Of a DNA stretch of 64,000 nucleotides, positions 1-64,000 are shown piece after piece. The position numbers and the translations under genes were made by a program. Location: contig NZ_VDUZ01000016.1 of assembly GCF_008039615.1 (NCBI RefSeq), positions 62,001 through 126,000 of the forward strand, given 5' to 3'. The stretch's first letter is position 1; each line of letters begins with the position of its first letter. The DNA comes from Vineibacter terrae. Lineage in GTDB: Bacteria > Pseudomonadota > Alphaproteobacteria > Reyranellales > Reyranellaceae. The notes under the pieces are model-generated. The model ran no database searches. It worked only from the letters and a program-made list of their open reading frames with translations, and was not told the DNA's origin.

Positions 1-1
1 G

Positions 2-235
2 CAGTACACGCCGAACGCGTGGCTGCAGGCCCCGGCCTTCCAGCATGAGGTTCAAGTCGCGGAGAACTTGCTGGCTTGCGCCCGCGCGAACCAGCTGCAG
101 ACGCTCGATACGCGTCCTGGCCTGGAAGCCGCAGTCCGCACCGATGGCGTTTGGCGATACTACTTCAGCGGTCACATGAACGATGCCGGCAACCGTTTGA
201 CGGCCACGATGATCGCGCATCAGCTAGGCTGGTAG
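2..235 (+). CDS. C-terminal end of an SGNH/GDSL-hydrolase-like protein (partial)
   Basis: An open frame runs in from the left edge and stops at TAG 233-235, leaving the last 77 residues. The tail reads YFSGHMNDAGNRLTATMIA. This resembles the C-terminal block of SGNH-fold hydrolases, where a catalytic His sits in a D-x-x-H-x-N-x-x-G-x-x-x-x-A context. Here the usual Asp two or three residues before the His is not evident (FSGH), so catalysis cannot be judged from this piece. The active-site Ser block lies outside the window. Family assignment is an inference from this one motif; an AlgX-like or other SGNH relative is equally possible. Confidence 0.5.
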   Translation, partial: QYTPNAWLQAPAFQHEVQVAENLLACARANQLQTLDTRPGLEAAVRTDGVWRYYFSGHMNDAGNRLTATMIAHQLGW

Positions 236-261
236 GCTTTCGTTCTCGGACCGGTTCGTCC

Positions 262-279
262 ATCAATCAATCAATCAAT
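262..279. repeat. (ATCA)4 tetranucleotide repeat
   Basis: Four tandem ATCA units plus a partial unit span the stop codon of the ExoD-like gene on the minus strand. Read on that strand the array is TTGA-type and brings a TGA within four codons in any frame, so copy-number change would alter only the last residues. Confidence 0.7.
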
Positions 280-855
280 GGCTTCAATTCCGAGAATGGT
301 CCCCCACACGGTAGCCACCGTGATCGCCAGGGACAGGAGTGCTGCGCCGAGTGCTATGGTCAGCAGGGCGCCGTCCTCCTCCAGGTAGGCGAATGCTATG
401 AGCACAATAACCAGCGCAGGCAAGACGTGGCTGAACGGCACGGGCCCAAGCATGGTTAAAGCCAGGAGGACGATCACAGCGCCGACGACGCGCTTGGTCG
501 ACTCGAACGGCGTGCGCCAGCGTGGTCGTACCATCCTTTCCATCCAGACCAGGACAGGCACGACCCGATCAACAAGCCTCGTCAACCGTGCTGTCAGCAA
601 CGGTCGCTGTGATATCCAGCGTGGCAAGGAGGGTGCGCGGCGCGCCATGATCATTTGGAACGCTGGCCACATCAACAAAACCCCGGTGACGATCGAAAGA
701 CTGGGCACAAGCGCCAGCAGCCCCAGCAACAGCATCACCACACCGAACGAGCGGTCCCCCAGAGCCTCCAGCATGCTGGCCAGGGTCATGTGCTCGCCGT
801 GCGCTTCATTCAGAATGCAGCGCAGCACGCTCGACGTCGGTGGGCGGATATCCAT
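271..855 (-). CDS. ExoD-family membrane protein
   Basis: The 194-residue product has the layout of the ExoD family (exopolysaccharide synthesis protein ExoD). A soluble N-terminal part contains LASMLEALGDRSFG, followed by a hydrophobic hairpin with VPSLSIVTGV and a short amphipathic stretch with FQMIMARRAPSLPRWI. Two or more further membrane segments follow at about residues 125-190. Length matches the family. ExoD was named for effects on exopolysaccharide and alkali tolerance in rhizobia; its biochemical role is not settled. It stands alone here, and the EPS-type export genes lie about 18 kb away. The ATG at 855 is used; no strong ribosome binding site is seen. Confidence 0.8.
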   Translation of the reverse strand: MDIRPPTSSVLRCILNEAHGEHMTLASMLEALGDRSFGVVMLLLGLLALVPSLSIVTGVLLMWPAFQMIMARRAPSLPRWISQRPLLTARLTRLVDRVVPVLVWMERMVRPRWRTPFESTKRVVGAVIVLLALTMLGPVPFSHVLPALVIVLIAFAYLEEDGALLTIALGAALLSLAITVATVWGTILGIEAID

Positions 856-1123
856 CTCTACGACACCACACGAGCCATCGAATGCGCGGATTGCTATGCC
901 TGCCCAGGTGCAGCGACCAGACGCTCCTCCTTATTGGAAGCTGAGCCGGCCGTGGCACCGCTAAAAGCCCGGGGCAAAGCTGTAGCTCTCAATTCCCAAA
1001 CGAGGCTGCACGGCAAAGGTTGCTTTCGGGCGACGAACGGCGCTCGCCCGAGCTCCGCCAGCAGAACGACGCGATACGGCAGCTCTGTCCGTAGCTGGTG
1101 GTCGTCTCCACGATCATGTTCGG

Positions 1124-1384
1124 TTAGGCGGCAACGATCCCGAATATGGCTAGAACCCAGAGCACCGGTTGGCCCAACCGCAAGAGGATGAGCGCGAACA
1201 CGCGCCGCAGGTCGCCCAGGGGATTGCGGAGAAACCAATCCGCCAGCGACAGTTCTGTCCACCAGATCGCCAGCATGACGGTTACGCTGGCGACCTGTGG
1301 AAGACCGCTGACGCTGGCCAGGCCATCTGCCGCAAAGGCGACGATCGCCATCCGCCAGGTCCACATGAGCGGACCACCTGTCAT
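1124..1384 (-). CDS. Small hypothetical membrane protein
   Basis: Predicted 86-residue protein with two or three hydrophobic stretches (about residues 10-45 and 62-85) separated by a polar segment WFLRNPLGDLRRVF. I do not recognise the family. It starts at ATG 1384 with GGGG a few bases upstream. It lies on the same strand as, and just downstream of, the small winged-helix-like gene at 1457-1702, so the two may be co-transcribed. The overlapping longer frame at 894-1460 is arginine-rich and looks like a shadow. Confidence 0.45.
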   Translation of the reverse strand: MTGGPLMWTWRMAIVAFAADGLASVSGLPQVASVTVMLAIWWTELSLADWFLRNPLGDLRRVFALILLRLGQPVLWVLAIFGIVAA

Positions 1385-1456
1385 GGATACCCCATCGAAG
1401 CTTCGACAATCTCCTCGATCGTTGGCGCACCATCGACCGGCCGCGCGCCGGGCCCC

Positions 1457-1702
1457 TCATCGCCTTCGCTTCGTGGAGCGCCTCGAACCAGGCCCGATCA
1501 GCGCTGCGTGTTCGCCTGCAGCAGTGAGGGAGATCGTTCCGGCAGGACCGTCGCGCACGACAAAACCGTCTTCCAGCAGGCGGGTCAGACCCGCAGTAAA
1601 CCTCCGTTCGCCATAGATGCGCTTGACCAGCTCCGCGTCGGCATAACGGCGAGGAGACTCCTGCGCAGCCGCGTGGATGATGCTGAGCAGTCGGCGATGC
1701 AT
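1457..1702 (-). CDS. Small winged-helix-like hypothetical protein
   Basis: This is an 81-residue protein. Its sequence pattern (RYADAELVKRIYGERRFTA, then GLTRLLEDGFVVRD and ISLTAAGEHAAL) resembles helix-turn-helix plus wing elements of small MarR/PadR-like DNA-binding domains: a helix, a recognition-like helix, a beta wing and a LTxxGExxA end. A GAGGTG ribosome binding site lies about 7 bases before ATG 1702, which supports the start. The function is an inference from fold-like pattern only. It may regulate itself and the membrane protein downstream (1124-1384). Confidence 0.55.
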   Translation of the reverse strand: MHRRLLSIIHAAAQESPRRYADAELVKRIYGERRFTAGLTRLLEDGFVVRDGPAGTISLTAAGEHAALIGPGSRRSTKRRR

Positions 1703-1865
1703 GACGTCACCTCTCGCCCGGTCGGGCCCGTGGCGGACGCGTCAACGAAGAGCATTCTGTGTGCAGGAAGGATATTAGATTTCCTTGCCTCTTCCCAACC
1801 GGCTTTCTCGCGCCGGCAGAGGCTACCCCGGGATGGTCGCTACCTCGCGCCTACCCGGGGCAATT

Positions 1866-1895
1866 CCAAAGAAAAGGCCGGGCTGACCCCGGCCT
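1866..1895 (-). terminator. Rho-independent terminator of tRNA-Thr
   Basis: Perfect 8-bp stem (AGGCCGGG at 1875-1882 with CCCGGCCT at 1888-1895) and a 5-base loop. Read on the minus strand it is followed by TTTTCTTT. It lies 15 bases beyond the 3' end of the tRNA gene. Confidence 0.85.
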
Positions 1896-1909
1896 AAGTC
1901 CTTGAAGAA

Positions 1910-1984
1910 TGGTGCCCCGAGTCGGATTTGAACCAACGGCCTACCGCTTACGAAGCGGTTGCTCTACCGCTGAGCTATCGGGGC
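1910..1984 (-). tRNA. tRNA-Thr (anticodon CGT)
   Basis: Read on the minus strand the gene folds as a cloverleaf. The acceptor is GCCCCGA/TCGGGGC, the D arm is GCTC-AGCGGTA-GAGC, and the anticodon stem is ACCGC/GCGGT around the loop TTCGTAA. The T arm is GTTGG-TTCAAAT-CCGAC. Anticodon CGT reads codon ACG (Thr). The discriminator base is A and CCA is encoded (complement of 1910-1912). A terminator follows directly. Confidence 0.95.
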
Positions 1985-2488
1985 GCGGGCGCGGTCATAC
2001 GGGAAACGGGCCGGCGCCGCAAGGCCGGGAGCTGCAAAGCGGCCAGACCGGGCCCGCCCGAAGTTTATTTTCGACGCCTCGTTTCGTACCGTTGCTCGCG
2101 GCTCGGCTGGCGCACATATCGGCGCCCAGCGGGGGCGACCTCTCGTCCAGGCTCAGGCTTCGCGCAGTTGGCGGTGCTTCCCGCCGTGAGGTTTGATGGT
2201 TCTCAAGTGTTTGGAATTTTTGGGGAAATTGCCTTCCCGAGCTTCGCGCACTTGCTGCAGGGGTGTTGGACGTTGAATGATTGTACACTCATAATGAGGT
2301 GAGAGGCGAACACCAGACACCAACGCCCGCCTTTCGCCGTAAACGGCTATGATCGTGCGAGCGTTTCACGGGCGGTCTGCCGCCTGTTCCCGCCATGTCA
2401 CTGGGCACCTTCCAGCCGTCCTCCGGGGGATGCCGGGGCCGCTGCGGCCGTACGGTGTCAGGATTCCGACAGAATAGTTGGCCCAGGT
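1985..2488. other. 504-bp intergenic region between tRNA-Thr and macA
   Basis: No gene is supported here. The short frames that cross it include the tRNA and lack family-like sequence. The right half holds a candidate promoter (2266-2295) for the macAB operon, leaving a leader of roughly 190 bases. Nothing else is recognised. Confidence 0.6.
2266..2295 (+). promoter_or_regulatory. Candidate sigma-70 promoter for the macAB operon
   Basis: TTGGAC at 2266-2271 and CATAAT at 2290-2295 are separated by 18 bases, in a locally AT-richer stretch upstream of macA. Matches are partial, so this is a candidate only. Confidence 0.4.
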
Positions 2489-3688
2489 ATGTCCACGCCC
2501 TCCTCCTTGCTCCCCTCCATGCCGCGCCGCGCCACGTTCGCCCTGATCACCCTGCCGGTCCTTGCCGCTGCGACGATCGGCGGGTGGCTGCTGTGGTCCG
2601 GCGGCAGCACGCCCGGCAGCGCGCCGCTCACCCTGAAGGTCACGGTGGGCGACATCGAGGATACGGTATCGGCCGTCGGCACCCTGCAGCCGCGCGAGTA
2701 CGTCGATGTCGGCACCCAGGTGTCCGGCCAGCTGCAGCGGATCACGGTCGATTTCGGCGCCAAGGTGGAAAAGGGCCAGCAGCTGGCCCAGATCGACCCG
2801 ACCGTATACCAGGCCAAGGTCAGCGCCGACGAAGCGCAGCTCCAGAGCCTCAAGGCCCAGCTCGCCGACAAGCAGGCGCAGAAGATGCTCGCCGAGCAGC
2901 AGCTGAAGCGGCAGAAGGATCTGCTGGCGTCGAAGGCGACCAGCCAGGACGCGCACGACATCGCCGACGCCAACCTCAAGATCGCGGCGGCGCAGATCGC
3001 CATGATCGAGGCGCAGATCCAGCAGACCGAATCGACCTTGAACGGTGACCGCGCCAACCTCAACTACACGAAGATCTATGCCCCCATGTCGGGGACCGTC
3101 GTCAACATCACCGCCAAGCAGGGCCAGACGCTGAATGCCAACCAGCAGGCGCCGATCATCCTGCGCATCGCCGACCTCGATCCGATGACCGTCTGGACCC
3201 AGGTGTCCGAGGCCGACGTGCCGCGGCTGAAGATCGGCATGCAGGCCTATTTCACGACGCTGGGGCAGCCTGACCGCAAGCGCTTCGGCAAGCTGCGCCA
3301 GATCCTGCCGACGCCCGAGGTGGTCAACAACGTCGTGCTCTATTCGTCGCTGTTCGAGGTCGAGAACCCCGAAGGCGACCTGCTGCCGCAGATGAGCGCC
3401 CAGGTCTTCTTCATCGTCGGCGCGGCGAGGCAGGTGCCGCTCGTGCCGGTGACGGCGCTGCGGCCTGGCCGCGGCCCGGCGCCCGACGGCAAGAAGATGT
3501 ATCGCGTGCGCGTGGCCGAGAACGGCGGCATCGTCGAGCGCACCATCGAGGTCGGCGTGATGAATCGCGTCTCGGCCGAGGTCAGATCCGGCCTCAAGCC
3601 GGGTGACGAGGTCGTCATCAGCGACGCTGGTGCCCCGGCGGCGAAGCCGGCGTCCAAGCCCGCCGGCACGAGGATGCCGAGGCTATGA
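2489..3688 (+). CDS. macA: MacA-like periplasmic adaptor of a tripartite efflux pump
   Basis: The 399-residue membrane fusion protein has an N-terminal membrane anchor at about residues 14-36 ([20 protein letters not shown]). A lipoyl-like half-motif follows with [19 protein letters not shown], then a long coiled-coil hairpin (about 95-190) rich in Gln, Ala and Lys. The returning half-motif is [20 protein letters not shown], followed by beta-barrel and membrane-proximal domains. This order is that of HlyD/RND-type adaptors of the MacA branch. It should link the MacB ATPase-permease to an outer-membrane channel, and macB plus a NodT-type channel follow in the same direction. The ATG at 2489 has only a weak upstream AGG. 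Confidence 0.88.
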
Positions 3689-3716
3689 GCACCGGCTGGT
3701 CGCGGGCGGATCCCGC

Positions 3717-5702
3717 ATGAACGAGGCTTCACCGGGCGCGCCGCGCGTCGATCCGGCCGCTGCGGGCGCGCCGTTGATCGAGCTGCGCGACATCACCAAG
3801 ACCTATATGCGTGGCGACGTGGCGACCGAGGTGCTGCACGGCATCTCGCTCGACATCCACCCCGGCGAGTTCGTCGCCATCATGGGTGCCTCGGGCTCGG
3901 GCAAGTCGACGCTGATGAACCTGATCGGCCTGCTCGATCGGCCGACCTCGGGCAGCTATCGATTCGACGGCGAGGAGGTGTCTTCACTCGATGCCGATCG
4001 CCGCGCGCTGCTGCGCCGCGAGGCCTTCGGCTTCATCTTCCAGCAATACAACCTGCTGGCCAGCGCCACGGCGACCGAGAATGTCGAGGTGCCGGCGATC
4101 TACGCCGGCGTGCCGCATGGCGCGCGCGTGCAGCGGGCCCAGGAGATCCTCACCACCCTGGGGCTGGGCGAGCGGCTGAACCATCGGCCGAGCCAGCTTT
4201 CGGGCGGCCAGCAGCAGCGCGTGTCGATCGCCCGGGCGCTGATGAACGGCGGCGCGGTGATCCTGGCCGACGAGCCGACCGGCGCGCTCGACAGCAAAAG
4301 CGGCGAGGAGGTCATGCGTCTGCTGCACGACCTCAATGCCGCCGGCCATACCGTGCTGCTGATCACCCATGACCCGGCGGTGGCGGCGCAGGCGCGGCGC
4401 GTCATCGAGATCAAGGACGGTCATATCGTCACCGATCGCGGCACGACCGCACCGCCGCCGGGCGCGGCCGCGGCATTGCAGCGCCGCACGGAGCACCGCG
4501 CGTCGGCGATCCCGGACACGATCGAAGCCGGCAAGATGGCGCTGCGCGCGCTGCGCGCCAACCTGATGCGCACATTGCTGACCCTGCTGGGCATCATCAT
4601 CGGCGTCGCGTCGGTGGTGGCCATGCTCGCGATCGGTGACGGCGCCAAGCAGCAGGTGCTGAGCCGCATCACCGCCATGGGCACCAACCTGCTGCTGATC
4701 CGGCCGGGCGCGCCCAATGTGCGCATGGCAGGTGCGTTGACGGCCACGCTGGTGCCGGCCGATGCCGATGCCATCGACGATCTTCCGAACGTGGCGGTGG
4801 CAGTGCCCGAGTATCCCGGCCAGGTCACCGTGCGCTATCAGAGCCGCGACTATGTCACCCAGGCGGACGGGACCTCGCAGTTCTTCCCGCAGGCCCGCGA
4901 CTGGCCGGTGGCCAGCGGCACCTTCTTCAGCGACACCGACGTCAAGAGCTACACGCCCGTGATCGTGCTGGGCCAGACGGTGGTGCGCGCGCTCTATGTC
5001 GACGGCACCGATCCGATCGGCACCTTCGTGCTGGTCAACAACGTGCCGTTCCAGGTCATCGGCGTGATGAGCGCCAAGGGCGCGTCGCCGTACGGCGCCG
5101 ACCAGGACGACATCGTCTTCACCCCGATCACGACAGGCGCCTTGCGCCTGTTCGGCCAGCGCTATGTGCGGTCGATCACCGTGCAGGTCGAGGATGTCAG
5201 CCGGATCGACGAAACCCAGGAGGCGATCCGCCAGCTGCTGATCGCGCGGCACAAGTCGGAGGATTTCCAGATCCGCAACATGGCCTCGATCCTGGAGGCC
5301 GCGACCGAGACCCAGAACACGCTCACCATCCTGCTCGGCTCGATCGCGGCGATCTCGCTGCTGGTCGGCGGCATCGGCGTGATGAACGTCATGCTGGTCA
5401 GCGTCACCGAGCGCACGCGCGAGATCGGCATCCGCATGGCCACGGGCGCCCGGCGTTTCAATATCCTGCTGCAGTTCAACACCGAAGCGCTGGTGGTGTG
5501 CGCCATCGGCGGCCTGATCGGTGTCGTGGCCGGGCTGGGCGCTGCCTGGGCGTTCGCCCAGCTCGGCCGCCCGGTGATGTTCTCGGCCGGGCCCGTCATC
5601 CTGGCTTTTGCCTGCGCCTTTGCCACCGGGCTGCTCTTCGGCTATCTGCCTGCACGCAAGGCGGCCAACCTCGATCCCGTCGTGGCCCTGGCCGCAGACT
5701 GA
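3717..5702 (+). CDS. macB: MacB-type ABC transporter, fused ATPase and permease
   Basis: 661-residue protein. The N-terminal ABC domain has Walker [10 protein letters not shown] (about 57-65), signature LSGGQQQR and Walker [15 protein letters not shown] membrane part then follows, with a first TM segment near [20 protein letters not shown], a large periplasmic MacB core domain, and three C-terminal TM helices including [21 protein letters not shown]. Length matches MacB (about 650). The start is placed at ATG 3717, because upstream in-frame codons run inside macA and are arginine-rich shadow. MacAB pumps export macrolides, lipopeptides or siderophore-like molecules from the periplasm through a TolC-type channel. 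The substrate is unknown here. Confidence 0.92.
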
Positions 5703-5748
5703 TGACGTCCTCAGCTCAACTTCCCTGCCCGATGGTGTGAGTGTCGTG

Positions 5749-7161
5749 ATGCGTCGCCTTCTTGTCTCGATCGCCCTTGCCGGCACGCTTGCCGGGTGCT
5801 CCGCGCTGGGGCCCGATTACCAGCCCGAGCAGGTCGACGTTCCCGAGCACTGGCAGTGGAGCAATCAGGGCACCGGCGTCTGGCCGGACCTCGCCTGGTG
5901 GCAGGTCTTCCGCAGCCCGGAGCTGGACCGCCTGATGAGCGAGGCCGCGGCCGGCAACCGCGACCTGAAGGCGGCCGTGGCGCGTATCGCCCAGGCCGAG
6001 GCGCAGGCCAAGGTCGCCGGCGCGGCCGTGTATCCGACCATCGGCTTCGATGGATCACTCCAACGCAGCTCGCAGACGAGCTCGTTCACCGGTCGTCGGG
6101 CGACCGTGAACTCCTACAGCATCGGTCCGACTGCGGGCTACCAGCTGAACCTGTTCGGCGCCGACTTCGCAACGGCGCGGGCGGCGACGACACGAGTCGA
6201 AGCCAGCCGCTACGACCGCGAGACAGTGGCGCTCACCATCAACACCGGCGTGGCGCAGACGTATTTCCAGATCCTGACCTTCCGCGAGCGTGTGCGCATC
6301 GCCAACAATTCGCTGACAACCGCGACTCGGCTGCTGCAGCTGCTCGAGGAGCAACGCCGCATCGGCACGACATCCGATCTCGAAGTCGCTCAGCAGCGGG
6401 CCTCGGTGGCGACACAACGGGCCGCCGTGCCGGCCCTGATACAGGCCGAGCGTGAGAGCCTGGCTGCTCTGGCGCTGCTGCTGGGCCGCAACCCGCAGGG
6501 CTTCGAGCTGCAGGCGCGCAACCTCGAAGGACTGACGCTGCCGCCGGTCATTTCGGGCATGCCCTCGGAGCTGCTGTTGCGGCGGCCCGATATCCGCACG
6601 GCCGAGGCCAATCTGCGCGCCGCCAATCTCGACATCCAGGCCGCGCGCGCAGCGCGCTTTCCCAACATCTCGCTCACGGCAAGCGGCGGCACTGCCAGCG
6701 CGCTGCTGGCGAGCCTGTTCTCACCGGCGAGCATGCTCTACACGGTGGGTGTGAGCCTGACCGCGCCGATCTTCCAGGGCGGTCGTCTCGAAGGCCAGGA
6801 GGAATTGACCAAGGCGCGCTACGAGGAGCTCATCGAAACCTACCGCACGGCGATTCTGTCGAGCTTCCGCGATGTCGATACGGCGCTGAGCGCCATCGAC
6901 CAGTTCCGCCAGCAATATGCCTACAATCTGCAGGCGCGCACCGAGTCGCGCGAGGCCTATCGGCTCGCCGAGCTGCGCTACCGTGCCGGCACCATCGACT
7001 TCCTGACGGTGCTCGACGCGCAGCGCACGGTCCTCGTGGCCGAGGATGCGCTGGCGCAGTCGCAGCTTGCCCATATCAATGCCGTGGTCAGCCTCTATCA
7101 GGCGCTGGGCGGCGGTTGGTCCGGGGCGACCGCGCAGGTGCCGAGGATCGGGCAGCAATAG
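5749..7161 (+). CDS. NodT/TolC-family outer-membrane efflux lipoprotein
   Basis: This is a 470-residue protein. A signal peptide ends in the lipobox LAGC (Cys17), so it is probably lipid-anchored. The body has the two-fold OEP (outer membrane efflux protein) repeat: alpha-helical stretches such as LDRLMSEAAAGNRDLKAAVARI and LRAANLDIQAARAARFPNISL, and the second-repeat ELRYRAGTIDFLTVLDAQRTV. The motif RRPDIRTAEANLRAAN is typical of the NodT branch. Start ATG 5749 lies 46 bases after macB, giving the third component of the same tripartite pump. The longer frame from 5608 overlaps macB and is not expected to be translated. Confidence 0.9.
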   Translation: MRRLLVSIALAGTLAGCSALGPDYQPEQVDVPEHWQWSNQGTGVWPDLAWWQVFRSPELDRLMSEAAAGNRDLKAAVARIAQAEAQAKVAGAAVYPTIGFDGSLQRSSQTSSFTGRRATVNSYSIGPTAGYQLNLFGADFATARAATTRVEASRYDRETVALTINTGVAQTYFQILTFRERVRIANNSLTTATRLLQLLEEQRRIGTTSDLEVAQQRASVATQRAAVPALIQAERESLAALALLLGRNPQGFELQARNLEGLTLPPVISGMPSELLLRRPDIRTAEANLRAANLDIQAARAARFPNISLTASGGTASALLASLFSPASMLYTVGVSLTAPIFQGGRLEGQEELTKARYEELIETYRTAILSSFRDVDTALSAIDQFRQQYAYNLQARTESREAYRLAELRYRAGTIDFLTVLDAQRTVLVAEDALAQSQLAHINAVVSLYQALGGGWSGATAQVPRIGQQ

Positions 7162-7206
7162 GCGCGCCGTCGGCGCCGCCGATATCACGGCCAACGGTCG
7201 CCTGCC

Positions 7207-7998
7207 ATGTTGCGACAAATGCTGCAGCCTCAGCCGGGCGAGAAGCGGGTGCTGCCGCTGCTGCAGGCGGCGGCGTCGGGCCTCGTCATCTTCGTGCTGA
7301 TGAGCGTCGTGCCAACCGCCCTGGGCTTCGTCTCCTACGGGCTGGGCCTGAGCGCGTTGACGGCCCTGGCCCTGTGCGGCTTGTGGCTTGCCTACCGCGC
7401 CGGGATTCTCTCGGTGCTGGGCGCCACGTTCGTGGCGCTGCTGCCGGCCGCCCTGGCGGTGGGCGGTGCCGATGACTTCAAGGCGGCGCGGCGCACGGTC
7501 GAGGTGACGATCCCCGTGGCCGACGCCCCGCGGCACGCGGAAGCGGACGTGCTGATCCTCACCGACCTGCGCGTCGCCGCCGAGTTCACGGTCACCTGGA
7601 AGACCAGCCCCCCGTCGGGCGGGCCGGAAATGCACCATGCCATGGTGCCCCTGGTGCCCACGGGATGGCAGCGCGGCACGCTGGTGCCGGCATGGCGCGT
7701 GTGCAGCGGCGGCGAGCCGGCCTGGTGCCGGCGGGCGCTGAGCTATCCGGTCCATGCCGTGCGCCGCGTCGATGACCGCGACGGGCGCTATCGCCTCGGC
7801 ATGATGGAAATGGCGTCGCGCTTCGGCCTGACGCCGGCGCCGGGCGCGCCGCTGCTGCAGCTCACGACGCCGCCGGCCCAGCGTGCTGAGGCGGCGGTGA
7901 CCGGCATGATCGCCATGCCGGTGCTGGGCTTCGTGGCATGGCTGCTGGGCCTGCTGCTGTGGCGCAGCGTGCGGCGCCTGCGCCAGGGCGCAGGTTGA
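7207..7998 (+). CDS. Hypothetical membrane protein
   Basis: 263 residues, family not recognised. Hydrophobic segments lie at about 18-40, 45-62 and 64-85. A soluble part of about 140 residues follows (probably periplasmic, with cysteines in WRVCSGGEPAWCRR), and there is a final TM near 232-252 ending in RSVRRLRQGAG. It follows the efflux operon by 45 bases on the same strand. It might be a fourth member of that operon, though nothing in the sequence ties it to efflux. Confidence 0.6.
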   Translation: MLRQMLQPQPGEKRVLPLLQAAASGLVIFVLMSVVPTALGFVSYGLGLSALTALALCGLWLAYRAGILSVLGATFVALLPAALAVGGADDFKAARRTVEVTIPVADAPRHAEADVLILTDLRVAAEFTVTWKTSPPSGGPEMHHAMVPLVPTGWQRGTLVPAWRVCSGGEPAWCRRALSYPVHAVRRVDDRDGRYRLGMMEMASRFGLTPAPGAPLLQLTTPPAQRAEAAVTGMIAMPVLGFVAWLLGLLLWRSVRRLRQGAG

Positions 7999-8145
7999 CC
8001 CTCGGCAGGCCGCCGGGCATAGTCACGCCATGGTCGACGCAAGCCATATCGATCGCGCCGTCGCGCAGCGAATGCGTCCCGTCCACGCCGGGGATGGGAC
8101 CGCATGGTGACGCGCGCGCGATAACGATCGCCCCCGGCGCCTCCG

Positions 8146-8169
8146 GCCCTTCCTCGCGAAGGGCTTTTT
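8146..8169 (+). terminator. Rho-independent terminator just upstream of metG
   Basis: Stem GCCCTTC (8146-8152) / GAAGGGC (8158-8164) with loop CTCGC, followed by TTTTT. It ends only 30 bases before the metG start, so it may close the upstream unit or act as an attenuator in the metG leader. Confidence 0.75.
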
Positions 8170-8199
8170 CATGTCCGCATGGACACGACGGAGGGGTCG

Positions 8200-9909
8200 A
8201 TGACGAGGATTCTGATCACCAGCGCGTTGCCGTACATCAACGGCGTCAAGCATCTGGGCAACATCGCCGGCTCGCTGCTGCCGGCCGACATCCACGCCCG
8301 TTTCTGCCGGCAGCTTGGGCACGAGGTCCTGTTCCTGTGCGGCACCGACGAGCATGGCACGCCGGCTGAGCTTGCCGCCCAGGCCGCCGGCCTCGACGTC
8401 GCCGCGTACTGCACGCGCCAGCACGCGGTCCAGGCCGACATCTACCGGCGCTTCGGCTTTGCCTTCGATCATTTCTCGCGCAGCTCGGGGCTGGCCAACC
8501 GCGCATTGACGCAGGACCTGTTCCGCCGCCTCGACGCGGCCGGGCTGATCGTCGAACGCACGGTGCGCCAGGCGTGGTCGGCAACCGATCGCCGCTTTCT
8601 GCCCGATCGCTACATCGTCGGCACGTGCCCCCACTGCGGCAGCATCAACGCCCGCGGCGATCAATGCGAGGACTGCACCCGCGTGCTCGACCCGGACGAT
8701 CTGATCACGCCGCGATCGGTGCTCTCCGGCGCGACGGATATCGTGTTCCGCGAGACGCGGCATCTGTTCCTGCGCCAGTCGGCGCTTGAGGCGCCGCTGC
8801 GGGCCTGGATCGAAGCCCGGCACGACTGGCCGCTGCTGGTGCGCTCGATCGCCCTGAAGTGGCTCGACGAGGGATTGCGCGATCGCTGCATCACGCGTGA
8901 CCTGTCATGGGGCGTGCCGGTGCCGCGGCCCGGCTTCGAGGACAAGGTGTTCTATGTCTGGTTCGATGCGCCGATCGGCTACATCGCGGCAGCCGTGGAA
9001 TGGGCCGCAGCAGCGCCGGGGCGGGATTGGCGGGCGTGGTGGGAGGGCGGCGACGCCGTGCGCTACGTCCAGTTCCTGGCCAAGGACAACGTTCCGTTCC
9101 ATACCATCGGCTTTCCCGCGACCGTGATCGGCTCGGGCCTGCCGTTGAAGCGGCCGGATCACATCAAGGGCTTCAACTGGCTCACCCATGCGGGCGGCAA
9201 GTTCTCGACAAGCGCGCGCCGCGGCATTTTTGCCGACACGGCGCTGGCGCTCCTGCCTGCCGACACCTGGCGCTGGTGGCTCGCCGCCAACGCACCCGAG
9301 AATGCCGATGTCGATTTCACGGCTGCGCGGTTCTGCGACGGTGTCGACAAGGACCTTGCCGACACCTTCGGCAACCTGGTCAACCGCTGCCTGGCATTCG
9401 CCGCCGCGCGTTTCGATGCCACGGTGCCGGTCGGTGGCGAGCCGGGCGCCCGCGAACGCCGGCTGGCCCAGGATCTCGAGACGTGTCTGCGCCGGCTGCG
9501 CGAGCGGCATGAGGCGTTGAGCTTCCGGCAGGCGGCGGATGGGGTTCGCGCGATCTGGTGGTTGGCGAACGGCTATCTCGCCGAGACGGCGCCATGGTCG
9601 ACGATCAGGACTGATCCGGCGCGGGCCGCCGTGGCCGTCAGAACCGGGATCAACCTTGTGCACACAGCGGCGGTGGCGGCGTGGCCGTTCATCCCCCATG
9701 CCGCTGCGCTCGTGCTGCAGGATCTTGGTGAAGGCGACAACACGCCGGCCTGGGTGACGGATGGCGAACAGGCCTTGTCGGCGCTCCCCCCGGGCCGTCG
9801 CTTCCGCGTCCCGCCGCCGCTGTTTCCCAGGATCGACGTGCAGACCCGGGTCGCGCTGGAGGCCGCCGGCGCCGGCTTGCGCCCGGGCGTCGCCGCCCGG
9901 CCTGATTGA
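8200..9909 (+). CDS. metG: Methionyl-tRNA synthetase
   Basis: Class I synthetase of 569 residues that charges tRNA-Met. The N-terminus ILITSALPYINGVKHLGNIAGSLLPAD (here split: HIGH-like HLGN) is typical. The zinc knuckle reads CPHCGSINARGDQCEDC. The KMSKS loop is replaced by KFSTSARRGIF, a variant rather than the E. coli form. The anticodon-binding helical domain follows, and no C-terminal tRNA-binding (EMAPII-like) extension is present. ATG 8200 is preferred over ATG 8179 because GGAGGGG sits immediately before it and the conserved N-terminus begins there. It is preceded by a terminator-like hairpin. Whether it is the only MetRS in the genome cannot be known from the window. Confidence 0.9.
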   Translation: MTRILITSALPYINGVKHLGNIAGSLLPADIHARFCRQLGHEVLFLCGTDEHGTPAELAAQAAGLDVAAYCTRQHAVQADIYRRFGFAFDHFSRSSGLANRALTQDLFRRLDAAGLIVERTVRQAWSATDRRFLPDRYIVGTCPHCGSINARGDQCEDCTRVLDPDDLITPRSVLSGATDIVFRETRHLFLRQSALEAPLRAWIEARHDWPLLVRSIALKWLDEGLRDRCITRDLSWGVPVPRPGFEDKVFYVWFDAPIGYIAAAVEWAAAAPGRDWRAWWEGGDAVRYVQFLAKDNVPFHTIGFPATVIGSGLPLKRPDHIKGFNWLTHAGGKFSTSARRGIFADTALALLPADTWRWWLAANAPENADVDFTAARFCDGVDKDLADTFGNLVNRCLAFAAARFDATVPVGGEPGARERRLAQDLETCLRRLRERHEALSFRQAADGVRAIWWLANGYLAETAPWSTIRTDPARAAVAVRTGINLVHTAAVAAWPFIPHAAALVLQDLGEGDNTPAWVTDGEQALSALPPGRRFRVPPPLFPRIDVQTRVALEAAGAGLRPGVAARPD

Positions 9910-9982
9910 GTCGAGACAAGTTTGTCCTTCGCGCCCATGACGGGCGTGTGCCAGCGTGGCGGCCCCTCATGCCGGATCACGC

Positions 9983-11449
9983 ATGCCTGTCTTCCTTGCC
10001 GTCGCACCGCTGCTGCTGGTGATCGTGCTGCTGGCCAGCGGCCGCGTCAGCGCGCTCGCGGCGGGCGCGGCTGGCCTTGCCGCCACCGTCCTGGTCGTCC
10101 TTGCCACACCCCCTGCCGATACCGGGCTGGCGCCGTTCATGCTGCATCAGGTGGCCGTCGGCGGCTGGCTTGCCTGGCAGGTGATCACCATCGTCATCGG
10201 CGGCATCTTCTTCTATCGCTGCGTTCGGGCGCGCGAGCAGGCCGACCCGCGGCCGGTGGCATCGCCGGCGGCCGGCGGGACCCGCGCTGACCTGCACCGG
10301 CGGCTCTATTTCGTGTGCTTCCTGCTCGGGCCGTTCGCGGAAGCCGTGACCGGCTTTGGCGTCGGCTACATCATCGCGCTGGCGATGATCGTGCAGCTGG
10401 GCATGCAGGGCGTGCCGGCGCTGGTGCTGGGGCTCTACAGCCAATGCCTGGTGCCGTGGGGGGCGCTGGCCATCGGCACGATCCTGGGCGCCCAGATCGC
10501 CGGCATCCCGCCGACGCTGCTGGGCGCCAGCGGCGCGCTGCTGCAGATGCCGATGCACGCCGCCTACCTGGTCCTGTTCTGGTTCTTCATGAGAAGCGCC
10601 GGCAAGCGGCTGGCGCTGCGCCAGTGCCTGGATGATGTCGCCTGGACTGCGCTGACCACGGTGGCGGTGTGGCTGGCGCACGATGTCGTCGACGTCGAGA
10701 TCGCCGGCGCCGCGCCGCTGGGCGTGCTGGTGGCATTGCGCTGGCTGCGCGACCAACGGCCGGACGCCGCCGCGCTGCGCCGTGCGGTCCATGCCGCCTT
10801 GCCCTACGCCGTGCTGACGCTGGCGCTCGTCCTGACGCGCACGGTGCCGCCGCTGCAGGCGGCGCTGAAGGCCCTGGGCGCCTGGCAGCCACTGCAAGGC
10901 CAGCCGCCGTTTGCGCCCTTCTATGCTCCCGGCTTCTGGCTGCTGCTGGTCGGCGTCGCGACGCTCCTGAAAGCGCGCGCCGCGCCGGGCCGCGTGGCGC
11001 GCGAGACGGCCGTCGCGGCGTGGCGGCCGTCCGTGGTCACCTTGCTCTTCGTGGTCATGGCCGCATTCTACGTCGCCGCCGGCATGGCGGCGGCGATCGC
11101 CGATGCCTTGCACGGAATCGCCGGTCCGGCGGCGGCGTTGGCGGCGCCCGTCTTCGCCGCGATCGGCGGCTTCCTGACCGGCAGCGGCGCGGCATCCAAT
11201 GCCATGCTGATGCCGATGCAGACGGCGCTCGCGGCCGAAGCCCGCATCGATCCGGTCTGGGCGGCGGCGGTCCAGAACACAGTCACAGCCAACCTCACCA
11301 TGCTGTCGCCGATTCGCGTGTCGATGGGCGCCGCCATCCTGTCGCTGGCCGGCGGCGACAGCGCCGTCTACCGCGCGGCATGGAAGCTGGCCCTGCCGCC
11401 GATCCTGGTCGGAGTCGGCGCAATCGGGCTGCTGCTGGCCCAGCGCTAG
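9983..11449 (+). CDS. LctP-family lactate/glycolate permease
   Basis: This 488-residue integral membrane protein has about 12 hydrophobic segments. It carries the LctP-family hallmark FAEAVTGFGVGYIIALAMI and a second half with FLTGSGAASNAMLMPMQ. These two re-entrant-like Gly/Ser-rich stretches are characteristic of L-lactate permeases (proton-coupled lactate or glycolate uptake). It is somewhat shorter than E. coli LldP (about 550). The ATG at 9983 begins right at the first hydrophobic segment; an upstream GTG at 9956 would add nine residues. No lactate dehydrogenase gene is adjacent, so the substrate is open. Confidence 0.78.
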   Translation: MPVFLAVAPLLLVIVLLASGRVSALAAGAAGLAATVLVVLATPPADTGLAPFMLHQVAVGGWLAWQVITIVIGGIFFYRCVRAREQADPRPVASPAAGGTRADLHRRLYFVCFLLGPFAEAVTGFGVGYIIALAMIVQLGMQGVPALVLGLYSQCLVPWGALAIGTILGAQIAGIPPTLLGASGALLQMPMHAAYLVLFWFFMRSAGKRLALRQCLDDVAWTALTTVAVWLAHDVVDVEIAGAAPLGVLVALRWLRDQRPDAAALRRAVHAALPYAVLTLALVLTRTVPPLQAALKALGAWQPLQGQPPFAPFYAPGFWLLLVGVATLLKARAAPGRVARETAVAAWRPSVVTLLFVVMAAFYVAAGMAAAIADALHGIAGPAAALAAPVFAAIGGFLTGSGAASNAMLMPMQTALAAEARIDPVWAAAVQNTVTANLTMLSPIRVSMGAAILSLAGGDSAVYRAAWKLALPPILVGVGAIGLLLAQR

Positions 11450-11522
11450 CGTCTCCCGCAGAACAGGTGACGCGCCGGGACGAGGGCGTTAGGGTGCGCG
11501 CCAAACAGCGAAGGAGCATGCC

Positions 11523-12392
11523 ATGGCGACAGTCGCCTTTCTCGGCCTGGGGGTGATGGGCTTTCCAATGGCGGGCCATCTCGCCGCCAAGGGGCACACC
11601 GTGACGGTGTACAACCGCACCTTCGCCAAGGCCGAGCAGTGGACCACGAAGCACAAGGGACAGGCGTGCAAGACGCCGCGCGAGGCAGCCGAAGGCGCCG
11701 AGATCGTGCTCTGCTGCGTCGGCAACGACGATGACCTGCGCTCGGTCGTGCTCGGGCCGGACGGCGCGCTGGCGGGCATGAAGGCCGGCACCATCTTCGT
11801 CGATCACACCACGGCGTCGGCCAAGGTGGCGCGCGAGCTCTACGCGCTTGCGCGCGAGCAGGGCATCGACTTCATCGACGCACCGGTGTCCGGCGGCCAG
11901 GCCGGGGCCGAGAACGGCGTGCTGACCGTGATGTGCGGTGGTGACCAGGGGCCGTTCGACCGCGCCAAGCCCGTCATCGACAGCTTCGCGCGCGCCTGCT
12001 CCCTGATCGGGTCCTCCGGCGCCGGCCAGCTCACCAAGATGGTGAACCAGATCTGCATCGCCGGGTTGGTCCAGGGACTGGCCGAAGGCGTGAACTTCGG
12101 CATGAAGGCCGGCCTCGACATGGAGAAGGTGATCGGCGCCATCTCCAAGGGTGCCGCGCAAAGCTGGCAGATGGAGAACCGCTGGAAGACCATGGTCGAG
12201 GGCAAGTTCGAGTTCGGCTTCGCAGTCGACTGGATGCGCAAGGATCTCGGCATCTGCCTGGACGAGGCCAAGAGCAACGGCGCTCAGCTGCCGGCGATCG
12301 CGCTGATCGACCAGTTCTATGCCCGCGTCCAGGCCCGCGGCGGCAAGCGGTGGGACACGTCGAGCCTTATCCAGCCGCTCGCCAAGCCGTAG
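11523..12392 (+). CDS. Beta-hydroxyacid dehydrogenase (3-hydroxyisobutyrate dehydrogenase family)
   Basis: 289-residue NAD(P)-dependent oxidoreductase. The Rossmann N-terminus FLGLGVMGFPMAGHL contains the family fingerprint. The substrate-binding motif is DAPVSGGQAGAENGVLTVM, and the catalytic Lys lies in GAGQLTKMVNQ. Family members oxidise 3-hydroxyisobutyrate, tartronate semialdehyde or related short beta-hydroxyacids; the exact substrate cannot be read here. A clear AAGGAG ribosome binding site precedes ATG 11523. Genes for the rest of valine or glycerate metabolism are not adjacent. Confidence 0.85.
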   Translation: MATVAFLGLGVMGFPMAGHLAAKGHTVTVYNRTFAKAEQWTTKHKGQACKTPREAAEGAEIVLCCVGNDDDLRSVVLGPDGALAGMKAGTIFVDHTTASAKVARELYALAREQGIDFIDAPVSGGQAGAENGVLTVMCGGDQGPFDRAKPVIDSFARACSLIGSSGAGQLTKMVNQICIAGLVQGLAEGVNFGMKAGLDMEKVIGAISKGAAQSWQMENRWKTMVEGKFEFGFAVDWMRKDLGICLDEAKSNGAQLPAIALIDQFYARVQARGGKRWDTSSLIQPLAKP

Positions 12393-12399
12393 CTACCTG

Positions 12400-12478
12400 C
12401 GCCATGGCTTAGAGATTCTGAGCCATGGCGTGACAAAGCCTCATTTGTCGCCGGCATGGTTTCAAACCACCATGCCGG
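12400..12478. repeat. Three tandem perfect hairpins between two genes
   Basis: Within 79 bases lie three inverted repeats. First, CGCCATGGCT (12400-12409) pairs with AGCCATGGCG (12421-12430). Second, GACAAA (12432-12437) pairs with TTTGTC (12444-12449). Third, CCGGCATGGT (12451-12460) pairs with ACCATGCCGG (12469-12478). None has a T-run. They sit between the dehydrogenase stop (12392) and the glutathione S-transferase start (12500). They could serve as RNA processing or stability elements, or as a small palindromic repeat family. Confidence 0.7.
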
Positions 12479-12499
12479 TTAGTGCAGATGGAGGTGCCC

Positions 12500-13132
12500 A
12501 TGTACAAGCTCTATGCGCAGCCCGGCTGGGGCTCGACGCTCGTCGAGGCGCAGGCCGCGTGGTACGGCCTTGCGCTGACGATCGAGGATGTCGGCAACCT
12601 CTTCAAGTCCGCCGAGGCGCGCACCCATCTGGCCAAGGTCAATCCCCTGGCCCAGGTGCCGACGCTGGTGCTGCCCGATGGCCGCATCCTGACCGAAAGC
12701 GTCGCCATCACGTTGCATTTTGCCGACACGGCACCGGCCGACCGGTCGCTGGTGCCGATGGCGCCCGGCGCCGAGCGTGACACGGTGCTGCGCTGGCTGG
12801 TGTTCCTGGTGGCCAACATCTACCCCACCTTCACCATCGGTGACGACACCAGCCGCTGGCTGTCGGACAAAGGTGCGCAGAAGGAGCTCGCCGACGCCAT
12901 GAACGCCTACCGCCAGCGGCTGTGGACGCAGGTCGAGAGCGCGGCCGGCGACGGGCCATGGTTCCTCGGCGCGCGCTTCTCGGCGCTCGACGTCTTCGTC
13001 ACGATCATGACGCGCTGGACGCCGCGACGGGCCTGGTTCGCGGCCAGCACGCCGAAGCTGAGCGCGATCGCACAGCGCGGCGATGCGGTGCCGGAGCTGG
13101 CCGCCGTGTGGCGGCGCAACTTCCCGGGCTGA
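12500..13132 (+). CDS. Glutathione S-transferase family protein
   Basis: 210-residue protein with an N-terminal thioredoxin-like domain. It begins MYKLYAQPGWGSTLVEAQAA and contains the glutathione-binding ends NPLAQVPTLVLPDG and LTESVAI (cis-Pro and ESxAI). A helical C-terminal domain follows, with GPWFLGARFSALDVFV. These are standard GST features; the acceptor substrate is unknown. The start is ATG 12500, because GGAGG lies seven bases upstream and the conserved first strand begins there, whereas ATG 12482 would add six residues without support. Confidence 0.87.
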   Translation: MYKLYAQPGWGSTLVEAQAAWYGLALTIEDVGNLFKSAEARTHLAKVNPLAQVPTLVLPDGRILTESVAITLHFADTAPADRSLVPMAPGAERDTVLRWLVFLVANIYPTFTIGDDTSRWLSDKGAQKELADAMNAYRQRLWTQVESAAGDGPWFLGARFSALDVFVTIMTRWTPRRAWFAASTPKLSAIAQRGDAVPELAAVWRRNFPG

Positions 13133-13135
13133 ACG

Positions 13136-13498
13136 TCAGCCGCGCCGGCTCATCGCGACGTGGCGCACGCCCACGATCTGGCCGAGGCAGTTGCCGACAT
13201 GGTGCGCGGCATCGGGATCCAGGCCCTCGACCTGCAGGTCGACGCTCAGCGTATCCTCGATGCCGCCCGCGTCGCGCTCGACGCAACGCGTGGCATGCAC
13301 GGACAGCGGCACCAGCCCGCGCTTGGCCACGAACTCAAGCACGCGCGGCAGCAGGCCGGGCGAGGGATCGGCGCTCACGCCGTAGCACCATATCGGCGCC
13401 TCGATGGCGTGCATGACCGTGCGCACGGCCTCAGGTGCGGTGAAACGACGGAACGAAGCGGAGGAGGTGGCGGGCTCAGCAGCCGCGGCGGCAGACAT
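13136..13498 (-). CDS. ACT-like regulatory-domain protein
   Basis: 120-residue protein. An Ala/Ser-rich N-terminus is followed by one domain containing LPRVLEFVAKRGLVPLSVHA, then DTLSVDLQVEGLDPDAAHHVGNCLGQIVGVRHV. The beta-alpha-beta pattern (closing helix with LGQIVGV) resembles an ACT domain as in the small subunit of acetolactate synthase. No catalytic subunit is adjacent. AAGGAG precedes ATG 13498 by about eight bases. It is transcribed divergently from the creatininase gene. The ligand and partner are unknown. Confidence 0.65.
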   Translation of the reverse strand: MSAAAAAEPATSSASFRRFTAPEAVRTVMHAIEAPIWCYGVSADPSPGLLPRVLEFVAKRGLVPLSVHATRCVERDAGGIEDTLSVDLQVEGLDPDAAHHVGNCLGQIVGVRHVAMSRRG

Positions 13499-13651
13499 GG
13501 ATGCGCTCCTTGGACGGACGAACGAAACAGCCTTCGACCCGGACCCGATGAGGGACCGGGCGGCTAATTCGCCGACCGATGAGCGCGTGCATCCGCATGG
13601 CCGCTACAGTACGCTCCCCGTCCCAGCGAGGCAAGATCGGCGGAGAGGTTC

Positions 13652-14395
13652 ATGCGTCTGCAGCTCGTCACCTGGCCTGACGTCGAGCAGTATCTCAAGA
13701 CCAGCACCGGCATCATCATCCCGATCGGCTCGACCGAGCAGCACGGCCCCAACGGCCTCGTGGGCACGGACGCGCTGACCGCCGAGTTCATTGCGCACGG
13801 TGTCGGCGAGAAGACCGGCGCGCTGGTGGCGCCGACGATCTCGGTCGGCATGGCCCAGCATCACCTCGGCTTTCCTGGCTCCATCACTCTGCGGCCCTCG
13901 ACCCTGATTGCCGTGGTCCGCGACAACATCCAGTCCCTGATGCGACATGGCTTCACACGATTCTTCTTCATCAACGGTCATGGTGGCAATATTGCAACCG
14001 TGACGGCCGCCTTCTCTGAAATCTACGCCGAGCGCTCCCTGCAGCGCGGCAGCAACGCGCCATCGGTGAAGTGCAAGCTGCGCAACTGGTGGGAGGGATC
14101 GGGCAGCCGGGCACTGTCGCGGGATCTCTACGGCAACCAGGAGGGCAGCCACGCCACGCCCAGCGAGGTGTCGCTCACATTCTACATGCACCCGCAGACG
14201 GAGAAGCAGGTGCCGATGGAGCCGGAGGTCGCGCCCAACGGCAGCTTCTCCGATGCCGACGACTATCGCAGCACGTTTCCGGACGGCCGCATCGGCTCCA
14301 ACCCCAACCTGTCGACGGCGGCGCACGGCAGGCGCATCTACGAGATGGCGGTTGAGGAAGTGGCTCGCGACTACCTCGCTTTCGTCGCCCGCTAG
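13652..14395 (+). CDS. Creatininase-family amidohydrolase
   Basis: 247 residues. Metal-binding motifs of the creatininase/MftE family are present: PIGSTEQHGPNG with Glu and His, GTDAL, MAQHHLGFPGSITL, and INGHGGN followed by a Glu in FSEIYAE. The family includes creatinine amidohydrolase and enzymes acting on cyclic amides in cofactor pathways; the substrate here is not determined. GGAGAGG precedes ATG 13652. The NTF2-like and NUDIX genes follow closely, suggesting a small operon. Confidence 0.85.
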   Translation: MRLQLVTWPDVEQYLKTSTGIIIPIGSTEQHGPNGLVGTDALTAEFIAHGVGEKTGALVAPTISVGMAQHHLGFPGSITLRPSTLIAVVRDNIQSLMRHGFTRFFFINGHGGNIATVTAAFSEIYAERSLQRGSNAPSVKCKLRNWWEGSGSRALSRDLYGNQEGSHATPSEVSLTFYMHPQTEKQVPMEPEVAPNGSFSDADDYRSTFPDGRIGSNPNLSTAAHGRRIYEMAVEEVARDYLAFVAR

Positions 14396-14412
14396 CACCT
14401 ACAGAGGATCCT

Positions 14413-14793
14413 ATGACCCCGACGACCGCCGAGCGCGATACGCTCTTCAAGGCTTTCGGCCGTGCTTTCTTCAAGCAGGATCTCGACGCGATGTACCAGG
14501 TGGTGACGCCGGATTTCGTGTGGAACGTGCAGGCCGAGGTGCCGCGGCAGCTGGCTTCGCGCGAGGCGATCGCGGCCTATTTCGCCGAGCGCAAGCAGCA
14601 GGTCGAGAACCTGCGCTTCCACGACGTCGTCTATCATCATGCGCCCGACGCAACCTTCATGACCTTCCGCCTCACCGGTACCGACAAGGCGACCGGCCGC
14701 AGCTTCGAGAGCATCGGCGTCGAGCGCTATACGTTCCGGGACGGGCGGCTGGCGCTGAAGGACGTGTACAACAAGACTGCCGGCCCGGCATGA
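14413..14793 (+). CDS. NTF2-like (SnoaL-type) protein
   Basis: 126-residue single-domain protein with the cone-shaped NTF2-like pattern: a helix LFKAFGRAFFKQDLDAMYQVVTP, strand DFVWNV, helix SREAIAAYFAERKQQ, and the closing strands with ERYTFRDGRLALKDVY. Such proteins are isomerases, hydrolases or accessory ligand-binding domains; no function can be fixed. It starts 17 bases after the creatininase gene. Its stop overlaps the next gene's ATG (ATGA at 14790-14793), which suggests translational coupling with the NUDIX hydrolase. Confidence 0.75.
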   Translation: MTPTTAERDTLFKAFGRAFFKQDLDAMYQVVTPDFVWNVQAEVPRQLASREAIAAYFAERKQQVENLRFHDVVYHHAPDATFMTFRLTGTDKATGRSFESIGVERYTFRDGRLALKDVYNKTAGPA

Positions 14794-15380
14794 CGGACAG
14801 CTCGCACGATCCGGCGGCCCGCATCCCGGCCCTGGTGCAGCGCTATCTTGCGCGCTTTCCGGCCGAGAAGACGCGCCTCGCGCCGCTGCTCGACCGCTTG
14901 GCCGATCCGACCGACCTGTTCGCGCGCACCTCGATGTCGGGCCACGTCACGGGCAGCGCCTTCGTGGTCGACCCGCGCCGCGACGTCATCCTGATGGTGC
15001 ACCACGCGACGCTCGACCGCTGGTTCCAGCCTGGCGGTCATGTCGATGCCGGCGAGAGCCCCAAGGACGGCGCTGCGCGCGAAGCCTGGGAGGAGACCGG
15101 GCTGCAGCGTTTCGTGCCCAGCGACTGGGCGGGCGATGCGGCGCTGCCGCTCGATATCGACCCGCACATGATCCCGGCCAATCCGCGGCGCGGCGAACGC
15201 CAGCACTACCATTTCGATTTCCGCTACCTGTTCACCGCCGATTCGACCCAGAAGCTCGCGGCGCAGGACGCCGAGGTGAAGGAAGCCCGATGGGTGCCGG
15301 TGGACAGCCTGCCGGACAATGATCCTGACGGTGTCTGGAAGATCGTGGTCGTCAAGCTGCGCGCCGCGCTCGCGGCGTGA
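14790..15380 (+). CDS. NUDIX hydrolase
   Basis: 196 residues. The full NUDIX box is present, GHVDAGESPKDGAAREAWEETGL split as G-x5-E-x7-REAWEETGL, which binds Mg2+ for cleavage of nucleoside-diphosphate-linked compounds. Around it lie the expected strands GSAFVVDPRRDVILMVHH and HYHFDFRYLFTA. The substrate is not evident. The start overlaps the stop of the NTF2-like gene. It is convergent with the PuuD-like gene, with 49 bases between stops and no clear terminator. Confidence 0.87.
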   Translation: MTDSSHDPAARIPALVQRYLARFPAEKTRLAPLLDRLADPTDLFARTSMSGHVTGSAFVVDPRRDVILMVHHATLDRWFQPGGHVDAGESPKDGAAREAWEETGLQRFVPSDWAGDAALPLDIDPHMIPANPRRGERQHYHFDFRYLFTADSTQKLAAQDAEVKEARWVPVDSLPDNDPDGVWKIVVVKLRAALAA

Positions 15381-15429
15381 TCGACCGTCATGCCGAGCGC
15401 AACGCCCGGCGTGACCACCGACCGCGGCG

Positions 15430-16227
15430 CTACTCGGCGGCTGCGCGCACGGCCGGCGCAAGACGCTGCTGTGCCCGCGCGCGGCAGGCGGCGGCGAAGG
15501 CGTCGAACAGCTTGGCCGACAGCGGGTTCTCGCGCGCCTGGTGCTCGGGATGCCATTGCACCCCGCAGACGAAGCCGGGCGCGTCGACGACGCTGGCGGC
15601 TTCGATCTGGCCGTCCGGCGCCACTGCTTCGACACGCAGGCCGGGCGCCAGCCGGTCGATGCCCTGGCCGTGCAGCGAGTTCACCGACGCCTCGGTGCAG
15701 CCCAGCAAGCGGTGAAGCTGACCGCCCGGCGTGATCGCGACCGGATGCGCCGGCTCGAGCTTGGGCGCCAGCGCGTCGACCTTCGGCGCGCGGTGATCCA
15801 GGCGGCCGGGTATCTCCTCGACATGCTGGTGCAGGGTGCCGCCCAGCGCCACGTTCAGCTCCTGGAAGCCGCGGCAGATGGCGAACAACGGCACGGCCCG
15901 CTCCAGCGCGCGGCGGATCAGTGGCAGGGTGGTCATGTCGCGCGCCGGGTCGGCTGCCACGCCGCGCCGCGCCGGCCGACCGCCATAATGCGAGGGCTCG
16001 ACATTGGAGGGGCTGCCGGTCAGCAGCAGACCATCGAGCAGGTCAAGCACGCGGTCGACATCCAGGCCGTCCTCGCCGGCGCCGATCGCGGGCAGGATCA
16101 GGGGCATGCCGCCGATCGTTTCCGTGACCACCTTGACGTACTTGTCGCCTACCGTGTGCGCGGTCCAGACCGTGATCGTGCGGCGGCAGGCGGAGATGCC
16201 AATCAACGGACGCAAGGCGCGGGACAT
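15430..16227 (-). CDS. Gamma-glutamyl-gamma-aminobutyrate hydrolase-like class I glutamine amidotransferase (PuuD type)
   Basis: 265-residue peptidase C26 family protein. It opens with RPLIGISACRR. The oxyanion-side motif is GLLLTGSPSNVEPSHYGG, the nucleophile elbow is LFAICRGFQELNV (Cys), and the catalytic His/Glu pair lies in GVQWHPEHQ. PuuD cleaves gamma-glutamyl-GABA in putrescine breakdown; other members act on related gamma-glutamyl amides. No other putrescine gene is adjacent. ATG 16227 precedes the first conserved strand. The longer frame on this strand to 17343 lies over the nucleotidyltransferase gene and is a shadow. Confidence 0.83.
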   Translation of the reverse strand: MSRALRPLIGISACRRTITVWTAHTVGDKYVKVVTETIGGMPLILPAIGAGEDGLDVDRVLDLLDGLLLTGSPSNVEPSHYGGRPARRGVAADPARDMTTLPLIRRALERAVPLFAICRGFQELNVALGGTLHQHVEEIPGRLDHRAPKVDALAPKLEPAHPVAITPGGQLHRLLGCTEASVNSLHGQGIDRLAPGLRVEAVAPDGQIEAASVVDAPGFVCGVQWHPEHQARENPLSAKLFDAFAAACRARAQQRLAPAVRAAAE

Positions 16228-16311
16228 TGGAGCGCAGACCTCGACGAGCTGAATCACGGTATTTTCGGGCAGTTTGTAGGTCACCGCAATTGCCGGGATT
16301 CGCTGCCAGCC

Positions 16312-17142
16312 ATGCCCATCGACCCTGACGTCATTCCGCCTCGGATCCTCGCCCGGATCGCTGCGGCGCTGGAGGATATCGAGACGACCCATGCCGTCGC
16401 CATCCTGTTCGCCGTCGAGTCGGGCAGCCGGGCCTGGGGCTTCCACTCCCCCGACAGCGATTTCGACGTACGCTTCGTCTACGCCCACCGGCGCGACTGG
16501 TACCTGTCGGTGCAGCCGGCGCGCGACGTGATCGAGCAGCCGATCATCGAGGGCCTCGATGTCTCGGGCTGGGACATCCGCAAGGCGCTGGCGCTGGCCT
16601 GCCGGTTCAACCCCGTCCTGCCGGAATGGCTGCGTTCGCCGGTGGTCTATCGCTGGGCTGTCGACCTGGTGGGGCCGCTGCAGCATTTCGTCGGCCTGCG
16701 GCCGGGGCCGGTGGCCGCCCGGCGCCATTATCTGGGCCTGGCGCGACGCCAATTCCTGGGCGACATCGATGGCCGCGACTCGGTGCGCCTGAAGAAATAC
16801 TTCTACTCGATCCGGCCGGCGGTGGCGCTGCGCTGGCTGCATCAGCAACCTGACGATGCGCTGCCGATGGATCTGCCGGGCCTGCGGGCCGGCGCGCGGC
16901 TCGATCCCGAGGTCTCGCAGGCCATAGACCACCTGCTCGCCCTCAAGGCTCAGGCGCACGAGCTGGGCACCGGGCCGCGGGTGCCGTGCCTGGATGATTT
17001 CATCCGCGCCGAGATCGACGCGGCCGAGCGCTGGCTGGCGACACAGCCGGCGGCGGACAGGCCCGACCTGGCGGCAGCCGATGCCGCGCTGCGCGCCATC
17101 GTCGGCAATGCCGAGGCGATGATCGCCGGGCGTGGCGCGTAA
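16312..17142 (+). CDS. RlaP/YcgL-type predicted nucleotidyltransferase
   Basis: 276 residues. The N-terminal half has the polymerase-beta-like nucleotidyltransferase signature VESGSRAWGFHSPDSDFDVRF (the G-S-x-A-x-G-x5-SDxD pattern), which would bind Mg-NTP. It is followed by FVYAHRRDWYLS and a helical C-terminal part with RRHYLGLARRQFLG and LKKYFYSIRPAVALRWL. This matches the PF10127 type of predicted nucleotidyltransferases, which phage RlaP represents. The target is unknown. ATG 16312 is chosen because the conserved domain starts soon after; it is divergent from the PuuD-like gene with 84 bases between them. Confidence 0.75.
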   Translation: MPIDPDVIPPRILARIAAALEDIETTHAVAILFAVESGSRAWGFHSPDSDFDVRFVYAHRRDWYLSVQPARDVIEQPIIEGLDVSGWDIRKALALACRFNPVLPEWLRSPVVYRWAVDLVGPLQHFVGLRPGPVAARRHYLGLARRQFLGDIDGRDSVRLKKYFYSIRPAVALRWLHQQPDDALPMDLPGLRAGARLDPEVSQAIDHLLALKAQAHELGTGPRVPCLDDFIRAEIDAAERWLATQPAADRPDLAAADAALRAIVGNAEAMIAGRGA

Positions 17143-17209
17143 TTGGGCTGGGCGCGGGTCGACCTCCGGCCCTATGCTCCGGCCCTCACCCCGAGGCACG
17201 GAGACGGAC

Positions 17210-18175
17210 ATGCAGAAGCGCAAGCTTGGGCGATCGGGCATCGATGTGGCGCCGCTGGCGCTGGGCGGCAATGTGTTCGGCTGGACCGCGGACGAGGCCC
17301 GCTCCTTCGCCGTGCTCGACGGTTTCGTCGATGCCGGCTTCAACCTGATCGATACCGCCGACGTCTATTCGGTGTGGGCACCGGGCCACAAGGGCGGCGA
17401 GTCGGAGACCGTGATCGGCAACTGGCTGAAGCGTCGCGGCGGCCGCGACAAGGTCGTGATCGCCACCAAGGTCGGCATGCAGATGGCGCCCGACCGCAAG
17501 GGGCTGGCCAAGGACTATATCCTGCGCTCGGTCGAGGACTCGCTGAAGCGGCTGCAGACCGACTACATCGACCTCTACCAGTCGCATCGCGACGATCCCG
17601 ACGCGCCCATGGAAGAGCGCTTCGAGGCCTATGCCCAGCTCGTGAAGCAGGGCAAAGTGCGCGCCATCGGCGCGTCGAACTACGATGCCGCGCGGCTGAA
17701 GGCGGCGCTGGAGACCAGCGCCAGGCTGGGCGCGCCGCGCTACGAGACGCTGCAGCCCCACTACAATCTCTGCGAACGCGCCTTGTTCGAGGGACCGCTG
17801 CAGGATCTGTGCGTCGCCGAGCAGATCGGCGTCATCGGTTATTATTCGCTGGCCAGCGGCTTCCTCAGCGGCAAGTACCGTGCCGACGGCGACCTTGGCC
17901 AGAGCGTGCGCGGCGCGGGCGTGAAGAAGTACCTCAACCCGCGCGGCTTCGGCATCCTGAAGGCGCTCGACGAGGTGGCGGCGCAGGTGGGCGCGACGCC
18001 GGCGCAGGTGACGCTGGCCTGGACGATGGCACGGCCGGCGGTGGCGGCGCCCATCGTCAGCGCCACCAGCACGCAGCAGCTTGCCGACATCCTCAAGGCG
18101 GCGGACGTCAAGCTGGACGCTGCCGCCATCGCGCGCCTCGACGCCGCCAGCGCGCCACAGGCCGCGGCGGCGTGA
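17210..18175 (+). CDS. Aldo/keto reductase
   Basis: 321-residue NADPH-dependent oxidoreductase. The opening strand is KRKLGRSGIDVAPLALGG. The catalytic tetrad positions are visible in NLIDTADVYS (Asp, Tyr), VIATKVG (Lys) and LYQSHRDDP (His). The C-terminal VTLAWTMARPAVAAPIVSATS carries cofactor-binding residues. The sequence resembles the YajO/Tas-like branch that acts on varied aldehydes and ketones. It starts at ATG 17210. A strong hairpin follows immediately after the stop. Confidence 0.87.
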   Translation: MQKRKLGRSGIDVAPLALGGNVFGWTADEARSFAVLDGFVDAGFNLIDTADVYSVWAPGHKGGESETVIGNWLKRRGGRDKVVIATKVGMQMAPDRKGLAKDYILRSVEDSLKRLQTDYIDLYQSHRDDPDAPMEERFEAYAQLVKQGKVRAIGASNYDAARLKAALETSARLGAPRYETLQPHYNLCERALFEGPLQDLCVAEQIGVIGYYSLASGFLSGKYRADGDLGQSVRGAGVKKYLNPRGFGILKALDEVAAQVGATPAQVTLAWTMARPAVAAPIVSATSTQQLADILKAADVKLDAAAIARLDAASAPQAAAA

Positions 18176-18181
18176 TCCTGA

Positions 18182-18220
18182 ACGCTGCTCCTCGCGCTTT
18201 CGCGCGGGGAGCAGCGTCTT
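18182..18220 (+). terminator. Long hairpin terminator after the aldo/keto reductase
   Basis: A 16-bp stem (18182-18197 with 18202-18217, one G-U pair) closes a TTTC loop and is followed by TCTT. It sits between convergent genes and could stop transcription from both sides. Confidence 0.75.
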
Positions 18221-18998
18221 ATGGCAGCGCGATATAGACGGCGTCGAAGCGCTCGAGCAGCGCTGCGTCGTTGGCAAGCGCGTCGCGTACAGCCTGCAGC
18301 CCGTAGCTGCGCTTGGCCAGCGCCGCCAAGGCATTCAGGTCCCGAGCGGCCAGGATGCGGATCTCGGCTGACGCGAGCTGCCGGGTTGGGGCGTCGATCT
18401 GGTGCCAGTAGCGGCATGCCATCTCGACGCGCTGCAGGCGATAGCGCGGGTCATACGGCGCCACGGCGATTGCGCGCTGCAGCGCATCGTGGAACAGCGG
18501 TTGCCGCGGGTCGAGATCCTGCTGCGCCATCGCCAGCAGTGTCCATGCAGTAGGGTGCGCGGGCGACAACCGGACGGCGCGCTTCGCCGCATCGGAGGCT
18601 TGCATGAGGCGTTCCGTTGCCCGCTCCGGCGGGTCGGCGCGCGTTGCCTGCACCAGGCGCACGGCGGCCAGCAGGGCGGCCAGGTCGGCATCATCCTGCC
18701 ATTCCAATGCGTGCTGCAGCGCTCCGGCAGTGCTCTCGAGCTGCGCGGCAGTCAGCTTGGCGCCGTCAACCTCGGCCCGTTCCGCGGTGCTGCGGGCGTC
18801 GAGCAGCTCTATGGCCGCGAACAGGCGCGGCACGGCCAGCAACAGGAGCAGCACGCCAGCCAGTACGGCGATCAGCGCGACGATCAGACGTGCCGGACGT
18901 CGTCGCTCGGGATCGAGTGCGTAGTAGCGCTCGAGCACCGGATGTGGCTTTTCTGCAGGTTCGGTCACGGCGTCCCGTGGGGACGAGGATAGCTTCAT
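18219..18998 (-). CDS. Hypothetical single-pass membrane protein with TPR-like region
   Basis: 259 residues. A cytoplasmic N-terminus is followed by one strong membrane segment (LIVALIAVLAGVLLLLLAV, about 38-58). A helical part follows with a repeat-like block PAHPTAWTLLAMAQQDLD ... LQRAIAVAPYDPRYRLQRVEMA, resembling tetratricopeptide repeats. I do not recognise the family. It is the last gene after the Wzc-like kinase on the same strand (90 bases downstream), so it may take part in polysaccharide export or assembly. ATG 18998 is preferred over the GTG three bases upstream. Confidence 0.6.
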   Translation of the reverse strand: MKLSSSPRDAVTEPAEKPHPVLERYYALDPERRRPARLIVALIAVLAGVLLLLLAVPRLFAAIELLDARSTAERAEVDGAKLTAAQLESTAGALQHALEWQDDADLAALLAAVRLVQATRADPPERATERLMQASDAAKRAVRLSPAHPTAWTLLAMAQQDLDPRQPLFHDALQRAIAVAPYDPRYRLQRVEMACRYWHQIDAPTRQLASAEIRILAARDLNALAALAKRSYGLQAVRDALANDAALLERFDAVYIALP

Positions 18999-19088
18999 CA
19001 CGCGGCGCGGTTGCTGGGTTCTCTCCCGATCGTACCCGATTGGAAGAGGTTCCCGCCATACGATGTATGCGCCGTGCGGACGACGATA

Positions 19089-21371
19089 TCAGCCGTCGCC
19101 GTAGTAGCGCCTGTAGCCGCGGTAATAGTAGGCGCCGCTATCGGTGTAGTCGTACTGGGCATGGCGGCGCAGGTCGACCTGGCTCAGCACGATGCCCGAC
19201 AGGCGCGCGCCAGCCTCGTAGACCATCTTGATGCCTGTCGTTGCCACGTCGCGCCGCGTCTTCTCCCAGCGCACCACGAAGATCGTGGTATCGGTCTGCC
19301 GCACCAGCAGCAGCGCGTCGGACACCGCCAGCACCGGCGGGCTGTCGAGCACGACCAGATCGAAAGCGTCACCCAGCTGCTGCAGCAGGCGGCGCATGCG
19401 CAGGCTGCCCAGCAGATCGGTAGGAGACGGCGGCCGCTTGCCAGCCACGACGTAGTAGAGCCCGGTCTTAGGCTCGACCTGCACCAGATCCTCCAGGTCG
19501 CGCTGTCCGGACAGGAATTCGGCGAGGCCGGCGTCATTCTCGACCGCCAGGTTCTTGTGCAGCGACGGCTGGCGCATGTCGCAGTCGATGATCAGCGTGC
19601 GCGCGCCCGAGGCAGCCGAGGCGGCAGCGAGCGACAGCGCCGTGGTGGTCTTGCCCTCGCCCGGCACCGAGGACGTGACCACGACCGTGCGTTGCGGGTG
19701 GTCGGCGCTGCTGAGCGCGATGCCGGTGCGGATCGTGCGCAGCGCCTCCGAGAACGCCGAGTTCGGCTTGTCCACGACATTGAGCCACGGCTTGTGGCCG
19801 CGTCGCAGCCGGCCGGCCGATTGGTAAGGCACCATGCCCAGCGCCGCGACTCCGGTCTGCTGCTCGAGCTGATGCACCGAGCGGAAACCGGAGTCCATGA
19901 GCTCGATGCCGATCGACAGGCCGACGCCCAGGGCCAGCGAGGCCATGAAGGCCATCAGCACGATCAGCTCCTTGCGCGGCGCGATCGGAAAGACGGGTGC
20001 CGTCGCCTCGTTGATCTGCTTGGCGTCGCCCTTCTTGTCGACGCTGGCCAGCACATTGACTTCCTGCAGGCGGGTCAGCAGGGTCGAGTAGAGCTGCTTG
20101 GCGGTATCGAGCTCGGTCTGCAGCGCCCGCAATTGCGCCGAGCCTTCAGTCTGCCGCTTTAGCTCGCGCTCCAGCCGATCGACCTCCGCCTTCAGCTTGT
20201 TGGCGTTCTCGCGCGCCGCCTTGGCTTCGGCCTGCAGGTTGGTGGCGCTGCGCTGACGTTCCTCGTTCAACCGAGCGCGGACGGCGGCCAGACGCTTCGC
20301 CGCCTTCATGTATTCGGGATGGCCCGGCGCGGCATAGGACGCGACAGCCTGGAACTCCTTCTCGGCGCTCGCCACGTCGGCCAGCAGGCCGCTGCCTGCT
20401 CCGTCCGCCGAGACACCCTGCTTGACGCCCAGCTCGCGCTGCGTCGCCACCTGCTCGGCGGCGAGCAGCTGCGCCCGCACGTCGGCCAGCGTCTTGGTCA
20501 GGGACGAGGCGTCGCTGGTGTCGTACATGGCGTTGTCGGCCCGGAACTTCGCGAGGTTCCGCTCGGCCTCGACCACCTTGGCTCGGGCGTCGTCGATACG
20601 GCCGCTGAGGAACTTCATCATCTCCAGCGGCCCTTCGGACTTCTCCTTTTTCTGGTCGTCGATGTAGGTGCGGATCGCCTGATTGACCGAGGCGGCGGCG
20701 ATATGGGGGTCGGCCGCGCGGAAACGCACCGTCAGCACGAGCGAGTTCGGGTTGGTCTGGGTCGAGAGCCCGCCCAGCCAGGCGTCGGCGATCTGGGCGA
20801 CAAGCCTTTCGCGTGCTTCCGGCGTCATCGCCGCCAGGCGACGTTCCACCTCGTCGGGGGAGACCTGTGGCTTGGCCGGCGCATCGCTCAGCCGCAGGAT
20901 CTGCAGCACCGGCTGAAAGATCGCGCGCAGGCGGCTTTGCTCGGGAGGCGCCAGCTCCGGATTGTAGAGCGGGCTCTTGTCCAGTCCCAGGGCCAGGACG
21001 GTCTGGCGCGCCAGCCGTTCGCCGCGCAGCTTCGACGCCTCGGTCTCCATGACCCGGTAGTCGATCGGCTGCTGCGTCGAGTCCATGCTGGGTCGCATGA
21101 TGTCGCGGCTTTGGGGCTCGACGACCATGTCAGCCTGTGCCTGGTAGACGGGCGCCAGCTGATTGGCCACAAGCCACGCGATCGTGGTGCCGACCAGGGC
21201 CAGGCCCCCGATCAGCAACTTGTGCCGTCGCAGCGTCCCGAGGATCTGGCGAGCCGAAATCCCCGAACCACCGTCGTCGCCACCGCCGCCACCGGGCGGT
21301 GCCGGCAGTGGCTGTGGCGTCTCGGCAGGCAGATTGTTGTACCCAGTCTGCAAACGGCTGACGTTGGCCAT
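19089..21371 (-). CDS. Wzc-type polysaccharide co-polymerase with bacterial tyrosine kinase domain
   Basis: 760-residue inner-membrane protein. A Wzz domain with a first TM near residues 52-72 (LLIGGLALVGTTIAWLVA) leads into a long periplasmic coiled-coil region. A second TM follows (LIVLMAFMASLALGVGLSI), then a cytoplasmic BY-kinase: Walker A SSVPGEGKTT (about 567-576), Walker A' LIIDCDMRQPS and Walker B LVVLDSPP. The C-terminus is a tyrosine cluster of eight Tyr within QYDYTDSGAYYYRGYRRYY, the usual autophosphorylation tail. Such proteins control chain length and export of capsule or exopolysaccharide together with a Wza-type channel. ATG 21371 is chosen because AAGGAAGG lies just before it. 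Confidence 0.9.
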   Translation of the reverse strand: MANVSRLQTGYNNLPAETPQPLPAPPGGGGGDDGGSGISARQILGTLRRHKLLIGGLALVGTTIAWLVANQLAPVYQAQADMVVEPQSRDIMRPSMDSTQQPIDYRVMETEASKLRGERLARQTVLALGLDKSPLYNPELAPPEQSRLRAIFQPVLQILRLSDAPAKPQVSPDEVERRLAAMTPEARERLVAQIADAWLGGLSTQTNPNSLVLTVRFRAADPHIAAASVNQAIRTYIDDQKKEKSEGPLEMMKFLSGRIDDARAKVVEAERNLAKFRADNAMYDTSDASSLTKTLADVRAQLLAAEQVATQRELGVKQGVSADGAGSGLLADVASAEKEFQAVASYAAPGHPEYMKAAKRLAAVRARLNEERQRSATNLQAEAKAARENANKLKAEVDRLERELKRQTEGSAQLRALQTELDTAKQLYSTLLTRLQEVNVLASVDKKGDAKQINEATAPVFPIAPRKELIVLMAFMASLALGVGLSIGIELMDSGFRSVHQLEQQTGVAALGMVPYQSAGRLRRGHKPWLNVVDKPNSAFSEALRTIRTGIALSSADHPQRTVVVTSSVPGEGKTTTALSLAAASAASGARTLIIDCDMRQPSLHKNLAVENDAGLAEFLSGQRDLEDLVQVEPKTGLYYVVAGKRPPSPTDLLGSLRMRRLLQQLGDAFDLVVLDSPPVLAVSDALLLVRQTDTTIFVVRWEKTRRDVATTGIKMVYEAGARLSGIVLSQVDLRRHAQYDYTDSGAYYYRGYRRYYGDG

Positions 21372-21685
21372 CGCCCTTCCTTGCGCACGCACGCATAGAG
21401 GCGGCCCATCAGACCGCACGCCCTGGACTTTGAAAAATGATTGCTAAATTACTCTCGCGGAATGGAAATTGGAACCGAATTATACTTCATGTGTACCCAA
21501 CGATACCGACAACATCTTGTGTTCGGCTGTTCAACAGCCACATATCATTGAAATACGCACGCACATTCTATTCTGTTTCCTCCACTCTGGAGTGGATTTC
21601 CTGCGTTCCTCAAAACCCTGCAGCGTACTGACAATTTGGCAAATGAGTGTTCACACGTCAACTTGCATTTGGTGACGGACGAACT
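21372..21685. promoter_or_regulatory. AT-rich 314-bp gap upstream of the Wzc-like gene
   Basis: Base composition is visibly AT-richer than the flanking genes, and no gene is supported. It holds two perfect inverted repeats: GGCTGTT-C-AACAGCC at 21525-21539 and TCCACTC-TG-GAGTGGA at 21581-21596. The position directly before the Wzc-like gene suggests a separately regulated promoter, so wzc is probably not simply co-transcribed with the transporter genes upstream. Confidence 0.55.
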
Positions 21686-22324
21686 TTAATTGCCCTGTGC
21701 GTGCAAGCTGTCAGAGAAGCTGCGCGTGATGCCGGCGGTGAAGAAGGCCAGGACCGAGCGCTCGCCGACACGCAGATCGACCTTGGCGGGCATTCCCGGA
21801 AGGAGGTGGTGGCGGCGTGGACCGCTGCCTGGCGGCTCAGGCGGGATGGTGATTCGCACGATGAGTGCAAAATCAGGGTGATATGGCGTTCTGGCCGTAG
21901 GGGAGGTATCCGGTGCGATGCCCACCACCCGGCCTTTGATCGTGCCGTGGCGGATCGGGTGAAGCGTGACGATGGCGTCCTGGCCCATGGCAACGGCGCC
22001 GATATCGTCGCTGGCGACGCGGGCCTCGATCTCGAAGTGTCCGTCGCCGGCAGCGGCGCGAACCACGCCTGGAATCGTCACCACGTCCTCGATCTGCGCG
22101 ATCTGCATCCAGCCGACGGCGGCAGCGACCAGAAGCGCCAGGGTATAGATCAGCCAGGTCGCATAGGGCGAGTGCCGCCGCTGGGCGATTGCTTCGGCAT
22201 CCGGCAGGAAATCCGCGAACCTGGCGCTGGCACCGGGCAGGCGGCCTTCGGCGAGCGCCCGCGTCAGCGCCGCCTCTGTCGGCGTCGGCTTCGCCGTCAC
22301 CTTGGCTGCCGTGAGATCGGTCAT
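21686..22324 (-). CDS. Short HlyD-like protein lacking the lipoyl/coiled-coil hairpin
   Basis: 212 residues, about half the length of HlyD/PrtE adaptors (roughly 430-480). The N-terminus resembles the family: FLPDAEAIAQRR, then a single TM at about 56-76 and QIAQIEDVVTIPGVVR. The text then passes straight to the family's C-terminal barrel: FEIEARVASDDIGAVAMGQDA, TLHPIRHGTIKGRVVGIAPD, YHPDFALIVRI, LLPGMPAKVDLRVGERSVL. The roughly 220-residue segment that normally carries the lipoyl half-motifs and the TolC-contacting coiled coil is missing, with no frameshift or stop seen. It starts 13 bases after the ABC transporter gene, so the two are surely an operon. It could be a reduced adaptor or an in-frame deletion remnant. 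Confidence 0.75.
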   Translation of the reverse strand: MTDLTAAKVTAKPTPTEAALTRALAEGRLPGASARFADFLPDAEAIAQRRHSPYATWLIYTLALLVAAAVGWMQIAQIEDVVTIPGVVRAAAGDGHFEIEARVASDDIGAVAMGQDAIVTLHPIRHGTIKGRVVGIAPDTSPTARTPYHPDFALIVRITIPPEPPGSGPRRHHLLPGMPAKVDLRVGERSVLAFFTAGITRSFSDSLHAQGN

Positions 22325-22337
22325 GCTGCCGCTCCGC

Positions 22338-24596
22338 TCAGGCCGGGCTCAGGGGCGCGTCGACGCCGAGGCCGGCGAATGCCACGGGCGGCGCTTTCTG
22401 CCCTCGGCTGGCCTCGGCCATGCGAAGACGGGCATAGGCCATCACCTCCGTCGGCGGGCCGAAGCGCTCGATGCGGCCGTCGATCATCAGCGCCACCTTG
22501 TCGGCAATAGCCAGCGGCGCCAGCCGGTGTGTGATGATGATGATCGTCCGGCCACGCGCGTTGGCACGCAACGTCCGCAGGATCTGCTCCTCGCTTGCCG
22601 GGTCCAGCGCGCTGGTCGCCTCGTCGAGCACGATCACGCGCGGGTTGCGGATCAATGCCCGGGCGATGCAGAGCAGCTGCTTCTGCCCCGCCGAGAGGCC
22701 GCCGCCGCGCTCGCCAAGGACCGTGTTGTAGCCATGCGTGAGGCGCTGGATGAAATGATGCGCGCCCACGAATTTGGCGACGGCGACAATGCGGGCTGTG
22801 TCCTTGTCGGCGGCGCCCATGGCGATGTTCTCGCGCACTGTGCCGGCGAAGAGCTGAACCTCTTGCGGGACGCAACCGATCTGCGCCCGCAGCTGCGCCG
22901 GCGACACATGGGCGATATCGGTGCCATCCATCAGGACGCGGCCCGAGGTCGGCGCATAGAGGCCCTGGATGAGGTTGGCGACCGTGGTCTTGCCGGAGCC
23001 GGATGGCCCGATGATGCCGACGATCGAGCCGGCTTCGATATGCAGGTCGATGTCGCGCACGACGGGCGCGGCGGTGTCGTCATAGCGAAAGGACGCGCGC
23101 TCCAGCGCGACCTCGCCCTCGATCGGCGGCATGGGAACGAAGCCGCCGGGGCGGCTTTCGGTCGGCATGCGCATCATGTCGTCGACATGCGCCAGCGCCG
23201 CTCGCACGGACTGGACCGTGTGCCAGGCGCTCGCCACCTGGCGCATCGGCGTCAGGGCGCGGCCCGCCAGCATGTTGACGGCGACCAGGCCACCGATCGA
23301 CAGCCGCTGCCCGAGCAGCTCCCAGACGCCGAGCAGGACCACCCCGAGCAGTACGAACAGCTGCAGCACGCCGGTCGCCGAGGCCACCACGTTGGCGAGG
23401 TTGTTGGCGCGGAAGCCCGTCCAGGCTGACTGAGCCACGCGCGCGCCCCAGCGCCGCTCCATCTCCGCTTCCAAGCCCAGCGCCTTGATCGTGCCGGCGT
23501 TGCTCACGGTCTCGTTGAGCGCCGAGCCCTTGGCCGCCAGGGCGTGGAAGCTGTCGTCTATATGGCGCTTCTGGGCACGGTGGGTGAGCAGCGAGATGCC
23601 GGCAAAGAGCGGCAGCATCGCGATCACGAAAACGCCGACCGGCCAGCAGATCAGGCAGAGGAGCCCGAGATAGAGTCCGGCGAAGCTCAGGTCGATGATG
23701 AGCGACGGCATCTGGCCGGTGAAGAAGGCACGCAGCGTGTCGAGCTGCCGCAGGCGCTCGGCGATGACGCCCGACGGTGTGCGCTCGAAATGCCGATAAG
23801 GCAGGTGGATGAGATGGCGGACCACCTCGCTCGACAGCAGCGCGTCGATGCGCGCGCCGGTATGGCTCGACACGTAGCCGCGCAGGATCCGCAGGGCGAG
23901 ATCAAACAGATAGGCGATGGCCATGCCGCCCGCGAGCACCGCCAGTGTCGCCCCCATCGCCTCGGGCCGGCCTTGGACGACGACGTGGTTGAAGACCGCC
24001 ATCATGAAAAGCGGCGTCGCCAGCGCCAGGGTGTTGATCACGAAAGAGGCGGCCAGCAGCTCGCCCAGCACCCGCCTGACGCGGCTCCGCAACTGGTCCT
24101 TCCAGTCGATCTCCTCGGCCGGGCGCTGTTTGCGCACAAGGATCGCCGTGCCCCCGAGCGCCCCGAGGTCGTCGGCCGAGGCCGCCCGGACGATGCCGGT
24201 CGCGACGTCAACCACCGAGAACGCGCCGCCCTCCCGGCCCGCGACGACGTGCGCCGGCCGGCCGTCGCGGCCGACCAGCACGAACGGTGTCGGCAGTCCG
24301 GGCAAGCTGGCGATCGTCGCGCGAGTCTGCATCGCGTGGAACCCGGCACGGGCGCAGGCGAGGAGGAAAAGGCCCTCGTCCATTCCCGTGTCGACGATGG
24401 GCACCAGGGCGCGCAGCTCGGCTTCGGTCATCGGATGGCCAAGCAGCTCGGCGATGCGAAGAAAGCATCGCGCCAGCGTGTCGGTCGAGCGCGACGGCGC
24501 GGCGACCGACGGATCGGTCAGGAGCGCGGGACCCATGGCCGCCCGTGCAGCTGCCAAGCTATCGGAATCTTCCAAAATCGGGCTGTCGAGAGCCAT
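22338..24596 (-). CDS. Type I secretion ABC transporter with C39-like N-terminal domain (HlyB/LapB type)
   Basis: 752 residues. An N-terminal domain (about 40-155) has the C39-peptidase fold pattern (VLVGRDGRPAHVVAG, FSVVDVATGIV). I see no Q-x5-DCG catalytic Cys motif, so it is a non-cleaving C39-like domain. A six-helix transmembrane domain follows (about 170-460), then the ATPase: Walker A GPSGSGKTT (about 530), signature LSAGQ (Ala replaces the usual Gly of LSGGQ), Walker B VIVLDEATSALD and ITHRL. HlyB-like transporters of this type export unprocessed RTX or adhesin proteins. No RTX protein and no TolC are adjacent. It is the first gene of the minus-strand run and is divergent from the secreted protein at 24967. 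Confidence 0.88.
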   Translation of the reverse strand: MALDSPILEDSDSLAAARAAMGPALLTDPSVAAPSRSTDTLARCFLRIAELLGHPMTEAELRALVPIVDTGMDEGLFLLACARAGFHAMQTRATIASLPGLPTPFVLVGRDGRPAHVVAGREGGAFSVVDVATGIVRAASADDLGALGGTAILVRKQRPAEEIDWKDQLRSRVRRVLGELLAASFVINTLALATPLFMMAVFNHVVVQGRPEAMGATLAVLAGGMAIAYLFDLALRILRGYVSSHTGARIDALLSSEVVRHLIHLPYRHFERTPSGVIAERLRQLDTLRAFFTGQMPSLIIDLSFAGLYLGLLCLICWPVGVFVIAMLPLFAGISLLTHRAQKRHIDDSFHALAAKGSALNETVSNAGTIKALGLEAEMERRWGARVAQSAWTGFRANNLANVVASATGVLQLFVLLGVVLLGVWELLGQRLSIGGLVAVNMLAGRALTPMRQVASAWHTVQSVRAALAHVDDMMRMPTESRPGGFVPMPPIEGEVALERASFRYDDTAAPVVRDIDLHIEAGSIVGIIGPSGSGKTTVANLIQGLYAPTSGRVLMDGTDIAHVSPAQLRAQIGCVPQEVQLFAGTVRENIAMGAADKDTARIVAVAKFVGAHHFIQRLTHGYNTVLGERGGGLSAGQKQLLCIARALIRNPRVIVLDEATSALDPASEEQILRTLRANARGRTIIIITHRLAPLAIADKVALMIDGRIERFGPPTEVMAYARLRMAEASRGQKAPPVAFAGLGVDAPLSPA

Positions 24597-24695
24597 CCGC
24601 CCGGAACCTGCTCATGTCGTCGGCGTGCCGGTGTAGACGAAATAAATCGCATCGCGTCTGCGGCGGCGCACCGCTCGGATTCTGTCGATCTTGAT

Positions 24696-24724
24696 TATTG
24701 TGCATAAATACTATTTCTTTACAA
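24696..24724 (-). promoter_or_regulatory. Candidate sigma-70 promoter for the T1SS genes
   Basis: On the minus strand TTGTAA (24724-24719) and ACAATA (24701-24696) are separated by 17 bases, about 100 bases before the ABC transporter start. Confidence 0.45.
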
Positions 24725-24852
24725 TATCTTATAATATATTCTTGAACCTGCCTGAGCGGATATCGGATCGCAGTTTGAGCGAAAATCCAGAATCCCTCGT
24801 CAATTGGACCGAACTTGCAGTGATTCGGCTATGAATTCGCCGTATGTTCCCG

Positions 24853-24870
24853 CATGTCGCGCACGACATG
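24853..24870. promoter_or_regulatory. Perfect inverted repeat, possible operator
   Basis: CATGTCG-CGCA-CGACATG, 7-bp arms with a 4-base spacer, upstream of the candidate -10 at 24904. Size and symmetry suit a dimeric regulator; the regulator is unknown. Confidence 0.5.
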
Positions 24871-24884
24871 AGAAATGAGATACT

Positions 24885-24900
24885 TTTTCGGTATCGAAAA
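24885..24900. promoter_or_regulatory. Second perfect inverted repeat in the same promoter region
   Basis: TTTTCG-GTAT-CGAAAA, 6-bp arms with a 4-base spacer, lying just before TATAAA (24904-24909), in the -35 to -10 zone of the likely plus-strand promoter. Confidence 0.5.
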
Positions 24901-24966
24901 TGTTATAAAAATTAGGTAGGTTTGTGCATCTACCAGAAAACACTGTATTTTGCAGGACGCGCTATC

Positions 24967-26058
24967 ATGCTGTTCACGCGCTTCGTTCCTGCCCTCGCCG
25001 GCCTGGTCCTTGGTGTGGGCGCTCTGACATCAGCCTTTGCGGCCCCGCCGCAGCTCGGGGGCTCCCGAAGCGTCGAACCGACGGTGCTGGTGGCACAGGC
25101 CAACGATCTTGCCGACGCGATCGCCCGCAACGAAGGTGACTGGCGCAACCGGGTTCGGAGCTATTTGCAGGCTGCCTATCCGGACCGCGTTGCCACGACC
25201 GACCGTGCCATCCAGCTCCTGAAGTCGGTCAACAGCAAGTGCTTGGCCTCCCGCACCTGCCCGCCCAACGTGCTCAACGAAATCGCCCTTATTTCAAAGG
25301 GTTCGGTCTGTGCAGCCTACATCATCGACTCGGTCTGCGTGCGCCGGTTCACGGTGCCGCGCGGAGCGCAGGCGTTTGACTTCGGGCCGAGCGGCCAGCC
25401 GGTCTATCCCGGCATGCGGGCAGTCAGCCCGGGAGATCCGCGGATCACGGGCAGCAGCCTGACGGGAGTCCGCTACAACGACGCCTATCCGGCCTCCGGC
25501 GATTCGATCATCGGCGTGACGGGCTTCAAGACCCCGATGCCGGAGGGCAAGTACCGTGTGGTGCTGGTCAGCGGCAAGCGGCCGCTGGCCCAGGCGGTGT
25601 CGACACCGTTCGGACGGACGATCCAGGCGAACGGCCGCAGCATCGAGGTGATGGTGGCCGGGCCGGATCGCTGGCTGCCGCGCGGCGCGCTGGCCAACGG
25701 GTCGCCCGAGCAGGTGTTCGCGCCCAACAACGTGCTGCCGGGCAGCGCCGCGGCGATCGTGTTCGATATCGACCACCGCGGCGGGGATCTGCTGCTGCAG
25801 TTCCCGCAATCGGCTGAGGTCGGCGCGCTGATGATCGAGCCGGCCGGCCAGCCGTCCGGGTTCGTGCTTGATTCGACGGCCCAGTCGATGGGACCGGTTT
25901 CCAATAGCGGGTGTCTGGAGCAGGAGTCCCGGATCGACCGGGCCCTGGCCGAGCTGCCACAGGATCAGCCGCCGGGCGTGCGGAACTGCCCGGGTGGCCT
26001 GTGCCAGCCGCCGCCGCCGCCGTGCCAGGGCGCCTGTCAACCGCTGAGCCGCAGCTAG
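24967..26058 (+). CDS. Secreted protein with a possible carbohydrate-binding beta-sandwich and Cys/Pro tail
   Basis: 363 residues. A clear Sec signal peptide (LAGLVLGVGALTSAFA) would be cut after residue 25. A helical region follows with two Cys pairs (KCLASRTC, VCAAYIIDSVC). A beta-rich middle begins FDFGPSGQPVYPGMRAV and contains SGDSIIGVTGFKTPMPEGKYRVVLVSG. This resembles the galactose-binding-like module at the N-terminus of some pectin and rhamnogalacturonan esterases (FDFGP...G.Y.V.L). The tail CPGGLCQPPPPPCQGACQ is Cys/Pro rich. ATG 24967 begins the signal peptide. It heads a plus-strand run with the beta-barrel and Wza-like genes, so a periplasmic role in glycan export is inferred. 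The exact family is unknown to me. Confidence 0.6.
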   Translation: MLFTRFVPALAGLVLGVGALTSAFAAPPQLGGSRSVEPTVLVAQANDLADAIARNEGDWRNRVRSYLQAAYPDRVATTDRAIQLLKSVNSKCLASRTCPPNVLNEIALISKGSVCAAYIIDSVCVRRFTVPRGAQAFDFGPSGQPVYPGMRAVSPGDPRITGSSLTGVRYNDAYPASGDSIIGVTGFKTPMPEGKYRVVLVSGKRPLAQAVSTPFGRTIQANGRSIEVMVAGPDRWLPRGALANGSPEQVFAPNNVLPGSAAAIVFDIDHRGGDLLLQFPQSAEVGALMIEPAGQPSGFVLDSTAQSMGPVSNSGCLEQESRIDRALAELPQDQPPGVRNCPGGLCQPPPPPCQGACQPLSRS

Positions 26059-26083
26059 GCTCGTCATTCTTCGGGGCGTTCAA

Positions 26084-27415
26084 GTGCGTATTTCATCGAC
26101 CTTCAGGGCCGGACGATCCTTCGCGGTCTTCCTGGCTGTTTGCGGCGGCATGGCTGGTGCTCTCGATAGCCTGCCCGCTTCAGCCCAGTACTCGGTGCCG
26201 GCGACGACGCCGACGCCACCCCGTCGCCCGGCTGCCGCTCCGGCGCCGGACGACCTGTCGGCCCGCGACGCCTCTGTCCTGCGGCGTCCGCGCGCCGACC
26301 CGCCCGATGGCGTGCCCATCGGCAGCTTCGTGCTCTTCCCTCGTATCGAGGTCGATGGCGAGTACGACGACAACGTGTTCCGCACGCGCAACAACCGGGA
26401 GAGCGATTTCATCTTCCGGGTGCGGCCGGGCCTGACGCTGAGCAGCGATTGGGATCAGCACGGACTTGATCTCTACGCCCTGGGTGAGATCGGGCGATAC
26501 GCCGATCTATCGAGCGAGAACTACGAGGCTTTTACCGTCGGTGGTCGTGGCCGGGTCGATCTCACCGACGAGCTGATATGGACGACCTACGGCGAGTTTT
26601 CACGCAACGCGCTATCGCGCGGCGCTCCCGCGCTGTTCGCTCTGCCGAGCGCCGAGCGGACGATCGTCAACGTCATCACCGGCGGCACGGATCTGACCTA
26701 CAACGGCGATCCGTTCTACGGCCGCATCGGTCCGCGCTTTCGCCGCTTCGATTACGTGCAAGGCGGTTCGAGCCAAGACAACTTCAATGTCTTCGACATC
26801 AGCGGCCGTATCGGCTATCGCATCACGCCTGAGTTCTCGGTTTTCGTGGACCCGAGCTATGAGTGGGTTCGCTACGACAAGCGGTCTTTCGGCATCGATC
26901 AGGACAACGAGGGCTTCGACGTTCGGCTCGGTGTGTCCTATGACGTGACCCGGACCATTACAGCCGAGTTCGGCGGCGGTTACTATCGCCGCACCTATGA
27001 CGACCCCAACACCAAGCCCCAATCCGGCTTCTCGTTCCTGGGCAGGCTGTATTGGAACCCGCTTGACAACGTGTCGATCGAAGCCGAGGCGCGGCGCTCA
27101 TTCTCGCAGTACCGCACGAACCTCAGCAATGCTGTCGCAGTGGGCAACGCCATCGAGACCTATTTCGGTATCCGTGCCGGGTGGGAGCCCTTCGATCCGC
27201 TGCTGATCGACGGCGGTGTCGCATACGCGCAATATCGCTACCCCGGTCAGGGCTTCAAGGAAGATTACTGGTTCGTCGACATTGGCGCGAAGTACTTCAT
27301 CAACAGGAACTTCTACCTCGGGCCGCGATATTTCTTCGAGCATCGCACCGCGCGGCCGAGCGCGGGCAACTATAACGACAACCGCTTCCTGTTCACGATC
27401 GGCGCGCAGCTGTAA
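26084..27415 (+). CDS. Outer-membrane beta-barrel protein of the exopolysaccharide-associated type (BBP2-like)
   Basis: This 443-residue protein has a signal peptide ending PASA (about residue 34). A Pro-rich linker follows, then a body of alternating strands from VLFPRIEVDGEYDDNVFRTR to the terminal FLFTIGAQL, with many aromatic and charged alternations. The opening DGEYDDNVFR...DFIFRVRPGL is typical of the beta-barrel porin 2 (DUF2320/BBP2_2) family found in polysaccharide export loci. The start is GTG 26084, since the signal peptide needs the upstream residues. It probably forms an outer-membrane pore or scaffold working with the Wza-like lipoprotein encoded 40 bases downstream. Confidence 0.8.
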   Translation: MRISSTFRAGRSFAVFLAVCGGMAGALDSLPASAQYSVPATTPTPPRRPAAAPAPDDLSARDASVLRRPRADPPDGVPIGSFVLFPRIEVDGEYDDNVFRTRNNRESDFIFRVRPGLTLSSDWDQHGLDLYALGEIGRYADLSSENYEAFTVGGRGRVDLTDELIWTTYGEFSRNALSRGAPALFALPSAERTIVNVITGGTDLTYNGDPFYGRIGPRFRRFDYVQGGSSQDNFNVFDISGRIGYRITPEFSVFVDPSYEWVRYDKRSFGIDQDNEGFDVRLGVSYDVTRTITAEFGGGYYRRTYDDPNTKPQSGFSFLGRLYWNPLDNVSIEAEARRSFSQYRTNLSNAVAVGNAIETYFGIRAGWEPFDPLLIDGGVAYAQYRYPGQGFKEDYWFVDIGAKYFINRNFYLGPRYFFEHRTARPSAGNYNDNRFLFTIGAQL

Positions 27416-27455
27416 GAGGCATGGGGCGGACAATTCATAGTATGGCAGGTTTGGC

Positions 27456-28049
27456 ATGATGAATGTGTTTCAGCCTTGTCGGCGAGGTGGCCGTGCCGCT
27501 TCTCTCCTCGTGCTCGTCGGTGCGCTGGGGCTGGCCGCGTGTGAAGGCGGCACGACCAGCACCGGCGTGCCGTGCCCGACCGCCAAGGCGCCGGTCGGCG
27601 GCCTCGACTACAAGCTGGGCGTCGGCGACAGGGTCAAGGTCACCGTCATCGGCCAGCCGGAGCTGGGGAGCGAAGCCGAGGTTGACGCCGGCGGCAAGCT
27701 CGTGATCGCCCTTGCCGGCGAGGTGCTGGCCGTCAACCATACAGTGTCCGAGATCCAGGCTGAGATCACGCAGAAGCTGAAGTCCAATATCCTGGTCGAT
27801 CCGCGTGTGTCGGTGCAGGTGTCGGGCTATCGCCCGGTGACGGTGCTTGGCCAGGTCCGCCAGCCGGGCCGCTATCCGTACTCGTTCGGCCTTGATGTTC
27901 GGGGCGCCACGGCGCTCGCCGGCGGCCTGGAGCGGCGTGCCAGCCCGGAGCGGTCGGTCATCTTCCGCCCCGGGCAGTCCTGCGACGCCAAGCCGGATAC
28001 GCCGCTGTTCCCCGGCGACACTGTCGAGGTGCTGCGGCGCGGCGGCTGA
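27456..28049 (+). CDS. Wza-like polysaccharide export lipoprotein (Poly_export/SLBB)
   Basis: 197 residues. A signal peptide ends in lipobox LAAC (Cys29). A Poly_export domain follows, beginning DYKLGVGDRVKVTVIGQPELG and continuing with EVDAGGKLVIALAGEV and ITQKLKSNILVDPRVSVQV. A soluble-ligand-binding beta-grasp (SLBB) segment comes next with YRPVTVLGQVRQPGRYPYSFGLDVRGATALAGG. It is shorter than E. coli Wza (about 380) and lacks a C-terminal amphipathic helix, as is common for the short alphaproteobacterial forms. It is the periplasmic/outer-membrane partner expected for the Wzc-like kinase at 19089-21371. A strong terminator follows. Confidence 0.87.
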   Translation: MMNVFQPCRRGGRAASLLVLVGALGLAACEGGTTSTGVPCPTAKAPVGGLDYKLGVGDRVKVTVIGQPELGSEAEVDAGGKLVIALAGEVLAVNHTVSEIQAEITQKLKSNILVDPRVSVQVSGYRPVTVLGQVRQPGRYPYSFGLDVRGATALAGGLERRASPERSVIFRPGQSCDAKPDTPLFPGDTVEVLRRGG

Positions 28050-28076
28050 CCATCGCCTGATCGAGCAAGCGTCCTG

Positions 28077-28106
28077 AAGGGCCGGTCCAACGGACCGGCC
28101 CTTTTC
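28077..28106 (+). terminator. Rho-independent terminator of the polysaccharide export run
   Basis: Stem GGGCCGGTCC (28079-28088) / GGACCGGCCC (28092-28101) with loop AAC, extended by A-T pairs and followed by TTTTC. It lies 28 bases after the Wza-like stop. Confidence 0.9.
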
Positions 28107-28192
28107 ATTGGGGCTTGCCCCTGTGGTCCCACCCGGTTTTCCCCGGTCGTTTTTGACAGGCACCGACAAGGGTCGGCTATGGTTGATTCGCC

Positions 28193-29017
28193 ATGAAGCC
28201 ATCGGCAGCCATTGCCATGATGCGGCAGCCAGAACGTCTATGGGCCATCCCTGCCGTGCATGGGCTGGTGCATCGGCTGCTGCCCGTGGCGGACGCGATC
28301 GCAGCCCGGCTCGAGCCCGGCGATGCCGTGGTCTTCCTGGGCAATCTGATCGGCGATGTCGGTGGCGACGAGGCCGCCGATGTGGCGGCAACGCTGGATT
28401 TGGCGCTGGCCCTGCGCCGGCGCACGCTGGCTTTGCCAGGCGCCCGTGCCTGCGATGTCGCCTTCCTGCGCGGCACGCAGGAGGAAATGTGGACCAAGCT
28501 GGAACAGCTGCATTTCGCGCAGAATCCGGGCCAGGTTCTACGCTGGATGCTGCAGCGTGGGCTGGCGGGGACGATCGCGGCCTATGGCGGCGCTGGCGCG
28601 GTCAGCGAGGGGGAGCGTGCCGTGCGCGACGGTCCCATGGCAATCGCACGCTGGACCACCACCTTGCGGCGAGCGCTGCGGGCCCGGCCCGGCCATGTCG
28701 AGTGGCTGGCCGCGATTCGGCGGGCCGCGCTGAGCGAGGACGGTCGCCTGCTGGCGGTGCACCACGGTGTCGACACGACCAAGCCGCTCGACCTGCAGGG
28801 TGATTCCTTCTGGTGGGGCGGCAGCACGGCGTTCGAGGCCATCGCCGAGCCGTATAATGGCATCGAGCGCTTCGTTCGCGGCTTCGACAGGAACCATCCC
28901 GGCGTGGTCGACCAGGCTTTCACCCTGACCATCGACGCGGGCTGCGGCTTCGGCGGCCCGTTGCTGGCGGCGCTGCTGGACGCGCGTGGGCAGCTGCTCG
29001 ACCTCGTGGAGGGCTGA
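28193..29017 (+). CDS. Metallophosphoesterase-like pseudoenzyme
   Basis: 274 residues aligning by eye with ApaH/PrpE-type calcineurin-like phosphatases, but with the metal-site motifs changed. GDxHG is PAVHG (20-24), GDxxDRG is GNLIGDV (50-56), GNHE is GTQE (94-97), and the late GH motif is RGF. The framework is kept: AVVFLG, DVAFLRGTQEEM, AVHHGVDTTKPLD, FWWGG and IDAGCGFGGPLLA all sit in the family's order. Such losses should abolish two-metal catalysis, so a binding or regulatory role is inferred. It follows the export run after a terminator and is convergent with the DprE-like pair. Confidence 0.7.
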   Translation: MKPSAAIAMMRQPERLWAIPAVHGLVHRLLPVADAIAARLEPGDAVVFLGNLIGDVGGDEAADVAATLDLALALRRRTLALPGARACDVAFLRGTQEEMWTKLEQLHFAQNPGQVLRWMLQRGLAGTIAAYGGAGAVSEGERAVRDGPMAIARWTTTLRRALRARPGHVEWLAAIRRAALSEDGRLLAVHHGVDTTKPLDLQGDSFWWGGSTAFEAIAEPYNGIERFVRGFDRNHPGVVDQAFTLTIDAGCGFGGPLLAALLDARGQLLDLVEG

Positions 29018-29051
29018 TCGGGCTCGCGCCCGAAGGCGCGCGGCTGCGCGC

Positions 29052-29795
29052 TTATATGTCCAGTCGCTTGAACAGTGGTTCGGGTATCGCCTTCACGGCC
29101 CACATGATCCAGCGCCAGGCCGCCGGGCTGTACACGACGCTCCGGCGGCGCTGGGCTGCGCGCCAGCAATCATCGGCCACGCGCTCGACGGTGACGACTC
29201 CTCGCAGGCCCGTGCGGGTGAATGTCATGGCGCTGTCGAAAGGCCCCGCCTTCACCAGCGTCACCGAGACGCCGGCCCGGTGCAGACGTGAGCGGCAGCC
29301 CGATGCCAGCGCGTGCAAGCCCGCCTTGCTGGCGCCGTAGACATAGTTGCGGCGGCGCCCGCGATCCCCAGCGACCGATCCGACGATCACCACCCGGGCG
29401 CCGCGCCGGCTTTCCAGCACCGGCAGCAGATGCAGCAGGATGGCGGCGGCGCCTGCCAGGTTGGCGTTCAGTGTCGCCGCTGCCAGTCCCGGATCGTGCT
29501 CCATCTCGCGCTGCGCCGGCATGGTGGCGAAGGCGAGCATCACATTGGGGCGCTTCTCGCCTGCGAGCCGGGTGGCGACGGCGCCATGCGTTTCCGGCGC
29601 CGTCGCGTCGAAAGCAATGACATCGACATCGGCCGCGAAGCGTGTGCGCAGATCGGCGGCGGCGTCCGCCAGGTCCGCCGTGTCGCGCCCGGCCAGCAGC
29701 AGGCGGGCGCCCTTGTCGGCGGCGCGGCGTGCGAAGGCACGCGCCAGCGCCGCGGATGCGCCCAGGACCAGCCAGGTATCGGCGTCAGCGGCCAC
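29052..29795 (-). CDS. Short-chain dehydrogenase, DprE2-like
   Basis: 247 residues, SDR fold. The nucleotide-binding loop reads LVLGASAALARAFA, with the usual Gly-rich spacing altered. The catalytic motif is YVYGASKAG, preceded by VVIVGSVAGDRG. It follows the DprE1-like oxidase by four bases. In mycobacteria DprE1 oxidises and DprE2 reduces polyprenyl-phospho-ribose to the arabinose epimer, and the gene order here mirrors that pair. A start at GTG 29795 is chosen because upstream in-frame codons lie within the oxidase gene and look like shadow. The substrate is an inference from pairing. Confidence 0.75.
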   Translation of the reverse strand: MAADADTWLVLGASAALARAFARRAADKGARLLLAGRDTADLADAAADLRTRFAADVDVIAFDATAPETHGAVATRLAGEKRPNVMLAFATMPAQREMEHDPGLAAATLNANLAGAAAILLHLLPVLESRRGARVVIVGSVAGDRGRRRNYVYGASKAGLHALASGCRSRLHRAGVSVTLVKAGPFDSAMTFTRTGLRGVVTVERVADDCWRAAQRRRSVVYSPAAWRWIMWAVKAIPEPLFKRLDI

Positions 29796-29799
29796 GAGC

Positions 29800-31188
29800 C
29801 TACACGATGTAGTCACGCAGCCGCAGTCGGCGTGCGAGATCCGACTGCAAGCGCATATCCGGGTCGATGTCGGCAAGCACGGCGCGGAACTCCGCCAGCC
29901 GTGGATACATCGCGGCAAAGCCGTGATCCGTGAGATGCGCGTCGCTGGCCAGGAAGACCCGGCCGCCGCGATCCAACGTCTCGCGCTCCAGCCGATGCAT
30001 GAGGTTCGCCTCGACAACACTGATCGGCAGGTCGAGCACCAGGGCGATTCCCGTCCGCGCGAAGCTCAGCATGCCGCGCCCGTCCTTGCCGATCGCCTGG
30101 ACGGCGGCGCCGGCGGCGCCGCCGGCGCGTCGCGCGATGTCCAGCAGGCGCCGGATCGCTGCTGCGACGCCGTCGCGCGGCAGCACGCAATGCAGGCGCA
30201 CCGTGCCGTGCTGTGCCAGTCGTGATGCCGGCGCAACGCCGTGCTGGCGCAGAAAACGGTCGATGGCCATGGTGCTGGTACGGCCGTGTCGTGCCCGCCG
30301 GTACTGGCGTTCGCTGCGGACGCGCAGCGCCAGACGCGGCGGCAGAAGCATGTCTGCGAGCCCGCCGGAGGGCCGCGACCGATGGCGGGCCGGCGACCAT
30401 GCGCGGCCACCGCCGGATGCAATGTCGGCTGTCTCGAGCACGCCGCGCTCCTGCGCCGTGCCCGGCGCCCGCATGTCGATCCAGGCTGCGGCGTAGGCAT
30501 GCGCCTGCGCGCCGGCGGTGAGCTGGTCGAGCAGCATGTCGAGCGAGCCGATCGCCTGACGGCGCAGGGTGACGTCGGTCGATGTGATCGGCGCCATGCG
30601 GATCGCAGCCCTTGCGATGAGGCCCGTGAGCCCCATGCCGCCGATGGTCGCTGCGAACAGGGCCGGCTCCTCCTGCGGCGAGACGCGCCGCAGGCCACCG
30701 CGTGGCGTGATCAGGTCGAGCCAGATCACGTGGTCGCCGAACGAGCCGGCACGCATGTGGTTCGTACCATGCGCGTCGGCGGCGATGGCGCCGCCCAGCG
30801 TGGCGCCAAGGCTGCCGGGATAGACAGCCGGCATGTGCCGGCGGGGCAGGAAGGTACGCAGGATGTCACCGATCGTGACACCGGCCTCGGCGACCAGCAT
30901 GTGCTCGTCCGGGTCGAATGACAGCATGCGATCCAGCCGCACGGTCAGCGCTACGGCGCCGCCGTCGTTGAGCGCGGCATCGCCCAGGCCTTGGCCGCTG
31001 CCGCGCGCGATGAGGCTGCGGCCCTCGGGGGCCGGCATTGCCGACAGCAGGCGTGAGGGCCTGTCCGGCCGGCACACGATCTGGGTCGCCGCCGAACGGC
31101 AGGTGGAATCCGAAAAGCGCAGCTGCGCCCAGCCACCCGGTGGCGCATTGATATCAGCGTCTTCGTCACGTGCTGTGACGGTGGTCAT
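29800..31188 (-). CDS. FAD-dependent oxidase, DprE1-like
   Basis: 462 residues. The FAD-binding PCMH-type N-terminal domain contains IARGSGQGLGDAALNDGG, VAEAGVTIGDILRTFLP, YPGSLGATLGGAIAADAHGTNHMRAGSFGDHV and IGGMGLTGLI. A substrate domain follows and the protein ends LRLRDYIV. This motif set is that of decaprenyl-phosphoryl-ribose 2'-oxidase (DprE1) and its proteobacterial relatives. With the SDR next to it, the pair could epimerise a polyprenyl-phospho-pentose to the arabinose form for a surface glycan. No prenyl-phosphoribose synthase (UbiA-like) or arabinosyltransferase is in the window. Confidence is good for the enzyme class, moderate for the substrate. Confidence 0.77.
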   Translation of the reverse strand: MTTVTARDEDADINAPPGGWAQLRFSDSTCRSAATQIVCRPDRPSRLLSAMPAPEGRSLIARGSGQGLGDAALNDGGAVALTVRLDRMLSFDPDEHMLVAEAGVTIGDILRTFLPRRHMPAVYPGSLGATLGGAIAADAHGTNHMRAGSFGDHVIWLDLITPRGGLRRVSPQEEPALFAATIGGMGLTGLIARAAIRMAPITSTDVTLRRQAIGSLDMLLDQLTAGAQAHAYAAAWIDMRAPGTAQERGVLETADIASGGGRAWSPARHRSRPSGGLADMLLPPRLALRVRSERQYRRARHGRTSTMAIDRFLRQHGVAPASRLAQHGTVRLHCVLPRDGVAAAIRRLLDIARRAGGAAGAAVQAIGKDGRGMLSFARTGIALVLDLPISVVEANLMHRLERETLDRGGRVFLASDAHLTDHGFAAMYPRLAEFRAVLADIDPDMRLQSDLARRLRLRDYIV

Positions 31189-31245
31189 GGCCGCAGTATG
31201 CCACAGCCGCCACCAGCCCCAATGCTTGCGTTCCTGGCGCGGCTG

Positions 31246-31568
31246 TCATCGCGGCGGCACGGATTGCGCCTGGGCCCCGGCCGCTGCCTCGCCGATATCC
31301 TCATAGAGGGTGCGTGCTTCGCTGGCGGGGCCGCGTCGCGTGCCTGGAGCCAGCACGCGCACAACCCGTACCTGGGGGCCTAGCGTGAATGTCAGGACCA
31401 TCCCCGGCGCCACCAGCGCATGCGCCTTGTCCGTGGGGCGGCCGTCGATGCGGAACGGCGTGCCGGCGACGGCGCGCGCCGCCGCGCTGCGCGACCGGAA
31501 GAAACGCGCATGCCACAGCCATTTGTCGAGGCGGATGGAACCGCCACCGGGCTGCGGCGTCGCCGCGG

Positions 31569-31572
<4 letters not shown>
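31246..31572 (-). CDS. S4-domain RNA-binding protein (Hsp15-like)
   Basis: 108 residues. An S4 domain lies near the N-terminus: IRLDKWLWHARFFRSRSAAARAV, then FRIDGRPTDKAHALVAPGMVLTF. This is the layout of Hsp15/YrfH-type proteins, which bind rRNA or stalled 50S subunits. It starts at GTG 31572, which overlaps the TGA of the Suv3-like helicase gene (GTGA), implying coupled translation. Helicase followed by S4 protein is a recurrent alphaproteobacterial pairing. Confidence 0.85.
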
Positions 31573-34802
<3,230 letters not shown>

Positions 34803-34977
34803 GGCGCACGATTCCGCGCCGCGGCGGGAAAGGCAAGTGCCGTGCGTGCCCTGCGGGGTGCCGGATGTGCGTCAAAACCGCCGTACAGAATTGCCGTTCC
34901 GCCGCGCAAGGCGGGCGGGCCGGGACCCTCTCTGCCGCGCGCCCCGAAGAATCAGGCGCCCCGGGACCCGCTGCGGC

Positions 34978-35274
34978 TCATCCGCCGGTTGCCACACTGT
35001 CCATGAACGCCGCCAGCTTCACGTCCAGTTCCGTAAGTCCGCCGGCGTCGTGTGTCGACAGTGTGACCTCCACCCGGTTGTAGACGTTGAGCCACTCGGG
35101 ATGATGATCCATCTTCTCGGCCATCAGCGCGGCGCGCGTCATGAAGGCGAAGGCGGCGTTGAAGTCCGCGAAGCGATAGGCCTTGGTGATCGCGTCGCGG
35201 CCCTCGACGTCGCGCCAGCCGCTGAGGCCGGCCAGCGCCTGGGTTCTTTGCGCGCCAGTGAGTTTGGTTGGCAT
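34978..35274 (-). CDS. phhB: Pterin-4a-carbinolamine dehydratase
   Basis: 98 residues, the family length. Motifs: [32 protein letters not shown], interrupted here for length, then [15 protein letters not shown] and [16 protein letters not shown]. The paired His in HHPEW and the later His in THD are the catalytic set. The enzyme recycles 4a-hydroxy-tetrahydropterin for aromatic amino acid hydroxylases. AGGAGG precedes ATG 35274, so the 19-residue longer reading is rejected. A phenylalanine hydroxylase gene is not in the window. Confidence 0.9.
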
Positions 35275-35379
35275 GCGAAATCCTCCTCTTGACAGATGAA
35301 CCGCTGGTCGTTGCACCATCCGACCATCCATGGACCCACGTCCCTTGTGCGTCGTGCGTGCCGGGTCTAGGAGTCGAGC

Positions 35380-35823
35380 ATGGCTTCATTTCGCGACGAT
35401 ACGCCACCGCGCGAGTTCACCTCCGCGCCGACGCTCGAAGAGATCGAACAGATCGCCGCCGAGGCTTTGGCATCGATTCCGCCCGAGTTCCGCCGCCACA
35501 CGGGCAACGTCCGGATCCATATCGAGGAGTTCCCCACCGAAGAGATCGAGAAGGCGATGGAGCTGGAAAGCCCGTTCGATCTCCTCGGGCTCTATCAGGG
35601 CGTGTCGATGGCCGAGAAAAGCACGGCCCATGTCGCCAACGACATCGACCGCGTGTTCCTCTATCGCCGTCCGATCCTCGATTACTGGATCGAATCGGGC
35701 GAGGACCTGGCGCATTTGGTGCGCCACGTGCTGATCCATGAGATCGGCCATCATTTCGGCCTCAGCGACGAGGACATGGAAGCCATCGAGGCGCAGGCCG
35801 AGGCGCGCGCCGCGCAGGGCTGA
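35380..35823 (+). CDS. Minimal zincin-type metallopeptidase family protein
   Basis: 147 residues with [18 protein letters not shown] near the C-terminus, an HExxHxxG zinc-binding motif. Preceding it is the family pattern [10 protein letters not shown] ... [15 protein letters not shown]. This matches the small DUF1025/PF06262 (MmpA-like possible acetylase/zincin) family widespread in alphaproteobacteria and actinobacteria. The substrate is unknown. It is convergent with the Mug-like gene, with seven bases between the stops. Confidence 0.82.
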
Positions 35824-35830
35824 TCGTGCG

Positions 35831-36421
35831 TCAGGCTGACAGGCTGCGCGACAGGCGCGCCTCGCGTCGTGCCTTCACGAAGGCGGCGGCCTCCTCCCAG
35901 GGCTGCAGCGTCCACCACGACCGGGCCCGGCCCGATGGCGAGGACAGCACGAAATAGGTGATCACGGACAGGACCGGATCGTCCAGCGCGTCGACGATGG
36001 CCTGGCCCTGCCGGCCGTAGGCAAGCGTTTTGGCACCGAAGAAGAGGGCGCCGGCGTTCTTGCTGGTGAACGCGACCGCGGCCGGCCGGAAGCGGCGCAG
36101 CTTGGCGCGCAGCGCATCGCGGTCCATCGCCAGCGGCGAGAGCTCGTGGTCGCTGCCGTACTCCGTCTTGTTGAGGTCGGTCAGTCCGATGCCGTGGCGC
36201 AGCACCTCGGCGTAGCGTTTGGGCGCCAGCAGCTCCGGCAGCACGCCGACCGTGTGCAGGGTACGCCAGAAGCTGTTGCCCGGGTTGGCATAGTAGGCGC
36301 GCTCGCGGTACGAGACCGGGCTTGGCGCCGTGCCGCAAAACACCAGATCCAGGTCCGGCGCCAGCACATCGGGCACCAGCGCCTCGCGGTGTCGTTGGGC
36401 ATGGGCATCTCGGCGGCACAT
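35831..36421 (-). CDS. mug: G:T/U mismatch-specific DNA glycosylase (Mug/TDG family)
   Basis: 196 residues. Family-2 uracil-DNA glycosylase motifs: LVFCGTAPSPVSYRERAYYANPGNSFW, the motif with GxxPS and catalytic Asn, then LTDLNKTE and VLSSPSGRAR (insertion loop). It removes uracil or thymine mispaired with G. A TTG at 36442 would add seven residues; ATG 36421 is chosen. The N-terminal RRDAHAQRHREALVPDVL is typical of the rhizobial forms. Confidence 0.87.
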   Translation of the reverse strand: MCRRDAHAQRHREALVPDVLAPDLDLVFCGTAPSPVSYRERAYYANPGNSFWRTLHTVGVLPELLAPKRYAEVLRHGIGLTDLNKTEYGSDHELSPLAMDRDALRAKLRRFRPAAVAFTSKNAGALFFGAKTLAYGRQGQAIVDALDDPVLSVITYFVLSSPSGRARSWWTLQPWEEAAAFVKARREARLSRSLSA

Positions 36422-36484
36422 CGTGGTTCGCTCACTCGACAAGCGCGGCTCATGCCGCGGCTCTCGCCGGTCTTCGGCGCCGGC

Positions 36485-36871
36485 TCAGGCTGCCCGAACA
36501 TCGGTCTTGGAGAAATCGTCGCCCTTGTACAGCAGCGGCTGCTGAGTCAGCGCCGCAAGGGCGTAGGCGAAGCAGTCACCGAAATTGAGGCCGGCAGGGT
36601 GGCGTCCCTTGCCGTAGCGGCGCCAAGCCCGTCGGGCCTGATCGGCGTGCTCGGCCTCCACGGCGACGATCTCGACATCGGCCTTGTGGAGCCACAGATC
36701 GAGCTCGCTGCCTCCAGGTTCGCCGAGACGCGTTTCGATCACCATGGCGGCCTCGAGGACGGTAGCGGCAGATATCAGGCGGATCGGATCGTCGGCGATG
36801 CGCTGCTCGAAAGCGGCGGCCTCGGGTTCATTGAATGCGATCGCGATGATCGCCGAGGTATCGATCACCAT
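36485..36871 (-). CDS. vapC: VapC-type PIN-domain toxin
   Basis: 128-residue PIN domain. The N-terminal MVIDTSAIIAIAFNEPEA contains the first metal-binding Asp and a following Glu. The acidic pair lies later in ATVLEAAMVIETR, and the last Asp is in NFGDCFAYALA, followed by LLYKGDDFSKTD. These are the acidic residues of a Mg-dependent tRNA or rRNA endonuclease. It overlaps the vapB stop by one base (TGATG), as is usual for this toxin-antitoxin type. Confidence 0.9.
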   Translation of the reverse strand: MVIDTSAIIAIAFNEPEAAAFEQRIADDPIRLISAATVLEAAMVIETRLGEPGGSELDLWLHKADVEIVAVEAEHADQARRAWRRYGKGRHPAGLNFGDCFAYALAALTQQPLLYKGDDFSKTDVRAA

Positions 36872-37125
36872 CAGCGAGGAAGTCCATTGTCGTCATAGCC
36901 GATGATGTCGTCGGCCGGGCGTGCATCGAGAACGGGCAAGGCGCTCCAGCGGCGTCGGCTGGCCGCGAGATCCTCCAGCAGCGCCGCCTTGCGCACGGCA
37001 GATCCGACACGGCGCAACCGCTCCTCCAGCGCGCGCCGAGTCGCCACCGTGATGGATTCACCGGTGCGCTCCGCCAGGGTCCGAGCCAGCCGCTCGGTCT
37101 CGGGATCCTTGATGCTCAGCGCCAT
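36871..37125 (-). CDS. vapB: VapB-type antitoxin
   Basis: 84 residues. The N-terminus MALSIKDPETERLARTLAERTGESITVATRRALEER (quoted in parts: ETERLARTLAERTGES, ITVATRRALEER) is the ribbon-helix-helix-like DNA-binding module of the PSK/Rv0623 VapB group. The C-terminal part PADDIIGYDDNGLPR is the toxin-binding tail. It is upstream of and overlaps vapC. A promoter with an AT-rich palindrome lies just before it, fitting autoregulation. Confidence 0.88.
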   Translation of the reverse strand: MALSIKDPETERLARTLAERTGESITVATRRALEERLRRVGSAVRKAALLEDLAASRRRWSALPVLDARPADDIIGYDDNGLPR

Positions 37126-37145
37126 GGAGGTTCCTGGTTCCTGAT

Positions 37146-37183
37146 TATATATATTCTATATAGGTGATGTGACTATGCGTCAA
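37146..37183 (-). promoter_or_regulatory. vapBC promoter and AT-rich palindrome
   Basis: On the minus strand TTGACG (37183-37178) and TATAGA (37160-37155) are separated by 17 bases, a good sigma-70 match. The -10 overlaps a palindrome (TATATA-TTC-TATATA region, 37146-37162), as expected for a VapBC operator. Confidence 0.65.
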
Positions 37184-37217
37184 AGCTCGGGTGTCGATGC
37201 CTGGAAAGGGTCGTCGA

Positions 37218-38477
37218 ATGCATCAGGATGCTCGTGAAACGCTACCGGTCGAACCGGGCGGAGGGCTGTCCGACACGCGGCTCGTGTGCTTCTTCTGCGG
37301 CGCGGTCCGGGCGCCCGATCTCCATCCCGTCTGCCGGGCCTGCGGCGGCACGATGATCGCCCGCACGTCGTGGCCGGGGCGCTTGCCGGCCGGTCGTCGG
37401 TTCTGGGAGTTCGCCGATCTTCTTCCGGTATCGCGCCATCGCGTCAGCCTGGGCGAGGGCGGAACGCCGTTGCTGAAGCTCGACCGCCTGTTCCCGGACG
37501 ACGAGGTCTATGCCAAGGCGGAATGGACCAATGCCACCGGCTCGTTCAAGGATCGCGGGTCCGCCGTCGCCATGTCGGCCGCGATGTCGCTGGGCGCCAA
37601 GGGCATCATCTGCGCGTCCACGGGCAACAACGCGGCTTCCGTCAGCGCCTTTGCGGCCCGCGCCGGCCTGCCCTGCATCGTGGCGCTGCCGAAGGGCACG
37701 CCGGCCAACAAGATCATCCAGGCCAAGGCGCATGGCGCGATCGTGCTCGAGGTAGCCGGCGACTTCAGCGATGCCTACCGCGAGGCGGAGCGGATCCAGC
37801 GCGCGGTCCCGGGATGGGCCAATCTCACGTCGACGTACGTCAACGCCTATATGACGGCGGCGCACGCAACGATCCTGTATGAACTCCACGCGGAAATCGG
37901 CGCGGTGGGAACCGTGATCGTGCCGATCGGCGCTGGCCCCATGCTCGATGGCATCATGCAGGGCGCCCAGACGCTGCATGAGCACGGGTATCTGGAGCGG
38001 CTGCCGCGGCCGGTCGGGGTGCAGGCGTCGGGCTGCGCGCCAATCGCGGCTGCGTTCGCGCGAGGCCTGGACGTTGTTGCGGCATGGGCCGCGCCGGTAT
38101 CCGGCATCGCCGGCTCTATCAACGATCCCCTGCGCGGCTACCCAGATGACGGGACGCGAACCTTGCGGATCATGCGGTCGGCCGGCGGGCATGCCGTCGC
38201 CGTCACCGACGCGCAGATCGAGCGCGCGATGCTCGACCTTGGCCGCTGCGAGGGGATCGCGGCGGAGCCCGCCGCCGCGACCCCGCTGGCCGCACTGCGT
38301 GACCTGGCGGACAAGGACCTGCCGCGTCCGATCGTGCTCGTGATCTCAGGGCACGCTCTCAAGGATCCAGCGGCGCAGCCCGGCGCTTCGGGGCAGAGCC
38401 TCGATGTCGAAGCCGGGGCGGCGCCTGCCGCCATCGTATCGGCGGCTCTTCGGCAGTTCGCGCAGCGGATGCTATGA
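37218..38477 (+). CDS. Threonine synthase-like PLP enzyme
   Basis: 419 residues. It begins with a zinc-ribbon-like stretch CFFCGAVRAPDLHPVCRACGG. The fold-type II PLP domain follows: GEGGTPLLKLDRL, NATGSFKDRGSAVAM with the Schiff-base Lys, STGNNAASVSAFAARAG and IVPIGAGPMLDG (phosphate loop). This resembles the ThrC form with an N-terminal ribbon, which makes threonine from O-phosphohomoserine; a related PLP lyase is possible. ATG 37218 has GGAAAGGG upstream; GTG 37191 and ATG 37197 are alternatives. Its stop overlaps the convergent HAD gene by six bases. Confidence 0.8.
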   Translation: MHQDARETLPVEPGGGLSDTRLVCFFCGAVRAPDLHPVCRACGGTMIARTSWPGRLPAGRRFWEFADLLPVSRHRVSLGEGGTPLLKLDRLFPDDEVYAKAEWTNATGSFKDRGSAVAMSAAMSLGAKGIICASTGNNAASVSAFAARAGLPCIVALPKGTPANKIIQAKAHGAIVLEVAGDFSDAYREAERIQRAVPGWANLTSTYVNAYMTAAHATILYELHAEIGAVGTVIVPIGAGPMLDGIMQGAQTLHEHGYLERLPRPVGVQASGCAPIAAAFARGLDVVAAWAAPVSGIAGSINDPLRGYPDDGTRTLRIMRSAGGHAVAVTDAQIERAMLDLGRCEGIAAEPAAATPLAALRDLADKDLPRPIVLVISGHALKDPAAQPGASGQSLDVEAGAAPAAIVSAALRQFAQRML

Positions 38478-39104
38478 CCGGCGTGCCGCCGGCCGGCCGG
38501 CAAGATGTGGCTTCAGCAGCGCCGCCAGAGGATGCTCGCCCGTCCAGTGGATCGCATGCCATCCGGTGGCGCGGGCAGCGCGCACGTTCTCGATCGTGTC
38601 GTCGACGAGGACAAGATTCCGGGGCGCGAGGCCGACCCGCGCCGTGACGCAACGGAAGAAATCGGGCGACGGCTTGCGGTAGCCGAGGGCCGCCGAGTAG
38701 TGGAAGCCGTCGATATGATCGGCCAGGCCGACCTTTTCCATCAGGTGCTGCGCCCGCATATGCTCCTGGTTGGTGGCGAGGTGGACAGCCATCCCTGCCG
38801 CACGGAAGCCCGCCAGGTCGCGCAGGAGCGCGTCATCCAGCCGTGAATCCTGCTCGAACCAGTAGGCGGTCAGCTGCTGCGGCGTCAGATGCGGCGCAAT
38901 CTCCTTCAGCACGAGCGGCAGATGATCGAGCAGGCCGGCGCGGCCCAGAACGATATCGTCCCAATGCGGCGCGAAGAACCGGCGTTGCAGGTCGTCCGGG
39001 CGCAGGCCGAGATCAGCCTCCAGCCGCGTCGACCAGGGCCGGCCGTCGTCGGGACGTCCGCGCACGAGCACGCCGTCGACATCCATCATGAGCGCCCGGA
39101 TCAA
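38472..39104 (-). CDS. HAD-superfamily hydrolase
   Basis: 210 residues with the HAD motifs: I, MDVDGVLV (nucleophile Asp and acid Asp); II, VHLATNQ; III, GYRKPSPDFF (Lys); IV, VLVDDTIENV (Asp pair). A helical cap lies between I and II, as in beta-phosphoglucomutase/epoxide-hydrolase-like members. TTG 39104 with an upstream GGGAG is taken as start, because it includes the first strand LIRALMMDVDG; ATG 39089 would truncate that strand. The phosphate substrate is unknown. The long frame continuing on this strand to 41774 is a shadow of polA. Confidence 0.78.
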   Translation of the reverse strand: MIRALMMDVDGVLVRGRPDDGRPWSTRLEADLGLRPDDLQRRFFAPHWDDIVLGRAGLLDHLPLVLKEIAPHLTPQQLTAYWFEQDSRLDDALLRDLAGFRAAGMAVHLATNQEHMRAQHLMEKVGLADHIDGFHYSAALGYRKPSPDFFRCVTARVGLAPRNLVLVDDTIENVRAARATGWHAIHWTGEHPLAALLKPHLAGRPAARRS

Positions 39105-39257
39105 TCTTCTCTCCCGTGAAGGTCCGTCCGCCGTGTTCGCATATTTGCGCTGCCGGGCAGGGACGGGGCAAGATCCGGCGGGGCAACCGCTCACCGTGAT
39201 CCCCAGCGTCAGTGTTCCCCCGCTGACGCCCGCCGCCCGCCGTGCTACCGAATCGCC

Positions 39258-42200
39258 ATGTCTCGCAAGCCTTCCGCCGCGGCCAAGCCTGCCGCCGTTC
39301 CGCCGCCTGCCGCCGCTCACGCCGGCAGCGCGGCTGCCACCGCGCTTCCGGCGCCGAACGGCGGCAACAAGCCGCTGAAGCACCTGTGGCTGATCGACGG
39401 CTCGGGCTACATCTTCCGTGCCTTCCATGCGCTGCCGCCGATGAATCGCCCCGACGGCACGCCGATCAATGCCGTCTACGGCTTCTGCAACATGATCACC
39501 AAGTTCCTGCTGGAACGGCCGGAGATCGACCATATCGCCGTCATCCATGACTACGGCGAGCGCACCTTCCGCAACGAGATCTATCCCAAGTACAAGGCGC
39601 ACCGTCCGGAGCTGCCGGAGGCGTTGGTGCCGCAGTTTCCCTTGCTGCGCGAAGCCAACCGGATGTTCGGCCTGCCCTGCGTCGAGATGCAGGGCTACGA
39701 GGCCGACGACCTGATCGCGACCTACGCCCGGCTGGCGGTGGCGGCGGATGCGGACGTCACGATCGTTTCGTCCGACAAGGACCTGATGCAGCTTGTCGGC
39801 GATCGGGTATCGATGTTCGACCCGATCAAGCTCATCAAGCTTGGCCCCGAAGCGGTCATGGACAAGTTCGGCGTGCCGCCCGAGAAGGTCGTGGACGTGC
39901 AGGCGCTGGCGGGCGACAGCACCGACAACGTGCCGGGCGTGCCCGGCATCGGCGTGAAGACCGCGGCCCAGCTCATCACCGAGTACGGCGATCTGGAAAC
40001 GCTGCTGGCACGCGCCGGCGAGATCAAGCAGCCCAAGCGGCGCGAGGCGCTGCAGGTCAACGCCGAGCAGGCGCGCATCTCGCGCCGGCTGGTGCTGCTC
40101 AAGGATGACGTGCCGGTGACGGAGCAGCCGGATTCTTTCGACAAGAAGCTGCCCGACCTGCAGCAGCTCGTGCCTTGGCTGGAGCAGCAGGGCTTCCGCG
40201 CGCTGCTGGCCAAGTACCGCGCAATGCCGGGAGCGCCGCCGGCCGGGGAGGCGCCGCCGGCTTCTGCGACGGCAGCCGCCGCGGCACCGTCCCGCAGCGG
40301 CAGCGATGGCAGCGACGCGGCTGCCATCGACAGCGAAGATCCATTGGCCGCGGCCTACGCGATCGACGGCAAGGACGGCACGTGGCCGTCCGCGGCCGCG
40401 CTCGATTGGCGGCTGCCGCGCGAGAAGCCCTTCGCCGCGGCGGATTATGAGCTGGTGACCAGCCCGGACGGGCTCGACGGTTTCATCAGCGCCGCCCATG
40501 CCGCCGGCGTCGTGGCGGTGGCTTGCCATACCAATGCGCTTGCCGCCTCGGAAGGCCTCGTGGGCATCGCCATGGCGTTGCCGGATGGACCGATCGCCGA
40601 TGTCGGCATCGGCCGTCGTCGTGCCGTCTACGTGCCGCTGGGCCATCGTCCGCCAGGCGCGGCCGCGGCGGCGCAGGGCGCCCTCGACCTGGGCGGCGAC
40701 GTTGCCGGCGGCGATGCCGCGGCGGCGGGAGGCGGCGAGAAGGAGCTCGTCCCCGGCCAGCTGGCGGTCGCCGAGGTTCTGGCGCGGCTCAAGCCGCTGC
40801 TGGAGGATCCCGGCGTGCTGAAGGTCGGGCATAACATCAAGCACCATCTGACGGTGCTCGGCCGCTGCGGCATCAGCCTGGCGCCCGTGGATGATGCGAT
40901 GCTGTTGTCCTTCGTGCTCGAAGGGGGCTTGCACGGACACGGCATGGATGAGCTGGCCGAGCATTTCCTGGGTGTCGCGACCCTCAAGCTCAGCGACCTC
41001 ACGGGCACGGGCGCCAAGCGGATCACGTTCGACCGCGTGGCCGTGGAGAAGGCGCGCGACTACGCGGCGGAGGACGCCGATGCCGCCATGCAGCTGTGGC
41101 TGATGCTGAAGCCGCGGCTTGCTGCCGAGCGCATGGCGACGCTGTACGAGACCGTCGAAAGGCCCCTGATCTCGGTGCTGGCCGACATGGAAGGCGCTGG
41201 CGTGAAGATCGACGCGCCCGAGCTGATGCGGCTGAGCGCCGAGTTCGAGCGGCGCATGGCGGCCCTCGAGATCGAGCTGCACAAGTTGGCGGGGCGGCAA
41301 TTCAACGTCGGCTCGCCCAAGCAGCTGGGCGAGATCCTGTTCGACGAGATGAAGCTGCCCGGTGGCAAGCGCAACAAGAGCGGGACCTGGAGCACCGACG
41401 CCTCCGTCCTGGAGGAGCTGGCCGAGCAAGGTCACGAGCTGCCGCGCAAGCTGCTGGAGCATCGCCAGCTCGCCAAGCTCAAGGGCACCTACACCGATGC
41501 CCTCGTTGCCGAGATCAACCCCAGGACGAAGCGGGTGCATACCTCCTATCAGATGACCGGCGCGTCGACCGGCCGGCTGGCATCGACCGATCCGAATCTG
41601 CAGAACATCCCGGTACGCACCGAGGATGGGCGCAAGATCCGCAGGGCGTTCATCGCCGAAGCCGGCCACAAGCTGCTGAGCGCCGACTACTCGCAAATCG
41701 AGCTGCGGCTGCTGGCGCATGTCGCCGATATCCCGTCGCTGAGGGAGGCTTTCGAGCGCGGCGACGACATCCACGCCATCACGGCGTCAGAAGTGTTCGG
41801 CATTCCGGCCAAGGGCATGGATCCCCTGGTGCGGCGGCGCGCCAAGGCGATCAATTTCGGCATCATCTACGGCATCTCGCCGTTCGGGCTGGCCGCTCAG
41901 CTCGGGATCCCGCAAGGCGAGGCGCGCACCTATATCGACACGTACTTCAAGCGCTATCCCGGCATCCGGGACTACATGGAGCGCACCAAGGCGTTCTGCC
42001 GCAAGGCCGGCTACGTCCAGACCCCGTTCGGGCGCAAGGTCCATCTGGCCTGGATCAACGACAAGAACCCGGCGCGCCGCAGCTTCCATGAGCGTGCCGC
42101 GATCAATGCGCCGCTGCAGGGTGGCGCTGCCGACATCATCAAGCGTGCCATGATCCGCCTGCCGTCGGCGCTGCAGGCCGCCTCGCTCGAGACGCGCATG

Positions 42201-42359
42201 CTGCTGCAGGTGCATGACGAGCTCGTCTTCGAAGCGCCTGACGCCGAGATCAAGCGGGCTTCCGCCGTGATCCAGGACACGATGCAGCGCGCCGCGCGTC
42301 TGTCCATTCCGCTGGTGGTCGAGATCGGCAGCGGCATGACATGGGCTGATGCGCACTGA
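39258..42359 (+). CDS. polA: DNA polymerase I with degenerate 3'-5' exonuclease site
   Basis: 1033 residues. An Ala/Pro-rich extension is followed by the 5'-3' exonuclease domain: LWLIDGSGYIFRAFHALPPM, GYEADDLIATYA, SSDKDLMQLV, GDSTDNVPGVPGIG. The 3'-5' exonuclease domain (about 410-620) keeps its frame but has lost metal ligands. The position of E. coli Asp355/Glu357 reads A422 and H424 (VAVACHTN), and that of Asp424 reads H530 (GHNIKHHL). Tyr602 and Asp606 (YAAED) remain. The polymerase domain is intact: LLSADYSQIELRLLAH, RRRAKAINFGIIYGIS, LLQVHDELVFEAP. It therefore probably repairs and matures Okazaki fragments without proofreading. Confidence 0.93.
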   Translation: MSRKPSAAAKPAAVPPPAAAHAGSAAATALPAPNGGNKPLKHLWLIDGSGYIFRAFHALPPMNRPDGTPINAVYGFCNMITKFLLERPEIDHIAVIHDYGERTFRNEIYPKYKAHRPELPEALVPQFPLLREANRMFGLPCVEMQGYEADDLIATYARLAVAADADVTIVSSDKDLMQLVGDRVSMFDPIKLIKLGPEAVMDKFGVPPEKVVDVQALAGDSTDNVPGVPGIGVKTAAQLITEYGDLETLLARAGEIKQPKRREALQVNAEQARISRRLVLLKDDVPVTEQPDSFDKKLPDLQQLVPWLEQQGFRALLAKYRAMPGAPPAGEAPPASATAAAAAPSRSGSDGSDAAAIDSEDPLAAAYAIDGKDGTWPSAAALDWRLPREKPFAAADYELVTSPDGLDGFISAAHAAGVVAVACHTNALAASEGLVGIAMALPDGPIADVGIGRRRAVYVPLGHRPPGAAAAAQGALDLGGDVAGGDAAAAGGGEKELVPGQLAVAEVLARLKPLLEDPGVLKVGHNIKHHLTVLGRCGISLAPVDDAMLLSFVLEGGLHGHGMDELAEHFLGVATLKLSDLTGTGAKRITFDRVAVEKARDYAAEDADAAMQLWLMLKPRLAAERMATLYETVERPLISVLADMEGAGVKIDAPELMRLSAEFERRMAALEIELHKLAGRQFNVGSPKQLGEILFDEMKLPGGKRNKSGTWSTDASVLEELAEQGHELPRKLLEHRQLAKLKGTYTDALVAEINPRTKRVHTSYQMTGASTGRLASTDPNLQNIPVRTEDGRKIRRAFIAEAGHKLLSADYSQIELRLLAHVADIPSLREAFERGDDIHAITASEVFGIPAKGMDPLVRRRAKAINFGIIYGISPFGLAAQLGIPQGEARTYIDTYFKRYPGIRDYMERTKAFCRKAGYVQTPFGRKVHLAWINDKNPARRSFHERAAINAPLQGGAADIIKRAMIRLPSALQAASLETRMLLQVHDELVFEAPDAEIKRASAVIQDTMQRAARLSIPLVVEIGSGMTWADAH

Positions 42360-42383
42360 ACGGGTTCCGGAAGGAGTGATCGA

Positions 42384-43013
42384 ATGCTGAAGATCTATGG
42401 GCGGGCCAACTCGATCAACGTCCAGAAGGCATTGTGGGCCGCTGACGAATGCGGCCTCGCCTACGAGCGCATCGATGTCGGTGGCGCGTTCGGTGGCAAC
42501 GACCAGCCCTGGTACCGTGCGATGAACCCCAACGGCGTGGTGCCCACCATCGACGATGGCGGCTACACGCTGTGGGAGTCGAACTCGATCATCCGCTATT
42601 TCGCGGCGACGCATGCCGCCGGCACCCTGTGGCCCACCGATCCCAAGGCGCGCGGCAATGCCGAACGCTGGATGGACTGGCAGCTGACGGTGGTCCAGGG
42701 CGGCATGACCACGTTGTTCTGGGGGTGGATCCGCACGCCACCGGAGAAGCGTGACCTTGACGCCATGGAGAAGGCGCGGGTCGCCACTGCCGATCTCTGG
42801 TGCCGCTTGGACGGCCATCTGGCGGATAAGGCCTATGTCGCCGGCGACCGTTTCACCATGGGGGACATCCCGGCCGGGGCCATGGCCTACCGTTGGCTCA
42901 ACCTGCCGTTCGAGCGCGCCGGCCTGCCGCCGACACCGCATCTGCGCGCCTGGTACGAGCGGCTGGCGACGCGCCCTGCGTACCAGAAGCACGTCATGGT
43001 CAAGATGACCTGA
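42384..43013 (+). CDS. Glutathione S-transferase family protein
   Basis: 209 residues. The thioredoxin-like half runs MLKIYGRANSINVQKALWAA, NPNGVVPTIDDGG and LWESNSIIRYFA (cis-Pro and ES). The helical half has KAYVAGDRFTMGDIPAG. This pattern fits the theta/beta-like bacterial GSTs. AAGGAG precedes ATG 42384 by about nine bases. It is distinct from the GST at 12500-13132, and the substrate is unknown. It follows polA by 24 bases. Confidence 0.88.
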   Translation: MLKIYGRANSINVQKALWAADECGLAYERIDVGGAFGGNDQPWYRAMNPNGVVPTIDDGGYTLWESNSIIRYFAATHAAGTLWPTDPKARGNAERWMDWQLTVVQGGMTTLFWGWIRTPPEKRDLDAMEKARVATADLWCRLDGHLADKAYVAGDRFTMGDIPAGAMAYRWLNLPFERAGLPPTPHLRAWYERLATRPAYQKHVMVKMT

Positions 43014-43141
43014 GGCCGCGCCGCTTCAAGGCTCCGCTTGGTCCGCGGATATGATAGAAATATGACAAGCAAGGTTGGCGGCGCAGCCATGAGGACGCTG
43101 ACAGCGTTGCCCGCGTGCGATCGTTGCCATCCCTGGACCAC

Positions 43142-44020
43142 ATGGTTCGCCTGCTGCCCCATGAGATCGTCTTTGGCCTGTTCCTGGTGATCACCACGGT
43201 CCGGCTGCTGGTCGTGGCTGGCCCGGCGCACGAAGAGACGATGGTTTACATCGCCGCCGTCGTGGTCAACGCGCTCGCGATCTGGGCGCCGCAGCGTTGG
43301 CCCGAGCCCTGGGCGTGGCGGCTGCAGTTCGTCTTCTACATCATCGCGCTCAACGGTCTGTTCCTCCACATGCGCTGGGCGATCCCGCTGATCCACCCCG
43401 GCAAGTATGATGACCTGCTGATGGGCTGGGACCAGGCGCTGTTCGGCGGCAGCCCGAACCTGTGGTTCGCGCCGATGGCGACGCCGCTTCTGACCGAGGT
43501 GATGAGCATCGCCTACGCGGCGTTCATTCCCGGGCTGATGCTGACCCTGGTGCAGTATGCGATGTGCGACCTGCGCACGGCGCGGGCTTTCTACGGCGGC
43601 CTCTTCACGCTCTACGGCATCGGCTATCTCGGCTACACCCTGCTGCCGGCGGTCGGTCCCTATGTCGCCATGGCCCATCAGTTCGACGCGCCGCTGGACG
43701 GCTACTGGATCACCGATCTGCTGACCACGCTCTACCCGGTCGGCACCAATGGCTGCGATGCCTTTCCCAGCCTGCATGTGGCGGCGTCGGCCTATATCCT
43801 GCTGTTCGACCTCAAGCACCGGCGGCGATGGTTCTGCGCCTGCCTGGTCCCGTGCCTGGTGCTGTGGCTGTCGACCGTGTACCTGCGGTACCACTACGGC
43901 GTGGACGTCGTCGCCGGCTTCGCCCTGGCGGCGCTGGGACTGTGGGTGGCGGTCGAGGTCTGGCGGCGCGACAGCGCCTTGCGCGTCGGCATCCGCGCGA
44001 TGGCGCGCATGGCAGAGTGA
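43142..44020 (+). CDS. PAP2-superfamily membrane phosphatase (Aur1/inositolphosphotransferase-like)
   Basis: 292 residues with about six membrane segments. The late PAP2 motifs are present: FPSLHVAASAYILLF (PSxH form) and STVYLRYHYGVDVVAGF (the H-x3-D end). These are in the form seen in yeast Aur1/Ipt1 and mycobacterial inositol phosphate transferases rather than classic PAP2. Members act on lipid phosphates or transfer phospho-alcohol groups. ATG 43142 is used; GTG 43115 would add nine residues. It is convergent with the cyclase gene. Confidence 0.78.
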   Translation: MVRLLPHEIVFGLFLVITTVRLLVVAGPAHEETMVYIAAVVVNALAIWAPQRWPEPWAWRLQFVFYIIALNGLFLHMRWAIPLIHPGKYDDLLMGWDQALFGGSPNLWFAPMATPLLTEVMSIAYAAFIPGLMLTLVQYAMCDLRTARAFYGGLFTLYGIGYLGYTLLPAVGPYVAMAHQFDAPLDGYWITDLLTTLYPVGTNGCDAFPSLHVAASAYILLFDLKHRRRWFCACLVPCLVLWLSTVYLRYHYGVDVVAGFALAALGLWVAVEVWRRDSALRVGIRAMARMAE

Positions 44021-44048
44021 GCGGCAGCGTCGTGCGGACTTCGCGCCC

Positions 44049-45986
44049 TCAGGCGAGACGGTAGATTTTCGCCGGCTCGACCCGCCCGCGGATGGTCTGC
44101 ACGCCGACAAAGGCCGGCGTGGTCTCCAGTGAGGTCGGATCCTGCAAGGCTGCCATCGTGTCGCCGCTGGTGAGCACGATGACATCGTCGCCGTCGGCCA
44201 TATGTTCCTTCCCCAGCTGCTCGAGGCGCTGGGCCACGTTCACCGCGTCGCCGACGACGGTGTAGTTGATGCGCTCGGGCGCGCCGATATTGCCGACGAC
44301 GACCGCCCCGGTGTGCAATCCCACGCGCACGCGCACCGGCGCCAGGCCTCGGGCGCGCCGCGCCGCGTTGTCCACGCGCAGCACGCGCGCGATCGCGAGC
44401 GCCGCGCGGCAGCCGGCGTCGGCATGGTCGGGCATCCTGCGGATGCCGCCCCACACCGCCATCACCGAATCGCCGATATACTTGTCGATCACGCCCTGCT
44501 CGCGCTCGATGACCGCGCCCAGCAGCGCAAAATGATGGTTGAGCAGCTCGGCCGTGCTGCGCTCATCCATGTTCTCGGCCTGCGGCGTGAAGCCGACGAT
44601 GTCGGTGAACATCACGGTCACCGTGCGGCGCTTGGACAGCAGGCTCTCCTCGCCCTCCTCCATCAGGCGTGCCACCAGCCGGTGCGGCACGTAGAGGCCG
44701 AACCATTTCAGGGTGGCGCGGGCCTTCTCCATGGCCTCGGCCGCATCGTCGATCTCCTTGAGCGTGGAACGGGCGACCGGGCTGCCTTCGAAATCGAACC
44801 GTTCCAGAGCCTCCGCGGCTGCGCCCAGCCGGCGGATGGCGCGGGCCATGCGCACGCCCATCACGGCGGCCAGCGCCAGTGCCAGCAGCAGGGCGGCGGC
44901 GCCCGCCCAGACGCCTTCGCGCAGCCGCTCGATGTCGCGCGTCGCTTCCTCGAACGGAAAATACTGACCGATCAGCCAGGGCTCCGGCCCGTAGCTGTCG
45001 ATCTGGCGGTAGACGAAGACCCAGAGGCGGCCGTCGACATCGACGATATGGCCGAGCTTGCCCAGCGCCCTGCCGAAGACGCGGTTCTGGACCGCCGGTT
45101 TCCAGATGGCAGCCAATACCGGATCGCCAACCTCGTTCAGGCGGGGCAGCGGTTGCGCTTCTGTGAGCGCCACATGGCGGGGCTCGGTCAGCGTGCGGTG
45201 CGCCAGCACCCGGTCGCGGCCCACCAGGATGAACGATTTGCCCTCGCCATCGATGTCCTGGCTCACGACCAGGCGCGACAGCTCGCCCATCGCCACCGTG
45301 GCGACCAGCCCGCCGACGAAGGTGCCGTCGCTGCGACGAACCGGGACCCGGACATTGATGACCGGCTGGCGCTGCCCCGCGAACCACAGCAGGTCGCCCC
45401 AGAAGGGGGCAGTCGCGGTCTGCATCTGATGGAAGCGCTCGGATGCGCCCGGGATCGACGTCAGCGGCACGCTGTCCCGCTTCAGCCCGCTTCCCGTTCG
45501 CTCGATCCGGTGCACTGTCTGATCCAGGGAGACGAATCCGGCCCCGGAAATCTGCGGCAGCCGTTCCATGGCGGTGGCCAGCGCGTCGATCTCCTGGTCC
45601 GGCACGGTGATGTCGAGCCTGCCGCGTGCGGCGAGCGAGGCGACAAACTGCAGTTGCGCCGACACGGGGTCGAGCCGGTCGCGCAGGAACTGCACCTGCG
45701 CCTCGACGGTGCGCCGATTGCGGTCGAGCATCAGGCGCTGGGTGCTTTCGGAAGCGCCCAGCACGGTGACCGCGAATGCAACGCCGGCGATGACTGCAAC
45801 CGTCAGGAAGCCGGCGGCCAGCGCCGTGACGATCCGGACGCGCAGCCGCCGGATGCCCCGGCGCAACGTCGCGGCGCGGGACGCGTCGACGTCAGGCGTG
45901 ACAGCAGGAGGGAAGGCAGGGCCGTCGGTTGCATCGACAGGTGCCAGGGCTGTCGTCGCGGGCGTATCGATTCGTGAGCCGGCCAC
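44049..45986 (-). CDS. Membrane-bound class III adenylate/guanylate cyclase
   Basis: 645 residues. TM1 lies at about 51-77, followed by a periplasmic double-Cache-like sensor region (about 80-350). TM2 lies at about 356-380 with a HAMP-like linker (RAIRRLGAAAEALERFDFEG), and a cyclase domain closes the protein (about 445-640). Catalytic features are MFTDIVGFT (metal Asp), VIDKYIGDSVMAVWG (Lys and second Asp) and RINYTVVGDAVNVAQRLE. Lys with this Asp suggests cAMP, but cGMP is not excluded. GTG 45986 is chosen, with GGAGGGG about seven bases upstream. It is divergent from the hprK-like gene. Confidence 0.87.
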   Translation of the reverse strand: MAGSRIDTPATTALAPVDATDGPAFPPAVTPDVDASRAATLRRGIRRLRVRIVTALAAGFLTVAVIAGVAFAVTVLGASESTQRLMLDRNRRTVEAQVQFLRDRLDPVSAQLQFVASLAARGRLDITVPDQEIDALATAMERLPQISGAGFVSLDQTVHRIERTGSGLKRDSVPLTSIPGASERFHQMQTATAPFWGDLLWFAGQRQPVINVRVPVRRSDGTFVGGLVATVAMGELSRLVVSQDIDGEGKSFILVGRDRVLAHRTLTEPRHVALTEAQPLPRLNEVGDPVLAAIWKPAVQNRVFGRALGKLGHIVDVDGRLWVFVYRQIDSYGPEPWLIGQYFPFEEATRDIERLREGVWAGAAALLLALALAAVMGVRMARAIRRLGAAAEALERFDFEGSPVARSTLKEIDDAAEAMEKARATLKWFGLYVPHRLVARLMEEGEESLLSKRRTVTVMFTDIVGFTPQAENMDERSTAELLNHHFALLGAVIEREQGVIDKYIGDSVMAVWGGIRRMPDHADAGCRAALAIARVLRVDNAARRARGLAPVRVRVGLHTGAVVVGNIGAPERINYTVVGDAVNVAQRLEQLGKEHMADGDDVIVLTSGDTMAALQDPTSLETTPAFVGVQTIRGRVEPAKIYRLA

Positions 45987-46172
45987 TCGATTGCCCCTCC
46001 GCCAGCGCCAGAACGGACCGCAGCGCCGCTATTCACTCCGGCCCAATATAGGTACCGGAATGCGCCCTCGCCGTAGCACCGGGCGTCAAATCGACGTCAG
46101 CAGGCTGCCCTGCCGTGCTCCAGGGCGCTGCGCGACATTGACGCCCAGCCTTCCCTCGGGCCAGCTTGCGGC

Positions 46173-46631
46173 ATGGCTGACAACTTGCCGCTCATCAACA
46201 TCCACGCCACCTGCGTTGCCTTGTCAATCAGCGGCTGTTGGCGGGCGGCATTGCTGCGGGGGCCGTCGGGCGCCGGCAAATCCGACCTGGCTCTGCGCCT
46301 GATCGAAACCGGAGGGCGGCTGGTTGCCGATGACCGTACCGACCTCACGGTCGAGGGCGGGCGGCTGGTTGCCAGGCCGCCGGCGGCGCTCGCGGGACTG
46401 GTGGAAGCGCGCGGTGTCGGCGTGCTGCGCCTGCCGCCCGAGCATTTGCTGGCGGTGGCGCCGGTGATGCTGGCGATTGATCTCGTGGCGCCGGCAGAAG
46501 TCGAGCGCACGCCCGAGCCGAGGGTCGAGGCGATCCTCGGCATCCCTGTTCCGCTTCTTCGTCTGTCCGCGTTCGATGCGTCCGCTTCGATCAAAATTCG
46601 CCTTGCTCTTGGCGCATCACGCATCACATGA
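46173..46631 (+). CDS. hprK: HPr kinase/phosphorylase, short alphaproteobacterial form
   Basis: 152 residues, the reduced catalytic-domain-only form found in alphaproteobacteria (Firmicute HprK is about 310). Walker A is RGPSGAGKSDLALRLIE. Other marks are LVADDRTDL and the C-terminal PEPRVEAILGIPVPLLRL, in the position of the HprK signature. It phosphorylates HPr at a serine, tying the phosphotransferase branch to energy state. rapZ begins six bases later. The chvI/chvG two-component genes often found upstream in rhizobia are absent; a divergent cyclase gene lies there instead. Confidence 0.87.
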   Translation: MADNLPLINIHATCVALSISGCWRAALLRGPSGAGKSDLALRLIETGGRLVADDRTDLTVEGGRLVARPPAALAGLVEARGVGVLRLPPEHLLAVAPVMLAIDLVAPAEVERTPEPRVEAILGIPVPLLRLSAFDASASIKIRLALGASRIT

Positions 46632-46637
46632 TTCGGC

Positions 46638-47618
46638 GTGGCCCGATCTCGCACCGTGACACTACGTTCGTCGCCAGCGCGGGCTCGCCATCGGGCCGCG
46701 CCGCCCGCTGCCGACCGCAGATCCGTCCTGATGATCACCGGACTGTCCGGCGCCGGCCGTGCCACATGCCTGCGGGCGCTCGAAGATTCAGGCTACGTCG
46801 CCGTCGACAACCTGCCGTTGCCGATGGTCTCGGCCTTGTTCCGGCCCGCGCCGGGCGCGCCGGACGAGTCCTATCCCGTCGCCATCGGCATCGATGTGCG
46901 CACGCGCGGCTTCGACGCCGCACGCGTGCTGGCATGCGTGCATGAGCTGCGGCGACGGGACGATCTCGATGCGCGCCTGCTGTTTCTCGACTGCGACAAC
47001 GACGTGCTGCTGCGGCGCTTCACCGAGACGCGTCGCAGCCATCCGCTGGCCCAGGACCGGCCGGTGCTCGACGGCATCACCGACGAACGGCGTCGCCTGG
47101 GCGGGCTGCGCGACCACGCCGACATGACCATCGACACCTCGCTGCTGGGCCCGCACGAGCTGAAGCGGCTGCTGCAGGGCCGCTTCGGGCAGGCCAGTCC
47201 GGGCCTGCTGGTGTCGATCATGTCTTTCTCATATCGCCGCGGTCTACCGCGCGAGGCAGATCTGGTATTTGATGCCAGGTTCCTACGCAATCCCTATTGG
47301 GATCCAGCGCTACGCAGCTTCAGCGGCCAGGATCCGCCCGTGCGGCGCTATGTCGCGCGTGATCCCGACTACACTGGTTTTGTCACGGGGCTGCAGAACT
47401 TGCTCGACAGCCTCTTGCCGCGCTTCGAAAGGGAGGGCAAGAGTTACCTGACCGTCGCGGTCGGCTGTACCGGGGGGCGCCATCGATCCGTGGTGGTGGC
47501 CGAACAGTTGGCCGATCGGCTCAGACGGCAGGGCAGGCCACTGGTGCTTACGCATCGTGACATCGACAGCACGCCGGCGGCTTCCGCCGCGGGGCAAGAA
47601 AGCGGAAAGAAGAGGTAG
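46638..47618 (+). CDS. rapZ: RapZ-family nucleotide-binding protein
   Basis: 326 residues. The P-loop reads ITGLSGAGRATCLRALEDSG, with Arg where most P-loops have Lys. It is followed by YVAVDNLPLPMV and LLFLDCDNDVLLRRFTETRRSHPL. The C-terminal domain has SFSYRRGLPREADLVFDARFLRNPYW and VAVGCTGGRHRSVVVAEQL, typical of RapZ/YvcJ. In E. coli RapZ directs RNase E to the GlmZ sRNA; in alphaproteobacteria its role is less clear. The start is GTG 46638, because the conserved first strand lies well inside; ATG 46731 would remove part of it. It is in an operon with hprK, EIIA and HPr. Confidence 0.87.
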   Translation: MARSRTVTLRSSPARARHRAAPPAADRRSVLMITGLSGAGRATCLRALEDSGYVAVDNLPLPMVSALFRPAPGAPDESYPVAIGIDVRTRGFDAARVLACVHELRRRDDLDARLLFLDCDNDVLLRRFTETRRSHPLAQDRPVLDGITDERRRLGGLRDHADMTIDTSLLGPHELKRLLQGRFGQASPGLLVSIMSFSYRRGLPREADLVFDARFLRNPYWDPALRSFSGQDPPVRRYVARDPDYTGFVTGLQNLLDSLLPRFEREGKSYLTVAVGCTGGRHRSVVVAEQLADRLRRQGRPLVLTHRDIDSTPAASAAGQESGKKR

Positions 47619-47622
47619 GCCG

Positions 47623-48030
47623 ATGATCGGCATCGTGCTGGTGACGCACGGCAAGCTCGCGCGCGAATTCCTCGCTGCACTGGAGCATGTCGTGGGACCT
47701 CAGCGGCAGGCTGCCGCAGTCTGCATCGAGGCCGACGATGACATGGAGAAGCGCCGCGCCGAGATTCTGCAGCGCGTCGCGGAGTGCGACGAAGGCCAGG
47801 GCGTGGTGGTGCTGACGGACATGTTCGGCGGCACGCCGTCCAACCTCGCCATCTCGATCATGGATCGGGCCCGGGTCGAGGTGATCGCCGGTGTCAACCT
47901 GCCGATGTTGATCAAGCTGGCGAGCGTGCGTGTCGACCGGCCGATGGCGGAAACCGTCGCGGCCTGTCAGGATGCAGGCCGCAAGTACATTACCGTCGCG
48001 TCGCGCCTGCTGGCGAAGGACGCCAGCTAG
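47623..48030 (+). CDS. PTS EIIA component, mannose-type
   Basis: 135 residues. MIGIVLVTHGKLAREFLAAL contains the phosphorylated His of the EIIA(Man) domain. GVVVLTDMFGGTPSNLAISIM is its second signature. It stands without EIIB, EIIC or EIID genes, so it should work as a signalling phosphate acceptor and not as part of a sugar transporter. It starts four bases after the rapZ stop. HPr is encoded directly downstream. Confidence 0.92.
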   Translation: MIGIVLVTHGKLAREFLAALEHVVGPQRQAAAVCIEADDDMEKRRAEILQRVAECDEGQGVVVLTDMFGGTPSNLAISIMDRARVEVIAGVNLPMLIKLASVRVDRPMAETVAACQDAGRKYITVASRLLAKDAS

Positions 48031-48047
48031 CACCGGGACATCGCCCC

Positions 48048-48323
48048 ATGGCCGACGCGGCACCGTTGACGCTGACCATCGCCAACAAGCGTGGCTTGCA
48101 TGCCCGGGCCGCGGCGAAGTTTGTCCGCCTGGTCGCGCAGTACGATGCCGCGGTGAAGGTGACGCATGCCGGCCAGGAGGTGTCGGGCCTGTCGATCATG
48201 GGCCTGATGATGCTGTCGGCGGCGCTGGGCGCCCAGATCCAGGTCTCGGCCAGCGGCCGCCAGGCGCCGGAGGCGCTCGAGGCGATCGGCAAGCTCGTCG
48301 AGAGCCGCTTCGGCGAGGATTGA
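48048..48323 (+). CDS. ptsH: HPr phosphocarrier protein
   Basis: 91 residues. The active-site His lies in NKRGLHARAAAKF, and the regulatory Ser in SGLSIMGLMMLSAALG, the target of HprK. The length is right for HPr. Upstream EIIA(Man) and hprK complete a regulatory phosphotransfer set; EI (ptsP/ptsI) is not in the window. Confidence 0.93.
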   Translation: MADAAPLTLTIANKRGLHARAAAKFVRLVAQYDAAVKVTHAGQEVSGLSIMGLMMLSAALGAQIQVSASGRQAPEALEAIGKLVESRFGED

Positions 48324-48488
48324 CGCGGTATATGCGATCATAAGCATGCTTTTATATCGGCTGCGTTGTCGGGCGTTGGGGCCGCTGGTATAGGAGCGCT
48401 CCGTCCGGGACAGGGCATGTACGCGTCGCCCGGCCCGCTCGTCGCGATCGCCGCGGCTCCCCATCAGGTTGCACCGACAGGACTCCCC

Positions 48489-49892
48489 ATGGCCAAGGAC
48501 AAGCCCGACTACGTGGTCAAAGACATCGGTCTCGCAGACTGGGGCCGCAAGGAGATCGCCATCGCCGAGACCGAGATGCCGGGCCTCATGGCGATCCGCA
48601 GCGAGTACGGCAAGCAGCAGTCGCTGAAGGGCGCGCGCGTCGCCGGCTCGCTGCACATGACCATCCAGACCGCCGTCCTGATCGAGACGCTGAAGGCGCT
48701 CGGCGCCGATGTGCGTTGGGCGTCCTGCAACATCTATTCGACGCAGGACCACGCCGCCGCCGCCATCGCCAAGAGCGGCACGCCGGTGTTCGCCGTCAAA
48801 GGCGAGTCCCTGGTCGACTACTGGGAGTACACTCACCGCATCTTCGAGTGGGGCGACGGCGGCACGCCGAACATGATCCTCGACGACGGCGGCGATGCGA
48901 CCTTGCTGATCCATCTCGGCATGCGCGCCGAGAAGGATCCGTCGGTGATCGCCAAGCCGACCAACGAGGAAGAAGAGGTGCTCTACGCGGCGATCGCCAA
49001 GCGCCTGAAGACGCAGCCGGGCTGGTACAGCCGCAATGGCGAGGCCATCCGCGGCGTCACCGAGGAGACCACGACCGGCGTGCATCGCCTCTACATCATG
49101 GAGAAGGAAGGCCGCCTGTTGTGGCCGGCGATCAACGTCAACGACTCGGTGACCAAGTCGAAGTTCGACAATCTCTACGGTTGCCGCGAATCGCTGGTCG
49201 ACGGCATCCGCCGCGGCACCGACGTGATGATGGCCGGCAAGGTGGCGATGGTCGCGGGCTTCGGCGACGTCGGCAAGGGCTCGGCCGCCTCGCTGCGCAA
49301 TGCCGGCTGCCGCGTGATGGTGTCTGAAGTCGATCCGATCTGCGCCCTGCAGGCGGCGATGGAAGGCTACGAAGTGACGACGATGGAAGATGCCGCGCCG
49401 CGCGCCGACATCTTCGTGACGGCGACCGGCAATGTCGACGTCATCACCGTCGAGCACATGCGGCAGATGAAGGACCGCGCCATCGTCTGCAACATCGGCC
49501 ACTTCGACAGCGAGATCCAGGTTGCCGGCTTGCGCAACTACAAGTGGGAGAACGTCAAGCCGCAGGTCGACGAGATCGAGTTCCCCGACGGCAAGCGCAT
49601 GATCCTGCTGTCCGAAGGTCGCTTGGTGAATCTCGGCAACGCCACCGGCCATCCCAGCTTCGTGATGTCGTCGTCCTTCTCCAATCAGACGCTGGCCCAG
49701 ATCGAGCTGTGGGCCAACCCGGGCAAGTACCAGAAGAAGGTCTACACGCTGCCCAAGCACCTCGACGAGAAGGTCGCGGCGCTGCACCTCGAGAAGATCG
49801 GCGTCAAGCTCACCAAGCTGCGGCCGGACCAGGCCAGCTATATCGGCGTGCCCGAGAGCGGTCCGTTCAAGCCCGACCACTACCGGTACTGA
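48489..49892 (+). CDS. ahcY: S-adenosyl-L-homocysteine hydrolase
   Basis: 467 residues, the bacterial long form. It includes [21 protein letters not shown], the substrate region [17 protein letters not shown], and the NAD-binding motif [19 protein letters not shown]. It also has HFDSEIQV and the C-terminal [27 protein letters not shown], quoted in part here ([20 protein letters not shown]). It splits SAH to homocysteine and adenosine to sustain methylation. ATG 48489 begins the conserved N-terminus; the longer frame from 48366 is not supported. Its position behind the hprK-ptsH set is common in alphaproteobacteria. A 165-base leader separates it from ptsH. Confidence 0.95.
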
Positions 49893-49900
49893 GCCGCACC

Positions 49901-49930
49901 CCCTCTCCGCCGCTGCGCCGGCGGAGAGGG
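49901..49930 (+). terminator. Hairpin after ahcY
   Basis: Perfect 12-bp stem (CCCTCTCCGCCG at 49901-49912, CGGCGGAGAGGG at 49919-49930) with a 6-base loop, eight bases after the stop. There is no T-run. Confidence 0.6.
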
Positions 49931-49973
49931 TATCCGCTTCCGGTCAGGACTCGCGGGATGCTAGAGAGGGGCG

Positions 49974-50486
49974 ATGGATGGCGCCCCTCCCGTCTTGCTG
50001 CGAGCCATGGCCGCGTGCGACCTTGAACTTCCCGATCTCGACGCGACGATCCGTCTGGGTGCCGCGCTGGCGCGTCTCATCCGTGTCGGCGACGTGATCG
50101 CTCTGCACGGCGACCTGGGTGCCGGCAAGACAGAATTGGCACGCGCCCTTATCCGCGCTGCCGCCGGCGATGACGCCCTGATCGTGCCCAGCCCGACCTT
50201 CACCCTGGTCGAAACCTACGACACGCCGGTCGCGGTTCTGTGGCATTTCGACCTCTACCGCATCGACACGCCGGAGCAGGTCTGGGAGCTGGGCCTCGAG
50301 GAGGCGCTGGCCGACGGCGTGGCGCTGATCGAATGGCCGGAACGGCTGGCTGGGTTGCTGCCGTCGCCGCGCCTGGACCTCACGCTCAGGATCGCGCAGG
50401 GCGATGCCCGGCAGGCGACGCTGGCCGGCGGCTCGACCTGGACCGACCGCATCGATGCGCTGGCGGGCGCGCTGGCCCATGGCTGA
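49974..50486 (+). CDS. tsaE: tRNA threonylcarbamoyladenosine biosynthesis ATPase TsaE
   Basis: 170 residues. Walker A is HGDLGAGKTELARALI. The family signatures PSPTFTLVETYD and LWHFDLYRI follow, then LIEWPERL. TsaE works with TsaB and TsaD to form t6A on ANN-decoding tRNAs. GAGAGGGG precedes ATG 49974. It overlaps the next gene (amgK) by eight bases and so heads a compact run through addA. Confidence 0.93.
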   Translation: MDGAPPVLLRAMAACDLELPDLDATIRLGAALARLIRVGDVIALHGDLGAGKTELARALIRAAAGDDALIVPSPTFTLVETYDTPVAVLWHFDLYRIDTPEQVWELGLEEALADGVALIEWPERLAGLLPSPRLDLTLRIAQGDARQATLAGGSTWTDRIDALAGALAHG

Positions 50487-51495
50487 CGCGCAGCGCTCGG
50501 CGCAGCGACGGGACTTCATCCGTCACGCCGGCTGGCATGATGCCACCGAAGCCCTGCTGGCCGGCGATGCCTCGTTCCGCCGCTACTATCGCCTGCGGCG
50601 CGGCGCCGACACGGCAGTGGTCATGGACGCGCCGCCGCCGCAGGAGGATGTGCGGCCGTTCATCGCCATCGGTCGGCACCTGCATGACCTGGGCTTCAGC
50701 GCGCCCGCGATCCTCGCGCAGGATCCGGCCGGCGGCTTTCTGCTGCTGGAGGACCTGGGCGACGACACCTATGCGCGGGTCATGAGCCGCCGGCCGGTCC
50801 CGGCGGGCGGCGACGAGGCAGCGCTCTATGCGTTGGCCACCGACGTGCTGGTGGCGCTGCACGGCCATGGGCCACGCGCCGTGCCGGCCGGGTTGTCGGC
50901 CTATGACGGCGAGGTCCTCGTCGAGGCCGCGATGCTGCTGCCGGAATGGTACCTCCCGGCCGCCGCGCAACGTGCCGTCGATGCCGGAGAGATCGGCTCC
51001 TACCGCGAGGCATGGCACGCGGTGCTGCGTGCCATGCCGGCGACGCCGCAGACGCTGCTGCTGCGCGACTATCATCAGGACAACCTGATGTGGCTGCCCG
51101 CCCGCTCCGGGGTTCGCGCCTGCGGCCTGCTCGATTTCCAGGATGCGCAGCGCGGCCATGCCGCCTATGACCTGATGTCGCTGATCGAGGATGCGCGGCG
51201 CGACATCGACCCGTCGCTGCGCGCTGCCATGCTGGATCGCTACATTGTCGAAGCAGGCGTGCCTGATCGCGGCGCCTTCGAAGCGGCGTTTGCGATCCTG
51301 GGCGCGCAGCGCCACGCCCGCGTCATCGGCTTGTTCGTGCGGCTGCTGCTGCGCGACGGCAAGCCGGTGTACCTGCCGCATCTGCCGCGGGTATGGCGGT
51401 TGTTCGAGCGATCGCTGGCCCACGAGGCGTTGACGCCGTTGCGGCGCTGGGTGGATCGTCACCTCCCGCCAGCCAGGAGGGCTCTTGCATTATGA
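50479..51495 (+). CDS. amgK: Anomeric MurNAc/GlcNAc kinase AmgK
   Basis: 338 residues of the aminoglycoside-phosphotransferase fold. It has GDASFRRYYRLRR, the catalytic loop LLLRDYHQDNLMW (His-x-Asp...Asn) and the metal Asp in LLDFQDAQRGHAAYDLMSL. The DASFR opening and DFQDA are characteristic of AmgK. It phosphorylates MurNAc at C1 for cell-wall recycling that bypasses the fosfomycin-sensitive route. It overlaps tsaE upstream. Its stop overlaps the murU ATG (ATGA). Confidence 0.88.
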   Translation: MADAQRSAQRRDFIRHAGWHDATEALLAGDASFRRYYRLRRGADTAVVMDAPPPQEDVRPFIAIGRHLHDLGFSAPAILAQDPAGGFLLLEDLGDDTYARVMSRRPVPAGGDEAALYALATDVLVALHGHGPRAVPAGLSAYDGEVLVEAAMLLPEWYLPAAAQRAVDAGEIGSYREAWHAVLRAMPATPQTLLLRDYHQDNLMWLPARSGVRACGLLDFQDAQRGHAAYDLMSLIEDARRDIDPSLRAAMLDRYIVEAGVPDRGAFEAAFAILGAQRHARVIGLFVRLLLRDGKPVYLPHLPRVWRLFERSLAHEALTPLRRWVDRHLPPARRALAL

Positions 51496-52238
51496 GCGGC
51501 GCGGTCATCAGACAGGCGATGGTGCTGGCGGCCGGCCGCGGTGAGCGCATGCGGCCGATCACCGACGCGCAGCCGAAGGCGCTGGTGAAGGTGGTTGGCC
51601 ACGCCTTGCTCGACCATGCGCTGGACGCGCTCGCGGATGCCGGCGTCGAGCTGTGCGTGATCAACACGCACTATCTCGGCGAGCAGATCAAGGCGCATGT
51701 CGCGCAGCGCAGAACGCCCCGCATCGTGCTGTCGCCGGAAGCGACGCTGCTCGATACCGGCGGCGGCGTGAAGAACGCGCTGACCCATTTTGGCGATGCG
51801 CCGTTCTATACCATCAACAGCGACGCGCTGTGGCTCGATGGGCCGTCGCCCATGCTGGCGCGCATGGCCCGGCATTGGGAGCCGTCGCGCATGGATGCGC
51901 TGCTGCTGCTGCACTCGACAGTGGCGGCGCACGGCTATGATGCCGACGGCATGGGCGACTACTACCTGACGCCGGACGGCCGCGCCCGCTGGCGGGGCCG
52001 CAGCGGCGTGGCGCCGTTCATGTTCGCAGGCGTCACCGTGTGCGACCGCCGGCTCTATGCGCAGGCGCCGCAGGGACCCTTCTCGCAGCTCCTGCTGTGG
52101 AACAAGGCGCAGGAGCGCGAGCGGCTCTTCGGCCTGCGCCATGACGGCGAGTTCTTCCATGTCGGCACGCCGGCAGCGCTGGAGGACGCAGAAGCGTATT
52201 TCGCGCGCGGTGGCGGTCGCCGCCGGACCATGGAGTAG
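51492..52238 (+). CDS. murU: N-acetylmuramate-1-phosphate uridylyltransferase MurU
   Basis: 248-residue sugar-nucleotide transferase. The N-terminal signature is MVLAAGRGERMRPITDAQPKALVKV, quoted in part (AAGRGERMRPITDAQPKAL). GGGVKNAL and FYTINSDALW (metal Asp) follow, and the closing motif FFHVGTPAALEDAE is also present. With AmgK it makes UDP-MurNAc from recycled MurNAc. It overlaps amgK by four bases, and addB starts immediately after its stop. Confidence 0.9.
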   Translation: MSGAVIRQAMVLAAGRGERMRPITDAQPKALVKVVGHALLDHALDALADAGVELCVINTHYLGEQIKAHVAQRRTPRIVLSPEATLLDTGGGVKNALTHFGDAPFYTINSDALWLDGPSPMLARMARHWEPSRMDALLLLHSTVAAHGYDADGMGDYYLTPDGRARWRGRSGVAPFMFAGVTVCDRRLYAQAPQGPFSQLLLWNKAQERERLFGLRHDGEFFHVGTPAALEDAEAYFARGGGRRRTME

Positions 52239-55232
52239 ATGGTGGCCGCGCCGCGCGGTGTCTACACGGTCCCGCCGGACATCGGCTTTGTCGACGCCCT
52301 GGCGCATGGCTTGCTGGAGGCCTACGGCGCCGATCCGCTGACATTCGCCGATGCGCTGGTGCTGCTGCCGACGCGCCGTGCCGTGCGCGCCTTGCGCGAG
52401 GCGTTCCTGCGCGCCAGCGACGGCCGGCCGCTGCTGCTGCCGCGGCTGCGCCCGATCGGCGATGTCGACGAGGACGACGAGTCCGTCACCGTCACGGCGC
52501 TGGGCGAGGCCTCCGGCGAATCCGTCGCCGTGCCGCCTGCGATCGAGGCGCTGCAGCGCGACGCGCTGCTGACCCGCCTGGTCCTGGCGTTCCGTGACAG
52601 TGACGGTCAGCCGATCGCCACGTCGATGGCGCAGGCGTTGGGCCTGGCGCGCGAGCTCGGCCGGCTGATCGACGAGCTGTGGATCGAGGGCGTGCCGTTC
52701 GATCGGCTGACGGACGTGGTCGCCGCCAACTTCGCCGAGCACTGGCAGCACACGCTCGCCTTCCTGCGCATCGTCGGCGAGCATTGGCCGGCCATCCTGG
52801 CGGAGCGCGGCTGCATCGACGCCGTCGACCGCCGCAACCGGCTGCTGCGCCTGCAGGCCGCGCGCTGGCGGGCAGCGCCGCCGCATCATCCCGTGATCGC
52901 GGCCGGCTCGACCGGCACGCAGCCCGCCACGCGCGAGCTGCTGACGGCGGTCGCATCGCTGCCGTCGGGATGCGTGGTCCTGCCCGGCCTCGATCAGGTG
53001 CTGGACGACGTGAGCTGGCATGCGCTCGATGCGTCCCATCCCCAGGCCGGCCTGCGCGAGCTGCTGGCAGCGCTGAACCTGGAGCGTGCCGCCGTGCCGG
53101 TGTGGCCGATCGTGTCGGTGCGCGCGGCACCGGCGCAGCGCCTGCTGTCGACCATCATGCGGCCGGCCGAGACCAGCGAAGGCTGGAGCGAGGGCGAGCC
53201 GCTCGATCCGGCGGCGCTTGAGCACGTCGTGCGTGTCGATTGCACGACGACGCATCACGAGGCGGTGGTCGCGGCCCTGGCGCTGCGCGAGGCCCTGGAG
53301 ACGCCGCGCCGCACGGCGGCGCTGGTCACGCCTGACCGCGACCTTGCACGCAGGGTCGCGATCGAGCTGCAGCGCTGGGGTATCACGATCGACGATTCGG
53401 CAGGCACCGAGCTGGCGCAGACTCCGCCGGGCGCTTTCGTCCGCCTGCTGGCGCGGGCGCTGGCGAGCAGCTTCGCACCGGTGGACCTGCTGGCCCTGCT
53501 CAAGCATCCGCTGGCCGGCTTCGGCCTGGCGCGGGCGGCGCTGCTGCGCGCGACACGACGGCTCGACCGGCAAGTGCTGCGGGGGCCGAAGCCCGATGCC
53601 GGCCTCGCTGCCCTGCTGCGTCGCGTCGCGGATGCGCGCATCACGGCCCCGGAGGATCGCGTCGCGCTCGAGGATCTGGTCGGGCGCCTGCAGACACAGG
53701 TCGCCCAGCCCCTGGCGCTGGGCGATACGACGCCGGCTGCCCAGTGGCTCGATGCGCTGGCGGGCGTGGCCGAAACGATTGCGACCACCGATGCCGTGGA
53801 TGGCGCCCAGCGGCTCTGGCGTGGCGATGCCGGCGAGGCGCTGGCGCTGGCCGTGCTCGACTGGCGCCGCCACCTGCAAGATCTGCCGCCCATGGCGGCG
53901 GGTGATCTGCCGCCGCTGCTGGACACCTTGCTGGCCGGCGCCGTGGTGCGGCCGCGCCATGGCGCGCATCCGCGGCTGGCGATCCTCGGTCCGCTGGAAG
54001 CCCGCCTGCAGCATGCCGACCTGGTCGTGCTGGGCGGTCTGAACGAAGGGACTTGGCCACCGGCCGTCGATACCGGGCCGTGGCTCAACCGCCCCATGCG
54101 CGCGGCGCTGGGATTGCCGCAGCCCGAGCGGCGTGTGGGTCTGGCGGCACATGACTTCGCCCAGGCTTTCGGCGCGCCCGGCGTGCTGATCACACGTGCC
54201 GGCCGCGTCGGCGGCGCGCCTACCGTGCCCAGCCGTTGGCTGGCGCGCCTGGATGCGCTGCTGGGGTACCGCCATGATGCGCCGGCCACGCGCCCGGCCT
54301 ACCTTCGCCGCGGCGATGCGCGGGTCGACTGGGCCGAAGCGCTCGATCAGCCGGCGGCTTATGCCCCCTGGCCGCAGCCGCAACCGCGGCCGCCGTTGCA
54401 GGCGCGTCCCCGCGAGCTCTCCGTCTCGGGCGTCGAGCAGTGGCGGCGCGACCCCTATGGGCTCTATGCGCGGCGCATCCTGAGGCTGGAACCGCTCGAC
54501 CCGCTGGAGGCGAAGCTGGGCGCCGCCGACCGCGGCAGCGCCCTGCACGCGGCGCTCGAGAAGTTCCTGGCACGCCATCCCGATGCGTTGCCGGCCGATG
54601 CCGTCGGCCAGCTGCTGGCGATCGGCGAGGAGGAGCTGGCCGAGCTGCTGAAATCTCCGGCCGAGCGCGCCTTCTGGTGGTCGCGCTTCGAGCGCCTGGC
54701 CGGATGGATCGTGCGCCAGGAGCGCGCGCGGCGCGCCGCCGGCCTGCGTACCCTGGCGCACGAGGTGAAAGGCACGCTCACGATCGGCCGCGGTGATGGC
54801 GCGTTCACCGTGACGGCGCGCGCCGACCGCATCGACCTGCTGCCCGGCGATCTGTGGGAGATCATCGACTACAAGACCGGGCGCGTGCCGCAACCGCGCG
54901 AGCTGGAGGCGTTGTTCGCGCCGCAGCTGCTGCTGGAGTCGGCGATCGCGCGGTTCGGCAGCGTCGAGGCCGCTGCCGCCAGGCCGGAGGCGGTCGAGCT
55001 GAGCTACTGGCAGATCCACGGGCGTGACGAAGGCGGCAAGATCGTCGTCATCAAGGACAGCGGGGCCCTTGCCGATCGCATGCTGGCGCTGCTGCAGCAG
55101 ATGGTCGATCGCTACGACGATGTCGAGAAATCGTACGCGCCGTTGCCGTGGCCCGAGTTCGGTCCGTTCTTCAACGACTATCGTCATCTCGAGCGGGTGG
55201 CGGAGTGGTCGACGGAAGGCGACGACACATGA
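52239..55232 (+). CDS. addB: AddB subunit of the AddAB helicase-nuclease
   Basis: 997 residues, alphaproteobacterial AddB. The N-terminal helicase-like part opens LVLLPTRRAVRALREAFL, where the classic Walker A is absent. It continues LVVLGGLNEGTWPPA and LSVSGVEQWRRDPYGLYARRIL. The C-terminal RecB-type nuclease has GSALHAALEKFL, then LWEIIDYKTGRVPQP with the catalytic Asp and Lys. AddAB processes double-strand ends for RecA loading. It begins one base after the murU stop. Its own stop overlaps the addA ATG (ATGA at 55229). Confidence 0.9.
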   Translation: MVAAPRGVYTVPPDIGFVDALAHGLLEAYGADPLTFADALVLLPTRRAVRALREAFLRASDGRPLLLPRLRPIGDVDEDDESVTVTALGEASGESVAVPPAIEALQRDALLTRLVLAFRDSDGQPIATSMAQALGLARELGRLIDELWIEGVPFDRLTDVVAANFAEHWQHTLAFLRIVGEHWPAILAERGCIDAVDRRNRLLRLQAARWRAAPPHHPVIAAGSTGTQPATRELLTAVASLPSGCVVLPGLDQVLDDVSWHALDASHPQAGLRELLAALNLERAAVPVWPIVSVRAAPAQRLLSTIMRPAETSEGWSEGEPLDPAALEHVVRVDCTTTHHEAVVAALALREALETPRRTAALVTPDRDLARRVAIELQRWGITIDDSAGTELAQTPPGAFVRLLARALASSFAPVDLLALLKHPLAGFGLARAALLRATRRLDRQVLRGPKPDAGLAALLRRVADARITAPEDRVALEDLVGRLQTQVAQPLALGDTTPAAQWLDALAGVAETIATTDAVDGAQRLWRGDAGEALALAVLDWRRHLQDLPPMAAGDLPPLLDTLLAGAVVRPRHGAHPRLAILGPLEARLQHADLVVLGGLNEGTWPPAVDTGPWLNRPMRAALGLPQPERRVGLAAHDFAQAFGAPGVLITRAGRVGGAPTVPSRWLARLDALLGYRHDAPATRPAYLRRGDARVDWAEALDQPAAYAPWPQPQPRPPLQARPRELSVSGVEQWRRDPYGLYARRILRLEPLDPLEAKLGAADRGSALHAALEKFLARHPDALPADAVGQLLAIGEEELAELLKSPAERAFWWSRFERLAGWIVRQERARRAAGLRTLAHEVKGTLTIGRGDGAFTVTARADRIDLLPGDLWEIIDYKTGRVPQPRELEALFAPQLLLESAIARFGSVEAAAARPEAVELSYWQIHGRDEGGKIVVIKDSGALADRMLALLQQMVDRYDDVEKSYAPLPWPEFGPFFNDYRHLERVAEWSTEGDDT

Positions 55233-58200
55233 GCGTCTCCACCCTGCCGATCGATCCGCGCATCGATGCCGGCCGCCGGCAAGGCCGTGCCAGCGACCCG
55301 CACGCCTCGGCCTGGGTCGAGGCCAATGCCGGCACCGGCAAGACCAAGGTGCTGACCGACCGCATCGTGCGCCTGCTGCTGGATGGCGCCGCGCCGCAGC
55401 GCATCCTGTGCCTCACCTTCACCAAGGCCGCCGCCGCCGAGATGCGCAACCGGCTGGCGACGCTTCTGGGCAGCTGGACGCTGGCGCCGGACGATACGCT
55501 CGCGGCGGCGCTCACGGGCCTGATGGGACGAGCGCCGACCGTCACCGACATGGTGACCGCCCGGCGCCTGTTCGCGCGCGTGCTGGATGCGCCCGGCGGC
55601 GTCAGCATCCAGACCATCCATTCCTTCTGCCAGGCGCTGCTGCAGCGCTTTCCGCTTGAAGCGGGTGTGGCGCCCAACTTCGCGGTGCTGGACGAGCGGC
55701 AATCCGGCGCGCTGCTGCAGGAAGCGCAGGATGCGCAGCTTGCCCTGCTGGCGGGCGAGCAGGCGCCGCCGGATCTCGCCGCCGCGCTCAAGGCGGTGGC
55801 GGCGCGCATCGCCGAAGCCGAGTATGTCGACATCATGGGCGCGCTGCTGAGCGAGCGCGGCCGCATCGCACGCCTGGCCGGCGATCCGGCGGCGCTGGCG
55901 GCCTATGCCGCGCGCCTGCGCCGCGCCCTCGATGCACCGGCCGAAGGCTGTGCCGACGACTTCCTCGCTGCGGGCTGCGCCGATGGTGCGTTCGATCACG
56001 CCGGCCTGCGCCGCGCGGCCGACGCCATGGCCAAGGGATCCAAGACCGATCGCGCGCGGTCCGCGGTCCTGGCGGCATGGCTGGCGGACGCATCGCAGCG
56101 CATCGATACGTTCGAGACGTATCTGGGCTTCTATTTCACCGGTTCGGGCTCGGTGCGCAGTCCGCTGGCGACCGCTGCCGTGGCCAACGCAGCGCCCGGC
56201 ATCGTCGAGATCCTCACCGCCGAGGCCGAGCGGCTGCGGGCGCTCAACAATGGCTGGCGAAGCCTGCGGCTGATCGAGCTCACGGCCGCGCTGCTGCAGC
56301 TCGGCGCCGACATCCTGCGGCGCTACGAAGCGGCCAAGCGCGCGCGCGGCGCGCTCGACTACGAGGATCTCGTGCTGCGCGCCCGTGCCCTGCTCGGCCG
56401 CGCCGGCATTGCGGCCTGGGTCCTCTACAAGCTCGATGGCGGCATCGACCACGTGCTGGTCGACGAGGCGCAGGACACCAATCCCGACCAGTGGGATGTG
56501 GTGCGGTGTCTGACGGAGGAGTTCTTCGCCGGGGCCGGCGCCGTCGAGCGCGAGCGCACCGTGTTCGCGGTGGGCGACGCCAAGCAGTCGATCTTCGGCT
56601 TTCAGCGCGCCGATCCGGCCAAGCTGGCGCAGATGCGGCAGTGGTTCGGCACACGCGCCGGTGAGGCCGGGCGCCGCTTCGAGCATGTCGAGCTGATCAG
56701 CTCCTATCGGTCGGTTGGCGCCGTGCTCGATGCCGTCGACCTGGTGTTCGAATCGGAACCGGCCGCGCAAGGCGTCGCATCGGCCGACCATCCGGTGCGG
56801 CACGTGCCCATCCGCATCGGCGAGCCGGGGCTGGTCGAGGTCTGGCCGGTGGTGCGTCCCCTCGAAGGCAACGCCGATCCCACCGACGTCGATGCGCGCC
56901 AGGATGCGCTCACACCGCCCGACCAGCGGCTGGCGGCGCTCATCGCCCGGCATGCCAAGGATCTGATCGCCTGCCGCGAGCGCCTCGCCAATACCGGCGA
57001 GCCGATCCATCCCGGCCACATCATGGTGCTGGTGCGCCGACGCAATCCCTTCGTGACGGCGCTGGTGCGTGCCTTCAAGCGCGAGGCGCTGCCTGTCGCC
57101 GGCGTCGACCGCATGGTGCTGGCCGATGAGCTGCCGGTGCAGGACCTGATCGCGCTGGGCCGGTTCGTCCTGCTGCCGCAGGACGACCTCAACCTTGCCT
57201 GCCTGCTCAAGTCGCCGCTGGTCGGGCTCGACGAGGAGGCCCTGTTCGATCTGGCCTGGAATCGCCAGGGCCGGCGGCTATGGACCTCGCTGCGGGCCAG
57301 GGCCGAGGCGAACGACCCGCGCTTCACCGCAAGCCATGCCCTGCTGGCCGGCTGGCTGGCGCGTGCCGACTACACGCCGCCGTTCGAGTTCTTCGGCGGC
57401 GTGCTGGGCGAGGGGCGCGGCCGCGAGAAGCTGCTGGAGCGCCTGGGTCGCGAGGCCGCCGATCCCATCGATGAGTTCCTGTCGACGGCCCTGCAGCACC
57501 AGCGCAGCGAGACGCCGTCGCTGCAGGGTTTCCTGCGCGCCCTGGAGCTGGGCGGCAGCGACATCAAGCGCGACCTCGACGAGAACCGCCGCCGCGAGGT
57601 GCGCATCCTCACGGTGCACGGCTCCAAGGGGTTGCAGGCGCCTGTCGTGTACCTGCCCGATACCTGCCGCGTGCCGATGCCGCTCAACCGGCTGCTGTGG
57701 TCCGACGACGGCAGCACCCTGCTGTGGCTGCCGCGCGTCGACGATGCCAGCGACGCGGCCCGCAGCCTGGCGGCAAGCGTCAAGCGCCGCGAGAGCCAGG
57801 AGCAGAACCGCCTGCTCTATGTCGCCATGACGCGCGCTGCCGATCGCCTCTACGTCGCCGGCTGGGCAGGGGCGCGGGCGCCCGACCGTGGCTGCTGGCA
57901 TGAGCTGGTGTCGTCCGCCTGCAAGCGCGGCGCCGGCGATGGCCGGTCGGCGCGGGCCATGCCCCAGGCCGAGACCTTCGACTTCACGTCCTTGCTGAAC
58001 GCGCCCGACGGCTGGACCGGCGAGGGCTGGCGGTTGGCCAGCGGCACGCGGCCGTTGCCGCCGGACCAGCCGCCGCTGCCGCTGCCGGATGTGTCGACGC
58101 TGCCCGGCTGGGCACGTCGCCAGCCGCCGCCCGAGCCGCAGCCGCCGGCGCCACTGGCGCCGTCGCGGCCCTTTATCGAGGACGAACCCGACGCGGTCCG

Positions 58201-58759
58201 CCGGCCGGTGTTCGAGCCGCCGCCGCCGGGCCCGTTCGCGCCCGACCGCACCAATCGCTTTCGCCGCGGCAATGCCATCCATCGTCTGCTGCGGGTGCTG
58301 CCGGAATTGCCGGCACCGGACCACGCCGTGGCAGGACAGCTTCTGCTGCAGTCCATCGCCGGCGATGAGGACGACGCCACCCGTGCCGCCTGGCTGGCCG
58401 AGACTCTGGGCGTGCTGGCATTGCCCGAGGCCGCGGCGCTGTTCGGCCCCGCTTCGCGTGCCGAGGTGCCGGTCGTCGGCATGGTCGCCCTGGGTAGCGG
58501 CCCCTATGCCGTGAGCGGCCAGATCGACCGGCTGGCGGTGAGCGGCGATGCCGTGCTGATCGTCGACTTCAAGACCAACCGGCCGCCGCCGCGTGATCCG
58601 GCGCGCGTGCCTCTGGTCTATCGCCGCCAGATGGCGCTCTACCGGGCGCTGCTGAGCCAGATCTACCCCGGCAAGGCCGTAAGCTGCTTCCTGCTGTGGA
58701 CCGATGCGCCGCTGCTGATGTCCCTGCCCGACGCAGGGCTATCGGCAGCGCTGCCTTGA
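55229..58759 (+). CDS. addA: AddA helicase-nuclease subunit
   Basis: 1176 residues, UvrD/RecB-type. Motif I is VEANAGTGKTKVLTDRIV, Ia LCLTFTKAAAAEMRNRL, II HVLVDEAQDTNPDQW, III VFAVGDAKQSIFGFQ, V ILTVHGSKGLQAPVV and VI LLYVAMTRAADRLYV. The C-terminal nuclease motif is VLIVDFKTNRPPP. Both subunits thus keep a nuclease site. It is translationally coupled to addB. A longer upstream start at 55148 lies in addB and is rejected. Confidence 0.94.
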   Translation: MSVSTLPIDPRIDAGRRQGRASDPHASAWVEANAGTGKTKVLTDRIVRLLLDGAAPQRILCLTFTKAAAAEMRNRLATLLGSWTLAPDDTLAAALTGLMGRAPTVTDMVTARRLFARVLDAPGGVSIQTIHSFCQALLQRFPLEAGVAPNFAVLDERQSGALLQEAQDAQLALLAGEQAPPDLAAALKAVAARIAEAEYVDIMGALLSERGRIARLAGDPAALAAYAARLRRALDAPAEGCADDFLAAGCADGAFDHAGLRRAADAMAKGSKTDRARSAVLAAWLADASQRIDTFETYLGFYFTGSGSVRSPLATAAVANAAPGIVEILTAEAERLRALNNGWRSLRLIELTAALLQLGADILRRYEAAKRARGALDYEDLVLRARALLGRAGIAAWVLYKLDGGIDHVLVDEAQDTNPDQWDVVRCLTEEFFAGAGAVERERTVFAVGDAKQSIFGFQRADPAKLAQMRQWFGTRAGEAGRRFEHVELISSYRSVGAVLDAVDLVFESEPAAQGVASADHPVRHVPIRIGEPGLVEVWPVVRPLEGNADPTDVDARQDALTPPDQRLAALIARHAKDLIACRERLANTGEPIHPGHIMVLVRRRNPFVTALVRAFKREALPVAGVDRMVLADELPVQDLIALGRFVLLPQDDLNLACLLKSPLVGLDEEALFDLAWNRQGRRLWTSLRARAEANDPRFTASHALLAGWLARADYTPPFEFFGGVLGEGRGREKLLERLGREAADPIDEFLSTALQHQRSETPSLQGFLRALELGGSDIKRDLDENRRREVRILTVHGSKGLQAPVVYLPDTCRVPMPLNRLLWSDDGSTLLWLPRVDDASDAARSLAASVKRRESQEQNRLLYVAMTRAADRLYVAGWAGARAPDRGCWHELVSSACKRGAGDGRSARAMPQAETFDFTSLLNAPDGWTGEGWRLASGTRPLPPDQPPLPLPDVSTLPGWARRQPPPEPQPPAPLAPSRPFIEDEPDAVRRPVFEPPPPGPFAPDRTNRFRRGNAIHRLLRVLPELPAPDHAVAGQLLLQSIAGDEDDATRAAWLAETLGVLALPEAAALFGPASRAEVPVVGMVALGSGPYAVSGQIDRLAVSGDAVLIVDFKTNRPPPRDPARVPLVYRRQMALYRALLSQIYPGKAVSCFLLWTDAPLLMSLPDAGLSAALP

Positions 58760-58832
58760 CCCGCCAACCCGCCATTCCTAGATTCCGGGCTCGCAAGACA
58801 GGGGCATTCCGCCCCGGATACGGAGAGAGTCC

Positions 58833-59153
58833 ATGGCAACCCAGAAGGCGACCGACAGCACCTTCGAGCAAGAGGTGCTGAAGTCCGATACGCCCGTTCT
58901 GGTCGATTTCTGGGCAGAGTGGTGCGGTCCCTGCAAGATAATCGGCCCGTCGCTTGAGCAGATCTCCGACGAGATGGCCGGCAAGCTCAAGGTCGTGAAG
59001 GTCAACATCGACGAGAATCCGCTATCGCCGAACAAGTACGGCGTCCGCTCGATTCCGACGCTGCTTGTCTTCAAGGGTGGTCAGGTTGCAGCCACCAAGA
59101 TCGGCGCGGCGCCCAAGCAGCAGCTGGCGCAGTGGCTGAATTCGGTGGTCTAG
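58833..59153 (+). CDS. trxA: Thioredoxin
   Basis: 106 residues with the redox motif [14 protein letters not shown], the cis-Pro loop [13 protein letters not shown] and the family length. It reduces protein disulfides in the cytoplasm. GGAGAGAG precedes ATG 58833. It lies 73 bases after addA on the same strand and is convergent with folC across a long hairpin. Confidence 0.96.
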
Positions 59154-59178
59154 GGCCACCGACCTTCGCTTGTCGGCA

Positions 59179-59215
59179 CGAAGCGCGCACCAGGCTCCAG
59201 CCGGTGCGCGCTTCG
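59179..59215. terminator. Bidirectional hairpin between trxA and folC
   Basis: Perfect 13-bp stem (59179-59191 with 59203-59215, arms CGAAGCGCGCACC / GGTGCGCGCTTCG) whose loop itself pairs GGCT/AGCC. It lies between convergent genes, without clear T-runs on either side. Confidence 0.6.
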
Positions 59216-59226
59216 ACTTGATGGGC

Positions 59227-60522
59227 TCACCCGTTCTTCGCCAGCACGGTGCCCGCCAGGTACAGCGAGCCGCAGATCAGCACGCGGAAGGGCGGATGCA
59301 CGTTGGCCAGCAGGTCCTCCAGCGCATCCGCCACGCTGGGCGCCGGCAGGCACTGCAGCCCGACATCGTCGGCCCGGCGGCAGGCCTCCTCCGGCTCGTA
59401 GCAGGCGTGACCTTCGACCGGCACGGCCCACGCCCCGGTGGCATGCCGCGCCAGCGGCCGCAGGAAGCCGCCCGCATCCTTGGTCGTGAGCATGCCGAAG
59501 ATCAGGTACAGCGGCAACGCGCCCGGCTCGCGGGCCCAGGTGCGCGCCTGCTCGGCCAGCACCAGGCCGCAATCCTCGTTATGGCCGCCGTCGAGCCATA
59601 GCTCGCAACCGGGCGGCATGGCATCGACCAGGGGGCCGCGGGCGAGCGGCTGCAGGCGCGCCGGCCAGTCGACCGTGGCCAGGCCCTTGCGGATCGACGC
59701 ATCGTCGATGCGCAGTCCGGCGGCGCGCAGCCGTTCCATCACCGCCACGGCCGTGGCGGCATTGTCGATCTGGTGGGCGCCCACAAGCCGGGGGCGCGGC
59801 AGGTCAAGCGCCAGCGTGGCGCTCTCGTAGCGGAAGCCGTCGTCGCGCGGCGTCACCTGCCATTCCCGTCCCATGCGGAACAGCGGGACGGACAGCGCCT
59901 GCGCGTCCTCGACCAGCAGGGCCGCCGGCTCGTCGCGCTGGCGGCCGACCACGGCCGGCACGCCAGGCTTGAAGATGCCCGACTTCTCGTGCGCGATGCG
60001 CCGCAGCGTGTCGCCAAGGAACTGCGTGTGGTCGATGCCGATCGGCGTGATCGCCGTCACGGCCGGCGCCGCGATCACGTTGGTGGCATCGAACCGTCCG
60101 CCCAGGCCGACCTCCAGGGCCATCAGGTCGGCGGGATGGCGCGCGAAGGACAGGAAGGCGGCGGCCGTCGTGATCTCGAAATAGGTGATCGGCTCGCCTG
60201 CGTTGACCTGCTCGCATTCCTCCAGCGTCGCCTCGAGCTCGAGGTCGTCGATCAAGGCGCCGGCGAGCCGGATGCGCTCGTTGAAGCGCACGAGGTGCGG
60301 CGATATGTAGGTGTGGACCCTGAGCCCGGCCGCCTCGGCCATGGCGCGCGTGTAGGCCACCAGCGAGCCCTTGCCGTTGGTGCCGGCGATATGCACTGCC
60401 GGCGGCAGCTGGCGCTCTGGGTTGCCCAGCAGGTCCAGCAGACGCTGGATGCGCCCCAGCTCCAGGTCGATGACGCGCGGATGCAGGCTCATCAGCCGCG
60501 TCAGGATCGCGTCGGTGCTCAT
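59227..60522 (-). CDS. folC: Dihydrofolate/folylpolyglutamate synthase
   Basis: 431 residues. Mur-ligase-type ATP motif is HIAGTNGKGSLVAYTRAM. Other marks are YISPHLVRFNERIRLAG, FEITTAAAFLSFA, VGLGGRFDATNVI, GIDHTQFLGDTLRRIAHEK (quoted as TQFLGDTL and IAHEKSGIFK) and ELWLDGGHNEDCG. It adds glutamates to dihydropteroate and folates. It follows accD by 28 bases, the common accD-folC order. Confidence 0.92.
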   Translation of the reverse strand: MSTDAILTRLMSLHPRVIDLELGRIQRLLDLLGNPERQLPPAVHIAGTNGKGSLVAYTRAMAEAAGLRVHTYISPHLVRFNERIRLAGALIDDLELEATLEECEQVNAGEPITYFEITTAAAFLSFARHPADLMALEVGLGGRFDATNVIAAPAVTAITPIGIDHTQFLGDTLRRIAHEKSGIFKPGVPAVVGRQRDEPAALLVEDAQALSVPLFRMGREWQVTPRDDGFRYESATLALDLPRPRLVGAHQIDNAATAVAVMERLRAAGLRIDDASIRKGLATVDWPARLQPLARGPLVDAMPPGCELWLDGGHNEDCGLVLAEQARTWAREPGALPLYLIFGMLTTKDAGGFLRPLARHATGAWAVPVEGHACYEPEEACRRADDVGLQCLPAPSVADALEDLLANVHPPFRVLICGSLYLAGTVLAKNG

Positions 60523-60550
60523 GGGGCCATCCGCTGGGCTGTGTGGCCGG

Positions 60551-61432
60551 CTACGCCGCGGCCGGCGTGGATGAGGTCTGCGGGCGCTTCAGCAGCAGGT
60601 CGGTCATGCGGATCAACGTCTCGCGCATCTTGTGGCGATGCACGATCATGTCGACCATCCCATGGTCGAACTGATACTCGGCGCGCTGGAAGCCGGGCGG
60701 CAGGGTTTCACGGATCGTGTCCTGGATGACGCGCTGGCCGGAGAACCCGATCAGCGCTCCCGGCTCGGCGATATGGATGTCGCCCAGCATGGCGAACGAC
60801 GCGGTGACGCCGCCGGTCGTCGGGTCGGTCAGCACCACGATGTAGGGCAGGCCGGCTTCCTTGACGCGCTGCACGGCGATGGTCGTGCGCGGCATCTGCA
60901 TCAGCGACAGGATCGCCTCCTGCATCCGCGCGCCGCCCGAGGCCGAGAACACGATCAGGGGGGCCTTGGCCTCGACCGCGAGATTGGCCGCCATCAGCAG
61001 CCCCTGGCCGACGGCGACGCCCATCGAGCCGCCCATGAACGAGAAGTCGCAGACACCGACGACGGTGTCGTGGCCGCCCAGCTTGCCGCTGGCAACCACC
61101 AGCGCCTCGGCGTTGGCGCCGTTCTCGGCGTGCGCCTCCTTCAGCCGGTCCGTGTAGCGCTTGCGGTCGCGGAACTTCAGCGGGTCGAGAACGGTCTTGG
61201 GCAGCGGATGGATGTCGTGCTTGCCGTCATCGAACACCGCCGCCAGCCGTGCCGCCGGCCGCATGCGCAGATGATGGTCACAGTGGTTGCAGACCTGCTG
61301 GTTGGCTTCCAGGTCGCGGTGAAACAGCATCTGCTCGCAGCTCGGGCATTTCAGCCACAGGTTTTCCGGCGCTTCCTTGCGCGCCACGAGGGCCCGCAAT
61401 TTGGGCCGCACGAAATTGGTCAGCCAGTTCAT
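60551..61432 (-). CDS. accD: Acetyl-CoA carboxylase carboxyltransferase subunit beta
   Basis: 293 residues. A four-Cys zinc ribbon reads [14 protein letters not shown] ... [10 protein letters not shown]. The crotonase-like carboxyltransferase core has [34 protein letters not shown] and [18 protein letters not shown]. It pairs with AccA to make malonyl-CoA for fatty acids. ATG 61432 starts the usual [12 protein letters not shown]. It is divergent from the sensor kinase gene. Confidence 0.95.
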
Positions 61433-61521
61433 AGCGCCCCTTTTGTGCTCCGGACAGGCCCCTGGCGGAGCCGCAACGGACCGTATGGCACGAATTCAGG
61501 GCACCGGCAAAGCGACGATTC

Positions 61522-63840
61522 ATGAAATTGAATCAATGGCTTGATCATCGGTCCGCAGACGACTGGTTTCGCTCTGCCGCCGCCGCCGGGCGTGATACCC
61601 TGCTGCCCCTTTCGTGTGCTGTTTCGGCGGGTCGAACGTTGGGTGCGCGCAGTACAGCCGGATGGATCGGAACCCCAGGCACGCTCATCGTGGGCAGCCT
61701 TGCCGGTTTCGGCCTTCTCACCACCGTCGTCGTCGCTGTTGCCGCCGGGGGATCGCGCGCCGCTGGCCTCCAGTCCTGGATGCTGGCTGCGCTTGCGATC
61801 TGCGCCATCGGCCTCTTCGGTGCGACGATCCTGCTATGGCGTGCCGAACGGGCTGCTGCTGCCCGGCAAGCCGCCGAAAGCGCCACCGCCGCGGAAGCGG
61901 GCGCCATGCGCGATATCGGCAAGCTGGAAGAGGCGCTCAACGTCATCCCGATCGGCTTCGCCCTCTATGACCGGCATGAACGGCTGGTCGCCTTCAACGA
62001 GCCCTACAACCGGATGATCCGGCATATCGGCGGCATCGACAGAACCATGGTCGGCCTCACCTACGAGCAGGTGCTGACCCACTACGAAGGACAGATGAAG
62101 GCGGCCTTTCCGGATCGCGACCTCTCGGCATGGAAGGCCGAGTACCTGAAGCGGTTCCACGCGCGCACCAGCATCGACCTGCAATGGGAGAACGGGCGGG
62201 TCGTCCGGCTGGCCCAGATCCAGATCCCCAGCGGCGGCGTGGTCCTGATGCGCATGGACGTCTCCGATCTGAAGCAGCGCGAGCAGGAGGCGCTGGCGGC
62301 GCAGAAGCGGTTCGACGTGCTGGTCAACTCGCTGTCCGACGCGGTCTTCTCCACGGATCGCGACGGCCGGTTCAGCTATGTCAGCGGCGCCATGCTTCCG
62401 CTGCTGGGCTATCGGCCCGACGAGCTCCTGGGCCGCCGGCCGCACGATATCACGCATCCCGACGACCATGCCGGGCTGGAGGCCTGCATCGAGAGGCTGC
62501 GCCAGAACCGCGGTGTGTCGATCGCCTTCGCGCATCGCGGGCTCTGCAAGGACGGCACCATCCGGCAGGTCGACGTGCGCATGATGGCCACCGAGCGGGC
62601 CGACAGCCTCGGCGGCGAGTTCGCGGTCACCGGCGTGGTGCGGGACGTGCAGCGCCAGCACGAGCTGGCCGAGCGGCTGCGCTATGAGCTGCAGCGCCTG
62701 GACTCGGTGGTGCAGTCATCCGGCGCGGCGATCGTTCTCGTCGATCGCGACATGCGCATCATCATGGCCAACAATGGCTTCATCAACGCGTGGCCCGGAA
62801 GGTCGGCGGAGGATGTGATCGGCAAGCCCTTGCGCGCGCTCATCGAGAACGTGGGTGACCAGCGCGTCTTCGATGCATGGTTCGCTGCCGGGCCGTCCGA
62901 CCCGGTCGAAAGGTTGGAGTACGAAAACGCGCGGACGGACCGTCAGGGGCGGAGAAGAATCTATCACGTCACGGCCAATCCCGTGCGCGACACGGCGGGC
63001 CTCGTGCAGCACATCGTCTTCCTCGCTGTCGACGCGACCGAGCGGCGTGAAGCGGAGATTCAGCTCTTCGACACGTCGCGGCTGGCCACGGTGGGTGAGA
63101 TGGCGTCCGGCGTGGCGCACGAGATCAACCAGCCGCTGACCATCATCCGGTTCGCGGCCGAGAGCCTGCTGGAGCAGCTGCAGGACACATCGCCGGACGT
63201 GCCGCTGGCCAGCGTCAGCGGCCTGGTCGATGCCAAGCTGTCGCGGATCGTCTCGCAGACCGAGCGCGCGGCCCTGATCATCCAGGAGCTGAAAGGCTTT
63301 GCCCGGCAGCCGGATGCGGCACCGCGGCCGTTCGATGTCCCCGCGACGCTGAGCGCGGCGGCGCAGCTGCTGCGCGAGCAGCTGCGCCTGTCGGGCATCG
63401 AGGAGGAGCTTGACCTGGCGCCTGGCTGTCCGCCGGTGCTGGGCCACGACAGCCGATTGCAGCAGGTGATCATCAACCTCATCCTCAATTCGCGCGACGC
63501 CATCCTCGAGCGCGGCGCGCCTGGCGGCGAGGCGCTGCGCAGCGGCACGATCCGGATCGGCGCGCGGCACCTGGCCTCGACCGGGAAGGTCGTCATCACG
63601 GTGGAGGACGATGGGCCGGGTATCCCCGATGCCGTTCTGCCGCGGCTGTTCGAGCCGTTCTTCACGACCAAGCCGACCGGCAAAGGCACCGGGCTTGGCC
63701 TGTCGGTGGGCTATCAGATCGTGCGCCAGATGGGCGGCACGATCACGGCCGAGAACCGCGCCGAAGGGGGCGCGCGTTTCATCATGACGCTCGACGCGGC
63801 GCCCACGGATATGGACCTGCCGCCGCCCGACGCCGCGTGA
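61522..63840 (+). CDS. Membrane-anchored multi-PAS sensor histidine kinase
   Basis: 772 residues. Two membrane segments lie at about 51-78 and 85-107. Three PAS-type modules follow: an [19 protein letters not shown] type (PAS_7-like), then [25 protein letters not shown] and [23 protein letters not shown] (here shown in fragments). The kinase core has [20 protein letters not shown] (phospho-His), [11 protein letters not shown] (N box), VEDDGPGIP and [13 protein letters not shown]. The HEINQPL form is that of the NtrB/DctB-like HPK4 group. No response regulator is adjacent, and the signal is unknown. Confidence 0.9.
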
Positions 63841-63849
63841 CCCCCGGAT

Positions 63850-64000
63850 CTACCGCCACAGGTTGTTGAACGGACGCACCAGCTGCTGCGGCTGCACCAC
63901 CTGGCAGAACTGCTTGCCGGACTGGTACAGGGCGCAGAGCTGGCCGGCTTCGGCAGCCCCGAGGTCGGCGATCACGGTCGCGAACTTGCGCTGCTTGCCG
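63850..64000 (-). CDS. C-terminal end of an unknown protein (partial)
   Basis: A minus-strand frame enters from the right edge and stops at TAG 63852-63850, giving 49 readable residues that end FCQVVQPQQLVRPFNNLWR. Two Cys and a Gln-rich end are visible (QLCALYQSGKQFCQVVQPQQ). I do not recognise the family. It is convergent with the sensor kinase gene, nine bases from its stop. Confidence 0.4.
   Translation of the reverse strand, partial: GKQRKFATVIADLGAAEAGQLCALYQSGKQFCQVVQPQQLVRPFNNLWR

Follow-up and report, generated by a model that had tools for sequence, protein, structure and literature searches.

Adaptors of the HlyD family are usually seen as bridges to TolC. HlyD and LipC (PDB 8dck, 7sgr and 5nen; TIGR01843) share a cytosolic docking segment, a single transmembrane (TM) helix, a barrel and a C-terminal helix, and the adaptor gene lies directly after that of a type I ABC transporter. 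The cited natural exception to the bridging role is BesA of Borrelia burgdorferi (PDB 4kks; PMC3807786), in which the TolC-docking hairpin is missing; BesA still has the lipoyl and membrane-proximal domains, and an RND pump is its partner. A further system of relevance is EpsY-EpsX, described as a composite polysaccharide translocon, for which the genes of a short OPX protein and an outer-membrane beta-barrel are neighbours and the locus also holds a Wzc-like gene (PMC9601211).

The window analysed here, a stretch of 64,000 nucleotides from Vineibacter terrae, contains an adaptor gene that likewise follows a type I ABC gene directly, but its product differs from the HlyD family in having neither lipoyl domain nor helical hairpin. 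BesA, with its hairpin naturally absent, is the closest precedent; however, the window adaptor has lost the lipoyl domain that BesA keeps, and it pairs with a type I ABC transporter rather than an RND pump. A limited literature search found no description of an adaptor lacking both domains, which is a weak negative.

The adaptor gene is read from 22324 to 21686, and its ATG lies 13 bases past the stop of the ABC gene (Table 1). A preliminary description, which gave no strand, had placed an open frame at this distance behind a complete type I ABC gene, and both points were confirmed; the ATPase motifs are intact in the ABC translation (Walker A GPSGSGKTT, LSAGQ, LDEATSALD and the H-loop ITHR). 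The C-terminal part of the adaptor matches Pfam HlyD_3 (2.1e-6), and NCBIfam type_I_hlyD (TIGR01843) matches with 7.5e-22 over profile positions 308-419 of 422 only. The TIGR01843 score of 77.9 bits is below the curated cut-off of 208.65, while the full-length orthologue at locus L030 reaches 287.3; the short adaptor belongs with TIGR01843 by sequence relationship, and its orthology to the full-length members comes from synteny and the N-terminal motif.

Table 1. Features of the adaptor gene and the surrounding locus (positions in the window).
Feature	Position	Strand	Details
Short HlyD-type adaptor gene	21686..22324	minus	212 aa, ATG start, open frame; Pfam/NCBIfam matches
GGAG Shine-Dalgarno-like element	22332..22335	minus	sequence; in 13-base gap region after ABC reading frame
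Cytosolic docking segment, residues 35-53 (ARFADFLPDAEAIAQRRHS region)	22166..22222	minus	best conserved part; equivalent of HlyD EFLPAHLELIE...
Predicted TM helix, about residues 54-76	22097..22165	minus	AlphaFold2 helix 53-75
Junction at missing lipoyl domain and hairpin, residues 90-96 AAAGDGH	22037..22057	minus	equal length in G002, gapless pairwise alignment
Beta-barrel domain, residues 77-187	21764..22096	minus	AlphaFold2 strands; Z 12-13 against barrels of other adaptors
C-terminal helix, residues 189-211, low confidence	21692..21760	minus	AlphaFold2 model
Type I secretion-like ABC transporter, 752 residues, degenerate C39-like domain	22338..24596	minus	LssB/HlyB-like profile match
Wzc-like polysaccharide co-polymerase/tyrosine autokinase	19089..21419	minus	Pfam/NCBIfam profiles
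VpsP-family-like protein	18219..19001	minus	NCBIfam 2.1e-9, below curated cut-off
Conserved protein, signal-peptide-like start, divergent from ABC gene	24922..26058	plus	likely ATG at 24967
Outer-membrane beta-barrel (BBP2_2, EpsL-like)	26084..27415	plus	Pfam/NCBIfam profiles
Short OPX (Wza-like) polysaccharide export protein	27456..28049	plus	Pfam/NCBIfam profiles

Alignment with nine orthologues shows that both half motifs of the lipoyl domain are gone from the short adaptor, together with the helical hairpin and its TolC-docking tip. Counted from its FLP motif up to the C-terminus it has 174 residues, as against 430-442 in 16 full-length orthologues, with about 257-268 residues absent relative to the latter; the earlier estimate of about 220 skipped residues was thus right about the absence and too low about its size. 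The missing domains were not found in other genes of the V. terrae genome (G000) or of the second genome with a short form (G002, Reyranella sp. CPCC 100927); in V. terrae the best other matches are ordinary full-length HlyDs of at most 27% identity.

The remaining protein was modelled with AlphaFold2 from three sequences only, giving a mean pLDDT of 57.6. The model contains a TM helix (residues 53-75), strands at 80-92, 96-103, 116-121, 128-138, 154-160 and 179-186, and a C-terminal helix, and its residues 78-189 align to the barrels of MacA, ZneB, EmrA and BesA with Z scores of 12-13; model and structural alignment agree in placing a beta-barrel domain next to the membrane. Because the 92-104 aligned residues are spread over stretches of 171 residues in BesA and up to 346 in EmrA of A. 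aeolicus, the lipoyl domain and hairpin appear as an insertion between two barrel strands. With moderate confidence, their removal is predicted to leave a complete barrel with a short turn closing it. The HlyD chains listed for the HlyB-HlyD structure PDB 7sgr are modelled for 165-166 residues only, and the barrel of the short form aligns there; the docking segment of the L030 orthologue aligns to HlyD of PDB 8dck. The preliminary description of an HlyD-type protein that keeps the N-terminal anchor and the barrel is therefore borne out by profiles, alignment and the model of the adaptor alone that it had proposed as a check.

The same description had noted that the gene would be a deletion remnant if only this strain were short, and that conservation of the short form across genomes would speak for function. 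A second species does carry it: the adaptor of CPCC 100927 is 49% identical to that of the window, occupies the same position in its locus and has a junction of the same length. Because this genome is independent, an assembly error is very unlikely, and this explanation was rejected along with a deletion confined to a single strain. The spacing from VVRA to FEI is equal in residue number in the two proteins, and one ancestral deletion is consequently the simplest account; that the short form descends by deletion from a full-length ancestor is clear. The N-terminal motif identified 25 confident orthologues, of which these two alone have open frames below 460 residues; in all 21 that lie outside the genus the frames are long. 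Confident orthologues were collected from overlapping sets of 76 order, 385 class and 15 order-centred genomes, and none in another lineage was short; a single scan of genome contigs gave two matches, CPCC 100927 and a full-length adaptor of Acidocella that is unrelated, and viral contigs held no relatives of the short adaptor.

Two other members of the genus, G001 and G003, have adaptors of other shapes. The distance from FLP to the C-terminus is 174 residues in the window, 167 in G002, 287 in G003 and 418 in G001; the G003 adaptor keeps the lipoyl domain and has a shrunken hairpin, and the G001 hairpin is long with its conserved tip replaced. A BesA-like state, with lipoyl domain kept and hairpin absent, is thus not that of the short adaptor, and G003 comes closer to it. 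Beyond the genus, the tip motif YFPxx[QRK]Y is kept by 13 of 16 orthologues; the remaining three, which belong to a single genus, carry a variant of the tip without any change in total length. The motif is absent from all four members of the genus studied here, so docking to TolC was probably lost ahead of the large deletions. A concatenated tree groups the window genome with G002 (bootstrap 95), then with G001 (91), with G003 branching off first; alternatives are not rejected by the AU test (p 0.085 for G003 next to the pair, and 0.075). A single stepwise shortening with G003 as the intermediate is disfavoured by the best tree, and in view of the 0.085 placement independent shortening is favoured, not proven. 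The ABC gene of G003 (L027, 10254-12161, minus strand) has also lost a domain, the whole C39-like one by a clean internal excision, so that in this genome both partners are reduced.

These graded and apparently parallel losses (tip in G001; hairpin shrunken and C39-like domain of the ABC protein lost in G003; lipoyl domain and hairpin lost in the short pair) are what gives weight to the main rival explanation, a slow decay in which type I secretion is dispensable in the genus, adaptor and ABC transporter are shedding domains, and the short frame is a remnant that happens to be still open. In addition, the ratio of adaptor dN to ABC dN is about 2 in this genus, compared with 1.0-1.5 in the outgroup genus, a sign of relaxed constraint. 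However, the absence of purifying selection that would mark a pseudogene is not what the codons indicate: in a pairwise codon model of the columns retained in the two short forms (189 codons), omega = 1 is rejected with an LRT of 81.5 (1 df), a strong rejection of neutrality since the shared deletion. (Synonymous sites are near saturation, which makes the omega estimate of 0.05 unreliable and the Nei-Gojobori dN/dS of 0.37 probably too high.) Neutral drift would usually have closed one of the two frames, whereas both are open; in a neutral simulation without indels, the chance of this at the total distance of 1.1 is about 0.5% (P about 0.005). Moreover, the domain boundary is clean, the start site is intact, and the ABC gene, which the codon model also finds under constraint, and all other genes of the cluster are intact and constrained in both species. 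The docking segment has the highest identity between the short forms (16 of 19 residues), and its DFLP is invariant in 10 relatives. As judged from these rates, the adaptor is constrained, though less tightly than its ABC partner, and decay is unlikely while being the alternative to be taken most seriously.

The lack of lipoyl domain and hairpin also supports the earlier view that the adaptor would be unable to contact TolC in the known way. Transport across both membranes could in principle proceed by some other contact, with an outer-membrane factor docking directly on the base formed by ABC transporter and adaptor, or with a full-length HlyD joining a mixed ring. For BesA, a deep-interpenetration arrangement has been raised. 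BesA also shows that an adaptor does not in every case need a hairpin (PMC3807786, PMC4446572). TolC-family genes are present in 11 of 11 genomes checked, including that of the window, and the genome encodes further full-length HlyDs; those HlyDs, however, are at most 27-29% identical in the lost region, and the conserved cluster itself holds no TolC gene. In BesA, moreover, the lipoyl domain is retained, and the RND transporter it works with has an extensive periplasmic portion that could extend to TolC, whereas type I ABC transporters have none. A contact of this sort is thus very improbable. (A MacA-MacB-TolC-family efflux operon with a full-length adaptor lies at window positions 2489-7161, about 15 kb away, and is apparently unrelated.)

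The surroundings of the adaptor are those of a polysaccharide-export locus. In both genomes that encode the short adaptor, one strand holds the genes for the ABC transporter, the adaptor and the Wzc-like and VpsP-like proteins, and the other those for the secreted protein, the BBP2 barrel and the short OPX protein; the short OPX and outer-membrane beta-barrel genes are adjacent, so that, by sequence, the neighbours look like a translocon of the EpsY/EpsX kind. The likeness to EpsY-EpsX is confined to these surroundings, and the ABC-HlyD pair is an extra component here. The secreted protein at 24922-26058 has no family match and has a second copy in genus g5; its low-confidence model (pLDDT 48) hints at a CBM35-like jelly roll (hits at E about 0.005-0.01) and is too poor to assign an identity. 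In G001 (L026) the Wzc-like gene is broken into two frames near 11697, either by a real frameshift or by a sequencing error in this draft genome.

Linkage of the ABC-HlyD pair to OPX and beta-barrel genes is stable from Reyranella relatives to distant alphaproteobacterial families (L028, L030, L085, L088, L089, L090 and L091), and includes VpsP-like genes and, at several of these loci, Wzc. It could be argued from this that the ABC transporter and the short adaptor are a dedicated part of the polysaccharide exporter, touching Wzc, the OPX protein or the beta-barrel. Full-length adaptors, however, have the same linkage, and no neighbour has gained a matching domain as judged from gene lengths; such a direct role is accordingly rather improbable. 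The suggestion that cargo is handed to the neighbouring beta-barrel or Wza-like protein finds no specific support for the same reason: these neighbours accompany full-length adaptors too and are not a replacement that arrived with the short form. Transfer of a hairpin to an OPX-type protein has been reported for alphaproteobacterial OMA proteins (PMC2850547); a move of this kind onto the OPX protein here was ruled out, since the lengths of the neighbouring genes show no such gain.

The reading preferred here, which is modestly probable, is that of a functional, reduced HlyD-type adaptor in an inner-membrane ABC-adaptor exporter that lacks TolC docking and releases its substrate into the periplasm. 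In an ancestor of the two Reyranella-group species, a deletion would have taken the lipoyl domain and hairpin from between two barrel strands, leaving the portion that adjoins the ABC transporter in HlyB-HlyD, namely docking segment, TM helix, membrane-proximal barrel and C-terminal helix. The ABC ATPase would carry the substrate over the inner membrane and the short adaptor would stabilise or gate its periplasmic mouth; with hairpin and lipoyl domain gone, no member of the genus keeping the tip motif and TolC genes absent from the cluster, the substrate would then be let go into the periplasm and not into a TolC conduit. In HlyB-HlyD, acidic residues of HlyD are reported to contact basic residues of the HlyB C39-like domain, and there are N-terminal contacts with TM1-2 (PMC11026475). 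The basic positions are not conserved in this ABC protein, where HlyB K56, K58, K62 and R66 align to H, M, A and S; this counts against the reading and leaves the docking chemistry of the adaptor, and its binding to the ABC transporter, presumptive.

From the locus context, a role in polysaccharide export is plausible. The fuller proposal, of a selected-for type I ABC adaptor without lipoyl domain and hairpin, in an inner-membrane exporter that has dropped its outer-membrane half and serves the polysaccharide locus from the periplasmic side, is tentative and falls somewhat short of probable. A conserved adaptor consisting of the base only would show that adaptors serve the ABC transporter in some way besides bridging, and a single genus with tipless long, short-hairpin and base-only forms offers natural variants with which this role may be tested.

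Follow-up and report, generated by a model that had tools for sequence, protein, structure and literature searches.

What can a protein with the fold of a phosphatase do once most of its metal-holding residues have been replaced, and why is its gene kept? This question is raised by one open reading frame in a 64,000-nucleotide stretch of the Vineibacter terrae genome (contig NZ_VDUZ01000016.1, positions 62,001 to 126,000; hereafter, the window), which lies as follows, in the numbering of the window:

28193..29017, + strand: PPP-type pseudophosphatase ORF, 274 aa, with its ATG at 28193 and its stop codon ending at 29017 (ORF call, fold, homology, and replaced ligands)

As most of the metal-holding residues are lost and the gene is nevertheless kept, usually right after carD, the function of its product is probably one of binding or regulation rather than catalysis. 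The reading preferred here, to which we give an even chance, is that of a PPP-type pseudophosphatase acting by binding, with its partner in the CarD/sigma-32 module.

Fold and descent

Searches with single sequences leave the frame without annotation. Pfam and NCBIfam gave no match to the window protein, even at an E-value of 10, and among the NCBIfam equivalogs, including ApaH and PrpE, no family was matched at E ≤ 10. PF00149, run against the whole genome, returned 12 places, from which 28193-29017 is absent; the two PPP paralogues of the same genome (L007 and L005) are detected by this model, whereas the pseudophosphatase of the window is missed. The PF00149 cut-off is not reached by the homologues either, since none of 32 family members matches at E ≤ 1 (0 families for the window protein), and the best Pfam E-value across these 32 members is 0.0094. 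In PHROGs, a NinI-like phosphatase was matched by two of the three proteins searched, the window protein not being one of the two, and a PDB sequence search with the single window protein as query gave chance-level matches only.

Profiles reach further. The family profile finds 2qjc in the PDB (E 1.4e-5), and a profile of 32 homologues picks up active PPP paralogues in the window's own genome (contig C76, E 8.6e-7; contig C9, 5.7e-5). Alignment of the family profile by hhalign with an active-paralogue profile (27 active sequences from the same and related genomes) scored 99.5%, with an E-value of 2.7e-22 over 227 columns, and the altered motifs fall opposite the intact ones, motif by motif. 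Three active PPPs are matched by the family profile at 1e-18 to 1e-22, and the active PPPs L288-L290, whose ligands are intact, align with the family from end to end. Bacterial PPP phosphatases of Alphaproteobacteria (L007, 1441-2199; L005, 161-1063; L288) are colinear with the family over nearly the whole length.

The AlphaFold2 model of the window protein has a pLDDT of 95.6 and a pTM of 0.92. With VIA-align, its best structural match is the PnkP phosphatase (Z 20.5, rmsd 3.0, 215 residues aligned), followed by RLPH2 (Z 20.1), the putative Ap4A hydrolase 2qjc (19.1), and lambda PP (18.0), with E. coli ApaH slightly lower (Z 16.8). For an Azospirillum ortholog, modelled separately (pLDDT 93.5), these enzymes again head the structural list, with Z up to 20.9 (2qjc, Z 20.8; E. 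coli ApaH, Z 17.4). For the PnkP phosphatase domain (4j6o), RLPH2 (5vjv), lambda PP (1g5b), and the ApaH-type proteins (9ojd, 2qjc), all of which are metal-dependent enzymes, the fold likeness covers Z 16.8-20.9 and rmsd 2.6-3.5 Å over 195-227 residues, at 13-22% identity to the family. The window protein is a PPP/ApaH-type phosphoesterase by descent, and its fold is full-length, far beyond chance; the coordinates given in an earlier note on this DNA, made from its letters, are confirmed by the ORF call, and the phosphoesterase fold that it named is borne out by the model confidence and the hhalign E-value.

Conserved loss of the active site

Ligand columns were assigned to what we take to be the lambda PP positions D20, H22, D49, N75, H139, and H186. 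Residues were counted in 160 family rows (the window, 27 named loci, and 132 whole-genome loci), all distinct, and in 30 active rows; most of the compared ligand columns hold one or two gaps among the 160 family rows. The motifs in the window are the following:

28250..28264, + strand: PAVHG codons (residues 20-24), opposite GDIHG; D replaced by A, H23 kept
28340..28354, + strand: GNLIG codons (residues 50-54), opposite the GDYVD part of GDYVDRG; N51 and G54 in place of the two Asp
28472..28486, + strand: GTQEE codons (residues 94-98), opposite GNHEE; T in place of N, and Q in place of the catalytic H
28760..28768, + strand: H190-H191-G192 codons, opposite HAG; ligand His present in the window, another residue in 86/160 rows
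28877..28885, + strand: RGF codons (residues 229-231), opposite HGH; F in place of the ligand H, and R in place of the H before it (R in 149/160)

The six metal ligands (D, H, D, N, H, H) and the catalytic His are invariant in the active relatives (30/30 rows), and are kept in PPPs of the L007, L005, and L288 type, while the family has lost most of them. The four altered motifs described earlier (PAVHG, 20-24; GNLIG, 50-54; GTQE, 94-97; RGF, 229-231) are all present, but the accompanying claim that every metal ligand is replaced was overstated, as two histidines stay in the window: four of the six ligand positions are replaced, and H23 and H190 are kept. H190, opposite the HAG histidine, was missing from the earlier motif list. 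Across the 160 rows, 0, 1, 2, and 3 of the six ligands are kept in 18, 69, 71, and 2 rows, respectively, the maximum being 3/6.

Column by column, the Asp of GDxHG (position 21) is found in 0/160 family rows against 30/30 active rows, its place being taken by Ala (108), Ser (40), Cys (5), Pro (4), Thr (1), or a gap (2), and the first His of the same motif (H23) is kept in 131/160. The bridging Asp (51) persists in 3/160 rows against 30/30, with Asn in 149, Gly in 6, Ser in 1, and a gap in 1; the DRG Asp (54) is absent from all 160 rows and present in all 30 active ones, with Gly in 158 of the family rows, and the Arg after this position is poorly conserved (49/160). Asn of GNHE (95) remains in 4/160 rows against 30/30, being replaced by Ala (81), Gly (20), Ser (17), Gln (15), Thr (9), Arg (5), and others, and the catalytic His (96) remains in 2/160 against 30/30, with Gln in 148. 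The HAG His (190) is found in 74/160 rows (Asn 41, Ser 31, Ala 9, Pro 5), and the last His (231) in 5/160 against 30/30 (Tyr 64, Phe 62, and others).

The replaced positions are, thus, of two kinds, those that drift (21, 95, 231) and those at which a single new residue has become fixed (51, 54, 96, 229), and this combination is expected for a re-used site, not for plain decay. Fixed in the family, though not in the active set, are, among others, W17, R75, R93, K102, W154, T155, W207, and R229, of which R93, presumably opposite a phosphate-contacting Arg of lambda PP, is Arg or Lys in 158/160 rows. Common to the family and its active relatives are W118, G123, Y131, H168, G192, Q202, W208, G230, and D248. 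The spacing, said earlier to be kept along the length, is so in that the two groups are colinear over nearly all of it, but the window and the relatives nearest to it (L031-L035, L015) have an insert of 4-5 residues after GNLIG, and family positions 74-75 and 102-103 are gaps in the active relatives. With the ligand histidines H23 and H190 and also E97 in place, one weak metal site may be left in the window protein.

Two deviating groups of members can be described. In L040 and L048 (Magnetospirillum), the motif reads GDYLGH, with the bridging Asp present, as it is in 3/160 rows altogether; the L040, L047, and L048 (Magnetospirillum) loci hold no CarD or sigma match. L020-L028, from other genera of the window's family, form a divergent subclade that has lost the first His as well (GALAGDD and similar), together with the C-terminal GGCGFGG stretch.

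Distribution and selection

Of 385 Alphaproteobacteria genomes, an even sample of the class, 134 contain the family as a single copy (E ≤ 1e-20), representing 99 of 276 genera, and an own-genome profile search returned the 28193-29017 protein as the sole member in the window's genome. In a phylum sample, 15 of 398 genomes gave a match at E ≤ 1e-15, of which 13 are family members by score, all from the window's class; the other two matches are active PPPs, one inside the class (G687) and one outside (G525), and so is a weak second match in G139. Members outside Alphaproteobacteria were rejected on this count, all 13 family-scoring genomes of the phylum sample belonging to the class. Presence is patchy among the genomes of genus g3.

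A maximum-likelihood tree built from 65 family rows and 27 active ones splits the two groups with a support of 100, and members of one GTDB family usually cluster, as judged by eye. The window differs from three genus sisters by a dN of 0.12-0.18 and a dS of 0.88-1.02, and pN/pS lies at 0.19-0.30 across all six pairs among these four sequences, which corresponds to purifying selection. A recent pseudogene is ruled out by the open frame, by the occurrence of one copy in 134/385 genomes, and by this pN/pS range.

A phosphatase fold, the conserved loss of catalytic residues, and selection are, therefore, found together, as the term pseudophosphatase implies. The alignment of homologues and the selection analysis that the earlier note had proposed as a check both favor its reading of a likely pseudophosphatase, with conserved replacements in one clade and a high-confidence fold. 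This is a conserved, unannotated, single-copy PPP-type pseudophosphatase family across many alphaproteobacterial genera, and this clade of dead enzymes is well founded and, among bacteria, unusual. The window protein itself is very probably a pseudoenzyme, the loss of catalysis being deduced from the residues.

Comparison with known systems

Pseudophosphatases of the PPP type have a eukaryotic precedent. In the passages seen of a 2023 paper (PMC10317984), PfPPP8 of Plasmodium falciparum is called the first pseudophosphatase in the PPP family; its GDXXDRG motif is changed to GNLINRG, its recombinant domain is inactive, also after restoration of the residues, and the protein works in the basal complex. 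It resembles the window protein in having a PPP domain in which the first Asp of GDXXDRG has become Asn (GNLINRG in PfPPP8, GNLIG in the window), with no activity in PfPPP8 and none expected in the window protein. It differs in that it is eukaryotic, with one core motif reported as changed in these passages, whereas the bacterial family has several altered motifs in many genera of one class. From the motifs as described, the Asp to Asn change looks like an independent parallel.

In the titles, abstracts, and passages of open-licence PMC articles, no literature was found on a bacterial PPP pseudophosphatase or on the gene beside CarD, and the word 'phosphatase' is absent from the main text of two papers on Caulobacter CdnL (PMC5324124 and PMC11034885, the latter from 2024). 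If the proposed reading is true, the family, with its fixed substitutions at the dead site, offers a ready-made system for studying the conversion of a phosphatase fold to a binding role, and its stable place beside CarD may reveal an unrecognised CarD partner.

Gene order

Synteny was compared in 133 genomes, namely the window and all class-sample members except G003. CarD is encoded upstream, on the same strand, in 114/133 (109 within 600 bp, 4 within 1.5 kb, and 1 farther), on the opposite strand in 1/133, and is absent from the fetched stretch in 18/133, the window included. A sigma factor follows downstream, on the same strand, in 49/133 genomes, and both genes flank the pseudophosphatase within 1.5 kb in 47/133; in L036, the downstream sigma factor scores above the cut-off of NCBIfam NF005693 ('RNA polymerase factor sigma-32') and below that of TIGR02392 (RpoH). 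FdxA is found upstream in 100/133 and a Suv3 helicase in 52/133.

CarD/CdnL and sigma-32 (RpoH) are, thus, genomic partners of the family, although unrelated to it as proteins. According to passages of PMC5324124, CarD is a factor that binds RNA polymerase, homologs of it occur in virtually all alphaproteobacteria, and Caulobacter CdnL binds RNA polymerase and supports rRNA transcription. Since the gene stands directly after carD in most members and, in about one-third, also before a sigma-32-type gene, its partner most likely belongs to that module.

Evolutionary distances point the same way. On pairwise distances uncorrected for kinship, the divergence of the pseudophosphatase in 43 genomes follows that of CarD (partial r 0.45) and of the sigma factor (0.41) more closely than that of FdxA (0.06), and in 99 genomes, again without kinship correction, the values are 0.58 with CarD given FdxA and 0.15 with FdxA given CarD. 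This co-divergence supports the link, but is suggestive only, because the species tree is not controlled for.

The CarD module does not require the pseudophosphatase, as 61 of 97 CarD-bearing genomes are without the family (threshold E ≤ 1e-20). Thirty CarD loci were examined, 15 of them from family-less genomes, each comprising CarD and a maximum of 1.5 kb on either side (some are shorter). A sigma gene directly follows CarD in 4 of the 15 family-less loci (G034, G064, G119, and G133), and no active PPP occupies the CarD-sigma slot in these 15, where no profile match was obtained below E 0.03. No CarD or sigma match is found near the active PPPs L288-L290. Gene order can stay conserved without shared function, and a role in transcription rests here on gene order; a link of the protein to CarD or sigma-32 is, in our judgment, evenly balanced.

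Possible functions

Under the preferred reading, that of a binding protein with a partner in the CarD/sigma-32 module, an ordinary bacterial PPP phosphatase would be the ancestor, from which most metal-binding and catalytic residues were lost, and the product would have been retained as a folded, presumably non-catalytic protein. The old active-site cleft would have been refilled, with N51, G54, Q96, and R229 beside R93, E97, and E98, and the family-specific Trp residues (W17, W154, W207) would contribute to it. Such a cleft could hold a protein or an anionic ligand with no cleavage, and the partner would most likely be CarD-RNA polymerase, sigma-32, or a signal tuning them in growth or stress. 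A more specific form of this proposal, which we put forward tentatively and at less than even chance, is that this would be the first bacterial PPP-type pseudophosphatase family, that it controls a CarD-RNA polymerase or sigma-32 step, and that the emptied site (Asn, Gln, Gly, Arg) is a pocket reading a phosphorylated protein or a nucleotide alarmone.

The partner may, instead, be unrelated to CarD and sigma-32, the protein being an alarmone (Ap4A) sensor or a general phosphoprotein binder and the gene order that of an old block. This explanation is possible, at clearly less than even chance. The ApaH-type enzymes rank among the best fold matches of both models, and the basic residue at position 93 is nearly constant, yet the DRG arginine is not conserved. 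FdxA, Suv3, and S4 also belong to the block, and the co-divergence with CarD and the sigma factor nevertheless exceeds that with FdxA. The many CarD-bearing genomes without the family, and the location of the gene away from CarD in the window's genus, where selection still acts, are further points for such a partner.

It is improbable that the protein is still an enzyme, working with one remaining metal or through a metal-free mechanism built from R93, Q96, E97, E98, R229, H168, and D204. Polar residues at or near the old site are strongly conserved, and two ligand histidines are retained in many members, but the GDxHG Asp is found in none, the bridging Asp in three, and the catalytic His in two of the 160 rows. 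For PfPPP8 (GNLINRG), moreover, passages of PMC10317984 report a recombinant domain that is inactive even with its residues restored.

The polysaccharide neighborhood in the window's genus

The window departs from the common gene order, and the following features surround the pseudophosphatase:

26084..27415, + strand: BBP2_2 outer-membrane beta-barrel; a neighbor in the window's genus only
27456..28049, + strand: Wza-like polysaccharide export protein (Poly_export and SLBB); a neighbor in the window's genus only
28077..28103, + strand: terminator-like hairpin after the Wza-like gene, with a 12 bp GC-rich stem, then TT; folding z -4.1 (-5.0 in sister L031)
28153..28183, + strand: promoter-like TTGACA (28153-28158) and TATGGT (28178-28183), spacer 19, just upstream of the ATG
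31249..31572, - strand: S4-domain protein, part of the Suv3/S4/FdxA/CarD block
31572..34802, - strand: Suv3-type helicase, likely a remnant of the (Suv3, S4, FdxA, CarD) block that lies upstream in relatives

The Suv3 and S4 genes of this older block have stayed at a distance of 2-6 kb from the pseudophosphatase. In the window's genome, contig C40 carries a CarD together with FdxA, and contig C6 carries a second CarD. With the window's proteins as queries, Wza, BBP2, and Wzc matches occur around the gene in 1/133 genomes, which is the window; as the flanks of the other 132 genomes extend at most 5.1 kb upstream, Wzc, which lies 6.8 kb from the pseudophosphatase on the opposite strand, could not show there. 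In the set of 27 named loci, most of which have flanks of 10 kb, the Wza/BBP2/Wzc neighborhood is found in the genus sisters L031-L033 and is absent in the other 24, and the nearest relatives, L034 and L035, have CarD. Most simply, the polysaccharide context arose once, on the genus stem.

In this genus, the gene sits beside the polysaccharide-export genes and behind its own promoter-like sequence. TTGACA and TATG are identical in all four genus sequences in the alignment. A standard promoter/terminator scan, in which the promoter search allows spacers of 16-18, lists neither element, so that both remain proposals; the hairpin may separate the Wza-like gene from the pseudophosphatase. Between the promoter-like hexamers lies an inverted repeat, CCGAC-N4-GTCGG (28163-28176), perfect in L032 too and imperfect in L031 and L033, which is possibly an operator.

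The suggestion in the earlier note of a link to the nearby Wzc tyrosine kinase fails as a family role, given Wza beside the gene in 1/133 genomes, the window, and CarD upstream in 114/133, and it was rejected by synteny (most flanks being about 5 kb, with Wzc itself beyond them). For the window's genus, a regulator of polysaccharide export answering Wzc is very unlikely, since, although the Wza/BBP2/Wzc neighborhood is common to all four genus sequences and an active-looking PPP paralogue follows a BBP2_2 barrel gene in the same genome, Wza or BBP2 matches adjoin the gene in 0/132 other genomes and 0/24 other named loci, a terminator-like hairpin and a promoter-like sequence stand between, and Wzc is distant and on the opposite strand.

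The paralogue in question (L007, contig C9, 1441-2199) has intact motifs and starts 52 bp downstream of the barrel gene (93-1388), whose Pfam family is that of the window barrel. The second PPP paralogue of this genome (L005) adjoins a nucleotide-sugar epimerase-like gene, according to its ORF reading.

Several other genes of the window deserve mention. Codirectional genes at 19089-24596 (-), for a type I secretion-like ABC protein of 752 aa, a short HlyD-like protein of 212 aa, and a Wzc-like chain-length/tyrosine kinase of 776 aa, bring protein export and polysaccharide export together in an unusual mix. A 378-aa protein (24922-26058, +), encoded between the ABC and beta-barrel genes, matches no Pfam family at E 0.01 and has relatives in three other fetched loci. 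At 29052-31188 (-), genes for a short-chain dehydrogenase and an FAD_binding_4 oxidoreductase lie in tandem, in an arrangement that seems to us reminiscent of DprE2/DprE1. Finally, a 1100-aa frame at 38475-41774 (-) has Pfam matches at its C-terminal end only (HAD hydrolase).
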